From: Pelobates cultripes
Lineage: Eukaryota > Chordata > Amphibia > Anura > Pelobatidae
Assembly (NCBI GenBank): GCA_933207985.1
Contig: OW240912.1
Coordinates: forward strand, 75,637,594-75,701,593
Length of the DNA: 64,000 bases
Direction: 5' to 3'
Shown: in pieces, positions 1-64,000 of the stretch
How positions within the stretch are numbered: the first letter of the stretch is position 1
Layout: each line of letters starts with the position of its first letter
Notes under the pieces: generated by a model
Told to the model about the DNA's origin: nothing
The model's database searches: none
What the model saw: only the letters and a program-made list of their open reading frames with translations
Position numbers and translations under genes: made by a program

Positions 1-96
1 TACCATTACCTTGCCATCTTGAAAAGACGTTGTGTGCTGTAACCCTGCAACCAGGTTCCAAACGTCGGTAGAACGTTGTATTTTTGAGGAGTGGAT

Positions 97-162
97 GCAC
101 ATGACATGTGTGACATGTCATGATTCCCTTTTATTCCACAAGTTTGATCCTTAAGGGGTTAA
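97..162 (+). repeat. TTAA-type MITE, 5'-degraded copy
   Basis: This is a short palindromic repeat with the core ACATGACATGTGTGACATG and the terminal sequence CCTTAAGGGGTTAA. The same unit occurs at 23971..24050 and 36802..36881, and in variant form at 50032..50111. Here the left terminus is degraded. TTAA termini suggest a piggyBac-type non-autonomous element, but no transposase source is visible. Confidence 0.7.
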
Positions 163-561
163 CACCCACTCACTGATGCTCACTTACATCCAGATTCACT
201 GACCCATACATGCACATTCTCAAATACATGTGTTCAAAGGCACACAATCCCTGGTGCCCCCACAAACTTTCACATAACATGACTAAATACTGGTGTATAC
301 ATTGGTGAAATACAGATACAGAAGTGTGGCGGAACCAACCTCGCCACTGGCCACTGGAGTAGCCTGGTCACCCGCCTCCTGCCACTGGACTATGGCCCCA
401 TGTTTAACACTGTTCTTTTTCCCTGCAGAAAGGCTGGTTTGTGCCTTTCTGCGGACTGTTAAAGCCATGCTACCCCAGATAGCTATGCCATGGAGCCCAG
501 CCGTATGCTGAAAGACTGTATGAAAGACTTTGGCTCCATGGCGATTGAACTGTATGTATGT

Positions 562-599
562 GATCTGAGCGCCATCCGGTAATAATGTGCGCTCAGATC
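562..599 (+). other. U3 hairpin 1 of solo LTR
   Basis: Two perfect 11-bp arms (GATCTGAGCGC at 562..572 and its complement at 589..599) enclose a 16-nt loop. Equivalent stems exist in the two other LTR copies with paired base changes. Confidence 0.7.
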
Positions 600-710
600 T
601 AAGCTATCTGGGGATAGGTAGAATGTGTATGTTCTATGTGATAAATGTAGCAGTATGTATTTTTATGTCTTTTATTGTCCTTTGTCTGCCATGTGGTTAA
701 TGGAGTTTTG

Positions 711-765
711 CCTCTGTCCTTGGAGATTATTGGATTACTTCCCAATTATCTCCAGGACAGAGAGG
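711..765 (+). other. U3 hairpin 2 of solo LTR
   Basis: An imperfect inverted repeat begins CCTCTGTCCT and closes with AGGACAGAGAGG, with an inner AATTATCTCC arm. The sister LTRs have stems at 6353..6404 and 31679..31734 that share the AATTATCT core but have different outer stem bases. Confidence 0.6.
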
Positions 766-1272
766 AGGGATTGTGATGCATTGTGGGATTGTAAGCTTGT
801 GATTGGTCAATGTCCAATATGTTTCCCAGTCTTCCATTTGGTCCCCTAGGGGAGTGTTCACCAGGTTGGAGACCTGCATAAAAGCCGGACAGGTAGCCCC
901 AGTAAATCAGTTCTGCTTGACCTCAAAACGAAGTGTCGTCTCGTTATTGGGGGAATTGGATTGTATGCTGATTGCCAGGAGTGTAAGCTGATTGTATGCT
1001 TTTCCTGTTCAGCTGGTTACAGCATTCATATGCTTGAGGGCATTCGTATGCTTCTCCGGTTCGGTGGTTGTTGTGTCTGCTGCAGTGCTTGGAGTCCTCA
1101 GGAAGCGCTAGGATCATCCTTCAACGGAGGTACCCAGTCGGGGTGCCAGGTGATCCGTTACAAGAAGTAACAGTGCATACAAAAAAAAATACAGTTTGAA
1201 ATTTTACAGGACTACTTAAAATTACATATCTTATCAAACAAATATGGGGATTCAGTTACACCATGTGGCCAT

Positions 1273-1570
1273 TAGAGATGTCACGAACCGTCCGCGAACT
1301 TCTCGCGAACGGTTCGCTGCGGTTCGCCACGTGCTGTTTGCGGTGAACTCCGGTCACCTGACACGTCCCGGCCAATCTCCAGCAGACCCTCCCTCCCAGA
1401 CCCTCCTACTTCCTGGACAGCATCCATGTTTCAACAGGAGGGTCTGGGAGGGAGGGTCTGCTGGAGATTGGCCGGGACGTGTCAGCTGACCGGAGTTCGC
1501 CACGAACAGCTCGTGACGAACCGTGGCGAACCGTTCGCGAGAAGTTCGCGGACGGTTCACGACATCTCTA
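1273..1570. mobile_element. hAT-type foldback MITE
   Basis: The 298-bp element is almost entirely an inverted repeat. It starts TAGAGATGTC and ends GACATCTCTA, with both arms meeting near 1420..1435. It is flanked by a perfect 8-bp target duplication GTGGCCAT (1265..1272 and 1571..1578). The 8-bp duplication and terminal motif fit the hAT superfamily. It encodes no transposase; the open frames over it are read-through of the palindrome. Confidence 0.88.
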
Positions 1571-1869
1571 GTGGCCATATTGTGTCAAGCCCACCATTAG
1601 GTCAACATACCCTAATATCAGTCAGTACCACAATATTGGTTTAAGCATTAATTTACTTACTGCTTAAACTGTTTCTAAAGACTCTCCTCAAATGTATGCT
1701 TTCCTATGGTCACCTTCAAAGGGGCACCCATAGTGCATGGGTGGCGTGCTCAACAAAAAAGCAATCTGGTCTTGATTCCAAATATACACAGAAAAAAGAG
1801 AATTGGGGGAGGAAGGGGAGAGGGGGGTTGGCACTGCAGTAAAGACCAAAATATATACAAAATACAGAT

Positions 1870-2190
1870 TCAGGAAAAGCTCACACACACAAAAAAATAC
1901 ATTGGTGCACACACGGTGACCCATACAAATACTCTGACACTCACAGTGACCTATACAACGACACACATTCACCAATATGCACTCCCTAACACACACTGGC
2001 ACACACACAATGACCAATACAAGAACACTAATACACATAGTAACTCATACATACAGATATTGACACAAACATAGTTAACTATATACACAAAATGTAGCAC
2101 ACAGGGATCAATACAAACACACTGTCACAACAGTGACCCATAAACACACACTGACACCTACACACATACTGACACATACATAGTGTCCCA
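1870..2190. repeat. Degenerate AC-rich minisatellite
   Basis: The stretch is dominated by ACAC runs and a loose motif of the kind CACACTGACAC/CAGTGACC repeated at irregular spacing. The open frames across it in both directions are low-complexity artefacts. Confidence 0.6.
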
Positions 2191-2657
2191 CATCAAGTTG
2201 TCCCTTTACCAGAGCTGTTGAAACCTATCCATAGCCTGCACTAGTTTCCGCTAGCCTGCTGTACTAGTTATCAACTGATGGGATATGACGCCAGGCTGTT
2301 TCCTTGCAGCCTCTAGCTCTGAGCATTGCAAAAAGCGTCTGGCTTCTAACACTTCTTGCACCTCTTCATTTTACATCAATTAACATTAACCCCTTCATCT
2401 GTAAGTGGGAATTTAACATTTAACCATGCATATGTTCTGGGTTAGAAGATCTATGACACATCATTCATATAATTTTTTAAATAACGTGTTTACATACTGT
2501 TAAAATTAAGGAATCATTAAAAAAAGTGATACAAATCAGAGAATAATATATGTGGAAAAAATGACAATAAGAAAATAAAGATTGGTCTGTTTTCTTTATA
2601 AACAGATATATCTTCAATTTGATCCTCAAATAGTCATACAATCTTTCTTTGCATTAG
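2191..2657. other. Noncoding stretch, nothing recognised
   Basis: The sequence is AT-rich. No ORF with family resemblance, RNA gene or repeat boundary was seen. Confidence 0.5.
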
Positions 2658-2780
2658 AAACATAGAAACATAGAATGTGATGGCAGATAAGAACCATTCG
2701 TCCCATCTAGTCTGCCCAATTTTCTAAATACTTTCATTAGTCCCTGGCATTGTCAGACTTCAGAGTAGCCTGTTGATTTA
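2658..2780. repeat. Interspersed repeat fragment (ACATAGAAACATAGAA type)
   Basis: It contains the doubled AACATAGAAACATAGAA motif followed by GGCAGATAAGAACCATTCG and TCTAGTCTGCCCAATTTTC. I recognise these as a very common amphibian interspersed repeat from general knowledge; I cannot assign it to a class. Confidence 0.5.
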
Positions 2781-5096
2781 CAGCCACGTTATAGACTTGC
2801 ATTAGATCTAAAGCTGTTTTTATGCCATGCCTATGTAATCTAAAACGATCTTTTATTGAATAAATATGAATAAGTTGTGCAAAGTTTTCTTTACAGTCTT
2901 GTTTTCAAACAATGTGTTTTTATTTTCTATGCACATATATTTGAGTTATTAGTTGGCATTATTGCTTTTGCCAACCCTGACAAGGTGATTAATGAAACTG
3001 GAAACAATTTTTTTTAATTTAATCAAATAACTGAAAATGTTATACCAAAAAAGCTGGTTTGGAGAATTCTTCCTATTTGTCTATTGTGGCCTAAAACTTG
3101 CAATTACGTGGTCAATTCTTGACAACTCTTGTGATAGTGAATTGCTCTGGCACTTAGCACGTAAGCGGGAGTAAGGGGAAAAACGAACGCTTCTCCAATG
3201 ACTTAAAATATTAAAATCTGGTAATGGTTATGTGCTGTAATTAAACCATTGTCACTTATTGTATGCCATTATTTGCTCCAAAATGCTTTCTCAAGCACTC
3301 AACCAGCTTAATGGATCTGTTTCTTCCTACTCAGTGTCTACTATTTAGTGACCCATTTAGTCATTGCACAGTATTCCAATTCCTACATGTTGGGTACATT
3401 CTACCATGGTTTTAATGAAGGATATTTTCTATGATGAAAATGGAAGATATAGCTTCCATGGATACCATGAAATAACTGATTATCCAAGTGACAGATCGGT
3501 ACCTCTTACATTTCTGCATTCTCATTCTGAACAAGGTCTTCCTTGGTTGTCCTACCTTTGTTTGTATTGAGGGAGGTGTTGGTTGACTCTGGTACATTGT
3601 GCGCAAAACAAAATAATTAAAAAATTTATATCCAGTCCTTTTCCTTGCCTTCTTTCTTTACATTTTTTTCTTCTGTTTCCCTTCCAGTTTTTAATTCATC
3701 ATACTTTTCCTGCCTATGTGTATTATTCCATCCATCTGCAACTGATCATCTACCTACTGTGAACAATGAGTTGATATGGTACTATTTTATTACGTGTTCT
3801 ATTATTATGTATGTTGATTTGTATTACTAACATTTCTCATGAATATCCTTATCACAGTCGTGTTCGATGAGTTGTGTACATGATGTGACTCTGTTGTACA
3901 AATGTTTAGTTTCCCTAAATCTTTAAAAAATCTACAATTAGAAATAAATACATTTGGCTAAGATGCAGAATTTTCTTTTATTTACTCAGTAATCTATAGC
4001 AGAAAGATTTAAAATGTAATTTTGAGACGTTAAAATGTTACTTTTATAACAGGCACAATCTTTAAAAATATTCACTTACCCTCGGTTTGTTGTAAAAAAT
4101 ATGCACCCATGATTGAGAATACAAATATTGACATTGGCTGCAATAATGAGTATGTGTATGGTTATAATGTCACATACAGTATAATGGTTACCTATGAAAG
4201 TCAGAAACTACATACAATTATCATAAAATAAAGTCCTGTTGCATTTGACTGCATTGTTATCACATTTGTCATCATACTTTCTATCTTCAGTACTGCTATC
4301 ACTTAGTTACTAAAGAAGCAACTGTAGCATATACGTTTTTCTACCATTTACTCTGTTGCATGCAAAGAAGCAGAAGAAATGCACAGATCCCTCATACAAG
4401 GACACCAGTAGATATATTGTCTAAGACGTAATATTGAGTTGTTTCCTTTCTCGATTGTTAAAGAAGCATTCTAACATTCTAAATAAATACATTAATTTAG
4501 AACATTAGATTGTTCCTTTGCATGTTTAAATTAGAGGGCTAACACTTAAAAAAAGAGAAAAAGAAGAAGTTAAACTTTCTTTAATTCCAGTTCTCTTGTC
4601 AGCGCTGCAGCTACTCTGCACTTGTGAGATCATTGTGATTGGGGATCTTGGGCCAATCCAAATCAGATGCTTCTCATTGAGATACACTGAATAAAGCATT
4701 TACAGTATTTTGCAATTCAATAACTGAAATTATTCATAAGGAAGTGCATCTAGTAGTATTCTGACTGATATCCACTAAAAGCATCCTTTGTGACAAATGT
4801 AAAATTTGTCTTTACTCACAGACAGCAGTGCTTACATTTAGCAGAGTACACGGACATGGCTTTTATGCCAAAACTACTACATTAAATAGTAGCTTTGGTG
4901 CTTTGAGTGCCCCTTTAATTTGGCAAGACAATTTTTTAAACTGGGTTGAAAGCTAACAAGAACTCCCACCGGACATATATACATAAGGATGGCAGGCATA
5001 TTAACATTTAAATTAAGAAATAATATTATTTTAAAATGTTTTTTTTTCTTGTTTTTTTTTTTATACTGTTTCTTTAATTGTATTCCACTGCATAGA
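2781..5096. other. AT-rich noncoding stretch
   Basis: No coding exon or RNA gene was recognised. The block GGTGCTTTGAGTGCCCCTTTAA (about 4898..4919) looks like the end of a DNA transposon, but no partner end was found nearby. Confidence 0.4.
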
Positions 5097-5236
5097 CCAG
5101 GGATAGGCAACCTTTGCACTCCAGATGTTGTGGACTACATCCCCCATAATGCTCTTACACCAATAATGCCGACAATGCATCATGGGAGGTGTAGTCCAAA
5201 TCATCTGGAGTGCCGAAGGTTACCTATGCCTGCCAT
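5097..5236. mobile_element. Foldback MITE, hAT-like
   Basis: The left half reads CAGGGATAGGCAACCTTTG, then a GTTGTGGACTACATC block. The right half is its inverted counterpart: GAGGTGTAGTCC, then CGAAGGTTACCTATGCCTG. I recognise this arrangement as a widespread vertebrate hAT-derived foldback element. Exact ends are not certain because no clean target duplication was found. Confidence 0.65.
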
Positions 5237-5703
5237 AGACAGTGGTGACAGATGTTACATAAAAATAACTGAGGAAGGGAGGATATTTTTCACTTGCTTG
5301 GTCTTAACATAGTTGCATTTAACACTCTGGTCATGTTTGAATACTTGATCAGACTAACAGTTTTTTGTGTAAGTACAGAGAACAATAGAGTTTCCTTCTT
5401 CAGATCCTATTATGTGATATACGTTGTCCGTCTTGGTATACTGTATTGTGACCGGTGCTTACACTTGAATGTGATTACTCTATATCTGTGTTTGTCAATT
5501 TCTTTTTTCCTCAATTATACATATTTTTTTTTAAAAAATAGTTTATTTGTTAATTTTTTTTAAATAGTCACTTCTCTTGAATTTACACATTAGAATAAAA
5601 CATTGATAATCCGCCTTTTTCATGAGATACTCAATTTTATTTTAAATTTATATTAAAGATTGAGCAAAGTACATGATAATCTTAAAAAAAATGGGAAATG
5701 TCA

Positions 5704-6630
5704 TGTAGCGGAATGGAGGCTCTATATATTTTTATCCCCTGTTGTTCGGCTGTCCGTACTCCCTGGTTCGTTTACCGAACCCCCTTCTGTGTGGTCTTCT
5801 TGCTCGCACCTTCTAACAACCGACTACCCCTGGCTGTTAACCACAACTTGCTCGTAAAAGAAAGTGTTTCCCCTGTGTGGCCACCGTTCGTACAACCAAA
5901 CCCACGTGTGCAAACAAATGGCAGCCATTTTGTCTCCCGAACGCAGCAGTACATGTACTGGCAGCAGTACATGGTTGTCGATGGCGTGGAACTATTTTCG
6001 GCTACATGACCCCCCCCGAACACCAGGTAAACTGTTACTGCTGCCCATCCAACTTCCCGAAAAGTTATGAGAAAGGTGTTCGGGAGGCATAAACGAAAGA
6101 ACGGGGGAGCATTCACCAGTTTTCATGCGAGAAGCCCCAAAAGATGCCTTATTTTCTCTGGAACTGTTTTGGCATCACCTCGTGTCCGACCGGTCAAAAC
6201 TTCATTCGAATAGCGTTCCCGAACCACCGAATGGATCTGAGTGATATTTCGTCAAAGTGTGCGCTCAGATCCAAGCTATTGTGACTTTTGTGGGGTTCTG
6301 AAGTATTAAATTACATTTTTAGAGTGTTTTAAATTATTGTCGATTTTTTTGTACCTGAGATATAATTGAGTTATAGATTTTTCTCACGCAATTATCTCTC
6401 AGGTATAGAGGATCTTGGGAGGAAAAGCCCTGTAATTTTGTGTGAGAGACCCCATGTAGGGATCAGTGCATAAAAGCCATGTGTAGCCAATATAAAAATT
6501 CAGTTGACTCACAGAACTATGTGTCGTCTAACTGCTCGGGGGAAAAGGTCTTGGATTGTTATACTGTTTCTTCTAGCTACGAGGACTGAATAGCGGAGAT
6601 ACTTATGGTAAGTATGGGAGCTTCACTACA
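5704..6630 (+). mobile_element. Solo LTR, second copy of the family
   Basis: The 927-bp element starts TGTAGCGGAATGG and ends GCTTCACTACA, with a perfect 5-bp target duplication TGTCA (5699..5703 and 6631..6635). It shares the GTGCGCTCAGATC block and the GCATAAAAGCC TATA-like block with the LTR at 325..1162, but is clearly diverged elsewhere, so it comes from a separate subfamily or an older insertion. It carries the two family hairpins at 6233..6272 and 6353..6404. No internal retroviral sequence flanks it. Confidence 0.85.
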
Positions 6631-6635
6631 TGTCA

Positions 6636-8826
6636 GTTCTCCTTTAAAAAATATTTATTATTTGTTTACTTGTTAATACTTTATATTACTGCTTTGCTAA
6701 GCGTGTCTTTTTTAAAAGGCCTATGGAAAGTAATTAGCCATTAGCAATCTGCTTAATCATAGTATACACGTTTGGCTCAATTTGTGCGTGAAAGCAATTC
6801 TTATGATTAACAGAATTCTTTACTCACTTACATTTACGGAGTGACTGACTTATTGAACAAGCAGTGCTGAGTTCAGCACCCGAAACTGTTTCATTACACA
6901 GTGTAATAAATGACTATCAATTTTAAAATGGATTCAAGTCCATGTAACAGGACGTTACTGTAAAATACAAACCTTAAATAAAAATCAAGCCTAACTATTA
7001 GATAAAACATATGATATGTAAATTGTGAATGCATATAGAATACAACATAAAATATGCAGTGTTCACTGTCTAGTTATTTCATATTTATTTTCTAAGACCT
7101 CATTACACCTCTCCTCCACTATTATGTCACTGTGTTTTCTTGCACGTTCTGTACATTTTTGCTTGTTTGTCTCTTAGTATTAAACATAAAAGATATACTT
7201 TTTCACAAAGATCATCACAGAGAGAGATTAGTGTTTCATTATATCAAGGCAAATGTGCCACAGGATGGGACGTTGGTGTACATCACACTGAGAACCCTAC
7301 AAGTTAACCTGAACCGTTCCCACAATTCACAGAGACTATAGCAGTGGGATCTCTACCGATTTCTGGCTGGAGGAAGACCCTGGTTGGAGTATAACCCCTC
7401 TCTTGCCCATCTGGATACAATACTATGAAAACATAGCTCCAGATATCATGGAAAGACCCAAGGGCTTCCCACCAAATTTCTGTCTAAGAACATATCTATC
7501 TTACCATTAGCACCTATGGTGAGTGGCTAAATAAAACTCATGAGTAGAGTATATTTGGCATTGATAGATAGTTTAGTTTTACCATGTTATTTAAAGGGCC
7601 AGACTAATCATCAAAATTATTTTATTTTTAGTAAAGTGGTTGGGGATATAGATTCTGAACTTGCAGCCTTACATTTCCCATGCTTACTAGAGACTTTGGA
7701 TTGAAATAGATTCAATAATTGCTTATTTGACATATCAGAAGCCGGGTGTATTCATTGTTGCTCCGTGCAAAGCACTGGATTGGAGGATCACAGTGATTGC
7801 TGTACATTTGTCATGTGTCCTCAATGCTTCTCTATCAGAAGCATCTGATTGGATAAACGTCATCATGAATGATGACTTCACAAGAGGAGGATCAGGCTAC
7901 ACAGCTACAATGAGCAAGGCACATAGGAAAAGCTTTATTAAGAATTTAGAGCAGGGATGTTGAGCTGCAGCCTACAGATAATACTGGGCTGCAAATGGAA
8001 CAGGCATTTATGGGAGTTATAGTGCTGCAACACCGGGAGGGGGCAAATTTCAACTTCTATTGGTTCATGGCATTTTAAAGTGATTTTTAGCATTTATTGA
8101 GAAGTGTAGAGTAGATTAGCCTGAACTCAGAGCAGGTGATAATTCTGTCCTGTATTTCCTAACTCAATAATTTCACCTTTCGTTGTTTTTATTTTTCAAA
8201 GAGCAAACAATTAACCCCCATTCTGCTTTTGTTGCGCTATACAGGTGATGTCGGTACCTTTCAGCATCAGATGATGAGTAGGGCTATTGCATAATCTTTA
8301 AAGATTTCAGTTTGAACAGCTTTAGAAGAAACATAGGAAAATATTTGTGGAACAACTAGATGATGCATACTGTCTCAGCATCAGCCTGTTTGGTTTTTTT
8401 CAGCAAAGTCGTGACTTCACAGCTTGCTACTAGGCAAACCCTGGGTCCCATCAATCCAGACCTGCAGCAGGCTTAAACTTTTTCTGTATCTGTAGAGGAT
8501 GATGGGGCCTGAAATTTAAAGCAAATCCTTTTATTTTATCCAGATGCAGCATATCTGTGAGACCTAGCATGCACTTTCCTGGCTGCTGAATATCACATCT
8601 GCATGAGTAATAACAATTCTAATGGTTTCCAGAGCAACCAGAGAGGATTTAAATTAATCTTATTTCCTGATATTTGAGGCCTGTTAAAAACATAACACTG
8701 AGTAAAACATACTAAACTATTGAGAGACAATGTATGAAGAGAAAAGGCAGAGAATATCAAATTACATTAAAATTAGACTGTCTTTTAATTATTCTACTCA
8801 TTTAAAGAGTTTCAGGAGTGTTAACT
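6636..8826. other. Noncoding stretch left of the provirus
   Basis: The sequence is AT-rich and no exon or RNA gene was recognised. A short block at about 7955..8060 (GCAGGGATGTTGAGCTGC and following) looks like an eroded interspersed repeat. Confidence 0.4.
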
Positions 8827-9016
8827 TGTAACCGTTCGTACTCCAATTTACCGATATAACGTCTTATAACTTAGAATTTAGCAGGGCTAACCATACAGAT
8901 ATCTTAGCTAAATATTGTATAGTCGGTATAGAGTTTCTCTATTTAAAATACATAAATAATTGAGAATACAATAAAAATAGGAGTTGGAAGCAATAACTTT
9001 TGTCTTATTAATATAG

Positions 9017-9022
9017 TTTATT
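9017..9022 (-). promoter_or_regulatory. Viral polyadenylation signal AATAAA
   Basis: TTTATT on the plus strand reads AATAAA in viral orientation, downstream of the LTR TATA box at about 9197..9204. The equivalent hexamer in the 5' LTR is at 19034..19039. It would place the R/U5 boundary shortly after this point. Confidence 0.6.
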
Positions 9023-9302
9023 GGATAAATGAATAAAGATCCATTAATATATCATAAAGCAGAGTATACAAGATTAAATGAATAAATGCTTGCAATATAA
9101 TTAGTATAACATACCCTCCTGATTATACAGGTAATCTCTCAGTATGTCACCTCCAGAGTCGGTCAGTATGTCTCTATCTAGCATTGATCTAGCATGTATA
9201 TATAGTATAGCATTTCTAATTACTACTGGTAATGTATGGGTTAATTCATCTTAGGGTTAAAAGCAGTTCATATATAAAAATAAAGGAAAAACACCCTTAT
9301 CA

Positions 9303-9565
9303 GTCTAATGTCATAACCTAGACATCTTTAATCTGTATTTGGACTAGAAGTTAGGTTGACATACACCTTAGGGTTAAGAGAAGGTCATATAACAAAATAA
9401 GTCTAATGTCATAACCTAGACATCTTTAATCTGTATTTGGACTAGAAGTTAGGTTGACATACACCTTAGGGTTAAGAGAAGGTCATATAACAAAATAAGT
9501 CTAATGTCATAACCTAGACATCTTTAATCTGTATTTGGACTAGAAGTTAGGTTGACATAGGCAAA
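9303..9565 (-). repeat. 98-bp tandem repeats in 3' LTR U3 (three copies)
   Basis: The units begin GTCTAATGTCATAACC at 9303, 9401 and 9499, exactly 98 bp apart; the third is partial. The 5' LTR has only two (19320, 19418). Tandem U3 repeats upstream of the TATA box are typical places for enhancer elements; that role is inferred. Confidence 0.85.
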
Positions 9566-9716
9566 GCCTTGAATTGTTATTGCATTAAATTAAGACAAGA
9601 TGGAGTAAACATGTTGTGTACTGTAAATAGGTAAAAGGTTATTAGTTAAAGAAACAGTTGCAGTTTAAAGAAATACAATGTAGCAATGTGTATTATACCC
9701 ACAATTGCCCATCACA

Positions 9717-9724
9717 CCCTCCTG
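9717..9724 (-). other. 3' polypurine tract
   Basis: In viral orientation the sequence CAGGAGGG directly precedes the LTR start TGTGATG. This is the expected place and composition for the plus-strand primer of reverse transcription, and it follows the stop codon of the last accessory ORF by only a few bases. Confidence 0.8.
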
Positions 9725-9725
9725 T

Positions 9726-10439
9726 TTAAACTGAGGGTTTCTTTGAAAAAGGTTTCTTTGAAGAATATTTTTTCTTTCTTTGCTTAACACCTCCCTGCTC
9801 ATGTAAGGGAGGGGACTGTGGTGAATAGGACACAGTGGAAGGGACAGGAATGAAACAATTACAATCATATATACCTGTGTGATTGCACATTATGTCATCG
9901 TGATCAGTACGTAAATAATAAAATTCACCTGGCATATAATGTGTTATGTCATTTTGAGTAAACTCTTTTCTCATGTCAGTTTTCCAAATTCCACCCCAGC
10001 ATTTATTAAAATTTCGTGTACACACCATAACTGTTGTGATCCCATATGCACCATGAGAGACAATGTTAATATGACCAATATCTTTGATTAAAGCATATAG
10101 CTGGAATATCTCTTTGGCTCGATCCATGCATTTAATGGATGGTTGATTGTAGTGAGTCAAAAGAGCTGTTGTCTGACAAAAATTTAAGAAGGTCATCAAA
10201 TCCCTCGGTAGTATATTCATGGCTGGATCCTGAAAGGAGAAGCATGTCAAAGTCATCAATTGCCTGTTGTAATCCAAGTTTCTGGGGTGCATTTCTGGTG
10301 GTGGTGATTGTTTTGGAGCGTCTGGATACCGAGTTAGTATTGGTAGCAGGTATTCCTTTAACATCATTGGTTGCCATAAGGACACTGGCACCTTTGTTCT
10401 TGGTGTTTGTCTTTGCATGTTTCCTCTTCTGTGATACAT
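9726..10439 (-). CDS. Bel2/Bet-like accessory protein of the foamy virus
   Basis: This 237-codon frame lies between env and the 3' LTR and overlaps the 3' half of the upstream accessory ORF in another frame, which is the arrangement of bel2 relative to tas/bel1 in known foamy viruses. It stops just before the polypurine tract. The protein has several cysteines (for example C140, C147, C185, C193), no signal peptide or membrane segment, and a strongly basic C-terminus (residues 219..234, rich in K and R) that could be a nuclear or nucleic-acid-binding tail. In exogenous foamy viruses Bel2 is mostly expressed fused to the start of Tas as Bet by splicing, so the true start may be upstream; no splice junction was proven here. 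Function is assigned by position only, since I see no residue-level family signature. Confidence 0.65.
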   Translation of the reverse strand: MYHRRGNMQRQTPRTKVPVSLWQPMMLKEYLLPILTRYPDAPKQSPPPEMHPRNLDYNRQLMTLTCFSFQDPAMNILPRDLMTFLNFCQTTALLTHYNQPSIKCMDRAKEIFQLYALIKDIGHINIVSHGAYGITTVMVCTRNFNKCWGGIWKTDMRKEFTQNDITHYMPGEFYYLRTDHDDIMCNHTGIYDCNCFIPVPSTVSYSPQSPPLHEQGGVKQRKKKYSSKKPFSKKPSV

Positions 10440-10710
10440 TTTTACACCTCCTATAATGTGTATAGATTGGATATATGTAATGATAATTGTTCTGATATTT
10501 CTTTATAGAAACAAAACCTTTGTTAGGTCTAAAGATATATGGGTTATTGGAATCAGCAAAATAGTTATGGCAATTCCTACATTGGTATTTAAAATAATAT
10601 TGTCCTGGTACAATTTCTTTAAAAGTTAAGATTGCTCTTTTATGCAAAATCTCTCTAGATCTTTTTGGTATAGTTGATAATTGAAAACATGTAGAAATGA
10701 ATTTATTCAT
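10132..10710 (-). CDS. Tas/Bel1-like transactivator candidate of the foamy virus
   Basis: The 192-codon frame begins at an ATG that overlaps the env stop codon (ATGA at 10707..10710), the position of tas/bel1. Features in order: a CRNC motif with following histidine (residues 44..48) that might bind metal, a lysine/arginine cluster at 94..106 resembling a nuclear localisation signal, a serine/threonine-rich linker, and an acidic-hydrophobic C-terminus at 151..186. The last contains two motifs, DDFDMLLL and FDDLLKFL, of the type found in acidic transcription activation domains. In known foamy viruses Tas binds LTR and internal promoters to switch on transcription. That role here is inferred from position and composition; no sequence identity with known Tas proteins was checked. 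The frame is open throughout. Confidence 0.7.
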   Translation of the reverse strand: MNKFISTCFQLSTIPKRSREILHKRAILTFKEIVPGQYYFKYQCRNCHNYFADSNNPYIFRPNKGFVSIKKYQNNYHYIYPIYTHYRRCKNVSQKRKHAKTNTKNKGASVLMATNDVKGIPATNTNSVSRRSKTITTTRNAPQKLGLQQAIDDFDMLLLSGSSHEYTTEGFDDLLKFLSDNSSFDSLQSTIH

Positions 10711-13700
10711 GTTTCTTTGCCCTGTGAGGGAGAAAAGAAATGATTCTCCAAGTTACAATTAGTAAAAATATAATAATTATAGTTATCATTATTGGTTTCA
10801 AATACCAGAAAAATACTAAATCCTGTTCCTATTACCCCTTTAACAAGATTTGCTAAAGATTCAGCTATGCTTTGAACAGTTTTACCAATTGAAGGTAAAA
10901 TAGGAGTCAATATCTTACCAAGTTCTTTCAGCCAGTATGGGAAATCTCTCTCGTGGTCTTGAATATTGAGAAGAGAAAGCCTAACTCTTATTAATATATC
11001 TTGCACTTGCTCGTGGGTGGAGCATAAGGTGATTTTGAATTGTTGTAAGTGAGCCAAGAAAGCACTCATATATGGAAGTTTTAAAGATATTGGGGGTATG
11101 TGTATTTTAACGATATCTGTTAGTTTATAATTTTGTAAAGGAGGTTTTAACAATCTTCCATAACAGTAAATGTCATAATCCGTGGTTACAATTAATGGTT
11201 GTAAAGCAGGTAACTTGCAATCTGAATAAGGACTCATAATTAAATAAGAACCATTTCTTAAAGATTCAAAGTACAGATAATCATTTTGTATTGGTTCTAT
11301 ATTAAGTAAGCAATCAGCTGATGTGGCAGGATTATTTCCACAAGGAGTCTGTACTTTTACATCTTCACATATTACATAACTTTTTTCTAGGCATCTTGAA
11401 ACAGACAAATAATATATCTGATCACATATCTTTGATATATATTGATATGGATGTTGTATTGTTATCTTTGCCAACTTTTCACCTGTTTGTAACAGGTGAC
11501 CTATATTATCAAGCTTCCAATTCGTAGTGTATATTTCACCTGGAAGAGTTAACTCATAATAAATTTTAACTTCCCACTGGCTAACCTTGGCATTGTTTAA
11601 ATGTTTTGTTTCTCTGATATCATAAACAAAGGTCTGAGAAATGTGCAATAACACTTCGATTTGTTTCTTAGTTAATTTTAACCTTTGAAGCACTTTAGTT
11701 ATGTTAACCAGACTTGTATCAATTAAACCATTTTGTAAATTAGATCGAATATCAAAAATCTTCTGATTCAACATAGATATTTTCACACTTTCTTCTAGTG
11801 TAGAAATATCATATATTAATGCTGCAGTAAGCGTTATCAGGTGGTCTTTAAGAATCAATATACCTTGACGTAGCAATTCATCATTTAGATCAGAATAATG
11901 GGATACAACCTGAATAGCTTCTACAAGTAATTGGCCGGTATATAGGAAGGAGTTTGCATTGGTTAACAAAGTCCTTCTTCTGCGAGACACACGTCTCATG
12001 TTACATTCATCTGGATCACTATTTTGTATATTTTTATATGTAATATCTAAAAATGTTTTATTAGTAGGCCATGCTGCGATTGCAAATGGCATCTCTGCAA
12101 CATTCTGTAAAGTACAATTCTGAAATTCACAAGGTCTATCTTCATTAGCGATTAAAACATACATTTGAGTTTTTATACCATTAATTACAATATCTGTATT
12201 ATATATCATACTGTCACTGACACATTTCTGATACAGGGAGTATACTAAATAATTTGCATTAATACTTATCGGTTTCCTCTCGATGCACCACATTCCTGGA
12301 AGTCCAGAATATAGCAAAAATCCTTGGTCTATGTTTTTAGGGAGCCATTTAAAGTTCTGATTGGTATAATTATACCAGAGAGAGCAAGGAGCACAACGGT
12401 AGATTATATCTGGATTAGAACCATTACAGATTCCTTGTTTTATCAATGTCTCTGTAGTTATGTTACAGGAATTTCTTGCTTTGCAGGTATGTACATAATA
12501 TGTGGAGTTAAGAAATGCTGCAAATCGGGGTTTAGTACAAGTGTCCCATGGGGTCAAGTCTCTAAAAAGCTTTTGTTGACCATTCATATTCCATTCTTTT
12601 GGCAATGCTTCTGCTTTTAATAGGCCTGTCTTATTGTTGCTCATCAACTGCTGCAAGGTTTCTTTCACTAATTGATGTATTTCATCTGAATTCAAATTCA
12701 CACGCCACCATGAGTCATTATAAAGTTCATTACTACAGAATATGGTTCCAGTGTGGTTTCTCACTCCACCAGGAAATCTATATTCCTCTTCTTCTGCTCC
12801 TTCCCAGTAACCAATTTTTTCTGAATTGTAGGTAAAAATCTGTGTCTTATACTGAGAGGTGCTTAAATAATCAATTAGGTATTCTTTGTACTGTATTCCA
12901 TCTTGGGTAATACCTGGACGTGGACAGTGATCAGCCTTTATTTCTGATTCCGGCCATCTTCTGTTTGACTGGAAATTAACATAATAACAATGTCCAAAAT
13001 TAGCATAGCACATCTTTTCAGCATAAGAAGGCTGTTTGCGATAGTCATCCAATGGTAAACTATATGGCAAAGTCTTTTCTTGAATCACCTTCATATGTGC
13101 ATCCAAAGTTTCTTTGACAAGCATCTGTCCCGTCTCACTTTTAATTCCAGCATCTTTAGCCATCACTGCTGAGTCTAGTATTAGGATTTGAGATAGTCCA
13201 ATCACTTGTTTCTTGTGTATAATCGGTTTTGGGTATGGTTTCCAATAGGTTCCTTGTGGAATACCAGAATACGTCACATTGGCGATTACTTCGCTGTGAA
13301 TTGTGTCTCTTTTCATAAGATGGTTCCTGGAGGTCATCCTCACGATCATGGAACTTGTATTGTATGCAGTCCAATTCAATACGGGAGCTTCTTGGTTGTT
13401 AACATAATCCCAATGCAGTTTCAAAACGACTACTAGGGTTGATGTTATCATGATAATGCAGCAGATAGTAATAAAGAGACACCACATCCAATTCTTCAGT
13501 ATCCATTTGCTTCCATCTTTGCACTTCTTTCTTACTGTGTTCCATACTTTATGTAAAGTCTGTTTTTCTGGTAATAATGATTCATGTTCCAATTCTTCCA
13601 TAGCAATTGTAAATATGTCATTTTTTGTTCGTAGATCCTTCTCCTTTGCATTTTCAATTATCTGATCATGAGTTGGTCTATTGCGAGGCTGTGAGATGGG

Positions 13701-13781
13701 TTGCTTTTCCATCCTCTTTTGTGTTTCTCTTGCTTCCTTCGACAGTATCCACTGTGTCAGGGTCAATGGTTCTGTGGACAT
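10707..13781 (-). CDS. env: Foamy virus Env glycoprotein (C-terminus apparently frameshifted)
   Basis: The 1024-codon frame overlaps the end of pol by 104 nt, as in other foamy viruses. Domains in order: a cytoplasmic leader with an N-terminal tryptophan (W11) and a hydrophobic leader anchor at about 98..120; a long surface part with many N-X-S/T sites and cysteines; a furin-type site RRRR at 600..603 separating surface and transmembrane subunits; and a heptad-rich transmembrane subunit. The predicted protein ends without a convincing membrane anchor. In the neighbouring frame, starting at about 10810 next to a run of five A (T in viral orientation), a long hydrophobic stretch and a basic tail with a dilysine-type end are encoded up to about 10703. 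This suggests a single frameshift near the 3' end, real or an assembly error in a homopolymer. Length is close to that of known foamy Envs. Confidence 0.9.
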   Translation of the reverse strand: MSTEPLTLTQWILSKEARETQKRMEKQPISQPRNRPTHDQIIENAKEKDLRTKNDIFTIAMEELEHESLLPEKQTLHKVWNTVRKKCKDGSKWILKNWMWCLFITICCIIMITSTLVVVLKLHWDYVNNQEAPVLNWTAYNTSSMIVRMTSRNHLMKRDTIHSEVIANVTYSGIPQGTYWKPYPKPIIHKKQVIGLSQILILDSAVMAKDAGIKSETGQMLVKETLDAHMKVIQEKTLPYSLPLDDYRKQPSYAEKMCYANFGHCYYVNFQSNRRWPESEIKADHCPRPGITQDGIQYKEYLIDYLSTSQYKTQIFTYNSEKIGYWEGAEEEEYRFPGGVRNHTGTIFCSNELYNDSWWRVNLNSDEIHQLVKETLQQLMSNNKTGLLKAEALPKEWNMNGQQKLFRDLTPWDTCTKPRFAAFLNSTYYVHTCKARNSCNITTETLIKQGICNGSNPDIIYRCAPCSLWYNYTNQNFKWLPKNIDQGFLLYSGLPGMWCIERKPISINANYLVYSLYQKCVSDSMIYNTDIVINGIKTQMYVLIANEDRPCEFQNCTLQNVAEMPFAIAAWPTNKTFLDITYKNIQNSDPDECNMRRVSRRRRTLLTNANSFLYTGQLLVEAIQVVSHYSDLNDELLRQGILILKDHLITLTAALIYDISTLEESVKISMLNQKIFDIRSNLQNGLIDTSLVNITKVLQRLKLTKKQIEVLLHISQTFVYDIRETKHLNNAKVSQWEVKIYYELTLPGEIYTTNWKLDNIGHLLQTGEKLAKITIQHPYQYISKICDQIYYLSVSRCLEKSYVICEDVKVQTPCGNNPATSADCLLNIEPIQNDYLYFESLRNGSYLIMSPYSDCKLPALQPLIVTTDYDIYCYGRLLKPPLQNYKLTDIVKIHIPPISLKLPYMSAFLAHLQQFKITLCSTHEQVQDILIRVRLSLLNIQDHERDFPYWLKELGKILTPILPSIGKTVQSIAESLANLVKGVIGTGFSIFLVFETNNDNYNYYIFTNCNLENHFFSPSQGKET

Positions 13782-16700
13782 CTTGGAAATACTTTGCTGG
13801 TTTTAAATTATCAATGCTTACTGTTCTCTGTTGGCCTTGTTTGTTCTCCGTAATAAAAGTTCTCGGATTTAAAATCGTCACGATTTTCACAGGCTTTTTC
13901 CAGCGTGGTCGCAGGGGGCGTAGTGTATGGACCCTCTCCAGGACGAACTGGCCAACAGTAGGAACCCAAGTAGTAGGTGACGGATTGTGGTGCGTTGTGG
14001 GTCGAGAAAACAATTCTCTAATTTCCTCTAACAGAACCAGCTGTTCTAATCTCCCTGGTGCAGAAATATGTTCAGTAAAAGTTGTGTTACAAGGGACACC
14101 ATACAACATTTCATATGGAGTTTTACCATTAGTAGTATTAGGTATATTGTTAATGCCCAATTGTACCATAGGAATAAGTGGATACCACTGTGTGGGGCGA
14201 GCAACTAGCAACTTGGTTAATAGTCTTTTCACCTCAGCATTTTTCCGTTCCACAACCCCACAACTTTGAGGGTGGTTGGGTGCACTGATTTCCCAAAGTA
14301 ACCCAAACGAGGTTGCCCAGTTCTGGGTTTCTTTTGCAGTAAATGCAGGACCACCATCTGAGTGGATGGTCCTAGGCTTACCAATGCATACCAAGGAAGT
14401 GAGACTAGCAATCGTGGTATTAGAGGTCGCACTTCGCACAGGGTATAACCAAGTAAACCTGGTACATGCATCAACACATACTAAAACATATTTATAACCA
14501 TGGGATGGTGGCAAAGGTCCAATATGATCAATATATAATAATTCAAAAGGTACATTGGGTATGGATTTTTCAATAAATGGTACGACTGAATGATTCGGTC
14601 TATTCACTAATAAGCATTGCTTACAATTACCAATAACATGAACAACAGTCCTTCTCATATTGGGCCACCAGTATCTTTTTTTCTGAGTAATAAGTACATT
14701 ATCTCTACCCAAATGAGCTTGTCCTAATCCTGAATGAGCCTCTAGTACAAGTTTTTCCCTCTCCGTTACAGGAGGAACAATGAAGTTATTACCATCAATG
14801 GTTACTATACAATCAACTCCTTCTAAATGATAGGAGTATTTGGTAGGATAGCCAGCTGGATTATGTCTGGTCTTATCCAGGCAAGCATTTAACTCTGCAT
14901 CTACTTTGAGAGAAAGGGTATGTTTCTGTGATCTAGTGACCACATTAACAGAATAGCTTTGGCTGACACTTTGCGCCAAAGTGTCTGCCAGCTGGTTGCC
15001 AACTGTATGAGGTGAAGAACCTAACTTTCTGTGTGCAGGTTCATACACAATTTCAATGTCAGGTTTCTTTTGCAAATATGCATCAATTTGTTTCCACAAA
15101 GAAATATGTTTCAACGGTTTACGTTGTGCTGTAAGAAAACCATTTGAGCGCCAGACTGAGAGATCTTGTACAGTGGATCTTGCGAGATAAGCTGAATCTG
15201 TCACTATCAAAACCGGCCCCACTATTGACATACTTTCCTTTAAAGCATGTGTATATGCATATATTTCGGCATACTGTGCTGAATGATCACCTATGGGTAT
15301 TGACCAAGTCTGATCTACCTGTCCTGGTACACATTTTACAATACCGCAACCTGCAGATTTATTTTTGTTTTCGGCTAAAGAATTTACAGCTGATCCATCT
15401 GTATAAAATATAGCTTTATAAAAATCATTAGGGTGTGTCTGTCTTTCCCATTTATTTTCAGAATCTGATGAGGTTGGTAGATCATCTAATGTTGGTAGTG
15501 TTTTATCATGAATAAAGGTTAGTTGTGGATCCTCTAACAGAGCATACCATTTGAGCCAACGGCTTTTTAAAGCCTTTCTTTCTGTAATTGTTTGTTTCTG
15601 CAGAGCATTTAGTGAAGCAACAGGTGTAAATAACACAATCTGTTGTCCTTGAGCTATGTTTCTTGATTTTAATAATGTAATCGAAATAGCTGTCAAAACT
15701 TTTTCCAGAGGAGTATATTTTAATTCAGTTTTAGTAAAAACATAAGATAGTAGACATAAAGGAGTCACGTCATTATCATTATATAAACGTGCATATGCTA
15801 CATGTGGGGAACATGTGATTATAGCTATAAGCTTTGTATCACAATTTCGTTGGGCAAGATATGATGTGTTATTCACTGCATTAATAAGAGCTTTTAATGC
15901 TTTGTCATTTTCTGTTGTCCATTCAAAAGCAATTGTATTGCGTTCATTCTTAATTTCTCTTGAGATGGCTGAGTTTAATGAGACTATCAGTTCTTTATAA
16001 TTTGGAATAAAAAACATTGCATAATTTAGAAGGCCAACAATGCTCCTCAGTTGTTTTAAATTCTTTGGAGCAGAAATATTCGATATCTTATCTTTGTAGG
16101 ACGTAGTCAAACCACGACCTTGATTCGAGATTTCAAATCCTAAATAGTTTACTGTATGTCTGGCTATTTGTGACTTTTTTAATGAAATAATATAGCCAGC
16201 TATTTTCAGTCTATGAAGAACTGTTTTCAATACATCCAAATGTTCACTTTCAGTGTCATGTGAAAAATATATATCATCTACATAGACTTCCACATTAGGA
16301 ATGTCAGTTAGCAATGAAATAACATCTGCTGTAAATAATGCCGGAGAATTAATAAAACCTTGTGGTAATCTCGTCCAAACATACTGTTTACCTGCCCAGG
16401 TAAAACTAGTTATATTATAACTTTCAGGACTGATGGGATGGCTCCAGAAACCATTGGATAAATCCAATGTTGTTTTATATTTTCCTCTAAACATATGCTG
16501 TAATATGGATGGGGAATGTGTATTCTGAGCTGCTACAGGTGGTGTAACTCTATTCACCTCTCGATAGTCTAACACCATTCTCCATTTATGATCTGATTTT
16601 GGTACAGGATAGATGGCAGAATTCATGGAACTATATTGTTCCTTAATAACACCTTGTTTCAGCAGGTCATTTATTACAATCTGTATATCAGGTATTGCAA

Positions 16701-17214
16701 GTGGGTTAATTTTATATTGTGCCTGTTTCTTAGGTGCAAGTGTTCCTGTTGCTATATGATGACAAATATCCCTCCTGTGTCCTACTTGATTTTCCCATTG
16801 TTGAAAAACATCCTTATTCTGTACTAGAATTTCTTTTAATTCTTTTTTATTTGTTAATGAGGTGAAATTTAATTGATGTTCTATATGTGAATCAACATTG
16901 ATAGGTACAGTAAGCTGTAGTGCAGGTTTTGAAACTATATCTATGAAATGTGAAACATCTTTATATGCAATTAAGAATGAAACATCCAAACTAGGATGTT
17001 CAGCCAGTTCAAGATTAACCTTCCTTCCATTAACTTTAATAGTATCATGATATAAAGGATATGTACCATTGCCCTCTAATGTTTCAATAGTAACATTAGA
17101 AAATGGATTGGTTTTTAATATGTTTTTCTGTACAAGTGAAATTTCTGCTTGTGTATCTAACACCCCTTCATATGTCCTCAGATCATATGTAATCTGCAAA
17201 TCAAGATTATTCAT
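13678..17214 (-). CDS. pol: Foamy virus Pol (protease, reverse transcriptase, RNase H, integrase)
   Basis: The 1178-codon frame is intact. Domains in order: a retroviral aspartic protease with DTQA at 20..23 instead of the usual D-T/S-G-A; reverse transcriptase with LPQGF and catalytic YVDD near 311; RNase H beginning with FYTDGS near 607; integrase with an HHCC zinc-binding domain (about 826..868), catalytic D near 894 (YIDHIGP), D near 951 (HSDGG) and E near 989 (VVERKN); then a C-terminal DNA-binding domain. The start ATG overlaps the gag stop as ATGA (17211..17214). An own ATG rather than a frameshift fusion fits the spumavirus strategy of translating Pol from a spliced mRNA. All visible catalytic residues are present. 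Confidence 0.95.
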   Translation of the reverse strand: MNNLDLQITYDLRTYEGVLDTQAEISLVQKNILKTNPFSNVTIETLEGNGTYPLYHDTIKVNGRKVNLELAEHPSLDVSFLIAYKDVSHFIDIVSKPALQLTVPINVDSHIEHQLNFTSLTNKKELKEILVQNKDVFQQWENQVGHRRDICHHIATGTLAPKKQAQYKINPLAIPDIQIVINDLLKQGVIKEQYSSMNSAIYPVPKSDHKWRMVLDYREVNRVTPPVAAQNTHSPSILQHMFRGKYKTTLDLSNGFWSHPISPESYNITSFTWAGKQYVWTRLPQGFINSPALFTADVISLLTDIPNVEVYVDDIYFSHDTESEHLDVLKTVLHRLKIAGYIISLKKSQIARHTVNYLGFEISNQGRGLTTSYKDKISNISAPKNLKQLRSIVGLLNYAMFFIPNYKELIVSLNSAISREIKNERNTIAFEWTTENDKALKALINAVNNTSYLAQRNCDTKLIAIITCSPHVAYARLYNDNDVTPLCLLSYVFTKTELKYTPLEKVLTAISITLLKSRNIAQGQQIVLFTPVASLNALQKQTITERKALKSRWLKWYALLEDPQLTFIHDKTLPTLDDLPTSSDSENKWERQTHPNDFYKAIFYTDGSAVNSLAENKNKSAGCGIVKCVPGQVDQTWSIPIGDHSAQYAEIYAYTHALKESMSIVGPVLIVTDSAYLARSTVQDLSVWRSNGFLTAQRKPLKHISLWKQIDAYLQKKPDIEIVYEPAHRKLGSSPHTVGNQLADTLAQSVSQSYSVNVVTRSQKHTLSLKVDAELNACLDKTRHNPAGYPTKYSYHLEGVDCIVTIDGNNFIVPPVTEREKLVLEAHSGLGQAHLGRDNVLITQKKRYWWPNMRRTVVHVIGNCKQCLLVNRPNHSVVPFIEKSIPNVPFELLYIDHIGPLPPSHGYKYVLVCVDACTRFTWLYPVRSATSNTTIASLTSLVCIGKPRTIHSDGGPAFTAKETQNWATSFGLLWEISAPNHPQSCGVVERKNAEVKRLLTKLLVARPTQWYPLIPMVQLGINNIPNTTNGKTPYEMLYGVPCNTTFTEHISAPGRLEQLVLLEEIRELFSRPTTHHNPSPTTWVPTVGQFVLERVHTLRPLRPRWKKPVKIVTILNPRTFITENKQGQQRTVSIDNLKPAKYFQDVHRTIDPDTVDTVEGSKRNTKEDGKATHLTASQ
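14752..14764 (-). other. Possible central polypurine tract in pol
   Basis: In viral orientation this is the 13-nt purine run GGAGAGGGAAAAA near the start of the integrase region. Foamy viruses are known to use an internal polypurine tract in pol, but this run also simply encodes E-R-E-K, so the call is tentative. Confidence 0.3.
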
Positions 17215-18743
17215 CCTGATTTTCTTCTTGCTCTGGGTTTTGATTCTCGGTTTTCTTTATTTTTTTGTATCTTTCTGGTTGTTGCTGGAGGATGTGTTGG
17301 AGGATGTGAGGATGTTGATGGGGTAGTAGAACTTTTATCTTGTCCTGTTCTGTCTCTATCCCTGACTTGTCCTGGGGATCCTCCGTATTTGTCTGGGCCT
17401 TTAACCCTTGGTCTCAATCTATATCCTCCGCTATATCCAGGAAATTCTAAATATCTTGGGGCTTCTCCTTTGGAAGTTGACTGATATCTTTCAGTACGAT
17501 CTATCTCTGTAGTCTGTTCTTTTTCCCTTTGATATGTCCTATATGAGGGACGAGAATAATCCCTGTTAGTTCCATCTATAGATGTAGATGGTCTAGATTC
17601 CCTTTTTATGAATGTAGAACTTCTCCTATCTTGCTTTTGCCTGTCTCTTCTAGGGGTAAATGCTGCATTGCTTTTCCTATCTTTGTTTCCTGCTTTTTCT
17701 TTGCTTTTATACCCCTCTCCTGTAAGATCCTTACCTAAAAGTGTGTATGTGCTCCTTAGGATTTCAGGCATTCTATCACTTTTCTCATTTTCGGTCAATC
17801 CATGCAACCTTCTTTCTATGTCAAGTATTAATGCTTGACCTTTTACTAGTGGTTTCAAGCAACCCCAAACCATGGAATGATTTCTGCTTGTGAATCTCAT
17901 CCCTAAATTATATGCTGCTATAATCCCTGACTTTGTATTCACTCCCGCCAGTGTGTCTGACAGTGTAGAAATCGTCACTTTGCCATAAGTCTTTTCATAT
18001 AGAGTGGATATTACAATATCCCAGTTTTCAGCTTCAGCTTGTGTAATTGACAGTCCAGAGGGCAGTAATGCATTTACTAGCCCCTGTCTCTGAACTGCAG
18101 TTTGAGTTGGGTAAACCCCATCTAACGCATGTGTTTTTTCATTAAGCCATAATGCTATTTCCTTCGCAGATGTTGGTACTGTGCCAATAGTAGCTTTAAT
18201 ATTAGACATAGGAATACCCTGTATTCCTGTCCCCACTGTGTGAACTATAGGAGCACTAACAATTGGTGCTATTAACGCCTGTCGTAACAAGTCTCTCAAG
18301 AAAATAATTTCTGGCATTAACCTCTCTCTTTCTGCTCGTGCAGACTGTGCAGGTGCCGGTAATTCATGGCTGTGTACGGGAACATATAGTAATCCCCTAC
18401 CTATACCCCACTGTCCTGGGACTAATGGACCATGTCTTGCTGGTGTATTAGGTATATTAGGTCGTTTACCAAATAGTTGTATATATGTCTCTCTTGTCAT
18501 ATTAATTAAGGTCTGTGTACTTAAATCTGGTGGAGTGTTAGGTAGTTCTGTAAATGTTGGCTGATCTAGATCTACATTTTCCGCATCAGTTAATTGAATG
18601 CTGATTACAGCATACCTGGCTCCTGCACCCCAAGGGCCTTGTACAATTTCACATAGTACCATTTCTCCATGATGAAGATCTCTCTGTGCCTGGGCTACAA
18701 AAAGTTCATTAAATTCTCGATATCTCAAGAATAATTGTCCCAT
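17211..18743 (-). CDS. gag: Foamy virus Gag
   Basis: The 510-codon frame is intact. Residues 36..53 read G-P-W-G-A-G-A-R with L51-T52-D53, matching the foamy Gag cytoplasmic targeting and retention pattern G-x-W-G-x3-R-x7-L-x-D that directs capsid assembly. The C-terminal third (from about 335) is very rich in R, K, S and G, with a glycine-arginine stretch around 430..470 in place of zinc knuckles, as expected of foamy Gag nucleic-acid binding. No Cys-His boxes are present. It is shorter than primate foamy Gags, which are typically over 600 residues. It starts about 80 nt downstream of the primer binding site and ends in the ATGA overlap with pol. Confidence 0.93.
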   Translation of the reverse strand: MGQLFLRYREFNELFVAQAQRDLHHGEMVLCEIVQGPWGAGARYAVISIQLTDAENVDLDQPTFTELPNTPPDLSTQTLINMTRETYIQLFGKRPNIPNTPARHGPLVPGQWGIGRGLLYVPVHSHELPAPAQSARAERERLMPEIIFLRDLLRQALIAPIVSAPIVHTVGTGIQGIPMSNIKATIGTVPTSAKEIALWLNEKTHALDGVYPTQTAVQRQGLVNALLPSGLSITQAEAENWDIVISTLYEKTYGKVTISTLSDTLAGVNTKSGIIAAYNLGMRFTSRNHSMVWGCLKPLVKGQALILDIERRLHGLTENEKSDRMPEILRSTYTLLGKDLTGEGYKSKEKAGNKDRKSNAAFTPRRDRQKQDRRSSTFIKRESRPSTSIDGTNRDYSRPSYRTYQREKEQTTEIDRTERYQSTSKGEAPRYLEFPGYSGGYRLRPRVKGPDKYGGSPGQVRDRDRTGQDKSSTTPSTSSHPPTHPPATTRKIQKNKENRESKPRARRKSG

Positions 18744-18823
18744 GACAAAGAATTGTGTCTTCTCTTACATATAAGAGGTTACCTAGGTATTTTTGCTTAA
18801 AATAAGTAAAGCTAGTGCTTCCA

Positions 18824-18841
18824 GCCCCACGTTGGGCGCCA
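18824..18841 (-). other. Primer binding site, tRNA-Lys1,2 type
   Basis: In viral orientation the 18 nt read TGGCGCCCAACGTGGGGC, two bases downstream of the LTR end. This is the tRNA-Lys1,2 primer binding site used by foamy viruses. The short leader to gag contains a GTAAGA (about 18763..18768) that could be a splice donor. Confidence 0.92.
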
Positions 18842-19212
18842 ATTGTAACCGTTCGTACTCCAATTTACCGATATAACGTCTTATAACTTAGAATTTAGCA
18901 GGGCTAACCATACAGATATCTTAGCTAAATATTGTATAGTCGGTATAGAGTTTCTCTATTTAAAATACATAAATAATTGAGAATACAATAAAAATAGGAG
19001 TTGGAAGCAATAACTTTTGTCTTATTAATATAGTTTATTGGATAAATGAATAAAGATCCATTAATATATCATAAAGCAGAGTATACAAGATTAAATGAAT
19101 AAATGCTTGCAATATAATTAGTATAACATACCCTCCTGATTATACAGGTAATCTCTCAGTATGTCACCTCCAGAGTCGGTCAGTATGTCTCTATCTAGCA
19201 TTGATCTAGCAT

Positions 19213-19220
19213 GTATATAT
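19213..19220 (-). promoter_or_regulatory. TATA box of foamy virus 5' LTR promoter
   Basis: A TATATATA-type run lies about 100 bp downstream (viral orientation) of the U3 98-bp repeats and about 180 bp before the AATAAA at 19034..19039. This gives a plausible U3-R-U5 layout. The transcription start is not defined by sequence alone. Confidence 0.6.
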
Positions 19221-19319
19221 AGTATAGCATTTCTAATTACTACTGGTAATGTATGGGTTAATTCATCTTAGGGTTAAAATCAGTTCATATATAAAAATAA
19301 AGGAAAAACACCCTTATCA

Positions 19320-19484
19320 GTCTAATGTCATAACCTAGACATCTTTAATCTGTATTTGGACTAGAAGTTAGGTTGACATACACCTTAGGGTTAAGAGAAG
19401 GTCATATAACAAAATAAGTCTAATGTCATAACCTAGACATCTTTAATCTGTATTTGGACTAGACGTTAGGATGACATAGGCAAA
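19320..19484 (-). repeat. 98-bp tandem repeats in 5' LTR U3 (two copies)
   Basis: The units start at 19320 and 19418, 98 bp apart; the second is partial. The matching block in the 3' LTR has three units. Confidence 0.85.
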
Positions 19485-19635
19485 GCCTTGAATTGTTATT
19501 GCATTAAATTAAGACAAGATGGAGTAAACATGTTGTGTACTGTAAATAGGTAAAAGGTTATTAGTTAAAGAAACAGTTGCAGTTTAAAGAAATACAATGT
19601 AGCAATGTGTATTATACCCACAATTGCCCATCACA

Positions 19636-22600
19636 CTGTTATAGATTGAATAGCAGTCAGTGTCCTTAAAGCGGGTGTGTTACGCTAACAGTGGAAACGG
19701 TGACCAGTGCCACCACTTATATCTGGTGTCACAATAGCTTGGATTTAAAAACAAAAATCTTTTTTCACTGTTATAGATTGAATAGCAGTCAGTGTCCTTA
19801 AAGCGGGTGTGTTACGCTAACAGTGGATACGGTGACCTTTGCCACCACTTATATCTGGTGTCACAATAGCTTGGATTTAAAAACAAAAAACTTTTTTCAC
19901 TGTTATAGATTGAATAGCAGTCAGTGTCCTTAAAGCTGGTGTGTTACGCTAACAGTGGATACGCTGACCAGTGCCACCAATTAGATCTGGTGACACAAAG
20001 CTTGGATTTAAAAAAACAAAACACTTTTTTCACTGTTATAGATTGAATAGCAGTTAGTTATCTTCATGCAGGTGTGTTACGCTAACAGTGGATACGGTGA
20101 CCAGTGCCACCACTTAGATCTGGTGACACAAAGCTTGGATTTAAAAACAAAAAACACTTTTTTCACTGTTATAGATTGAATAGCAGTCAGTGTCCTTAAA
20201 GGGGGTGTGTTACGCTAACAGTGGATACGCTGACAAGTGCCACTAATTAGATCTGGTGTCACAATAGTTTGGATTTAAAAAAAAAATAATCTTTTTTCAC
20301 TGTTATAGATTGAATAGCAGTCAGTGTCCTTAAAGCGGGTGCGTTACGCTAACAGTGGATACGCTGACAAGTGCCACTAATTAGATCTGGTGTCACAATA
20401 GTTTGGATTTAAAAAAAAAATAATCTTTTTCACTGTTATAGATTGAATAGCAGTCAGTGTCCTTAAAGCGGGTGTGTTACGTTAACAGTGGATACGCTGA
20501 CAAGTGCCACTAATTAGATCCTGTGTCACAATAGCTTGGATTTAAAAACAAAAAACTTTTTTTACTGTTATAGATTGAATAGCAGTCAGTGTCCTTAAAG
20601 CGGCTGTGTTACGCTAACAGTGGATACGCTGACAAGTGCCACTAATTAGATCTGGTGTCACAATAGTTTGGATTTAAAAAAAAAATAATCTTTTTTCACT
20701 GTTATAGATTGAATAGCAGTCAGTGTCCTTAAAGCGGGTGTGTTACGCCAACAGTGGATACGCTGACAAGTGCCACTAATTAGATCCTGTGTCACAATAG
20801 TTTGGATTTAAAAAAAATAATAATCTTTTTTCACTGTTATAGATTGAATAGCAGTCAGTGTCCTTAAAGCGGGTGTGTTACGCTAACAGTGGATACGTGA
20901 CCAGTGCCACCACTTAGATCTGGTGTCACAATAGCTTGGATTTAAAAAAAAACACTTTTTTCACTGTTATAGATTGAATAGCAGTTAGTTATCTTCAAGC
21001 AGGTGTGTTACGCCAACAGTGGATACGGTGACCAGTGCCACCAATTAGATCTGGTGACACAAAGCTTGGATTTAAAAAAACAAAACACTTTTTTCACTGT
21101 TATAGATTGAATAGCAGTCAGTGTCCTTAAAGCGGGTGTGTTACGCTAACAGTGGATACGCTGACCAGTGCCACTAATTAGATCTGGTGTCACAATAGCT
21201 TTGATTTAAAAAAAAAATAATCTTTTTTCACTGTTATAGATTGAATAGCAGTCAGTGTCCTTAAAGCGGGTGTGTTACGCTAACAGTGGATACGCTGACA
21301 AGTGCCACTAATTAGATCCTGTGTCACAATAGTTTCGATTTAAAAACAAAAAACTTTTTTTACTGTTATAGATTGAATAGCAGTCAGTGTCCTTAAAGCA
21401 GGTGTGTTACGCCAACAGTGGATACGCTGACAAGTGCCACTAATTAGATCCTGTGTCACAATAGCTTGGATTTAAAAACAAAAAACTTTTTTCACTGTTA
21501 TAGATTGAATAGCAGTCAGTGTCCTTAAAGCGGTGTGTTACGCTAACAGTGGATACGGTGACCAGTGCCACCACTTATATCTGGTGTCACAATAGCTTGG
21601 ATTTAAAAAAAAAAAACATTTTTCACTGTTATAGATTGAATAGCAGTCAGTGTCCTTAAAGCGGGTGTGTTACGCTAACAGTGGATACGGTGACCAGTGC
21701 CACCACTTATATCTGGTGTCACAATAGCTTGGATTTAAAAAAAAAACCACTTTTTCACTGTTATAGATTGAATAGCAGTCAGTGTCCTTAAAGCGGGTGT
21801 GTTACGCTAACAGTGGATACGGTGACCAGTGCCACCACTTAGATCTGGTGTCACAATGGCTGGGATTTAAAACAAAACACTTTTTTCACTGTTATAGATT
21901 GAATAGCAAAGTTAGTTATCTTCAAGCAGGTGTGTTACGCTAACAGTGGATACGGTGACCAAAGTGCCACCACTTAGATCTGGTGTCACAATAGCTTGAT
22001 TTAAAAACAAAAAACTTTCTTTTCACCGTTATAGATTGAATAGCAGTCAGTGTCCTTAAAGGCTGTGTTACGCTAACAGTGGATATCGGTGACCAAAGTG
22101 CCACCACTCTTGTGATCTGGTGTCACAATAGTTTGGATTTAAAACAAAAAACTTTTTTCACTGTTATAGATTGAATAGCAGTCAGTGTCCTTAAAGCTGG
22201 GTGTGTTACGCCTAACAGTGGGATACGTAGTGACCAGTGCCACCACTTGTGATCTGCGCGTCACAATAGCTTGATTTTTAAAACAAAAAACTTTTTCACT
22301 GTTATAGATTGAATAGCAGTCAGTGTCCTGTAAAGCAGGTGTGTTACACTAACAGTGGATACGGTGACCAGTGCCACCACTTAGATCTGGTGACACAATA
22401 GTTTGGATTTAAAAACAAAAAACTTTTTTCACTGTTATAGATTGAATAGCAGTCAGTGTCCTTAAAGCGGGTGTGTCACGCTAACAGTGGATACGGTGCC
22501 CAGTGCCACCACTAACTGGTGTCATAATAGCTTGGATTTAAAAACAAAAAACTTTTTTCACTGTTATAGATTGAATAGCAGTTAGTTATCTTCAAGCAGG

Positions 22601-22774
22601 TGTGTGACGCTAACAGTGGATACGGTGACCAGTGCCACCATTTAGATCTGGTGACACAATAGCTTGGATTTAAAAACAAAAAACTTTTTTCACTGTTATA
22701 GATTGAATAGCAGTCAGTGTCCTTAAAGCGGGTGTGTTACGCTAACAGTGGATACGGTGCACAGTGCCACCACT
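19636..22774. repeat. 132-bp satellite array, about 24 units
   Basis: The monomer starts CTGTTATAGATTGAATAGCAG and ends in an A/T-rich tract with TTTTTTCA. The first two starts are 132 bp apart (19636, 19768), and the array continues with small length changes until the assembly gap. Each unit contains inverted arms CACTGTTA/TAACAGTG and an imperfect GGTGACCAG/CTGGTGTCAC pair. A variant monomer (CAGTTAGTTATCTTCAAGC type) recurs at about 20052, 20985, 21905 (with an AA insertion) and 22580, hinting at a seven-unit higher-order period. It is noncoding, and its full length is unknown because the gap truncates it. Confidence 0.92.
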
Positions 22775-22874
22775 NNNNNNNNNNNNNNNNNNNNNNNNNN
22801 NNNNNNNNNNNNNNNNNNNNNNNNNNNNNNNNNNNNNNNNNNNNNNNNNNNNNNNNNNNNNNNNNNNNNNNNNN
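22775..22874. other. Assembly gap (100 N)
   Basis: Exactly 100 N, the usual placeholder for a gap of unknown size, at the end of a satellite array that would be hard to assemble. Confidence 0.98.
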
Positions 22875-22965
22875 GAGAGGGGGTGATGGTGTGAGGGAGG
22901 GGGGATGATGATGTGAGGAGGTGATGATGTGAGGGGGTGATGGTGAGGGGGGGTGATGATGAGAT
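22875..22965. repeat. GGTGATG-type simple repeat
   Basis: The sequence is an irregular tandem of GTGAGGGGGTGATGATG-like units directly after the gap. Confidence 0.7.
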
Positions 22966-23329
22966 CTGATTCATCAGATCTCGCAAGACACACTGCAGAG
23001 CTTCTGCGATGGGCGCAGGAGGGGCATCTCACCCGCCGGCATATCAAGCAAGCCTCTGGGCCCCCTCCTGATGTGGGGTCCTCGGTCAGTGACCCAGGAC
23101 CTGACACAGTCTGCCCCAGGCACCCCCCCCCCTTAGGCCACTGCTGCATACAGACCTTTAAATTAGAGTAAATCCCTGCTCACACCAGGAAGACCAAGGT
23201 ATCAATTGATACCTGGGGCCAGCTCTAGAAGCATAGGGCTATATTTAGTGGCTTAGACTAACAGATGAGCTGTATGCAGCAATCAAAGTGATTGCTTCAT
23301 ACAGCCCTTTAATTTTCTGATGCCACCAG

Positions 23330-23560
23330 GGATTCCCTCCAAATGAGGCGACACGCAGTGTAAGAGAAACTACCACACAGCCTCTGGAGACACTTCCTGA
23401 CGTTTAACAGAGTCTAACTGTGAAACGCGTTGGACGTCCTCACGCTGTGTTTGAGGACATCTAACATCTTCAAATGCCCCATAAGAAAGCATTTTTTCAA
23501 TGCCTAATGCACGGGATTTCGGCGCTGGAAAAGGTGAGTGTTTTCAATATTTAATTCCCA
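23330..23560. repeat. Interspersed repeat, copy 1
   Basis: Shares CTCTGGAGACACTTCCTG, GCGTTGGACGTCCTC and a following block ending in TTTTTCAATGC with 24740..24910. The two copies are diverged. Class unknown. Confidence 0.55.
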
Positions 23561-23970
23561 CAAATGGGGTGGGGGGATGAGGGGGTGGAGAGGGGACAGT
23601 GGGACACTTTAGTGTTAGGAATACAGCTTTGTCCCTTTAAGGCTAAAATAGCCAAACTGGAAGCGTAGCTGAATTGGAGGATTTTTCGAAGTTTGGCTAA
23701 TTTGGCCTTACAATTGAAATTCACTTCAAATTCATTTCAAATTTCTGACAATTCTCTCTTTAGGGAATAACCCTGCCTGTGTATATTTGGTGAATATGGT
23801 TCAGCTTCCCTTTCCTTATTTCCATCTCAGGGCAAATAGGTATTATACTATTGTTTAAAATATCTTTACTTTATTGACATTATTTGTGAACATGACACTT
23901 TTACATTGGCATATTACAAAATGTACTTTCATATGTGGAAATGTTATACTTTAGTTATAAGTTTTAAGGT

Positions 23971-24050
23971 CTAACCCCTTAAGGACACATGACATGTGTG
24001 ACATGTCATGATTCCATTTTATTCCAGAAGTTTGGTCCTTATGGGGTTAA
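23971..24050 (+). mobile_element. 80-bp TTAA-type MITE
   Basis: This full-length 80-bp copy starts CTAACCCCTTAAGG (expected TTAA mutated to CTAA) and ends TGGGGTTAA. The interior ACATGACATGTGTGACATGTC is shared with 97..162 and 36802..36881. Confidence 0.8.
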
Positions 24051-24739
24051 AAAACTAGTCTTCTGTAAAATATCGTGTCCATTTCCCTGCATGGAACATT
24101 TCTAATATTCTTAAGTAAACTACCCGCAGATGACCAATCCATGATCTTATTGAGGCGTAATCTGATTGCTCAGCTTTTGGCAGAAACATTGGACATGTTG
24201 ATGAAATTCCAAGCTTTTGTCAATTCAACTGTACCATGTAGGAGCCAAGTGCAGGTACCCAGAGTTACAAAATATTGTTTAGCTTTGCTGTACAGGTCAA
24301 ATCATATTGATCGGTATGAGTTTACAAAATATTATGAGCAGAATCCAGTTTAAAAAAAAATCACAGCCTCTTATCACAAGGTGTTATCTCCTATAGATTA
24401 CTCTGTCAACATACTTAGAATAAATAATGACATTAAAATAAAGATACTTTATTAAAAGTATATGCTCAAACATAATGTTAACATAGATGCAATCCAGGAG
24501 TTATGAATAAGATACAAAATTATACAAAAATTTACAAGTACTGTGCTGAACTGTGCAAATTTCTATTGCACCTGTGATATATCAGCTAGTTAGAGCATTA
24601 GTAATGTCACTGCCTTACAAGATGACACTCTCATTGAAGTGGTCTGGGTGCAGTGTGCCCGTCGCCCCCTTAACCCTGGAATCTAAAACATTGCAGTTTC
24701 CGACAAACAATATTTACATTTCAGGGTAAAGACAAGCTC

Positions 24740-24910
24740 TAGTGGCTGTCTTCCAGATAGCCACTGGAGGTGCTTCCTGGCTTTTCACAGAATTTAGCTC
24801 AGTGAAACAACGTTGGACGTCCTCCCGCTTTGCATGAGGATCTCCAGTGTCTTCAAAATCCCTATAGAAAAGCATTGATTCAATGTTTTCCTATGGGGAA
24901 GATCTAATAC
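24740..24910. repeat. Interspersed repeat, copy 2
   Basis: Second copy of the repeat at 23330..23560, sharing the GTTGGACGTCCTC block and the AAAGCATTGATTCAATG region. Confidence 0.55.
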
Positions 24911-25141
24911 ATGCAAATTAGGTTCCCCTATCGGAGGAGATCAATCCAGCGAGTTAAGTGAGAAAGAAAATTTTAACCCTACAATCACCGGGCTGGGGGC
25001 TGGGGGGATACTGAGGCAGGAGGACACCATAGCGTTAGGAATACAGTTTTTGTGTCACAATTGCTTAACCATTCACGTTAATAAGAACTGGAGTGTTATA
25101 ATGACCAATATATATCACAATCTGTATCAAATTAAAACCAC

Positions 25142-25235
25142 ACTTAAAGGACCACTCTAGGCACCCAGACCACTTCAGCTTAATGAAATGGTCTGGGTGC
25201 CAGGTCCCTCTAGGATTAACCCATTTTTTTATAAA
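25142..25235. repeat. Terminal fragment of TTAA-family DNA transposon
   Basis: TTAAAGGACCACTCTAGGC is followed by an inverted pair, CACCCAGACCACTTCAGC and a complementary GAAATGGTCTGGGTG. The same end motif appears at 36586..36805 and 56759..57190. Confidence 0.65.
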
Positions 25236-26825
25236 CATACAGCAGTCCTAACCGGGTCTGCAGCTTCCCTTACATTGTAATAGAATGACACGCTGCTGTC
25301 TCCCTCCCAGTATTTCCACCTCAGCAGAATATTTGTTTATTTTCTCATCAATGATGCCTTATGTCTAAAATTCTGTTTACGTTCTAGTTATATCTCTATA
25401 TGTCCTCTCCGTTTAGATAGCTATCTTGGCAACATCTAGAGCCCAACATATATGTTGTATGGTGGTACTGTAATCGTGAGTTATGCATTGTGATGTCAGT
25501 AGGCATTCTGTTATAATACTTAGTTTACTGCTTGACACGTATCCGTTTAGTTTACTTTACAATAAAAAAAGTGCTGTATTCTCAACATTTACATGACTCT
25601 TAATGCTGTCTATAATCTTGATAAAATGTCATTACATGCTTGTAAGTTAAATTAAGCACTACAAAAATAAAGAATTTAAAAAAATAAAAATTCAAGCTGC
25701 TGTGGAAAAGGTGTTAATTATAATGTTTTAACTGCATACCGATAAAAACAATGCACATTAGTTTACCATGGTTTTGTACCACTAGGTGGAGCTATATCTC
25801 TTGCAATTTTATAACGGTAAAAAGTAGCCACAGTACGAATCCACTCTTTTGGAATGGGCTATTATTTGTCACTTTTAGTCAATATGATGTTTTCTGCAGT
25901 TATATTTAATGATTTTCTTTTCAAATGTTCTTATGCATGTTTTAATTAACTACTGCAATTAACTACTGCACAAAATTAATGTTGACTGCTATGGTCTGGC
26001 TACAGTGCACAAAACCAAGATGATTAACCCCTTCAGGACCGGACTGTTTTTGCGATGTTTGTACGTTAAGGACCAGAGCTATTTTAACACTTTTGTGGTG
26101 TTTGTATTTAGCTGTAATTTTCCGCTCTCTCATTTACTGTTCCGATACAAATTATATATTGTTTTTTTCAGGACAAAAAGGGCTTTCTTTACATACTATT
26201 ATTTTTATCATGTCATATAACTTAGTTTGTTATGGTTTGTTATTATTTATAAAGTGCCAACCTCCAAAATATTTTGCAACACTTTGCAAATTACAATAAG
26301 GTCAGTGGTATACTTACCACAGTTGCAGGGGTCGCTGCTTCGACCGGACCCCTCACTCCAGGGGAGACACAGGGGGAGAGGAGGAATAGGGGAATGAGAC
26401 ACTTGGGGGTAGGCGGGACAGGGCAATTTTCTTACCGAGGCCCGGTGGATTCTAGTTATGCCTCTGAATAGGACTATATAGACAGAGCCAATTCCCTGCA
26501 GCCATCACTGGTGACGCTGTCGGGATTGACACTGTTGCTCCGCCCAATGTCAAAGAAAGTCAGGCATAGGAAATATGCAGGGACAAAGTAGTACAACTAA
26601 GGAGTCCCAAGTATCAATGGATACCTGGGGTTCCCCTCTGTCAGGTGGGGCTATTGTTTGTGTCCCCAGACCTTTTGATGAGCTGCAAGCAGTGCTGGAA
26701 GTCAGTGCTGTAAAAAGATCTTTAAAGTGAATCTTGATTAGTAATTTTCTCATTAGTACTTTTACAATTTTATGTCAGATGTTTAAAATTTTGATTCAGC
26801 ACTGCATGCAGTGCTGTAAACAGAT
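25236..26825. other. Noncoding stretch with repeat debris
   Basis: The block TTAACCCCTTCAGGACCGG near 26027 looks like another transposon end. The block around 26615..26690 (ATCAATGGATACCTGGGG) resembles one at about 23199..23290, so both belong to an unassigned repeat. No exon was recognised. Confidence 0.4.
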
Positions 26826-27075
26826 CTTTAAAGGAATACTATAAACACCAAAACAACTTTAGTTTAATGAAGCAGTTTTTGTATATAGATCATGCTCCTG
26901 AAGTTGCACTGCTCAGTTCTCCGCCAATTCCGAGTTAAATCACTTTTATTTGTGATGCAGCCTTTGCTACACCTCTCCTGGCTGTAACTCACACAGCCTG
27001 CAAGGAAAAAAGGGTTTCATTCTCAAATCTTACAGCACAGTGTGTTTACTTTAGAAGTTTTTTTTTCTTTTGATG
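26826..27075. repeat. DNA-transposon-like repeat fragment
   Basis: TTTAAAGGAATACTATAAACACC followed by a CTTTAGTTTAATGAAGC block resembles the ends of the TTAA/ACTATAG family seen elsewhere in the window. Its right boundary is not defined. Confidence 0.45.
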
Positions 27076-27429
27076 GGACTTTAATCACACAGGAGACTCC
27101 AGTAGGTTATCAACAGAGCAGGAGATAAGACATTCTTAATTAAACAATATGTGCAATGAAGGACGTTTATACACGTCCATGGGTTACAGACATGTTAAAG
27201 ACAATCCCCAGGTCGGAATAGATCCTGAGAGGGTATTTCTGCCTTTCCCTCAGTTAATGTGATTGGTGCTGGGCTTTGCAAACTGCCCAATACCGACCAC
27301 AGTGTATTCGGCTGGGGTGCAGGCTTATTTATAATATTGAATATAATTGTGAAAACAGCAGGAAGATGGCAGTCACAGACCACTATCTACTGATTTATTT
27401 GATAAACCCATCTTTTCTTAATACCAGAA

Positions 27430-27640
27430 GGTTTCTTTAGGGTTATTGGTGAGTTTTGGTTAGAGTAGGGTTAGATTAAGATGTAAGGGTAGGTTTACAG
27501 TTAATAGTTGGGTTAATGCTGTCTTTGGGTTAGGGATAGTGTAGGGTTAAGAATAAGGTTAGGGTAGGTATATGGTTGGCGTTAGTTTAAGCATAGGGTA
27601 AGGGGGTTAGGTCAGGGGGTTGGAAAAGGGTTAACATTAA
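27430..27640. repeat. Degenerate GGGTTA-rich tract
   Basis: Many GGGTTA, AGGGTTAG and GGGTTAAG words occur at irregular spacing. This resembles a decayed interstitial telomere-like array or a GGTTAG-biased minisatellite. A weaker reverse-complement counterpart lies near 58010..58100. Confidence 0.45.
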
Positions 27641-28297
27641 GTACCAAACATGCTCCTAGACATATGATGCATTTAATCAGGACTGATGGAATCTATTTGA
27701 GTTATTTTTCTTTAGTTAAACTGGATGTGTAAAAAATATTAAATGCAAAAATTTAACAATTTTTTTTTATTTATTCCCATTTTTAGCATTTTTTTCATAC
27801 TAAATACTGTATTATGTGTACACACAGGATATTAAATGAAAAGCCATTTCAGTACTTTAAACAAACAATATGTATGGGGACATTTGAAGAGGGAAAAAAA
27901 TAAAAATAAAAAATAAGGTCTCGTAATAGGGAATTTACCAACTAGTAAGGGCCTAACCCTGACTATATAATCAAGAAAGAATTCGCTACAATATTGACCC
28001 TACAATATGGGGGATCCCGAAATAGATAATGCTGTACAGACACTTCCAAGTACCTCATTACCATTGCTCTACCCAAGTTTAAGACAAAAATCGATTAAAA
28101 TAAAAAAAAGCTGAGGGGATTCAATTAAACAAAATAAACCAAAATTTAAATCCAAAATTCCATGAAATTACGCATTCACTTGCTCTGTATACATGATGTC
28201 TTAACTGACTTGAGTAGATCGTTGATATATATAGATGACAGGAATGAACACTTCACTTAAAATAAAATAAATGTGAAACAGGACTTTACACAGCATA

Positions 28298-28636
28298 TTA
28301 ATCCAGGAATGGGGTATAAGTAAACCCTTCATTCAGGCCATGGGGTGCTTTGTAAATCCAATAGCATTCCCTTTTCTTCAGGAGGCGGTCCAGATCTCCA
28401 CCTCTTTGATCCAGTTTTACATGCTCAATACAAGCAAAATGTAAATCATGTGAAAATCCTGAATGGTGTTCCCGTAGGTGTCTAGAGATTGGTGTATCAT
28501 TCTTATATCTTACTGAGCGAACATGTGCCAGAATGCGAAGCTTGAACTGTCTGAAGGTCTTACCGACTGTGAAGAAAAAAGACTTAGTTCTGTATTTTCT
28601 CCTATGTTCGGGCTTTTTCTGCAGTATTTTGTGCAT
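28298..28636 (-). pseudogene. Penelope-like GIY-YIG endonuclease segment
   Basis: The 112-codon frame carries the C-terminal part of a Penelope-like polyprotein: a cysteine-poor GIY-YIG domain with HLREHHSG and the closing ECYWIYKAPHGLNEGF, a pattern I recognise from vertebrate Penelope elements. It is a fragment of the element, not a host gene. Confidence 0.75.
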
Positions 28637-28834
28637 GTTAAATCTATTGGTTCGGTAGTTTAAAACTACCGAACACCGACCACCTCCTGGCTCATTAACT
28701 TCAAAAGAACCATCTATTAAGCGCTCTCTGGGCGGCTGCTGTTCGTATAGCCGAATGCCACGTGGAACAGAAAACGGCGGCCATCATGTTTGCACAATAG
28801 GAGGCAGCAGGACTTGGTCGTCGAGTGTCTGGAA

Positions 28835-29227
28835 CTAAAATTGGACACTCAACCTCCCGAACCACTGCTGAAACTTTGTTCTCCTTCTAGCTGTTAATGA
28901 TGCACCCGGTGTTATTATGTTTTTCAGATGTACATCTTGGGTTAGTATGGGCCAAAATCGATTCAAAATTGATTTAGCTTGATCCCACCCCTGATCAAAA
29001 TCAGCAATACATCTGATCACCTTATCATCTTGTTTCTTATCGGTATTGAGTAACATTACCTCCCTATCCATATCAAAGGCTCTCTTATAAGCTGTTTTAA
29101 GACAGCGATTTGGATATCCACATTCTTTGAAGTGTGTACATAATTCTCTAGCTTCAGACTTGAATTCTTCCAATGAGGAACAATTTCTACGTACTGTTAA
29201 GTATTTTCTTTGGGTGATATCTATCAT
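28835..29227 (-). pseudogene. Penelope-like post-RT linker segment
   Basis: The 130-codon frame matches the region between reverse transcriptase and endonuclease in Penelope-like elements: a basic RRNCSSLEEFKSEA segment, FKECGYPNRCLKTAYKRA, and a WPILTQD motif. It lost its upstream neighbour to the L1-like insertion that starts at 29248. Confidence 0.75.
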
Positions 29228-29247
29228 ACTTTAAAACACTATTAGTG

Positions 29248-30920
29248 GGGCGGGGGCGGAGCCAGCTACCTAACCGAACGGACGCGTCCTGTGGGAGCTC
29301 CGACTATACAGACAACAAAAAGAGGCTACAAACCCAGTTCAGACCCGAAAAACCCTTCAAAAGAGTGGACTACTGCATACAGCTACTATGGGGTGCAAAT
29401 CAAAAAAATACCGGGCAGAAAAGACCCCTACAACCGCCAATATTGGTGATCTCCTCTGGAGGCCCCAAAGCTCCACGAGACCTGTCATGGCGCTGGCCTC
29501 GGACGGACCGCCATGCTCCTCCAACAAAACATCCCTCACCGACCTAAGAGAACTGGAGACACTGGCAAGAGGCAAGCAGGCTGGCATACCGACTACCACA
29601 GGCTCTGGGACCCCAGTGACAGAAACCACCCTAAAGGCCCTCCTGGACAAAATACGCCGTAATATCGCCACCGATATCTCCGCCTTCAGAGACTAAATTA
29701 ACGGAGTCTCGGCTCGTCTACACAATGTGGTGGTGACCACAGCAGGCCATGAGACAAGACTCACAAAATTAGAGTGGGAACTCACCGCATTACAGTCCGA
29801 ACAAGCAAAGGCACGACAACACATGGCCACAATGGATGACCGGAGGAGGTGGAAGAACGTAAAGGTCCATGGCCTTCCAGACACAGTTACTATGACTGAA
29901 ATACCTCACCTGATCCGGAGGCTTCTGGCTCAGTTGTTCCCCGACAAACAAACCAAACAGATGCAACTGGACAGCTGCTACAGGCTCACAGCTTCACCCG
30001 CAACAGCTACAGGAGCACACAGGGACATTATAATACGCTTCCAAGCTGGCCCTGACAAGCAAGAGTTCATAGCTGCCACCCGTAGTAAGTTGCCTTGCAC
30101 GTTTGAAGATCACCAGCTGACGTTCTACACGGATTTTTCCAGGGCAACCCTAGACTGGAGAAGGTCCCTGAGACCCCTGACCGCAGCACTCACAAAATGC
30201 AAGGTGCCTTACAAATGGGGAACACCAAGGAGTCTTCTGATCCCCCACGATTCTGGGACTTTGAAAGTGTTCGAGGATACAGAAATACCCAGCATCCTAC
30301 AGAATCTCGGGAAAGCGGCAACCTCAGAAGGATTACCGAAATCAACTCCTGACACACAGCCACGAACCTGGGACCCCTCGAGAATCTGCCCATTTGTTCC
30401 AGCCGCCCTGCGGAATGACACGGCCACAAACCGCAAGCAGTGATACTGCCTTATTTTTGTTTGATTTTTATAATGTTAGATCGATTCTTGAAATGTTTTA
30501 CGCAACATAGACCACTTTATTGTAAATTTTTTCACACAGTAACACAACTACACCGCACTAGTACTAAACCACTCATAGTGCACACTCATAAAGATTATCT
30601 CCTCTACCCTCACACACTCGCTGGCATACGGAGTATACTCCCTTTGTTCCCCCTCCGCCCACTCACTCGCCTCTCTAGTAATAACGCTAACAACAAGCGG
30701 AGTGAGTATCCCCCCTCTTGCTAAAATACTGGCCTGCATGTTAACTCATATGAAAAGCAAGAGGTACAAGAACCGCGATACCTCTCAATAGTCCGTCATG
30801 CTCTACACTGTTTCTCACTGTTTCTCTTCATCTGCTGTGCATGCAGCTGTTGTTGTGACACTGCCTGCTTATATGTTTAAGCTTGCACTTTCAAAAATAA
30901 AGAATTATAAAAAATTTAAA
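29248..30920 (+). mobile_element. L1-like insertion carrying ORF1 only
   Basis: The insertion begins with a GC-rich 5' end (GGGGCGGGGGCGGAGCC), carries ORF1, and ends in an A/T-rich tail after AATAAAGAATTATAAAAAA. It is flanked by an imperfect duplication of Penelope sequence: AAAACACTATTAGTG at 29233..29247 and AAAACACTTAGTG at 30921..30933. Only about 480 bp separate the ORF1 stop from the tail, so ORF2 is missing although both ends are present. Confidence 0.75.
29388..30443 (+). pseudogene. L1-like ORF1 protein, one in-frame stop
   Basis: The frame of about 351 codons is broken once by a TAA at 29694..29696; the two halves stay in frame. The N-terminal half is low-complexity. The part after the stop has a coiled-coil region (about 29745..29840), an RRM-like block starting RRWKNVKVHGLPD, and a C-terminal domain with DIIIRFQ and YKWGTPRSLLIPHD. 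This is the layout of vertebrate L1/Tx1-type ORF1 proteins, which bind the element RNA. Confidence 0.75.
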
Positions 30921-30924
30921 AAAA

Positions 30925-31107
30925 CACTTAGTGTCCGTCGGTTTTCTAAATGGTGTTGTCTGGAGATGGTTGGTTGCATCTACCGAAATTGTAAGATCCA
31001 TGAAATTTAGAGATGGTTTGCTCACCTTCGTGAATTTCAGGTTCATCTCGTTAGAATTGAGGAGGTCCACAAATTCATCAAAGGTTTCTAGGGGGCCCGT
31101 CCATATT
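30925..31107 (-). pseudogene. Penelope-like RT fragment, downstream of the catalytic motif
   Basis: The fragment encodes FVDLLNSNEMNLKFT, then LNFMDLTISVD and TTPFRKPTD, the part of the Penelope reverse transcriptase that follows the YIDD box. It is cut from the YIDD part by the solo LTR at 31113..32114 and from the linker by the L1-like insertion. Confidence 0.8.
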
Positions 31108-31112
31108 ACCAA

Positions 31113-32114
31113 TGTGACGAAGTGCCCTTCGCCACTGGTGCCTGGACAGGACTGCTTGCCCGCCTCTTGCCCTGTGACTATGGCCCCTGGGATGTATTGC
31201 CCTTTAAAGACATGATTTGGGCATAATGGATTTGTGTTGTGCTGCTGCTGGCCCTTTAAGAACCATCTGGGGACATACTGTGGAGTTACTGGGTGGCCAC
31301 CATTTCCTGTATCAGAAGCACATGGTGAGAACAATGGATGGCGGCCATTTTAACTCACAGACACTGTTTGGACTTTTCAACACGGTGCCATCTCGCCAGT
31401 ATTTGGTGCACAGAGACATCGTGCAGTGGTTTTGGACTATACAGCAGGGGACACATTATACAGTGATTGTTTTTCATTTAGCCTATATATGTTCTGCAGA
31501 ATCTGCATTAAACTGTATTTTCAAAAGTACTGAACGGATCTGGGTGAATTTTGGATATGTGGTTCACCCAGATCCCCCGGTTCCAAGGATATACTTTTTA
31601 TGGGGTTATTGCATGTTTTGGGGTCCCTGTGATGTATATTTTAGAAGTTATGAATGCTGTAAAAATTGTAATGTTTCTGGCCAGCAGATAATTGAGCTTT
31701 GTGTATTGTAGAAACTCAATTATCTAGCCTGGCCCAGAGGAGGAGTTTTGTGTTGCATAAATTGTGAGTTTTGTGTGCCAGTAAATCAGTCTTGTTCCAG
31801 CATTAAGCCTTGGCTCATGTTTGGGGGAAGGGATACCTACACTCTGGGGATTGCTATAATCACTTACTCCCCAGAGGAAGCTCTTGCAATAGCTTGATTT
31901 GTTCCTGTTCCTGCTCTCTGGGGAAAGAGAGGTTCACCCACTGGAAGCTGGATCCTGGCCTTGGGTACAGGGTGGGTGGAAACAGCAGAGACCCCGGAGC
32001 AGTTGCATCGCTGATGGTGCTGATGGTGTCGGTTGGAGTGCTTGGAGTCCTCAGCGAGCACTAGGAGCATCGATTGGCGGAGGTACTCAGTCGGCGTGCC
32101 AGCGTTCCGTCACA
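31113..32114 (+). mobile_element. Solo LTR, third copy of the family
   Basis: The 1002-bp element starts TGTGACGAAGTGCC and ends TTCCGTCACA, with a perfect 5-bp target duplication ACCAA (31108..31112 and 32115..32119). It is inserted inside the Penelope reverse transcriptase. It shares GTGCTTGGAGTCCTCAG, CAGTAAATCAG and the two family hairpins (31536..31575 and 31679..31734) with the LTR at 325..1162. Confidence 0.88.
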
Positions 32115-32590
32115 ACCAACACATCATCTATGTACCGTTTCCATGTGTGTATGTATTTGGTGAGATGGACGAGGCCCCCAGCAAAGACAACAGCCTTCTC
32201 CCGCCATACTAGATGCAGGTTGGCACACGATGTGGCACAAGCAGTCTTCATCGCAGTCTTCTGCACCTGTAGGAAGAATGTTTTGTCAAATAAAAATAAA
32301 TTATGAGTAAGGATAAACTGTAGCAAGTCTATCACAAATTCAGTGTGTGCTCAATGACCTTCATCTCTCTGTTCAAGAAATTGTTTTGTATGTCTCAACC
32401 CTATTGGGTGCGGTATAGAGGAACAGAGGGACTCGACATCCAGGCTGCATAGATGTGTCCCTTTCAAAATCTGTATTGAGTTTAGGTAGTTCAAGGTCTC
32501 TTTTGTATCCTCAAGGTGGGATGGTAGAGTGGTAACAAAGTCCCTTAAAACATCAAGCGAAATGGTGGCTATCCTTTGTCCAATTGGACT
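32087..32590 (-). pseudogene. Penelope-like RT catalytic fragment
   Basis: In the minus frame the segment reads FLQVQKTAMKTACATSCANL, then KRYIDDVLVV with the catalytic YIDD, the hallmark of Penelope-like reverse transcriptase. The open part is 32335..32087, and upstream RT sequence continues in other frames to 32590. Stops and frameshifts make it inactive. Confidence 0.82.
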
Positions 32591-32865
32591 TATAATAAGC
32601 CCCTTTCCATAACTCTATCTTGGATGTTTGATAGCCTGAAGTCTGACAAATTCAGAATTTTAGTATGTTTTCTTATTGTCTGCCCCTCTTGCCCTGTGAT
32701 CTCAACTGTTGTGTCTGGTATTGGTGGTTCATCTTTGGGGGCGCTGAGCTCTAAAAAATTAACACCTTTCTTCAGGCTGCCCTTTGTATGTGGAGTTTGC
32801 AAAGCTTGCGGATTAGAGTGGGGAGAGTTGGCATATGTGTCCGAAGATTCGTAATCAGAGGTCAT
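32590..32865 (-). pseudogene. Penelope-like N-terminal/RT start fragment
   Basis: The 91-codon frame ends in NLSDFRLSNIQDRVMERGLL, the conserved start of the Penelope reverse transcriptase region. It joins the fragment at 32087..32590 in order. Confidence 0.7.
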
Positions 32866-33078
32866 ATATTGGTCTGAATCAACCTGAAAGACGTTTTAAA
32901 ATTTTCTATAGACGTTACCTGTCTTGTAGTCTTTGGTGTCTCTAATGAATTTGTAATGTTTTCTTGTCTTAATTGTGTTTTTGAATTTATCTAAATTCAT
33001 TTTGAGTTTAGTTTCCAATTGTTCAAATTGATCATCATTTTTAAAATTTTGAATTTTTATGACCTCCTGATCTACTTG

Positions 33079-33438
33079 TTAGTTTATTTTTTGGAGTCTT
33101 TTTGATTCGTATTTATAAATGATCTCCATAAATGTTCTCGAGCATTTATTTGCCGCTTCCTCCCACACTTTAGTAAACTCCTCCTCATCAATATTATTTG
33201 TTGGCATAATTTGTATTCTGAGACCTCTTGGTATCATTGCCTTTTGTAGATAATTTTGTAATGAAGATATTTCCCACCCTACTCTTATTTGTTGTTTAAA
33301 TAGCTTTGATAGCTCCTTAAGGCCTGCTTGTATATTTTCAGTTGTAAGGCTGGGTTCTAATGGTTTACCTGAAAAGACTGTCCCGGCTTCAGCACACCAA
33401 ACTGTGTGGTCCTGTATTTGTGATAGAAAACCTGTCAT
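33079..33438 (-). pseudogene. Penelope-like N-terminal region
   Basis: The 119-codon charged, helical frame lies upstream of the RT fragments in the same element and has no separate motif. Assignment is by position in the element. Confidence 0.5.
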
Positions 33439-33879
33439 CTTTATTATGATTTTTATTTCAAGTCCAAAACGTATAAAATGGTATTAAGACCTAATGAATA
33501 AGAAAAAAACTAAAATAGAAAATAAGGTCTCGTAACAGGGAATTTACCAACTAGCAAGGGCCTAACCCTGAGTATATAATCAAGTTGGAATTACCCTTAT
33601 AAAGATTTTATCTGTTTCCAGGGTGAGAGTGGACAGTATAAACCTGAGATTCACTGTTTAAGGATGATTTCTGAATAATTCTTGATTATGTCCATGCAAG
33701 AATGGGTTCTTTTCTCACTCATGTGAAGATTTTACAATTAATGTTTTATAATCTAAGACACTATCAGAAATCACGTTAGTGATATGCTCCTTTGATCAAT
33801 AATATCCCTGGTTCCCATTGGGGGATATGCTAGACATCCATTTTAGGTACTCTTATAATCCTTATATCACAGGCATTTT

Positions 33880-36220
33880 CGTTTTTTTGTTTTTTTTTTC
33901 AATATCTATTTTTTTTTTGTTGAAATTTACATAGCTTTTCAAGGTACATACAAAACAATATGGAAAGTGCAAACAATATATACAGTACACGAGATACACA
34001 AATTTACATGTGGTTATCGCTGATGGTGTACCTACTTAGGATGAAGACAGGTGTACAGAGATCCTGGCGTACAGTCAAGCTTGAAATGGGACAGGGTACA
34101 ATTCACATATTACATAACAGTGCTAATTCTTTTTTTTTTTGACAATTTTTTTTTCTTCATGTTTCCGTATTTGTATATATTTTTCCACAATTTGACCCCT
34201 AGTGGGGGTGTGAGTATATATTGCAGGAACAGTGCTAATTCTTGCATTTTCAGCTGCGCTCTGGGACAACAGATACAACAAGTATTGCAGAGCATCGCTG
34301 CCATTTAGACTAGGTGGAATCCCTGGTAGAGTATTCCGCCAGCTTGGCATAGTGCCTGTGTCTCCCAGTCTTATTCTCCTCTTTATCAGTGATGAAGCCC
34401 TGCTGTACCTGAGATCCCCTATCTCTTTTGTTGAGTAACCTGGTGTCTATGGCCCAACTCAAGGTAATTGTATTAGAGTTGCTCATGTGTACCTGGAGGT
34501 GTTGATGTAGTAGCACATCCTGCGTGTGAGACGGATATAAATTTAACAGAAAAAATAAAGAAAAGAAAAGGAAAAAGGAGGTGGGTAACATGAATCAAAC
34601 GGTACAAGCTAAGACCGTATCGGTATGTATCTAGTTAGGTGTCATTTGAAATCAGGTGGCGTAAACAGGTAGGTGTTGGAATGTATATAATGTGGGATGA
34701 CTGTGTTATTCTAGGTTCTATGGGGGTTGAGTTTCAGGCGATTGTCTTTTCAGCTCGTCCTCATTTTAGTGTGCACCTCCTCCTTGCCTTTAAGCCTATA
34801 AGCCAAATGCTCGTATTCATATGTGGATTCCACCCTGTTCCACACCTCCACGAATGATGGAACATTAACTCCTTTCCAATGGCTTGCTATACTTGTTTTT
34901 GCTGCCATCAACAGGTGTATGGCAACCACCCTTTGGTGTGTAGAGAAGAGAGTGGGGGATAGATGGAGGAGGTAGCACTCTGGCATGAACGATATTGGTT
35001 TCGACAAGATCAGGGACAGAGCCTCATTTATCCGCTGCCAATACGTCAACAATGTGGGACAATCCATAAAGATGTGCTTAAGAGATCCAGCGTGTAAGCC
35101 ACACCGCCAACACAGAGGGGAAACATTGTGATACATGTGTGCTAGCCGAACCGGGACCAGATACCAACTCATTAGGAGCTTGCAGTATGCTTCCCAGTGG
35201 GAGAGGCTGTGGGAGGATGCTCTAGTTGTTTGTATGGCTTGAAGGCATAGTGGGGTAGGGATGGTGGTGTCAAAGTCCTTCTCTCACTGCTCTATATAGG
35301 TGTGTTTGGTCAGTGGGTCTGCGTCATTTATGGCATTGTAGCATAGAGAGAGGGGTTTTGCTTTTGTAATTTTGCCTATGCAGTGCAGTCCAAAGTTAGT
35401 AAGTCGTGATTCTTTACATTGGTGTACGTTGTGTGCATTTGTTATGTGCTTTAGTCTAATGTAAGTGAAGATGGTTTTAGCTGGTAGGGCGATTTCTTTT
35501 TGCAGCTCTGGGAATGACTTGAGACCTTGGGTGTGTACAGGTTATGTATGGATTCTATGCCTTTTTTTATCCATGGTCCCATGGGTATGTCCTCAGTGCC
35601 AAAAGGATATTTGTGGGGGCAAAAAATATGAGGTTGTCTGTTCCTGTGAGTGTGAGTGCCCACTTCTCCCAGCCGTGGATCAGAAAACGTGTGCTACATA
35701 TGGGTCGGTGTCGTTTAGGGTCCCATTTTGCGTATAACCTCAGCATGTGTTCTAACTTGTTTGGGTGTGAGCATGGATCTTCCAGGTGAAGCCTGATCGG
35801 CGGCTTGGCACTTGACAGGACTCCCAGTCCCTGCGCCAGTATCGTCGCTTTATAGTAAGATTTCACGTTTGGGATACCTAAGCCTCCCTTTGCGGGTGTC
35901 TGCCAAGTTAAGCGCCTCGCTATTCCTGGGTTGTTTTTTTTAAATGTATGTGTTGAAAATGGTTTGGAATCTCTTTAGGATTTTATCTGGTAGCTCCACA
36001 GGGATGGGGCGGAAAAGGTATAGTGCATGGGGTAGCACCATCATCTTGGTAGTATGTATCCTCCACAGCCATAACACCTCTAGACCTTGCCATGTATCTA
36101 ATTGGGCCTGTAATTTGTGGGTTAAGGGTATATGGTTCTCCTGAATTAGTTGTGAATCTGACTTTGCTAGATTAATACCCAGATATTTAAGAGATATTTT
36201 CCTCCAGTCGAAGGGGCGGG
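33880..36220 (-). mobile_element. 5'-truncated L1-like element, ORF2 3' part
   Basis: The minus-strand element is flanked by an 8-bp direct repeat GGCATTTT (33872..33879 and 36221..36228) and has T-rich runs at the left, which is its 3' poly-A end. Minus frames encode ORF2 C-terminal sequence: KYLGINLAKSD near 36190, FRPIPVELPDKILKRF near 35990, then 35866..35567, and an open 140-codon stretch at 35172..34750 with VSPLCWRCG and HIFMDCPTLLTYW, the cysteine-histidine motif of L1-type ORF2. The reading frame is broken, so it is a dead copy. Confidence 0.85.
34750..35172 (-). pseudogene. L1-like ORF2 C-terminal segment
   Basis: The longest intact piece of the ORF2 remnant (140 codons). It contains a CWRCG...H...C zinc-knuckle-like motif and the AKTSIASHWKG block, which I recognise from the C-terminal domain of vertebrate L1/Tx1 ORF2 proteins. 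Confidence 0.78.
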
Positions 36221-36585
36221 GGCATTTTAATTTTTAACATCCCATCTCTGATGAACATTGACTTCTATATAGACTCTATTGAGAGCCGGTCAGTCATTTT
36301 TGTTCATAATCATATAAGAACTTCGGGCAAACAAAACTGCAGGTGTTAACATATCATTTTATTATCTCCTTAGAATATGGATGTATTACTGTGCTCTATC
36401 CTAGTTCACTCCCCGTGACTCAAAGGAATGTGTGTCCAATTCCCTCCATGCCACCATCTTTTTTCGATTTGAGGAACTCTCAAGAGGGGCGGGGCTTGGA
36501 TTTGGGCACCAATATTTAAATACTGCGCTTTAAGTAAGTGGCGCTTTAATAGATGCCCTGGACGAAGGCGCACAAAGCGGTTTTC

Positions 36586-36805
36586 CTGACACTATAGTGC
36601 CCTGAGGGTGGCCCCACCCAGAAGACAGCCATTAGAGGCGCATCTGCGACGCTGGAGGAGAATTTTGCCTCCATCGCGCAGAACGTCCATAGCAGTTTCT
36701 CTGAAACTGTTATGTTTACGTGTGATGGGTTAAAACCTGAGGGACCTGGCACCCAGACCACTTCATTGAGCTGAAGTGGTCTGGGTGACTATAGTGTCCC
36801 TTTAA
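36586..36805. repeat. DNA-transposon (TTAA/ACTATAG family) fragment
   Basis: CACTATAGTGCCCTGAGG at the left and CACCCAGACCACTTC / GAAGTGGTCTGGGTG near a terminal TATAGTGTCCCTTTAA at the right match the ends of 56759..57190. The interior CAGTTTCTCTGAAACTG palindrome is also shared. Confidence 0.65.
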
Positions 36806-36881
36806 CCCCTTAAGGACACATGACATGTGTAACATGTCATGATTCCCTTTTATTCCAGAAGTTTGGTCCTTAAGGGGTTAA
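36802..36881 (+). mobile_element. 80-bp TTAA-type MITE, best copy
   Basis: Starts TTAACCCCTTAAGGACAC, ends GTCCTTAAGGGGTTAA, with perfect TTAA at both ends. It directly abuts, and shares its TTAA with, the transposon fragment to the left. Confidence 0.85.
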
Positions 36882-37189
36882 GGATAGGTTAGTGCTATGC
36901 ACCTATTTCCCTGCCTTTATTCTTTATCCAGCCTACTCCTACTACTGCTTTTTGCTGCTCTTTTGGTAATGAATGGTAATCTGATACAATGTTGCGATAT
37001 TAGTATTACATTAATATTTTTTAGCAGCCTCAGCAGGGCTCTTATACTCTAGTGCACTCATTCCAATTGGGTCCATAATTTAGTGATTTACTTTACTTAC
37101 CCCCTCAGTTTTTAGACATTTAGTTGACATACCCTTTTGCATTTATCCAAGCATTTAATAAAGGAGTTTCCCAATAATTGTGGCATTGG

Positions 37190-37700
37190 TTATGCAAGGG
37201 TATTTGTCTTTGGCGGTTACATAGCTGAAAAGAAACTTGCGTCCATCAAGTTCAGCCTTCCTCACATATGTTTTTGCTGTTGATCCAAAAGAAGGCAAAA
37301 AACCCAGTCTGAAGCGCTTCCAATTTTGCCACAAACTAGGAAAAAAATTCCTTCTTGACCACAAAATAGCAGTCAGATATCTCCTTGGATCAAGCAGCTA
37401 TTACCCCACTAATTAGAAATTATATCCCTGTATGTTATGTTTAAGTATTTATCCAATTGCAGTTTAAACATCTGTAATGACTCTGACCACAAAACCACCT
37501 CTTCAGGCAGAGAATTCCTTATCCTTATTTCTCTTACTGTAAAAAAACCTTTTCTTTGCCTTAGATGAAATCTCCTTTCTTCCAGCCTCAAATCGAGAGT
37601 GTCCTATGTATAGCCCTGTTTATGAATAGATTTCCAGATGAAAGTTTGTACTGGCCCCAAATATATTTGTATAATGTTATCATATCCCCTCTCAGGCACC
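37190..37700. repeat. Long conserved interspersed repeat
   Basis: It contains TTGCGTCCATCAAGTTCAGCC, GTTGATCCAAAAGAAGGC, AATTCCTTCTTGACC and, later, a TTCTCTTACTGTAAAAAAACC block. I recognise this as a very frequent amphibian repeat of about 500 bp, possibly related to the fragment at 2658..2780. Two short minus-strand frames across it are not genes. Confidence 0.6.
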
Positions 37701-38041
37701 GTTTTTCCAAACTAAACAGATTTAATTTTTTTAACCTTTCTTAATAACTAAAATGCTCCATTCCTTTTATCAATTTTGCAGCTCGTCTGGACTTTTTCTA
37801 GTGCCATAATAATCTTTTTAGACTCTCATGTCCCAATAACCAGAGAGCATTTGAAGAGAACCCTTTAAACTCCAGTAAAACAAACACATAGCACACATTC
37901 TAAGTTTTGCTTTGCTTCAGAACTTGAATTATTTCCTCTATCCTTAAAGGGTTAAACGATAGTAGCCTTGGAGCATTTGCTTCCCAGATGTTTCTCTATA
38001 TAAAAAAAATCAAACTGAAGACTATCATAAACAACATTGTG

Positions 38042-38047
38042 TTTATT
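38042..38047 (-). promoter_or_regulatory. Candidate poly-A signal for the minus-strand membrane-protein gene
   Basis: TTTATT on the plus strand gives AATAAA on the minus strand, about 2.1 kb downstream of the stop codon of the candidate terminal exon at 40151..40260. If correct, 38020..40150 is its 3' UTR. This is an inference. Confidence 0.3.
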
Positions 38048-38193
38048 GTTAACAATATACAAGGCATAATACAAATAAGAAAGAATGCTAACAGGTATAT
38101 TCTGCTATAATACCATTATTTAAACAAGCTGGAAAATATTTACACCTCATAGACATATTAGGAGCCTTTGTTCATGACTTATATGCAGATGTA

Positions 38194-38706
38194 GGGTGTA
38201 GCTTATTCAATATTGTATGGGGCCCGGGCTCTGCTTATGGCAAGTCCTGCAGGGTTGTGTGCTGGGAGTCCTGGGTGTAGCTGATTCAATATTGTATGGG
38301 GCCCAGGCTCTGCTTATGGCAAGTCCTGCAGGGTTGTGTGCTGGGAGTCCTGGGTGTAGCTGATTCAATATTGTATGGGGCCCAGGCTCTGCTTATGGCA
38401 AGTCCTGCAGGGTTGTGTGCTGGGAGTCCTGGGTGTAGCTGATTCAATATTGTATGGGGCCCAGGCTCTGCTTATGGCAAGTCCTGCAGGGTTGTGTGCT
38501 GGGAGTCCTGGGTGTAGCTGATTCAATATTGTATGGGGCCCAGGCTCTGCTTATGGCAAGTCCTGCAGGGTTGTGTGCTGGGAGTCCTGGGTGTAGCTGA
38601 TTCAATATTGCATTGGGCCGAGGCTCTGCTTATGGCAAGTCCTGCAGGGTTGTGTGCTGGGAGTCCTGGGTGTAGCTGATTCAATATTGTATGGGGCCCA
38701 GGCTCT
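38194..38706. repeat. 79-bp minisatellite, about 6.5 units
   Basis: Units begin GGGTGTAGCTGATTCAATATTG and recur every 79 bp (38194, 38273, 38352, ...). Copies are nearly identical, with a few changes in the sixth (GCATTGGGCCGAGG). The minus-strand open frame over it is an artefact of a repeat length not divisible by three. Confidence 0.92.
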
Positions 38707-39162
38707 AGTACACTTCTTGAGTTCCATTTAAAATAAAGGATACTTAAAAGGACATTCAACTCTGGATGTGACTCCATTTGAAAGGTTTTTCAGGACCACT
38801 CTTGGGGCCAGCGTCCAAGTCAACGCTCCCTGGGCATAGTCTCCACCAAAAAGTTTTGTAAAATCCCAGTATTGATTAATAATGACAGTTATGAGAAAAG
38901 GCATCTTCTCAGAAATTCTGTTGAGCTTCTTGCAGTCTTTTGTGATCTTCTATTGCCCTCTATGGCATTAGCATATAATTTATGAAGGCTTCTAGCAGAT
39001 GGAGCTAAAGATAGAGCCACCAAGAAAATAGCAGCCCTCGTGAGGGAGGACTTCAGGTATGTAGGTTGTTTTTTTTTGCAAAGATGCTAAAAGTGACAGT
39101 GCCACTTTAAGAAAATAGTTTTTTTTTTAGTTTTTTTGAATTAGATTAATAGAATGCCTTTA

Positions 39163-39199
<37 letters not shown>

Positions 39200-40150
39200 T
39201 ACTTTAATGTATCTATAGATAGATACATTTCTCTCCCCGAATGCTAGAATACAGCCCTGAACATTGTGAGCCTCATGGACTACAATGTGTTATTAAGGGG
39301 AAACTTGACAACATTTACTTTCCCTCTGATCAATGTATAGAAACTGAAACTGAACATTTTATTGGTGAAGGAATGAGGAAGAACAATATTTGCAACATTT
39401 ATATAGAAGCATTCTCCAACTCCCTTATATACCCTATATGGCTGTTTGCACCTAAATATCTTTTCATATATTCATTGTTTAAACATTTATATCACTATAT
39501 AACTGTCTATAACTGTATACATTGCACTATGCTACTTATACGCAGGTCTGAAAAAAAAATACATTTTCCTTGTGCAGAAGATGAGTCTCCATGCTTGTTA
39601 ACACAAGGTGGATGTAAGGCTATGGCCAAAGATTCTTAATGAACCAGCAAAACTCATTTCTTCATGTTAGTCCACAGTCCACTTTTTACTTACATTTTCT
39701 CTGCTGTGTAACTTCTGCTTATTGTTGCCAGTCGGCTTGTTTGGCCAGTCGCACATTTGTGATTTGAGTGTAGGGAGTAAGCTCATATTCCAATAAATAG
39801 CTCTTAGAATGACTGGCTTTTAGGATATTTGTCCATCACAGCTCTTATCTACTCTTATATTTACATCTCTCCTTAGGCCTATATAAAACATTGTTTTACA
39901 TCCATATTTTACTTCCATTTCATTCAAAACTTTTTCATGATTCACTCCTGAATTGCAAAATGTACACATTTAGCACCAGCAGCTATGATAAAATTGCCTC
40001 CTCAACCAAGTTGGCATTTTCGTGTGTTTATTACATGCCTTATTTTCTGCGTCCTCATCTCATTGTATGATGAAGTGTGAGTGTTGGAGGAGGCTTATTG
40101 GATTGTATTCAGTGATCTTAAAATTAAGATAATTCTAAGGTGTTCTGTCA
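38707..40150. other. Possible 3' UTR of minus-strand gene; (TA)n/(GA)n microsatellite inside
   Basis: No coding frame was recognised. It includes a TATA/GAGA microsatellite at 39166..39200. It could be the 3' untranslated region of the candidate exon at 40151..40260. Confidence 0.35.
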
Positions 40151-40260
40151 TTACACTGCATTACTGTTATAGCGTTTCCTACAACAACAGACGAGGAACA
40201 GCAAAATAATAACCAATAGCAATAGCAGGATCACAGCCACGATCAGTCCAGTTGTGGTTT
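40151..40260 (-). CDS. Candidate terminal exon of an unidentified single-pass membrane protein
   Basis: On the minus strand a splice acceptor (TTTTCTTGCAG) is followed by 110 nt that, with the first two bases completing a split codon, encode 35 residues and a TAA stop. The peptide is a short T/G stretch, about 20 hydrophobic residues (L-I-V-A-V-I-L and more leucines), then three cysteines and a basic stop-transfer CCCRKRY ending NSNAV. That is the classic end of a type I membrane protein: transmembrane helix, palmitoylatable cysteines, positive tail. It is too short for ordinary ORF calling. The upstream exons were not found, and I do not recognise the family. A chance hydrophobic ORF remains possible. 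Confidence 0.45.
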
Positions 40261-41498
40261 CTGCAAGAAAATATGGTGCACAATGTCACAGAAATGTATG
40301 CATATCAGCCTATTGACATTGCGTATTATCACATTCTGTTTATCTCATTAAACATTAATTTGCTTATTGAATGAACACACTTGTAGGACCCTGTTAAGCA
40401 AGTCAAAGTAATCCACCACCATTCACAATTTATTTTCGACTGAGCAATTTACTAGTGGCCTCCTTTGCTGAGCAATGAGCAGGTGGACAAGCCTGAGCTG
40501 TTTATTGGCCTAAAGAGTCTCTATCTAATTAGTCTCGAAAACACCACCAGTTCACCAGACATCAATACCATATTGGAGTGAAATTAATTGCCAGCAACAT
40601 CACTAGGGCCAACAGGCTGGCATTATACATGTCTGTAACAAGTTCTTGCTCATACAGATTTTTCTTATTCTGCTAACTTTATACTTATTTATACTTACCT
40701 ACTTGGACTTAGACTGCTGCAGAACACAGTCCAAGAGGGAGTCTGTGGATGTTGAACTGACCTATCAGGACAGTGTGTGGATAGTCCATGCCATTGCCTC
40801 AGGCAAAGCTGTTAATTTATTGTACTTGGATTGAGATGCATGTCCATCATGCTTGAGCAGTTTATGGCCAACCCCCAGATCTCAACACTCAGTTCACCCA
40901 CTAATATCCACCTCTCCTACCTTTACTTACCAAAGTCATGAATCTTTTAATAAAGCAATCCCACATAGCTATGTATAGTAAATGTCTGAGACATGACACT
41001 CCTCATATATTGTACCACGGCCTCTTACATCTGACAGTAGTGCATTCATACTACAGGCCTTGACATAGCCAGCTAGACCTACAGGGCCACTACATTCACA
41101 CTGCAACTCTTATATTCAGTAAGGCTCATTTACTAGGATCAGCAATCATTGTTAGAAGACTCTCTCTTTTTACGCCACTGCAATATATTATTCATGTTGT
41201 GTCAGAGTATTGCAAAAATAAGAAACCTTTCCCATTGTATTTCTCTGTGTGAGATCATTATCTTTACTTTTATCTCCATTTTTGGTTGGCCTAATGAACC
41301 ACAGATTGGCTTAAGCCCACTTCTCTGTCTGTTGCCACCCATACTAACATATCGTGATCTGTGTTGATTCACTTCAATTTATTGATGCGGCATCATATCT
41401 CACAGATTTCTCTATTTAGTAGAGACATAACAGGTAAATCCATGAAGTATAGATATTTTCATGTGTGGATTAAAATAAATTTGATTTGTATGTCCTGA
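40261..41498. other. Noncoding stretch, nothing recognised
   Basis: No exon, RNA gene or repeat boundary could be supported. Upstream exons of the minus-strand membrane-protein candidate could lie here or further right. Confidence 0.4.
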
Positions 41499-41516
41499 CA
41501 CACACACACACACACA
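41499..41516. repeat. (CA)n microsatellite
   Basis: A short perfect ACACAC run immediately left of the Tc1-like element. Confidence 0.8.
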
Positions 41517-41528
41517 AACCTGTATTTA

Positions 41529-42440
41529 CAGCTCTGGAAAAAAATTAGGAGACCACAACAAAATTATCAATTTCTCGAATTCTACTATTTATAGGTATGT
41601 GTTTGAGTAAAATATATATAAAAAAAATTCTATAAATTACTAACAAAATTTCTTTCAAATTCCAAATAATAATATTGTTATTTTGAGCATTTATTTGCAG
41701 AAAATTAGAATTGCTCAAAATACCAAAAATGATGCAATGTTTGAAGACCTTGAATAATGTAAGGAAAACAAATAGGTATTCATGTTTAAATAATGTTTTT
41801 ACTTAGGAAGAGTTCGGAAATCAATATTTGTTGGAATAACCCTGATTTTCTTTCACAGCTTTCACGCATCCTTGCATGCTCTCTACCAGTCTTTCACATT
41901 GCTGTTGAGTGACTTCATGCCATACCTGGTGCATAAATTCAAGCAACTTTGTTTTAATGGCCTGTGACCAATCATTTTCCTATTGATCCTAAGAGGTATT
42001 CAATGGGTTTCGGGTATGGAGATTGCATTGGCAGTGACAAAGTCTTGATCTGGTGGACCTCAATGCATACCTTGATTGACCTGTCTGTGTGGCATGAAGC
42101 ATTGTCCTGCTGAATAAACCAATCCTCAGTTGACAGAACTTCGTCACAGCAGAAGGAAGCACATTTTCTTCCAAGATAACCTTGTACATGGCTTGATTCA
42201 TGTGTCCTTCACAAAGATGAATCTGCTTGTTTCCAGCCTTGCTTAACCACCACCCCATCATCACTAATCCTCCAACAAATTTCACAGTGGGTGAAAGATA
42301 GCGTGGCTTGTGAGACTTTCCGGGTCTCAATTTAACCATTATACAATCAAGTCTTGGGCAAAGTTGGAAATTGGACCCATCAGAGATTACCTTACTCAAA
42401 TTCTTATGGACTTTGGCAGACGTCAGCCTAGCTTGTCTTT
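41529..42440 (-). mobile_element. Tc1/mariner element, decayed, one end kept
   Basis: The left end after a TA dinucleotide reads CAGCTCTGGAAAAAAATTAG followed by GAGACCAC, a terminal inverted repeat I recognise from vertebrate Tc1-like elements. The matching right end is absent, so the element is truncated or rearranged. Confidence 0.8.
41820..42440 (-). pseudogene. Tc1-like transposase remnant
   Basis: The minus frame 42399..41989 reads VISDGSNFQLCPR, LSPTVKFVGGLVMMGWW, IHLCEGHMNQAMYKVILEENVLPSA, the DDE-domain region of Tc1-like transposases around the second catalytic aspartate. The sequence after that is frameshifted, and the N-terminal DNA-binding part is not recognisable. It is inactive. 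Confidence 0.82.
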
Positions 42441-42860
42441 GCCTTTCATTGATGGACTGTTTTTTTCTAGCTTTGCATGACTTCAGCCCTGCTCTTATGA
42501 GTTTGTTTCAAACTGTTCTTGCAGTGCACTTCACCTCAGCTGACATTTGCTATTATATTTGTAGGTCACTTTATGTCATTCTACAGTTGTTGAGTGACAG
42601 TCGTATGAGCTGGTGGTCATCACGGCCAGAGAAGGGTCATTACTGCCTGATACTTACTGTATCCCTCTGCCAGTAATTTTCTTTTTTATTCCAATTACTT
42701 TTAAGGTACTACAAGCACAGTTTTTGCCATCCAGCTGGTCCTATTGCGAGAGAGATGACCACTCCAGTGGTTTTTATACTTCCCCTCATTAAAAAAGATT
42801 TGGTTCAGGTGATAACCTAATCAAAACCTTATAAAAGCGGCACTGTCATGCCGAACTGTC

Positions 42861-42971
42861 GTGCTCTGTGTCATTTTACACAGAGTGGGAAAATTCTAAA
42901 TAACTTTCCCACGCTGTGTAAAATGACAAAGAGCACTCTGATTGGCTTAAACTCACCAATCAGAGTGTTCT
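42861..42971. repeat. Two adjacent foldback hairpins
   Basis: Positions 42861..42936 form a nearly perfect hairpin (GTGCTCTGTGTCATTTTAC pairing with GTAAAATGACAAAGAGCAC, inner GTGGGAAA/TTTCCCAC, about 10-nt loop). Positions 42932..42971 form a second one (AGCACTCTGATTGG with CCAATCAGAGTGTTCT). They are probably part of a MITE; a small-RNA precursor cannot be excluded. Confidence 0.6.
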
Positions 42972-43329
42972 TAGCCTAATTGCAGGGTGGGGCAAGGCTT
43001 TATAAGCCTTTCCCTGCCCTGCAGAGCTCAGTCTGCGCGGAGCCCTCAAAGGGTGAAGGAGGATTATTTTATTTTTTTCGTCTGTTTTTTTTTTTTTTTG
43101 GCTCTGGTTTTTTAATTTTATTTTAAGTTCGACGGGTATGATGGTTTTTTATTTGGCCTTTTTTGGGGCTGAAAAATTAAGATTTTAGAAAAAAGAAGAC
43201 GTCGAATGGTAAGTTTAATTTTACTTTACAGGTTAGTAATTTTATTCTCCCCTCACTATTTTTAGGGTGAGGGGCGTAAGTAGGGGAGTGGGTGACTAGG
43301 GGCTTGGGGACCCCTAGTCAACTTTGATG

Positions 43330-43600
43330 GGGGGGGGGATTTGACTTAGGGCCCCCACCCGCCGCCCAGGGGTGGGGGCCGGGGGGGGGAGGACAGTAGG
43401 TCACCCCCCCTCATTATCTTTATGGCCCCCACCTGCCGCCCAGGGGCCGGGGGGGGAAGACAGTAGGTCCCCCCCTCATTATCATTATGACCCCAACCCG
43501 CCACCCAGGGCTGGGGGAGGACAGTAGGTCCCCATCCCCCCCCATTGTAATTTATGGCCCCCACCCGCCGCTCAGGGGTGGGGGCCAGATAGTGGGGTTT
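43330..43600. repeat. G/C-rich tandem repeat, about 4 units
   Basis: A unit of roughly 60-70 bp of the form CCCCCACCCGCCGCCCAGGGG, a G run, then GACAGTAGGTCC and a CCCCTCATTAT block is repeated with length variation. It lies just left of the second assembly gap. Confidence 0.75.
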
Positions 43601-43708
43601 TTTTTTACAGTGAGCAGCCAAAGGCTGCTCACTGTTTAGTGAACATGCCCCTACTCGCAGTATAGCGAGTAGGGGCATTGGGGATATTTTAATCTCACTT
43701 GTGCTATT

Positions 43709-43808
43709 NNNNNNNNNNNNNNNNNNNNNNNNNNNNNNNNNNNNNNNNNNNNNNNNNNNNNNNNNNNNNNNNNNNNNNNNNNNNNNNNNNNNNNNNNNNN
43801 NNNNNNNN
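43709..43808. other. Assembly gap (100 N)
   Basis: Exactly 100 N. Sequence missing here could include exons of either neighbouring gene. Confidence 0.98.
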
Positions 43809-44066
43809 TCATTGGTGGAACATGAAGGTGGACCCTGGGACCCAGACCTTGAGCTGTGTAAAGGGCCCCCCCAAAAAATGGAGCTGTTTCTCGTTCTCCC
43901 AGAACATTGATTTTTGTGACCACAGTTACAAACAGCCTCCAGAGATCCTGTTATACACCAGACCAGTGGAGCCAGACTGCAGCTAGAGCCCATCATCATC
44001 CTCATCTGTTTGTAAGTAGGTAATCTAGTATATTATTCGTGGCACTAATCTCTAATTTACCTCACA

Positions 44067-44165
44067 TTAAAGAAACACTATAGTCCCCAGAACCACTGCA
44101 GCTTAATGTAGTGGTTCTGGTGTCTATAGCCTGTCCCTTCAGGCCTTTTAATGTAAACACGGCGG
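44067..44165. repeat. TTAA/ACTATAG-family transposon end
   Basis: TTAAAGAAACACTATAGTCC followed by an inverted pair, CCAGAACCACTGCAGC and GTAGTGGTTCTGG, the same layout as the other family members. Confidence 0.6.
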
Positions 44166-44713
44166 CACTGCAGCACTAGCGTTAGTTAACATGGCAGGTC
44201 ATATGGGTGGGGCATTGTGATGTCATGGGGGGGGGCGGCAAAATTTACTTTTGCCTAGGGTGGCAAAAATCCTTGCACCGGCCCTGGCCCCATGTCTCCC
44301 ACTGGCCCCTTGTCTCTCAGTGTCCCCATGTCTCCCAGCCAGTGTCCCTAGTGTCTCAGTGTCCCTGGTGTCCTACAGTGTCCTTGGTGTCTCTCAGTGT
44401 CCCCATGTCTCCCAGTGTGCCTGGTGTCTCTCAGTGTCCCTAGTGTCTGTTTCCCTAGTCTGCCAGGGTGCCCTAGACTCTCAGTGTCCCCATGTATCTT
44501 AGTGTCCCCATGTCTCTCCCAGTGTCTCAGTGTCCCCAAGTCTCACAGTGTCCCAATGTCTCGAAGTGTCCCCTAGTGTCCTAGTGACATCGGGACACAG
44601 ACTCTAAGGGACACTGGGAGACATGGGAAAACAAACAGTAGGGGACACTGGGCGACTTGGGGACACTGAGATACATGGGGACACTGAGAGGGATGGAGAC
44701 ACTGGGGGACACA

Positions 44714-44748
44714 GGGAGACATGGGGACACAGTGTCCCCATGTCTCCC
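44714..44748. repeat. Perfect 17-bp-arm palindrome at the inversion junction
   Basis: GGGAGACATGGGGACAC, one A, then the exact reverse complement. It marks the switch of orientation of the minisatellite. Confidence 0.9.
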
Positions 44749-44954
44749 AACCAGTGTCCCTAGTATCTCAGTATCTCCATGTCTCCCAGTGTCCCTGGTG
44801 TCTCTCATTGTCCGTAGTGTGCCACTGTCCCTAGTGTCTCAGTGTTTCCTAGTCTCCTAAAGTCCCCTAGTCTCCCAGTGTCTCAGTATCCCAATGTCTC
44901 CCAGTGTCCCCATGTCTCCAAGTGTCTCAGTGACCCTAGTATAGAAGAAAAAAT

Positions 44955-45035
44955 CTCAGGCACTCACTGTGATAGATTTAAGAAGATTTATTGGACACTG
45001 CAACGTTTCGACCTGTACGAAGGTCTTTATCAAGT
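44955..45035 (+). repeat. Penelope-type terminal repeat fragment, copy 1
   Basis: CAGGCACTCACTGTGATAG, GATTTATTGGACAC, then CAACGTTTCGACC and GAAGGTCTTTATCAAGT. The AACGTTTCG...TCTTTATCAAG pair is a signature I associate with Penelope-like terminal repeats in vertebrates. Confidence 0.6.
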
Positions 45036-45289
45036 CTCCTGTGTCCCATATGTATCACAGTGTCCCCTATGTATCACAGCATCTCAGTGCCCCATGTCTC
45101 CCAGTGTCCCTGGTGTCTCTGTGTCCCTGGTGTCTCTGTGTCCTTAGTGTCTCAGTGTCCCCTAGTCTCTCAAAGTCCCCTAGTCTCTCAGAATCTCCTA
45201 GTCTCTCAGAATCTCCTAGTCTCCCAGTGTCACCATGTCTCACAGTGTCCCCAAGTGTCTCAGTGTCCCCTAGTATAAAAGAAAAAAAT

Positions 45290-45372
45290 CTCAGGCACTC
45301 GCTGTGATAGATTTAAGCAGGTTTATTGGACACCGCAATGTGTTGACCCGTACCCAGGTCTTTATCAAGTCT
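45290..45372 (+). repeat. Penelope-type terminal repeat fragment, copy 2
   Basis: A second copy of the block at 44955..45035 (GGCACTCGCTGTGATAG ... GTTGACCCGTACCCAGGTC ... TTTATCAAGTC), again flanked by minisatellite words. Both copies start and stop at about the same bases. Confidence 0.6.
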
Positions 45373-45525
45373 CCAGTGTCCCCTATATATCACAGTGTCC
45401 CCTATGTATCAGTGCCCTATGTCTCCCAATGTCCCCTCATGTCTCAAAGTCACCCAATGTCCCCATGTCTCCCAGTGTCCCCCAAAAGTCTCAGTGTCCC
45501 TAGGTCTCCCAGTGTTCCCTAGTAT

Positions 45526-47094
45526 CTCTTTCGGCAGTTCTGGTTATGTGATTTGTGTCACATAACCTTTCACCCCATCCATAGACTTCCTGCTTTACTG
45601 GACACTGCTGTTAGGGGGTATGGGTTTACTTGAAAGATGAAAGCATGAGATTAGCATAGGGTATGTGTTTTCTTATAGCTGCATCCTATGAGTTTCCCTT
45701 CAGCACCATCTCCATCAGATACATGACGCTTAGGAGGAAGAACTGTTTTAGTGTTTTTGGTCAATAAGATTTTCTAATTAGGGCCATCATAATTGTCAGC
45801 ACCAGGCCCACTGGGCTCTTAATTTGGCCCTGCATACTAGGGGTTATTGACTAAATAATGAGTTGTGCAGAGTGGACAAATAATTGGCTCATTGGGCATG
45901 TTACCAAATCTATAGACTTGAAATATTTTATAGCAGAATAGCAAGACGGTACCATGCATGTATTAATTTTTCATCTCAATTCAGTCTAATTTATGGCTCT
46001 ATAACATGTTTTGTTTTCGATGAAAGCCTCTCTGCTTTTATTTGTGAAGCTATGTACTATATAGCTTCATTGTAACAAACACAGTACAAGGACAATAGAA
46101 TTGTAACACAATTTGAAGTTAGGTAAAAATTTGTCTGGGATAATAAATCATGTCATGACTATACCTTCATCTGCTTTCCACAATACACATGTTGTTAAAT
46201 TAGTATCAAACACCGCAGCTAAATTAATACATCCAGTCTAGCATAACTGATGGATCTTAAAAATGTATCAAGATGTAATATTTAAATTAACATGTTATTC
46301 AGTAAAGGTAGAACATACTCACAAAACCTGGTACAGAAGGAAAGGCAAAACTGGATGAATAGCTTGAAATCACATCACACTTTAAAAGAGAACTGTCAAC
46401 ATTAAATAATAAATTGCAAATCACCTATAACGTGTTACACTTTTCAATGAGATGCTTTATTTTCTTTTCAAATTATATTAAAGATTAGGCAAATTATATT
46501 TTAATCCGGTTTAGAGAAGGCAAAACCAAGGCAAACATGGCTGATGAAGAGAAGAAATAGAAACATTGTTCAATTTCTCCTCTTCTCTGTATGTTTTTCT
46601 CTTTGCTGATTGTCAGGTAGAATGGGCAGAGCTTATAACGATGATTGACAGGACGCAAAGGTGGAGGCGCCCAGTTGCAAGATAAGGAGGTGTGGATGTT
46701 TACATTAAATGTTATTTTTTATTTAAGAGCAATTTTGGATTAAAAAATAAAAAAACAAAAACAAAAACCAGTGCAAAATAATTCATATTCAAAATCCTCG
46801 TGTTTTCTTACTGGAATTATGGAAGATTTCTTAGATATTGATTGGTAACACCAGATTTTAAAATGTGAATCCTATCAGAACTGTATAATTAAGTATTTAA
46901 CAGTACTTTGAATAATATATGTACGCTGTACATCATTAAACTCTCTTTGCAATCAATGACATCAAACTAAAGAACAAATAGTAATTATGTATGTGTTTTT
47001 AAGTTCCTTCATATTTCAAGAGCTGCTCTAATGTCAATATTTCATGCTACAATGCGCTATGTTCTAAGTTTCCATTTTTGTTATTAAATTCAAG
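45526..47094. other. Noncoding stretch before the first recognised TRPV exon
   Basis: I looked for the upstream TRPV exon (the helical segment preceding the GKTCLLK repeat) and found none. An eroded repeat may lie around 46380..46700. Nothing else was supported. Confidence 0.4.
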
Positions 47095-47247
47095 ATCCTG
47101 ACACAGGGAAGACATGTCTTCTAAAGTCCATGTGGAATTTAAAGAATGGGGTAAATGATACCATCCCGGTCTTGCTGGAAGCTGCTGAAAAGACAAATAA
47201 TCTGAAAGATTTGGTCAACGCACCATACACCAATGCTTACTATCACG
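47095..47247 (+). CDS. trpv2: TRPV2-like channel, exon: first ankyrin repeats
   Basis: A 153-nt exon between acceptor AAATTCAAG and donor GGTAAGG. It encodes [19 protein letters not shown], then a helix with [12 protein letters not shown] and [11 protein letters not shown], ending with the first base of a split glycine codon. The GKTCL-K-M-L-N pattern is the first ankyrin repeat of TRPV1-4 channels, a cytoplasmic ligand-binding surface. The 5' part of the gene (start codon, N-terminal tail) is not recognised in this window. Confidence 0.88.
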
Positions 47248-48064
47248 GTAAGGGAATAAAATCTTCTCCAGGTGCTGAGCTAACAATATCTAGCTTGTGA
47301 TAGAATTACTTAGGAGGTTTATATAGTATGTTCGTTCAGACTCTTTTTTTAGTAATAGAACAGACGCTTTTATTTACACATATGGTTCCCTAATCAAGAA
47401 AGAATACTAAGACCTCACATATCCCATAAATGGGGATTATACCACTGTACGTTATCAACACTAGAGCTAAGTCCATAGCTCTTGAAAACGTGAGTAGGAC
47501 CATATACTCTTTTATTGCTTCTACCCCTTTCGGGACATACTATACCATCAGTTGTTATTTTCTCATTTCATATGATGTACAAAGACGCATCTACACCACT
47601 CTGAAGAATCCCCCACTACAAAAGACTGTATTCACCTCTACAAAGATATACCTCGTTGTTTGATTCATCTACCAGTCAGACTATTTATTCTGGACTTCTA
47701 TTTGCTTATTATTTATTTTATATATTACATTCTAGTCTGCCTATTCTGTGCTCTTTTAATTTATGTGGTTTGTAGTGGCGCTGCCTTCCTTTCTTTTTTC
47801 TGTATCTTTTTTTAGTAATACCTCTTAATTCTTAAGATACATTAACTATGAAATAATCTCAAATGCACAAAAATACCACAGTGGAAAAATATCTTCTGGT
47901 TACCAACTCACCACAACGTATTATTTAGTGCCAGGAAACTGAACAGTGCATAGCAATGAGTTGAACACATATAATTTGGAAGAACAGTGTTTTTGATGAG
48001 GCAATTTGTTTTCCAAAGTACTGGCAAACCAATGCTGGAAGACCAGGGCCTTATTGACATGAGA

Positions 48065-48395
48065 TCAGTGGTGTATCCTCGTTTTGTGCTGCCCTAGGCA
48101 TATTCCGGCTCCCGGCATCACTCTGCGGCCCGCGAGGGAGCTGAGCAGAGAGCTCACTAATCAATGCTCCTTGCCAGCGCCGCCCGACTGGATTTTTACT
48201 TAGCCGCCTGCCTGCCTGGACTGTTAGCCGCCAGGCTAACAAGACATTTGCCTGGGCATTTGGGGGTGGTGTTTTTTGCCGCCCACTGGAAAGTGCTGCC
48301 CAAGGCAAATGCCTTGTTTGCCTCGTGGCTAATACGTCCCTGATCACAGGTACCCCTAAGTAGAAAGAATACAGGTTTGCTTGCCCCCCACAAAG
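48065..48395. repeat. Interspersed repeat, DNA-transposon-like
   Basis: It starts CAGTGGTGTATCCTCG and has a CTGCCCAAGGCAAATGCC palindromic block near 48295. Such CAGTGG-TATCC ends with CCTAGG/GGCAAATGCC are common in vertebrate hAT-derived repeats. Minus-strand frames through it are not genes. Confidence 0.5.
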
Positions 48396-50031
48396 TAACA
48401 AACTAAGATGTTAAAATATTTTGTGAGCAGTGTGAGGAAGAAAAGTGTGATATGAGACAGGGTCCAAAGTGGAAGAAGTTCAAGAGATATTTGTAGAACG
48501 TATCAGAATTGAAAGAGAGTTTACGGGATAGTGGGCACAGCTTATGCTAAATCCCAAACCCTGCCCTTTGTCTCTAGTGGTGCTCTCTTCTTATGGTACA
48601 TTTTAGAACTGTGGAAGACAGTGAATTGTGATCCCTTCATGACAAGATGTTGAGCAAATCCCATTATATAAGAGCATGAAGGGGTTACAATATTCTGTGT
48701 ATATCTAATATCCTACTATCAGTGGCCTATGAGCAGTTCAAGCTGTCTATTAGTATTGAATAATGCATGTGCGTGACATATCTATGATGAAGTGATAGCC
48801 AGGTATGAGGGAATTATTTAGACAGATAAGTGGGAAGGGAAGTAAATTTTTGGAAAACCTTAAGGAATAGTAAATTTCTGGAGGAGAGAAATGGACATGA
48901 AAGCTTATTGATAGAATGATAAAAAGAAGAAAAAATATGGTCAGTGGTTTAGGTGGTACGTACTAGGATAATGAGTTAAAAATAATCGCAAATGCAGTTT
49001 CAAAGTATATATTAAATAAGAGCTATTGTTTATTATTTACCTATAGTGTATGATAAAATGAATAGCAACCACAATTATTTTTGTCACTGACTTCATCTTT
49101 TTGGCAAAAAAAATCCCCTGACGTTGATGTGGGAAAAAAATAACACAATGATCTAAACTTAGTGTATGAATAAAACATAACTTGTGTTTTTCACTCCTGT
49201 CTCAACCTCGCTATTCACACATTTTCATTTTGAGCAAGTAGTACATTTACAGATTGGGAATGCATGTTAATCAAAGCAAATGCTGACTTTTACCATGAGT
49301 TTCACATACCTTAGCATTTAACTCATACTGAATTCACTGTTGGTAATTACAGCAAAGACATGTTCTATTTGTAAATGCAAATGATGTTCCCTTGCAAAGC
49401 ATATGCAATTCACAGTGAATTGAGTGAAGGAATATTAACCCCTTGTATCTTTTCTCCAGAAAGTTACAGAAGATACAAAAGAAAAGAAAACAGTGTGTAC
49501 TATGTAGTATGATTGCCCATGTAACAGATATACTCCAAAATGTCATAAACCCCCAAACAACTATCCCGAACCTTAATACACACCGTTCGCCCCAGATTGC
49601 CAAATCCCCCCATCCTAATGTCACTTTGCCCCATATGTGCTGTATTGTTTTGCATATATTGCTGTATATGTAGTTACAATGCCCCATGTATTGCCCATAG
49701 ATATTGTCTTATCTGTACTCCCATTGTTTCCAGTTTAGTTTGTGTCACATATAATTATGTCCCACATTTGGTCACATTACCATGACATTGTACATGCAAT
49801 ACTTAAGATTTCTTACACGTGACAATTTGGTCACACTCACTAACTTACTATCACACCACAGACACACTCCCACACCTCTTCCAAATGTATGAAGCTGAGC
49901 ACCGAGGCTATATCAAAGCACTAGTCTGTCTTTTCGCATTGCATTGTACTGGAGATACTACTTACACAAGCAGTGTCCCAAGCAGGATTATCAGCATCTC
50001 TTTGAACACAAAGCACAGGCAGATCATCTCT

Positions 50032-50111
50032 TTAACCCCTTCAGAACACAACTTCTGGAATAAAAGGGATTCATGACGGAATATTTCCGTCATGTGTCCT
50101 TGAGTGGTTAA
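50032..50111 (-). mobile_element. 80-bp TTAA-type MITE, variant interior
   Basis: It has perfect TTAA at both ends and is 80 bp, like the other copies, in reverse orientation. The central ACATGTCATG palindrome is replaced by ATGACGGAATATTTCCGTCAT. Confidence 0.75.
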
Positions 50112-50804
50112 ACACAGACAGATCTTCTCTCTGCATTACATACTCTTACTTACCGTAAAGTGCTGTACACTGGACTTGGAATGATGTTTGCAGCACTGTG
50201 CTCATGGTGTCACTGTGTTGCAAGCTGCCTAGACATAGTAAGGGCATATTACACAAACAACATTTGTTTTCAGAGATCAAAGTTAATTTGTCAATTTTCC
50301 TTTTATACGTTTTCACGATTCTGGGCTGTAGAAGCATACCCTTTAATGGGTAGATATATGTATGAATTTATAAAAATTTTTGTTAAGGTGCTGCAAAATA
50401 TCTTATTTCAAGAAAAAGTCTGTGTTTATTTAATGAAAACTATGATCAAGTTTCCTTTCCTTGCTGTTATTGTAGTTCCAAACTGTGTTAAACAGTTAAC
50501 TATAGATTGTATGAAAAGTGTTTGGATCTGACAGGCATCAACAAAATCTTAAATTTGTCTTCCATATAACAGTTAAAGATGGAACCACTGTTGTTAAGCA
50601 TGTTGCCTGTATAAAATAAGCATATTTTTGTAAAAATTGGAGTGAACACACACAATGGTAGTGTCATGACATATACCCACCTCTTATTTAGTATAGCGGT
50701 TTTCAATTTTTATTTTGGGCTAGAGCCCCAGGTGTTTCTGGAATTTAGAAGTTTTGATTGGGATGTATTGACTAAAAAGTGAATTTCATAGAATTATTAA
50801 CCCA

Positions 50805-52356
50805 AATTAAGGGGGCGGGGCCAGACCGCCAAGCTGGATGGTCACATGGAAGCTCAGCTCCTGCAAATTACCGACTAATAAGCCTTAAAACAATGATTTG
50901 CAACCTTAATACCAACCACCAGCGCCGGTCCTCAGTGCATAAGGGACACTGTATCCAGGGTGAGGCTGGCTCCTCGAGCTACAGTCCCCAGGAGGAGAGA
51001 TCCTCGATGCCCCAATTGGGGCCTACTCCGGCGGTGAGTGGGGCGGACGGCCGCTGCTCCACTATCCTGCCTAACATAGCCCAGCCAGAGGCCAGAAGCC
51101 TTGCAGACCTGGCCCTGTTCCCCTCACTCTGGACCGGTGGATGTGATCCCAGTCCGAAACCTGTGACCCAGGCCGAGACGGCGCAACCTAAGCACAGCAA
51201 CATCGCCACTCAGACACGCGGCCCGAGCGCCTCAACTGCGGCTGCCAGAAGTGCCGATGCCAGAGGGATGACATGCTTTCTCCCCAAGCCCACAGTGAGC
51301 AATAAGGCCTCCAGAAACAGGCTGGCTCAACACCTACCATGGCAAGCTACAGGCACACACCATAACACCCAAGAAAGGCGCCTACACCAGGAGAGGCTAT
51401 GCTGGACCATAGCTCCAGAACAGGGGCAAGCCCGAGGCAAACAAACGGATCGGAGACACAGCAGGCCAAATAGCGCAAAACGGCACAGGATACCGAAACT
51501 CGACAAGCACCAACTTACCCTCTAGATATGTCGGGGAGCAGGTCTTCCAAGCAAGGTGCCACATTCCACTACAGGACTGCCGTACAACAACTCACAGCCA
51601 TCCCTGACAAGACCGCGACGCAAACTGACTGCCGGCCTACACCTGGACCGCAATATACTCACAGAGGGCATCGACAACGCAGAGACTCGAGAGGTCTATA
51701 CACAACAATATTAATCTGTCCTCTTACCGGCATTGCGTCTCAAAGCAACAGTCTCTCCACCAAAGCTGTTATGCAGAATGGGCTGACAGCCTCCACAGGG
51801 CTCCACATAGATGGACACGCTAAAGCTCCACCATTCCCTGTCTGATCCGGCACCTCTACCTATACCGAAGCAACCAACGGAACATGACCATAACTATGCA
51901 TAACAGTGGCAAAGCATAAAAATATTGTCTAGCATATGCGTGACTGCCAACATATAAGAGGTGTTTAGCATTTAAACCAGTTTAACAGGCTAACTGTCAG
52001 GAATATGGGGATCTGCATTTAATAATCTACTAATGATATATTTTCACCCTGGGCAGTAAAGTGCTTGGCTAGTTTGTCTGGGTCCGGGGCTACACTTTTC
52101 ACTAAATGTTTAACTACTGAAATACTACACATAACAAAACACAATATTGAGGCATAGGCTCTTTCCTATACTTAATTAGTTAATTACTGTTTGCTAGCCT
52201 AGTACAACTAACGTTGTCAGAATCTCAATTTATAAAATGTGCACGTATTATTCATTACCCTATTGTAACACATGATATAAACCCGGAGGAATGCCGTTGG
52301 GGTACCTCAGGCATGTCTGTACTAACCTTTGCACGTCAAAAAAAAAAAAAAAAAAG
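50805..52356 (+). mobile_element. L1-like insertion lacking recognisable ORF2
   Basis: It begins GGGGGCGGGGCCAGACC, resembling the 5' end of the L1-like insertion at 29248, continues with GC-rich sequence containing an open frame to 51525, and ends in an 18-base A run at about 52339..52356. No ORF2 motif is seen, so it is an internally deleted or non-autonomous derivative. A clear target duplication was not found. Confidence 0.55.
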
Positions 52357-53225
52357 TTTGTTATTTTGGGCTAGATCATGCATTCTTTATGTGAATTTAT
52401 CACAATTCACTGTTAAGTGAATTATTCCCTTCCTATGCCATGGCCCTAACTTCATGTCTTGTCAGTCCCTCTCAAACAAATTGCACTCTTGTTAGCTATG
52501 TGAAATTTTAAGGTATACTTTAGTTACAATACTATCTTGATTTCGATAAACATTATGTCATTGATACAATAAAGATGTCTCTATCAGAGTCTTTAGAGCT
52601 CCCTGAGTGCTGTGTTATGAACAAGCCCGGATGTTCCATGGGAAATAGAACTAGTTACTAGCAGTAATTAAGGGGGCCATTAGACAAGTCTGCTGAAACA
52701 TCAGAGGCAAAAAGGCAAGGGATGGAGTTTGTTGAATCCAGTATTCCGTTTGCCTAAGATTATGAATGCATTCAGCCTAATGTCTAATAGATTTTTTTTC
52801 TAATATGTCTCTAAGCTGTGCCTAGGGAGATATCCTGGGAAAAGCCAACGCTGTCATTAAAGTAAATATTAATTATTTAGAAAAGCAAGTGGGCAAATAA
52901 TGTTATTGTTTTTGGGTGATACAGACTTGGCTTTTGGTGCATTGTCTGATGGATGAGTATATAAACAGCATCTGCTGTTCACAAAAGAAAAACACAATTT
53001 TAAAGCAGAACAATGTCAGAATTGCTTAGAGGACTATTCCCTAAACAGTGAATTAAAGTGATATATTGTATAAGTAAAAAAAAAAAAAAAAAATGAAAGA
53101 AAATTCTCCTACTCAACTATTTCCTAGATTTTTTGGAACATGAAGTCATTACCCAAATTTTCTTTTTTTTAGTTGCTGCCATCTTCAAGTTTTTCTAATA
53201 TTTATATTTATGTGGTTTACTGCAG

Positions 53226-53366
53226 GACAGAGCGCTCTTCATATAGCCATAGAAAAAAGAAATTTCCAGTTAGTTGAACTTCTACTGAAAAACCAAGCTG
53301 ATGTTCATGCCAAAGCAGATGGAGAGTTTTTCCAGAAGAAAAAGAAGGGTGTTAGCTTTTATTTTG
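53226..53366 (+). CDS. trpv2: TRPV2-like channel, exon: ankyrin repeats 2-3
   Basis: A 141-nt exon between TTTACTGCAG and GGTGAGT. It opens with the last two bases of the split glycine codon and encodes [33 protein letters not shown] and [14 protein letters not shown] and the VHA...FFQK pattern are closer to what I know of TRPV2 than of TRPV1. It contains a lysine-rich loop (QKKKKGV) typical of the long finger between ankyrin repeats. Confidence 0.9.
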
Positions 53367-53563
53367 GTGAGTATCTTAATGAAAAGAAATATTTTGCCAT
53401 ACTTGAAACTGAACCTATTAATGCGGGGGAGGGAAGTGCTTATGGTGCTGACATGATAATTGTTATCCTTGTTTTTTTTTAACATATATGTGACTGAAAA
53501 ATTCACTTAATCTTGTATAATGTGACATTATTCATGTCACATGGCACCCATTCTACCACTGTA

Positions 53564-54047
53564 TTAAAGGGACACTGTAGGCACTATAATCATGTCCTCT
53601 CTTTGAATTGATTATAGTGCCTGGCGTCGCCTGGTACTGTCTCTCCATTCAGAGTTAAACCATGTTCTAGCAGTTTAACACTAACTAAGGGTCCCTGGCA
53701 CCCACAGTCTGGCCCCTTCTGGAGGTGTGGCTCAGGCAGAGATTACACATTCCTTGTAGTTATATCCATTCATACTGTTAATGGGAGGTTTGATAGGATA
53801 AAAGCAGTCAGCTGACTGACACTCTCAGCCTATCACAGCTGCCAACTGCTGCTCAGGCTAATACCTCTTTATTTGCCTAAGCAGCACAGAAGGGATGGGA
53901 TTCAGGGGACTCTCGTTTAGTATTAGAACATAAAAACATTAAAAACTGTTTAATGCTGAATGAAATGATGGCAACAGGGGACTCCAGACACTATAACCAG
54001 ATTAATTATATTAAGCAGATACAGTGCCTATAGTGTCCTTTTATTAA
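53564..54047. mobile_element. TTAA-flanked DNA transposon (ACTATAG family)
   Basis: It starts TTAAAGGGACACTGTAGGC and ends GTGCCTATAGTGTCC with TTAA at the edge. There is a subterminal inverted pair at the left (CACTATAATC ... GATTATAGTGCC). The element is noncoding, about 480 bp, and lies in the TRPV intron. Confidence 0.7.
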
Positions 54048-54631
54048 CTTGCTGGTTTCAGCTATTTCCCTCTAGTGGCGCAAAACTAGTGCAGATGTAA
54101 GTTATTATTATTGATGTTATAGCTACTTTCAAATTCTTTTTGAAAAAAAAGGGTAACATTCAATTGAAACACAAATAGCTGGCATGTAAACTTAGAAGAA
54201 CATTATAATTTTGTATATAGAACAATACTTATACAAGGAATACCTATATGTTTAAATTATGTACGTATAGACAAATTAAATTTTTGAATATGATTGGTTA
54301 AATGATATGCGTTAGCATGCAATGCATAAGAAAATGGAGATGTAAGCATATATGGACAAATAAATTTTGTCAAATACAGGAGGTGTGACAGCAATAATAT
54401 GTATAAATGAAAAGGGTTTCAGAAAATCCTTACAGTATGATGACATAGGCCGTGATATGGTCATTAAAGATTTAAACTAGAACCCAGTATGCAGAGAATA
54501 AAAAAACAACGCAATGGGGTAAAATTAAACAAATGTATTAAGATTTCTAGAACAATGTTAATAACACAAACGATTAGCAAATTATCAGAAGAATATAATG
54601 ATGCAGACAAACCACAGGATACAAGGGAGAA

Positions 54632-54831
54632 AAGCTCTGAAATCAGGTAGAAGGCCTTCATAAGACAGGATACAGGGCAGGCCGCTGGAGTCAGGTGTCA
54701 GGCTTTCACTAGACAGGATACAGGGCAGGCCAGTGGAGTCAGATAATAGTCCTTCACGAGAAAGGATAAAAGGCAGATCTCTGGAGTCAGGTAGCAGGCC
54801 TTCATGAGATAGGATACATGGCAGGCCACTT
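54632..54831. repeat. About 50-bp minisatellite, 4 degenerate units
   Basis: Units contain GGCCTTCATAAGACAGGATAC, GGGCAGGCCGCTGGAGTCAGG with changes in each copy. Open frames across it are artefacts. Confidence 0.8.
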
Positions 54832-56758
54832 GCAAAATATATTGCAAAGTATTTCAACCTCTAAGTGTGCAGTTACAGTAACCTCATTGTTGTAAACTTG
54901 CTTAATCCTTACTTTTGACTCTCACGAAAAATCTAAACACTGATATCACTAATGGTAACTGCAGCATGGAAAACGTCTGTGTTTCTTTCTAAAGGAGAAG
55001 TAAAGCAGATGGGGTGCATGTCAATGTCTATTTTTAATGGCTGTAATCAAGCATTCGAAAAGAGTTCCATATCTGATGCTTTTCACAGTGATACACACAT
55101 GCATATCTCACCGATCTATACCTTTATTGCAGCCCAATGACATGTATTGCTGTGGGTTTTATTTCTGTAGTCCATGATAATAACCTCAAACACATAATGC
55201 AAATGAAATGCAAACCTGAATTACTTGGTTTCTCTTTCGTGCTGTGATGACATTTCTCAAACATTTTTCTAAAATCTATAATACTCTGAGATTTTTCTTA
55301 GGCCATAGTATATGCCAAAACGTATTGGAAACATTCTCCAAGTTAACTATGTTTTCTGTTTGGTGACTTTGTGTCTTATAACTTCCAATTCATCAGTTAA
55401 AAAAATGTTTTATAAGACATATTCACAAGTCTGCCAAGGCACTCTGGAAGTAACCAGCAACTCCTACCATTCACCAATAGCTTTTAAAAGTAGAACAAAT
55501 ATCCTACTTTCCTGCTTCGCAGAAATGTGTTTCGGGGAATCAACCTTGGCGAGTGACAGTTATATATCCACGGTGCCTTATCATGTTCAGCCACAAACTT
55601 ACTGGCATGGCCCAGGCTCTGCCATAAGGCTCGGCTCTCTACGCCCTCACAATGGTATAATCTTACTTTGCTACTTCTTAATTTTGTCAACAAATGCATT
55701 TACTTGCTATATTTATGTTTCTACCTTAATTTCGAGCTGTCCTCGACTGCACTTATGTTGTTAATTATTGAACCCTAAGTACTACTCTGAACGAACGCCC
55801 TATTTCTATATCCTTACAAACTTCTCAGTTTTGTAACATTTATGCATTTGTGATGTCCTTCCATACCTTCTATACTGTAAAGTCTAAAAAGAAAGGATGT
55901 CAAATAAATTAATAAATAAATAGATAAAATCAAGTAGTACAAATATATATTATGGAGTAACTTATGGCCATTGTTTATGAGAGATATATGGAGTTTGCTC
56001 AGATTTTGCAATCATGGCTGCTATACATGTCCAATCAAGTTGCATAGATAAAGGGAATGTCATCTTAGTTTTTAAAGAATTCAAGAAAAGCACACTCTTA
56101 GTCCTTTAACTATCTTGGGGTTTCCCTTACTGACTCATATTTTACTTTTTACTTTACATATTCACCCCCCCCCCCCAACACACTTTTTTTTTGTCCTCTT
56201 TGCTCTCTCTGTTTCCCCTAGAAACCTTACCACTTTAAGTGGTACCACCACTGCCTCCGTAGCAAACATGTCGGCTTAATTCATTGCCATTCAGTTTTAA
56301 GATCCAACATTCCTTATAAGTTTCACACATGGTAACAACCCTGTATATACATGAGCAACACTAGTGCTGCCCATAACTTTAGTCATAGCCTTCCTACTGT
56401 AAAGTATTGAAATAACTGCGTCATTTTATGGAGAGCAGGGCCTTCTTCAACATTTATTTCTGTAAGTTTCTGTATGTCAATTATTTGTTGTCAAAACCAC
56501 CAAAGGGAATTTACTCTTTAGGAAACTGTAGAATCTACAATTCCACTCTGTTTAGTAGTTGCAGTTGCAGAATTAATCCAGGAATATAGTCCCACTCAGT
56601 GTTTTATATTTACAATTTTTTTTTTTTTTTTTAACCAAAGCAGCGGTAGTGCTAGAGATTGCATGTTATCTTGAATTTCAGCTGCTGTGGAATGCAGCAC
56701 TCATACATAACTGTATATACAGATGCACACAACCAGCAGTGAAAGGGGAACACCATAA
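54832..56758 (+). other. TRPV2-like intron sequence
   Basis: Nothing recognised except C and T homopolymer runs near 56167..56190 and 56620. A 150-codon open frame at 55312..55764 has no family features. Confidence 0.4.
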
Positions 56759-57190
56759 TTAAAGGACCACTATAGTGCCAGGAAAACAAACTAGTTTTCC
56801 TGGCACTATAGTGTTAATAGGTCCTCCCCCACCCTCATGGCCCCCCTCCCGCCGAGCTGAAGTGGGAGGAAGGGGTTAATCCCTTACCTTTCTTCAGCCC
56901 CGGGCTCCCTCGGCGCTGGGGACTCTCCTCCTCCTTCCGACCTCATCAGTTGAATGTGCATGCGTGGCATAAGCCGGGCGCGCATTCAGTCAGTCCATAG
57001 GAAAGCGCGGAAGCCCCTCTACCGTCTGTCAATGAGACAGCCACTAAAGGCTGGATTAACCCATATGTAAACATAGCAGTTTCTCTGAAACTGCTATGTT
57101 TACAGAAGGCAGGGTTAACCCTAGGTGTACCTGGCACGCAGACCATTTCATTAAGCTGAAGTGGCCTGGGTGCCTATAGTGGTCCTTTAA
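56759..57190. mobile_element. TTAA-flanked DNA transposon, best family copy
   Basis: The 432-bp element reads TTAAAGGACCACTATAGTGCC at the left and CTATAGTGGTCCTTTAA at the right, with TTAA included at both ends. Subterminal palindromes: CCAGGAAAACAAACTAG region at the left; CAGACCATTTC...GAAGTGGCCTGGG at the right. An internal AACATAGCAGTTTCTCTG palindrome is also present. It has no transposase. Confidence 0.82.
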
Positions 57191-57389
57191 CATTGCATTA
57201 CACTAGTGGTTATGTTTGTGTTGGATTGCACACTGTGAATCACTGGATTTGGAAACATGATTTGCCTACCATAATAATTTGCTATAATTTAAATGAAACA
57301 CACACTATTGGAATGCATGCCATGTTAACAATAACAGCATAAAGCTACAATAGTCCTTATAATGTTACTTTACCTACTCTTTTCTACAG

Positions 57390-57688
57390 GAGAGCTCCCT
57401 CTGTCTCTAGCAGCGTGTACGAATCAGCCCGATATTGTAAATTTCCTTCTAAATAACCCATACCGGAAAGCTGACCTCGCTGCCAGAGATAGCCATGGAA
57501 ACACTGTATTACATGCTCTGGTTTTGGTGGCAGATAACACAGAAGAGAATACAGAAACAGTAACTAAAATGTATGATGATATTTTGAAGAAATCAGTGAA
57601 AATTAATCCACAACTCGGACTGGAAGAACTTGCCAACTGGGAGGGACTAACTCCTTTAAAACTGGCAGCAAAAACTGGCAAAATTGAG
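57390..57688 (+). CDS. trpv2: TRPV2-like channel, exon: ankyrin repeats 4-6
   Basis: A 299-nt exon between TTTCTACAG and GAGGTAGG. It finishes a split glycine codon, then encodes [34 protein letters not shown], an acidic loop ADNTEENTE, and [14 protein letters not shown]. These are the middle and late ankyrin repeats of TRPV channels. The [13 protein letters not shown] ending is TRPV2-like rather than TRPV1-like. It ends on a codon boundary. Confidence 0.93.
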
Positions 57689-59688
57689 GTAGGTCCATGG
57701 AAATATCCTGTGTGCCAAATGGGGAGCACGTGAAAAGTCAAGTTAAAAATGTGGCTATTAAATCTAGCAAAATTATATTGCTGTGTTTATAAGATCAAAG
57801 CCTTAATTTCCTAACCTAGATTTGGAACTTTTTTCTAACGTTATTGAATCATTTGGAAAGCTTATTAAAATAAGTGTAATTTAAACTCATGCTATAGATT
57901 ACGAGGCATAGATTAGGTGGTCTTTGGGGCTAGGTGGAGACTTAGAGATAAAGGTCAAGTTCTGGCTAGGAGGTTACAGTCCATCATACCTTGAAGACTG
58001 GTAACAATTAACTATAAGTTACTCTTAACTCAAATTTTAGTATACCTCTAACTCTTAACCTATCCCTAAATTACCCAAAACCTAACTGTCTACCTGCAAG
58101 TCCACCTTATGCTATGTCACGCCTAAAACGCTTCCTCATCAGAAACCAACCCCAATAACAAAACCTGCTTTAAAGATGTCTTTTTAAAGATGCTGCTGCT
58201 GCAAACTTATACATCATCATTATTATGTCTTGCTGTTTATTTTATCTAATTTTATTTTATATTGTTTATATTAAATATGTAAAAGAAGACCATTTAAAAT
58301 CCCTTCCCATTGTGTCTTATACCCCACCTCCTATAGACTGTAAGCTCGTTTGAGCAGGGTCCTTTCTAACCTATTGTTCCTGTAAGTATTCTTGTAATTG
58401 TCCTATTTATAGTTTAATCCCCCCTCTAATAATATTGTAAAGCGCTATGGAATCTGTTGGTGCTATATAGATGGCAATAATAATTATAATGATAATAACC
58501 GCCATTAAAATAGTAAGTAAATGTAAAACAGAAAAGCGCATCCCTACTTTTATTATGTGACAGGATTCTCCAGCCATATACATGCAGCTCTGGTCAGACA
58601 GTTGTTGAAAACCAACAATTAGTTCTAGTCTCACTCCTTGTACAGAAGCAGGAAAGACAATAGAGACTAACTTTCCAATTTTGGATACTGTCGGACCAAA
58701 GGTTCATGTAGGAATGGGTTTTCTAGTGTTTTACATATGCGTAATTTAGAAAACAAAAAATCTATTTTCTATCGACACATGATGGAAGGATTGTTATATT
58801 AAAACATATTTTTGGGGTGAGAGATGTCCTTTAAAGGTATACTGGAGAATGTACCAAATCAACAGGAAATGTCATATATATGATTCACAACACTGCATTG
58901 CCATCTGCAGGACAGATCCAATATTACACATGTTAAAAACAGATGGACTTTATTGATGGATAGTCAAGAGATATGGTACGAATTCATATAAGAGAGGAAT
59001 ATCTTAGTACTCCCTATAATTTAAGTTTTTTTTAAGCTGAATGTCTGTCTGCATGATGTGATGTAGATAAATAATTTTGTTTGGAAGTTGCATGTACACT
59101 CCTTCCTCCATTACTGCTACAAAATGGGAGTCTAACTAATGCAGGGGTCCCCAGAATTCTCTTTTAACCATTAGCCCTGTACAGTGATCCTCCTGATATC
59201 TATGTCCAATGGGGTGATATGCATACTAAAACAATGTAACAGGTACTTTATGCTTTAGATTAGATCCTTTTAAAACTGCATGAATCTCCATCACGCCCTT
59301 TTAGTCAGATTTTTTTTTTTTTTTTGCAGATAAATGTATGGCTACAAAGTGAGCTGGAACATTTTGGGCCTCTGAATTGCCTTTAGTAAATACTGAAACA
59401 CTGATTTTTGTCAATTTCTGTGATTGTCACTGGATATTTAAAATCAGAGGCACATTCAAATATTTTTTTTATGTTTTTTCCTATTTTAATGGAATATAGC
59501 TTATTTTATGTACGTTGATGAGTGAATTGATTGTTGCCGATTCAACAAAGTAATAAAATATTTGCAGTGGACAAATTGCATTTTTTTTAGGAATTCACAT
59601 AGTTAAGCTTAGAATACTTTAGACACTGTAACTATTTAAATATTAAATATAATTTTTACACTTGTTTGATATGTCTCGTGTATTTCAG
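57689..59688 (+). other. TRPV2-like intron, no feature supported
   Basis: Contains a weak reverse GGGTTA-like stretch (about 58010..58100) and T-runs. Nothing else recognised. Confidence 0.45.
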
Positions 59689-59865
59689 TTGTTCAGACAC
59701 ATACTTCGGAGAGAGATAACAGAGCCAGAGTATAAACATCTTTCTCGAAAGTTCACAGAGTGGACCTATGGACCAGTGCACACATCACTATATGATCTGT
59801 CATCTGTGGACACGCATGAAAGGGACTCTGTTTTGGAAACAATTGTGTTTAAAAGTAATGCCAAT
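59689..59865 (+). CDS. trpv2: TRPV2-like channel, exon: pre-S1 linker
   Basis: A 177-nt, 59-codon exon, phase 0 at both ends (TATTTCAG / GTGAGT). It encodes [40 protein letters not shown] and [14 protein letters not shown], the strongly conserved linker of TRPV1/TRPV2 that couples the ankyrin domain to the membrane part. FRHIL is a TRPV2-type choice; EPEYKHLSR is shared with TRPV1. Confidence 0.94.
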
Positions 59866-60896
59866 GTGAGTATCAAATATCTGTATACTTCAGCAGATTT
59901 GTAATGTTTAGCATGTCTTGACATTAAGCTATGCTCATATTGTAACATAAAATTTTTATTTTTTTATTATTAGAAGAGAAGTGCGGTACAAGGCACAAAA
60001 TACATATATGCAACTTTTGGCATTACATTAAAAAAGTAAATTTGTTAGATGGTATACCATATACATAAATGCTAAATCTATCATAGCTTTAAGTGTGGTC
60101 CCAAAGAACTAGAAGAAGAATTCTCATTAAGACCCCTTTACTGTCCTTTTTTATTTCTTTAATGCAGTATATAATCCACCACCGAGAACAATAGTAAGGC
60201 GGAGAAGAAAAGCCAAATAGTTTCAGGAAAGAAATAAAAAATGTATATCAACCAACAGGGTCTTTTGACTAAGTTTGGAAACATATTAACATCAATTGGG
60301 GATAATTAAAGAGGAGTCTTCCTCTCCCATGTAGTGTGGATCGTTGCTTGTTGTCATCACATTCTTCCAGAACTACAATTGATTACACTGTACAAGAGTG
60401 ACATGAGCTGGTAAAGTTGCCTCTGCTAATGGATTGTTCAGAGACAACATGCTAGACACCAGAAATGTTGGAAACCGGAGAATGGCTGTAAAACTGTCCA
60501 TTTTATTTCTATAAGTAATAACATGAAAGGTCAGCTGGGTGAGGTCATATATCAGATGTATCCCATATACATACATGTATCCCATATACTTGGAAGCTAA
60601 TATCACTTTGCAGTTTGCATTCGTGATAACAAACGCAGTCCACTAGAAGTTCATGTTATTGTGCAGACTACAGCGACTGATTGGGTGGTCTGTAGTTACT
60701 TTTGAGAGTTCAGTTGTAAAAAGTGTAGTTGTATGAATCTAAAAAATACATTGCAATGGTTTTGCTTTCACACAAAACATTTCCCAAATCAATTAATTCA
60801 TATTGTTTTAATATAATACTTACAAATTTCTAATCATTTCTCAATAAATATATATATATATATAATCCTTGTATTTTGTTTCATATTTCTCTGCAG

Positions 60897-61055
60897 AACC
60901 GGCATAACATGATCGTAATTGAACCAATCAACCAGTTGCTGCAAGACAAATGGGATGCGTTTGCTGGCAAAATATTTTATTTGAAGTTCCTCTTGTATAT
61001 TGCTTATATGATTATATTTACAGTGACAGCTTACAACAGACCCCTGGTTGGACAG
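60897..61055 (+). CDS. trpv2: TRPV2-like channel, exon: pre-S1 helix and S1
   Basis: A 159-nt, 53-codon exon, phase 0 (CTCTGCAG / GGTGAG). It encodes [20 protein letters not shown] followed by the first transmembrane helix [20 protein letters not shown] and the start of the S1-S2 loop. The frame reads through the donor for some codons into intron, but the splice site and family alignment set the end. Confidence 0.94.
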
Positions 61056-61644
61056 GTGAGAGTGAGTGCCAATCACTATCAGATCTCCCTTCATTCCTGC
61101 ATTAGTCAGAGTGCCGAATGTGAAGCACTTTATCAGAAGGGAACACAACAGGTGCTTGACTGGTCAGAGAGACATTTTTATCTTTCCACCAGCTTGAGGT
61201 GCAGCAGATTGGAAATTGTGGCCGACACTCCAGATGAATGTCTAATTCACCCTAACTGTGCACTATATCTGCAACAATTGATGGATAGATTTAATTGAAT
61301 ACGTATATTGTGATTATTAGATTAAAAGAGAAAAATATACAATCTATACAGTTTTCAAGCAAAGATTAATTTATTAAATAACTGGGACTTGCAGAAAAAA
61401 AACTATTCTTTTTATACACTGAGAGTACATAATAATTATGTACTCTCCTCTTCTTTGATCTGTCCCAAAAATGATTTAAAAATCCAGACTATGCTATTTT
61501 TAGTGCAAACATGTATGCATGGGTTTTTAAATCTGTATTTAGGCTTCAATTTAATATTAGCCTTTAAAGTGAATTACTGTTGGATAAGCTTTACAGATGA
61601 TTTAATATTGTATGGATACACTTTTAAAATGCTTTTTTTAGATT

Positions 61645-62040
61645 TGTGCTCGGGGCAACATCGAATATGATTAATGCAAGACTGTGTAATAGCGTAACCT
61701 GTAATAGGAAAAAGTCGGTTGTGGTGTGCCAAAACCGACGTATGCAGTAGGCCAGTAAATAAAGTGGGCCCACCCTCGTAGAATGTAATGAATAAAGGGA
61801 GTGGATGGGGGGGCATACATATTGCCAGACCAATAACGGTAGGGTAGGAAAGGGGGGAGTCCCTTATATAGGTCCATAAACTACTCCCACAAATCCAGGC
61901 ACAGCCTTTACATTTGTGTTCGGGGCAACATCGAATATGACTAATGCAAGACTGTGTGATAGCGTAACCTGTAATAGGAAAAAGTTGGTTGAGGTGTGCT
62001 GAAACCGAGGTATGCGATAGGCCAGTAAATAAAGTGGGCA
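61645..62040. repeat. Direct repeat pair of about 130 bp
   Basis: Two diverged copies: TTGTGCTCGGGGCAACATCG at 61645 and TTGTGTTCGGGGCAACATCG at about 61914. Both run through AATGCAAGACTGTGT, CGTAACCTGTAATAGG and end in GCCAGTAAATAAAGTGGGC. The spacing is about 269 bp. It may be a tandem duplication or the ends of a transposable element; the class is unknown. Confidence 0.75.
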
Positions 62041-62375
62041 AAAAGGGAGAAGTACCATGCCGTTGTACATTTATTGAAAAATTAACATAATATAAAGTAA
62101 ATACAAATATGATGACATTTTAACAAAAGCTTTCCGCATTTCCTTTCCTTTTTTTCTGGGGAACAGTGCATCATAACCACTACTACACTCTGTAGTTGTT
62201 CTGATGCTTGGAATAACCCTTTAAGAATGATGACCTTTGCCATCTCTAAGGATAAGCAGGACCAGGTTCTTAGTCACTTATAAAATATCATTAGGATCAT
62301 TAAGATAAAGATATGTAATAAACCTAACGATTATATTTACATTGTTCTTAAATGTATTTAATCCTTTCCATGCAG

Positions 62376-62471
62376 CCCCCATTCCCTTTGGAAGGAACCG
62401 TAAAAGATTCTTTTCGTGTGTTTGGAGAAGTTATCATCATGTTTGGTGGTGTGTACGTACTAATATGCCAG
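62376..62471 (+). CDS. trpv2: TRPV2-like channel, exon: S1-S2 loop and S2
   Basis: A 96-nt, 32-codon exon, phase 0 (CCATGCAG / GGTACATG). It encodes PPFPLEGTVKDSFRVFGEV followed by the start of S2, IIMFGGVYVLICQ. GGVYVL.CQ matches TRPV2 (GGIYLL-type) better than TRPV1. Downstream exons (S3 to the pore and C-terminus) lie beyond the window. Confidence 0.93.
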
Positions 62472-62919
62472 GTACATGATTATATGATGCTACTTTGTCA
62501 CATTAATGCACAGCAGTGTTTATATTAAAAAGTGTTATTTCACACCTGAGTTCTACTGTGAGTGAAAAATACACTCAATATTTATTTGAAAATGTCCTGG
62601 ATATAGTGCTAGCATGTAAGATTAGAGCAAAATCATTTTTGTGCATGAACTGAAGTTGAAAGATATTTTTTTTTTTTTAAATGTAAATGCACAAAACTTC
62701 AGATTTTCATTTATTTGTTCATGATGTGCAGGAAATTGGAGAGTGGGGCATGCATTTGTATTTGACATGATAATGCCCATTTAATCAACCATTTTAAACA
62801 TGTGTTTTAAGTATGTCACATACAGTTTTTGAGAAATGTCATATGCAACCTTAAGTAATTGCAGCTATCATTTTATCACTTGATTAATTCAGAAAATTTC
62901 TTCATACTTTGCGAAATTT

Positions 62920-64000
62920 TCTTTTCCTTGATATATCCATGACAGCATCACTATAGGGTTAGCTCCTCCCCCTTGGCTGTTTAGGACAGGAAATACTTTA
63001 CAAATGGACCCTCCTTACTTGGTATTGTCAGTCTTATAACACGTTTGAAGGATCTAAAAATGGGAAGGGAAAGATTTTGATGTTGCCATATATATATCCA
63101 GGAAAAGAAAATTACGGTAAGTATGAAGACATTTTCTGAATTCCTGGCTAATCCATGGCAGCATCACGATGTGGTAATACCCACACTCAACTTAGGGGAA
63201 TGAAATCAAAACCAAAGACAAAAGTATAATGCTCTAGAAAAGATTCTTTATTATCCAGAATCAAAGAGGTTCATGAAACCGAGGAAAGGATATTCCTTCC
63301 AAACTCTGTAGCTTTCCGAGATCTTACATCCAAGGCATAATGCTTTATAAAAGTGTTAGTCAAGGCCCATGTAGCTGCTCTGCAAGTGCTCTCAATAGGT
63401 GTGTTGCATGCAGCTGCCCATGATGTAGATAGAGATCTCGTAGAATGAGCCCTTAAACCTGAAGGGACCTGTGCTTCCTGGGCCTGATATGCGGAAGAGA
63501 TGGCCGCAATTATCCAACGGCTTTAAGTAGGTTTGGATGCAGCAAAGCCTCTACGATGCCCAGCAAAGTTCAGGAAGAGCCTAGATGATTTTCTCCAACT
63601 AGCCGTCTTATCCACATAGATAGAAAGACACCTGGAGACATCTAAGGTATGCCATCCCTCTTACTCTGGATTCGATGGACACTGAAAAAAGGATGGAAGA
63701 ACTATTACCTCATTAAAAATCAAACTCAGACATCACTTCAGGATGGAATTCCGGAATTGTCCGTAGGACTACTCGATCAGGGTAGATTACCATACAGGAT
63801 TCTTCTGCAGATAAGGCCTGAATTTCAGAAATCCTCCTGCCTGACGTAATTGCAAGAAGAAGGAGAACTTTAAAAGTAATCAGACGATCCGTGGAATCCG
63901 TTAGAGGTTCAAAAGGAGGAAGAGACAACGCCTTTAAAACTAAAGGAAGGTCCCAGGGCCGAGACAGGGACCTAATAGAAGGCTTTACTTTCTTAACTGC
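62920..64000 (-). mobile_element. DIRS-like retrotransposon, 3' part, runs off the window
   Basis: A tyrosine recombinase remnant on the minus strand is followed by noncoding sequence with a repeated motif (TCCATGACAGCATCACTATAGG near 62937 and TCCATGGCAGCATCACGATG near 63151) that may represent the split terminal repeats of such elements. The left boundary is approximate. Confidence 0.65.
63271..64000 (-). pseudogene. DIRS-like tyrosine recombinase, frameshifted and partial
   Basis: Reading leftward from 64000: PWDLPLVLKALSLPPFEPL, then FKVLLLLAITSGRRISEI with the first catalytic arginine. A frameshift or stop occurs near 63711. Then HSTRSLSTSWAAAC with the H-x-x-R motif and FIKHYALDV with the catalytic tyrosine, stop at 63271..63273. 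Order and motifs are those of DIRS-type YR retrotransposons. The reverse transcriptase part would lie outside the window. Confidence 0.82.

What the first reader, a model, noticed from the sequence alone, without database searches (positions are those of the whole stretch)
8827..19635. Near-complete, very young endogenous foamy virus in a probable amphibian genome
All structural genes and two accessory ORFs are open, with matching LTRs, primer binding site and polypurine tract. The two LTRs differ by only three substitutions over about 790 aligned bases, plus one repeat unit. Endogenous foamy viruses are known from fish, amphibians and a few other vertebrates, but copies with every frame open are uncommon. 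If the species is a frog this could be a recently active lineage.
Basis: partly seen in the sequence, partly recalled or inferred. Interest (0 to 1): 0.92.

Follow-up and report, generated by a model that had tools for sequence, protein, structure and literature searches.

The report
Young foamy-virus family in spadefoot toad
This stretch of what is likely a spadefoot toad genome carries one of dozens of nearly identical inherited copies of a foamy virus, a family that likely spread about a million years ago; this copy has a shifted reading frame near the end of its envelope gene and is likely stitched together, by the genome assembly, from two different insertions.

Summary
A foamy provirus lies on the minus strand at exactly 8827-19635: two LTRs, tRNA-Lys type primer site, polypurine tract, gag, pol, env and two accessory ORFs. 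Pfam, PDB matches and a Pol tree place it in Spumaretrovirinae. Scaffold lengths match the published Pelobates cultripes (western spadefoot toad) assembly. (1) env is long but not intact: a frame shift near its 3' end puts the membrane anchor out of frame, a shift seen in none of the other copies compared (17 of 18 fully aligned ones are one base shorter, one is two shorter). (2) The two LTRs very likely do not belong together: the flanks lack the 4-bp target duplication that 8 of 8 complete solo LTRs show, and the window's 3' LTR is identical over 792 bases to a 5' LTR 144 kb away with the same 4-bp flank. So the 3-substitution LTR clock does not date this copy. The family is young: 40 scored LTR copies at 98-100%; four pairs with matching flanks differ at 5 of 3167 sites (0.5-0.9 My; all seven such pairs 0.6-1.0 My); gag shows fewer amino-acid than silent changes. 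Nearest relatives: Pelodytes ibericus (83-85%) and Ascaphus truei (41%). A new member of a known kind, with a recent burst in a frog.

The parts
18842..19635 (-). 5' LTR (792-794 bp), TGTGATGG...GGTTACAAT
18825..18841 (-). primer binding site TGGCGCCCAACGTGGGG, tRNA-Lys type (type recalled; no tRNA was matched here)
17211..18743 (-). gag, 510 aa; Gag_FV_central and Gag_spuma_N
13678..17214 (-). pol, 1178 aa: A9 protease, RT (YVDD), RNase H, integrase (H2C2, D-D-E, SH3); own ATG overlapping the gag stop
10707..13781 (-). env ORF, 1024 aa; leader, SU and TM ectodomain present, last ~34 residues out of frame (anchor lost)
10706..10828 (-). anchor-coding end of env, open in a different frame from the env ORF
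10132..10710 (-). accessory ORF 1, 192 aa; Cys/His-containing, acidic-hydrophobic C-terminus; Tas-like by position (inferred)
9726..10439 (-). accessory ORF 2, 237 aa; homologous to an Ascaphus truei foamy accessory region (35% over 145 aa, E 3e-26)
9717..9723 (-). polypurine tract AGGAGGG
8827..9716 (-). 3' LTR (890 bp, one 98-bp unit more than the 5' LTR)
19636..22774 (.). 132-bp satellite array abutting the 5' LTR, running into a 100-N gap
8807..8826 (.). non-satellite host flank of the 3' LTR; its 4-mer AGTT (minus strand) does not match the ACAG flank of the 5' LTR

Best explanation
This is a provirus-length copy of an endogenous foamy virus, one of dozens of nearly identical copies in a genome whose scaffold lengths match the spadefoot toad Pelobates cultripes, and the copy as assembled is likely a mosaic of two separate insertions. 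Shown: foamy genes and landmarks in order; copies on many chromosomes; 4-bp target duplications at solo LTRs; the missing duplication and mismatched LTRs here; a frame shift in env found in none of the other copies compared. Inferred: the family spread by reverse transcription from a tRNA-Lys primer and integrase-driven insertion, by germline reinfection or retrotransposition, roughly 0.5-3 million years ago, while gag was under selection. Inferred: the 3' end of this copy belongs to an insertion at AGTT whose 5' LTR is placed 144 kb away. Inferred: its 5' end belongs to an insertion into a satellite array at ACAG. An assembly made from corrected reads with N50 5.84 kb likely joined the two inside the shared proviral body.
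For: Foamy identity: Gag_FV_central 3.4e-43, Spuma_A9PTase 2.4e-29, Foamy_virus_ENV 2.2e-190; foamy Pol and integrase structures are the top PDB hits; Pol tree of 17 rows. Host: C1 427,862,828, C7 158,080,380, C13 96,737,958 and C5 330,117,793 bases against 427.9, 158.1 and 96.7 Mb and N50 330 Mb in PMC9164646 (passages). Multi-copy and young: 40 scored LTR hits at 98-100% of 1803 candidates; 37 complete LTRs, mean pairwise difference 0.52%. TSD control: 8 of 8 complete solo LTRs. Mosaic: window LTR flanks ACAG/AGTT; window 3' LTR 0/792 from L016, which carries AGTT, sharing two variants found in 4 of 37 LTRs that the window's 5' LTR lacks. Only 12 of 666 LTR pairs are identical: 10 lie within one set of five LTRs, the other two are L015/L016 and L020/L021, the latter a provirus with matching flanks. 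8 of 11 pairs of 5' and 3' LTR ends within 200 kb share the 4-mer against 1 of 241 other pairs, and 4 of 5 pairs more than 12 kb apart share it, so halves of one provirus appear to be placed apart. Read lengths: PMC9164646. Gag: 8 of 10 copies, the window's included, are free of indels and stops over 1400 nt; variable sites 8 nonsynonymous, 8 synonymous, ratio 0.30, p 0.016.
Against: L016's LTR is 792 bp and the window's 3' LTR 890 bp, so the proposed partners differ by one repeat unit. The body of L016's copy differs from the window's at several places in gag, pol, env and the accessory region, so at most the 3' end can be shared. No 3' LTR carrying ACAG plus satellite was found; the pattern searches for it did not complete. 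The genome search was answered only twice and scores 40 candidates at a time, so copy numbers are lower bounds. A second pair about 10 kb apart, L017/L003, also lacks matching flanks. A 5-mer TGTTA is shared by the window's flanks at offsets of 3 and 1 bases, a chance of about 2%, so a displaced duplication is not strictly excluded.
Confidence: 0.82

Rival explanations
1. Real ectopic recombination in the toad between two near-identical proviruses joined the two flanks; the assembly is right.
For: Many near-identical copies exist; the window has no gap inside the element; both LTR ends are canonical.
Against: 4 of 5 pairs of LTR ends lying 12-200 kb apart on one chromosome share a target 4-mer, two of these four in opposite orientation, which looks like misplaced contigs; corrected reads of N50 5.84 kb mostly cannot span the element; the contig with the matching 5' LTR reaches an N gap with no 3' LTR end seen before it.
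Confidence: 0.15
2. One young insertion, whose target duplication was lost or never made; the 3 LTR differences are its age.
For: LTRs 789/792 identical, matching PBS and PPT, long ORFs. One other pair about 10 kb apart (L017/L003) also lacks matching flanks.
Against: 8 of 8 complete solo LTRs and 3 of 5 same-orientation pairs 9.6-10.1 kb apart (the window being one of the two misses) keep the 4-mer; two of the three differences are family variants carried by 4 of 37 LTRs; the exact edge of a satellite array would have to coincide with the insertion site.
Confidence: 0.05
3. The env frame shift is a residual sequencing or assembly error, so env is in fact open at this locus.
For: The shift is in none of the other copies compared and the assembly uses nanopore data.
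Against: The corrected reads were built with Illumina data; other copies carry their own indels, so real decay may occur, though those too could be errors.
Confidence: 0.3
4. An exogenous virus or contaminant in the sequenced animal, not an inherited element.
For: Long ORFs and close foamy relatives.
Against: Solo LTRs with target duplications on several chromosomes, LTR pairs with substitutions, and older copies down to 77% in the same genome.
Confidence: 0.01

Closest known systems
Endogenous foamy element in Pelodytes ibericus (protein model P0054, RCH25_018869)
   Same: 83% identity over 536 aa of RNase H-integrase and 85% over 157 aa of Env
   Different: Low-quality gene model; only a fragment is held; not the same insertion
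Foamy Env gene models of Ascaphus truei (P0053, P0055)
   Same: Env 41% over 982 aa, P0053 with its anchor; accessory ORF 2 35% over 145 aa
   Different: Distant lineage; annotated as uncharacterized host loci; lacks the RRRR motif in the aligned place
Exogenous mammalian foamy viruses (equine, simian, bovine, feline)
   Same: Named full-length Pols 46-48% identical over 94-98% of length, catalytic residues kept, tRNA-Lys type PBS
   Different: The accessory ORFs here have no Pfam match; the element is inherited and multi-copy
NviFLERV of the eastern newt (PMC5512871, passages)
   Same: Amphibian, LTR-dated; NviFLERV-2 gag and pol without stops and called very young
   Different: tRNA-Asn PBS there; NviFLERV-1 dated about 14 My and keeps its target duplication
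Amphibian foamy viruses of Chen et al. 2021, J Virol (paper not held; known here from citations in PMC10581153, passages, and from recall)
   Same: Frog (Mexican spadefoot toad) and salamander foamy elements
   Different: Whether Pelobates was covered could not be checked

Membership tests
Spumaretrovirinae | Foamy Gag, A9 protease and foamy Env domains | tested here: met
Spumaretrovirinae | Pol groups with foamy viruses | tested here: met
   (16 of the 52 hits plus the window): within a 13-row clade 100/100 holding the foamy Pols and P0016; the inner 12-row node has 93/99; place relative to P0012 unresolved; long branch. No named reptile, bird or amphibian foamy Pol was in the tree
Spumaretrovirinae | tRNA-Lys type primer site | tested here: met
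   type recalled
Spumaretrovirinae | Pol with its own start codon, from a spliced mRNA | tested here: inconclusive
   own ATG present; splicing not testable here
Spumaretrovirinae | Leader peptide and two furin-type sites in Env | tested here: met
   KRD at 157 and RRRR at 600; sites read by motif only, cleavage not tested
Spumaretrovirinae | Membrane anchor and basic tail at the Env C-terminus | tested here: not met
   out of frame in this copy; a defect of this copy: 26 of 28 other copies at 94% or more over this stretch are one base shorter and 2 are two shorter
Spumaretrovirinae | bel1/tas and bel2/bet genes behind env | tested here: inconclusive
   two ORFs at the place, no Pfam match, ORF 2 conserved in Ascaphus, no further protein hits, fold models too poor to use
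Spumaretrovirinae | Internal promoter in env | not tested
   TATA-like strings listed only
Endogenous retrovirus | Several loci, solo LTRs, target duplications | tested here: met
Single intact provirus | Matching target duplication at both ends | tested here: not met
Single intact provirus | LTRs closer to each other than to other copies | tested here: not met
   3 differences between them; 0 between the window 3' LTR and L016; the window 5' LTR is 1 from several other LTRs

The most novel reading that the evidence does not exclude
A foamy virus family is still moving, or was until very recently, in living Pelobates toads: insertions differ between individuals, and an infectious frog foamy virus, the first outside mammals, may still seed them.
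Probability: 0.2. Interest if true: 0.85.

Novelty: new member of a known kind. Interest (0 to 1): 0.52.

Why it matters
Foamy viruses seldom enter germlines (abstract opening of PMC10581153, search listing), and exogenous ones are known mainly from mammals (PMC12386078, passages). A frog genome with dozens of near-identical copies, one whole LTR pair with no difference, and fewer amino-acid than silent changes in gag makes it testable whether foamy viruses still circulate in amphibians. The case also warns that LTR dating and 'intactness' of young multi-copy proviruses in hybrid assemblies need a target-duplication check first.

Tried and rejected
Rejected: single-insertion dating from the window's LTR pair, which would have given 1.2-2.1 My. 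Rejected: exogenous or contaminant origin. Nothing found: Rfam at gathering thresholds (0 matches), tRNA genes (0), IMG/VR stretches matching the Pol peptide patterns (0), Pfam matches that mean anything for the accessory ORFs up to E 10, protein search with the accessory-2 alignment (0 of 1086 candidates at E <= 0.1). AlphaFold models of both accessory ORFs were unusable (mean pLDDT 35 and 38), so no fold search was run. Of 18 partner stretches fetched at the expected distance, 17 showed no LTR end (3 of them read all N) and 1 showed a 3' LTR start; L041, L047, L051, L054, L055 and L056 held pieces of proviral genes. The paper most relevant to amphibian foamy viruses (Chen et al. 2021, PMC8223930) is not held.

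Literature on this family: 'Pelobates' with 'endogenous retrovirus' gave 0 papers; 'foamy virus' with 'spadefoot' gave 1 (the chevrotain paper, which cites a Mexican spadefoot element); 'foamy virus', 'Ascaphus', 'Pelodytes', 'Pelobates' (at least 2 of 4) gave 38, and the 10 listed held no 'foamy virus'. These searches cover one open-licence library only.
Full report
What is there. The element lies on the minus strand at 8827-19635. The 5' LTR (18842-19635) is followed by TGGCGCCCAACGTGGGG. The 3' LTR (8827-9716) is preceded by AGGAGGG. Between them are gag (510 aa), pol (1178 aa), an env ORF (1024 aa) and two accessory ORFs of 192 and 237 aa. The LTRs differ at 3 of 792 aligned bases and by one 98-bp repeat unit.

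Family. Pfam gives Gag_FV_central, Gag_spuma_N, Spuma_A9PTase, RVT_1, RNase_H, integrase domains and Foamy_virus_ENV. The best PDB matches of Pol are foamy Pol and integrase chains, and those of Env are foamy envelope chains. In the protein database Pol is 46-48% identical to named full-length mammalian foamy Pols. Env finds Ascaphus truei (41%) and Pelodytes ibericus (3 hits in all). The Pelodytes protein is 83% identical over 536 aa of RNase H-integrase and 85% over 157 aa of Env. In a tree of 17 Pol rows (16 of the 52 hits and the window) the window falls in the foamy clade (13 rows with P0016, 100/100). Its inner node, with P0012 and ten mammalian viruses, has 93/99, and its place relative to P0012 is unresolved. 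The row is long-branched and no named reptile, bird or amphibian foamy Pol was available. Active-site residues are kept: YVDD in RT, and D896, D953 and E989 in integrase.

Host. The window is C1:75637594-75701593 of a 3.09-Gb genome. C1 is 427,862,828, C5 330,117,793, C7 158,080,380 and C13 96,737,958 bases. The Pelobates cultripes paper (PMC9164646, passages read) reports 3.09 Gb, N50 330 Mb, 13 superscaffolds of 427.9-96.7 Mb and small chromosomes up to 158.1 Mb. It used Illumina, nanopore and Hi-C data, with corrected mega-reads of N50 5.84 kb and contig N50 130 kb. The total held here (3,086,115,345) is slightly below the published 3,094,940,563. I take the host to be this species; the name comes from matching lengths, not from a label.

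env is not intact. Pfam's Env profile match ends at position 950 of 982 in the window but at 980 in Ascaphus. The last residues of the window ORF do not resemble Env (score 14 against the Ascaphus tail, shuffles 16.3; 1711 of 2000 shuffles reach it). A stretch in another frame does (score 73, shuffles 23.9; 0 of 2000) and has a hydrophobic anchor. The same stretch was compared in the genome: 40 copies were scored of 208 candidates. Of 18 other copies aligned over the whole 321-base query, 17 span 320 bases and 1 spans 319; of 28 other copies at 94% or more with at least 150 bases aligned, 26 are one base shorter and 2 are two shorter. So the shift is seen in this copy alone, by mutation or by assembly error. 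Copies in another frame exist at this place; I did not test any of them for being whole.

No target duplication. The flanks read ACAG at the 5' end and AGTT at the 3' end. A 5-mer is shared at offsets of 3 and 1 bases, with a chance of about 2%. Satellite units of 132 bp start exactly at the 5' LTR (19634-22774) and then a 100-N gap follows; none was found elsewhere in the window. For comparison I read the 40 best LTR copies, the window's two included: 18 are 5' LTRs, 11 are 3' LTRs, 8 are complete solo LTRs and 3 lack a start. All 8 complete solo LTRs have a perfect 4-bp duplication.

Two insertions in one. The window's 3' LTR (L015) matches a 5' LTR at C1:75502663 (L016) at 792 of 792 positions. 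Both carry AGTT, and both carry two variants found in 4 of 37 LTRs (3 of 37 lack those sites), which the window's own 5' LTR does not have. The third LTR difference is private to the window's 5' LTR. Identity alone is not unique: 12 of 666 LTR pairs are identical, but 10 of these lie within one set of five LTRs, and the other two are L015/L016 and L020/L021, the latter a provirus with matching flanks. L016's copy runs through gag, pol, env and part of the accessory region and reaches an N gap with no 3' LTR end seen before it. Across all LTR ends, 8 of 11 pairs of 5' and 3' ends within 200 kb share their 4-mer against 1 of 241 other pairs (Fisher p 4e-12). The three misses are the window pair, L017/L003 (9.9 kb apart) and L010/L029. 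Among the 5 pairs more than 12 kb apart 4 match; in that table 3 of the 14 '3' ends' (L027, L034, L038) are copies without a seen start. Such displaced halves are expected if proviruses broke contigs and the pieces were then misplaced. Against this: L016's LTR is one repeat unit shorter than the window's 3' LTR, and the two bodies differ at many places, so at most the 3' end would be shared. The junction search that could have found the satellite insertion's own 3' LTR did not complete.

Age and activity of the family. Seven pairs share their 4-mer and have both LTRs whole. Four lie within 25 kb: 0/792, 3/890, 1/693 and 1/792 (the last inverted in the assembly). Three lie 50-144 kb apart: 0/792 (L016/L015), 3/792 (L026/L013) and 2/792 (L011/L029). 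At 0.924-1.53e-9 substitutions per site per year (rate as used in PMC5512871, passages) the first four (5 of 3167) give 0.52-0.85 My, limits 0.17-2.0; all seven (10 of 5543) give 0.59-0.98 My, limits 0.28-1.8. Mean pairwise difference of 37 LTRs is 0.52%, or 1.7-2.8 My; private changes per LTR give 0.86-1.43 My. In the first 1400 nt of gag, 8 of 10 copies (the window's included) have no indel and no stop. The seven other indel-free copies show 8 nonsynonymous and 8 synonymous variants against the window over 1077 and 321 sites, a ratio of 0.30 (p 0.016). Of 6 copies read over the accessory region, the window's included, accessory ORF 1 is covered whole and open in 5; accessory ORF 2 is covered whole and open in 3, in part in 2, and barely in 1. 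Env-tail copies down to 77% show older relatives in the same genome.

Accessory ORFs. ORF 2 is homologous to the tail of an Ascaphus model that joins Env to an accessory region (35% over 145 aa, E 3e-26). No Pfam family fits either ORF. ORF 1 ends in an acidic-hydrophobic stretch that resembles an activation domain (recalled resemblance), and sits where tas/bel1 lies; Tas-like function is inferred, not shown.

Verdict. The particular copy is neither fully open nor, very likely, a single insertion. Novelty: new member of a known kind; amphibian foamy elements are in print (PMC5512871 and PMC10581153, passages), including a spadefoot element cited there.

Noticed in passing
window 38194-38706: 79-bp tandem array, 6.5 copies at 98%
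   Followed up: no
window 44288-45523: Degenerate CCAGTGTC-type minisatellite region in several periods
   Followed up: no
window 22775-22874 and 43709-43808: Two 100-N scaffold gaps
   Followed up: partly
window 34750-35283 and 41989-42507: Weak, below-cutoff traces of a reverse-transcriptase zinc-binding domain and a Tc3-type transposase
   Followed up: no
P0053 and P0055 (Ascaphus truei): A full-length foamy Env with anchor is annotated as a host gene, with a model joining Env to an accessory region; could be a provirus or a co-opted gene
   Followed up: partly
P0012: A 1156-aa foamy Pol on a 10.3-kb contig of unnamed source, 46% to the window, branching near it with its order unresolved
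   Followed up: partly
L018/L019, L011/L029, L013/L026: LTR ends sharing target 4-mers but placed 25-104 kb apart, two pairs in opposite orientation, pointing to misplaced contigs in the assembly
   Followed up: partly
LTRs of L001-L040: The 98-bp LTR repeat varies in number between copies: of 37 LTRs 23 are 792 bp, 6 are 890, and 3 are 693-696
   Followed up: partly
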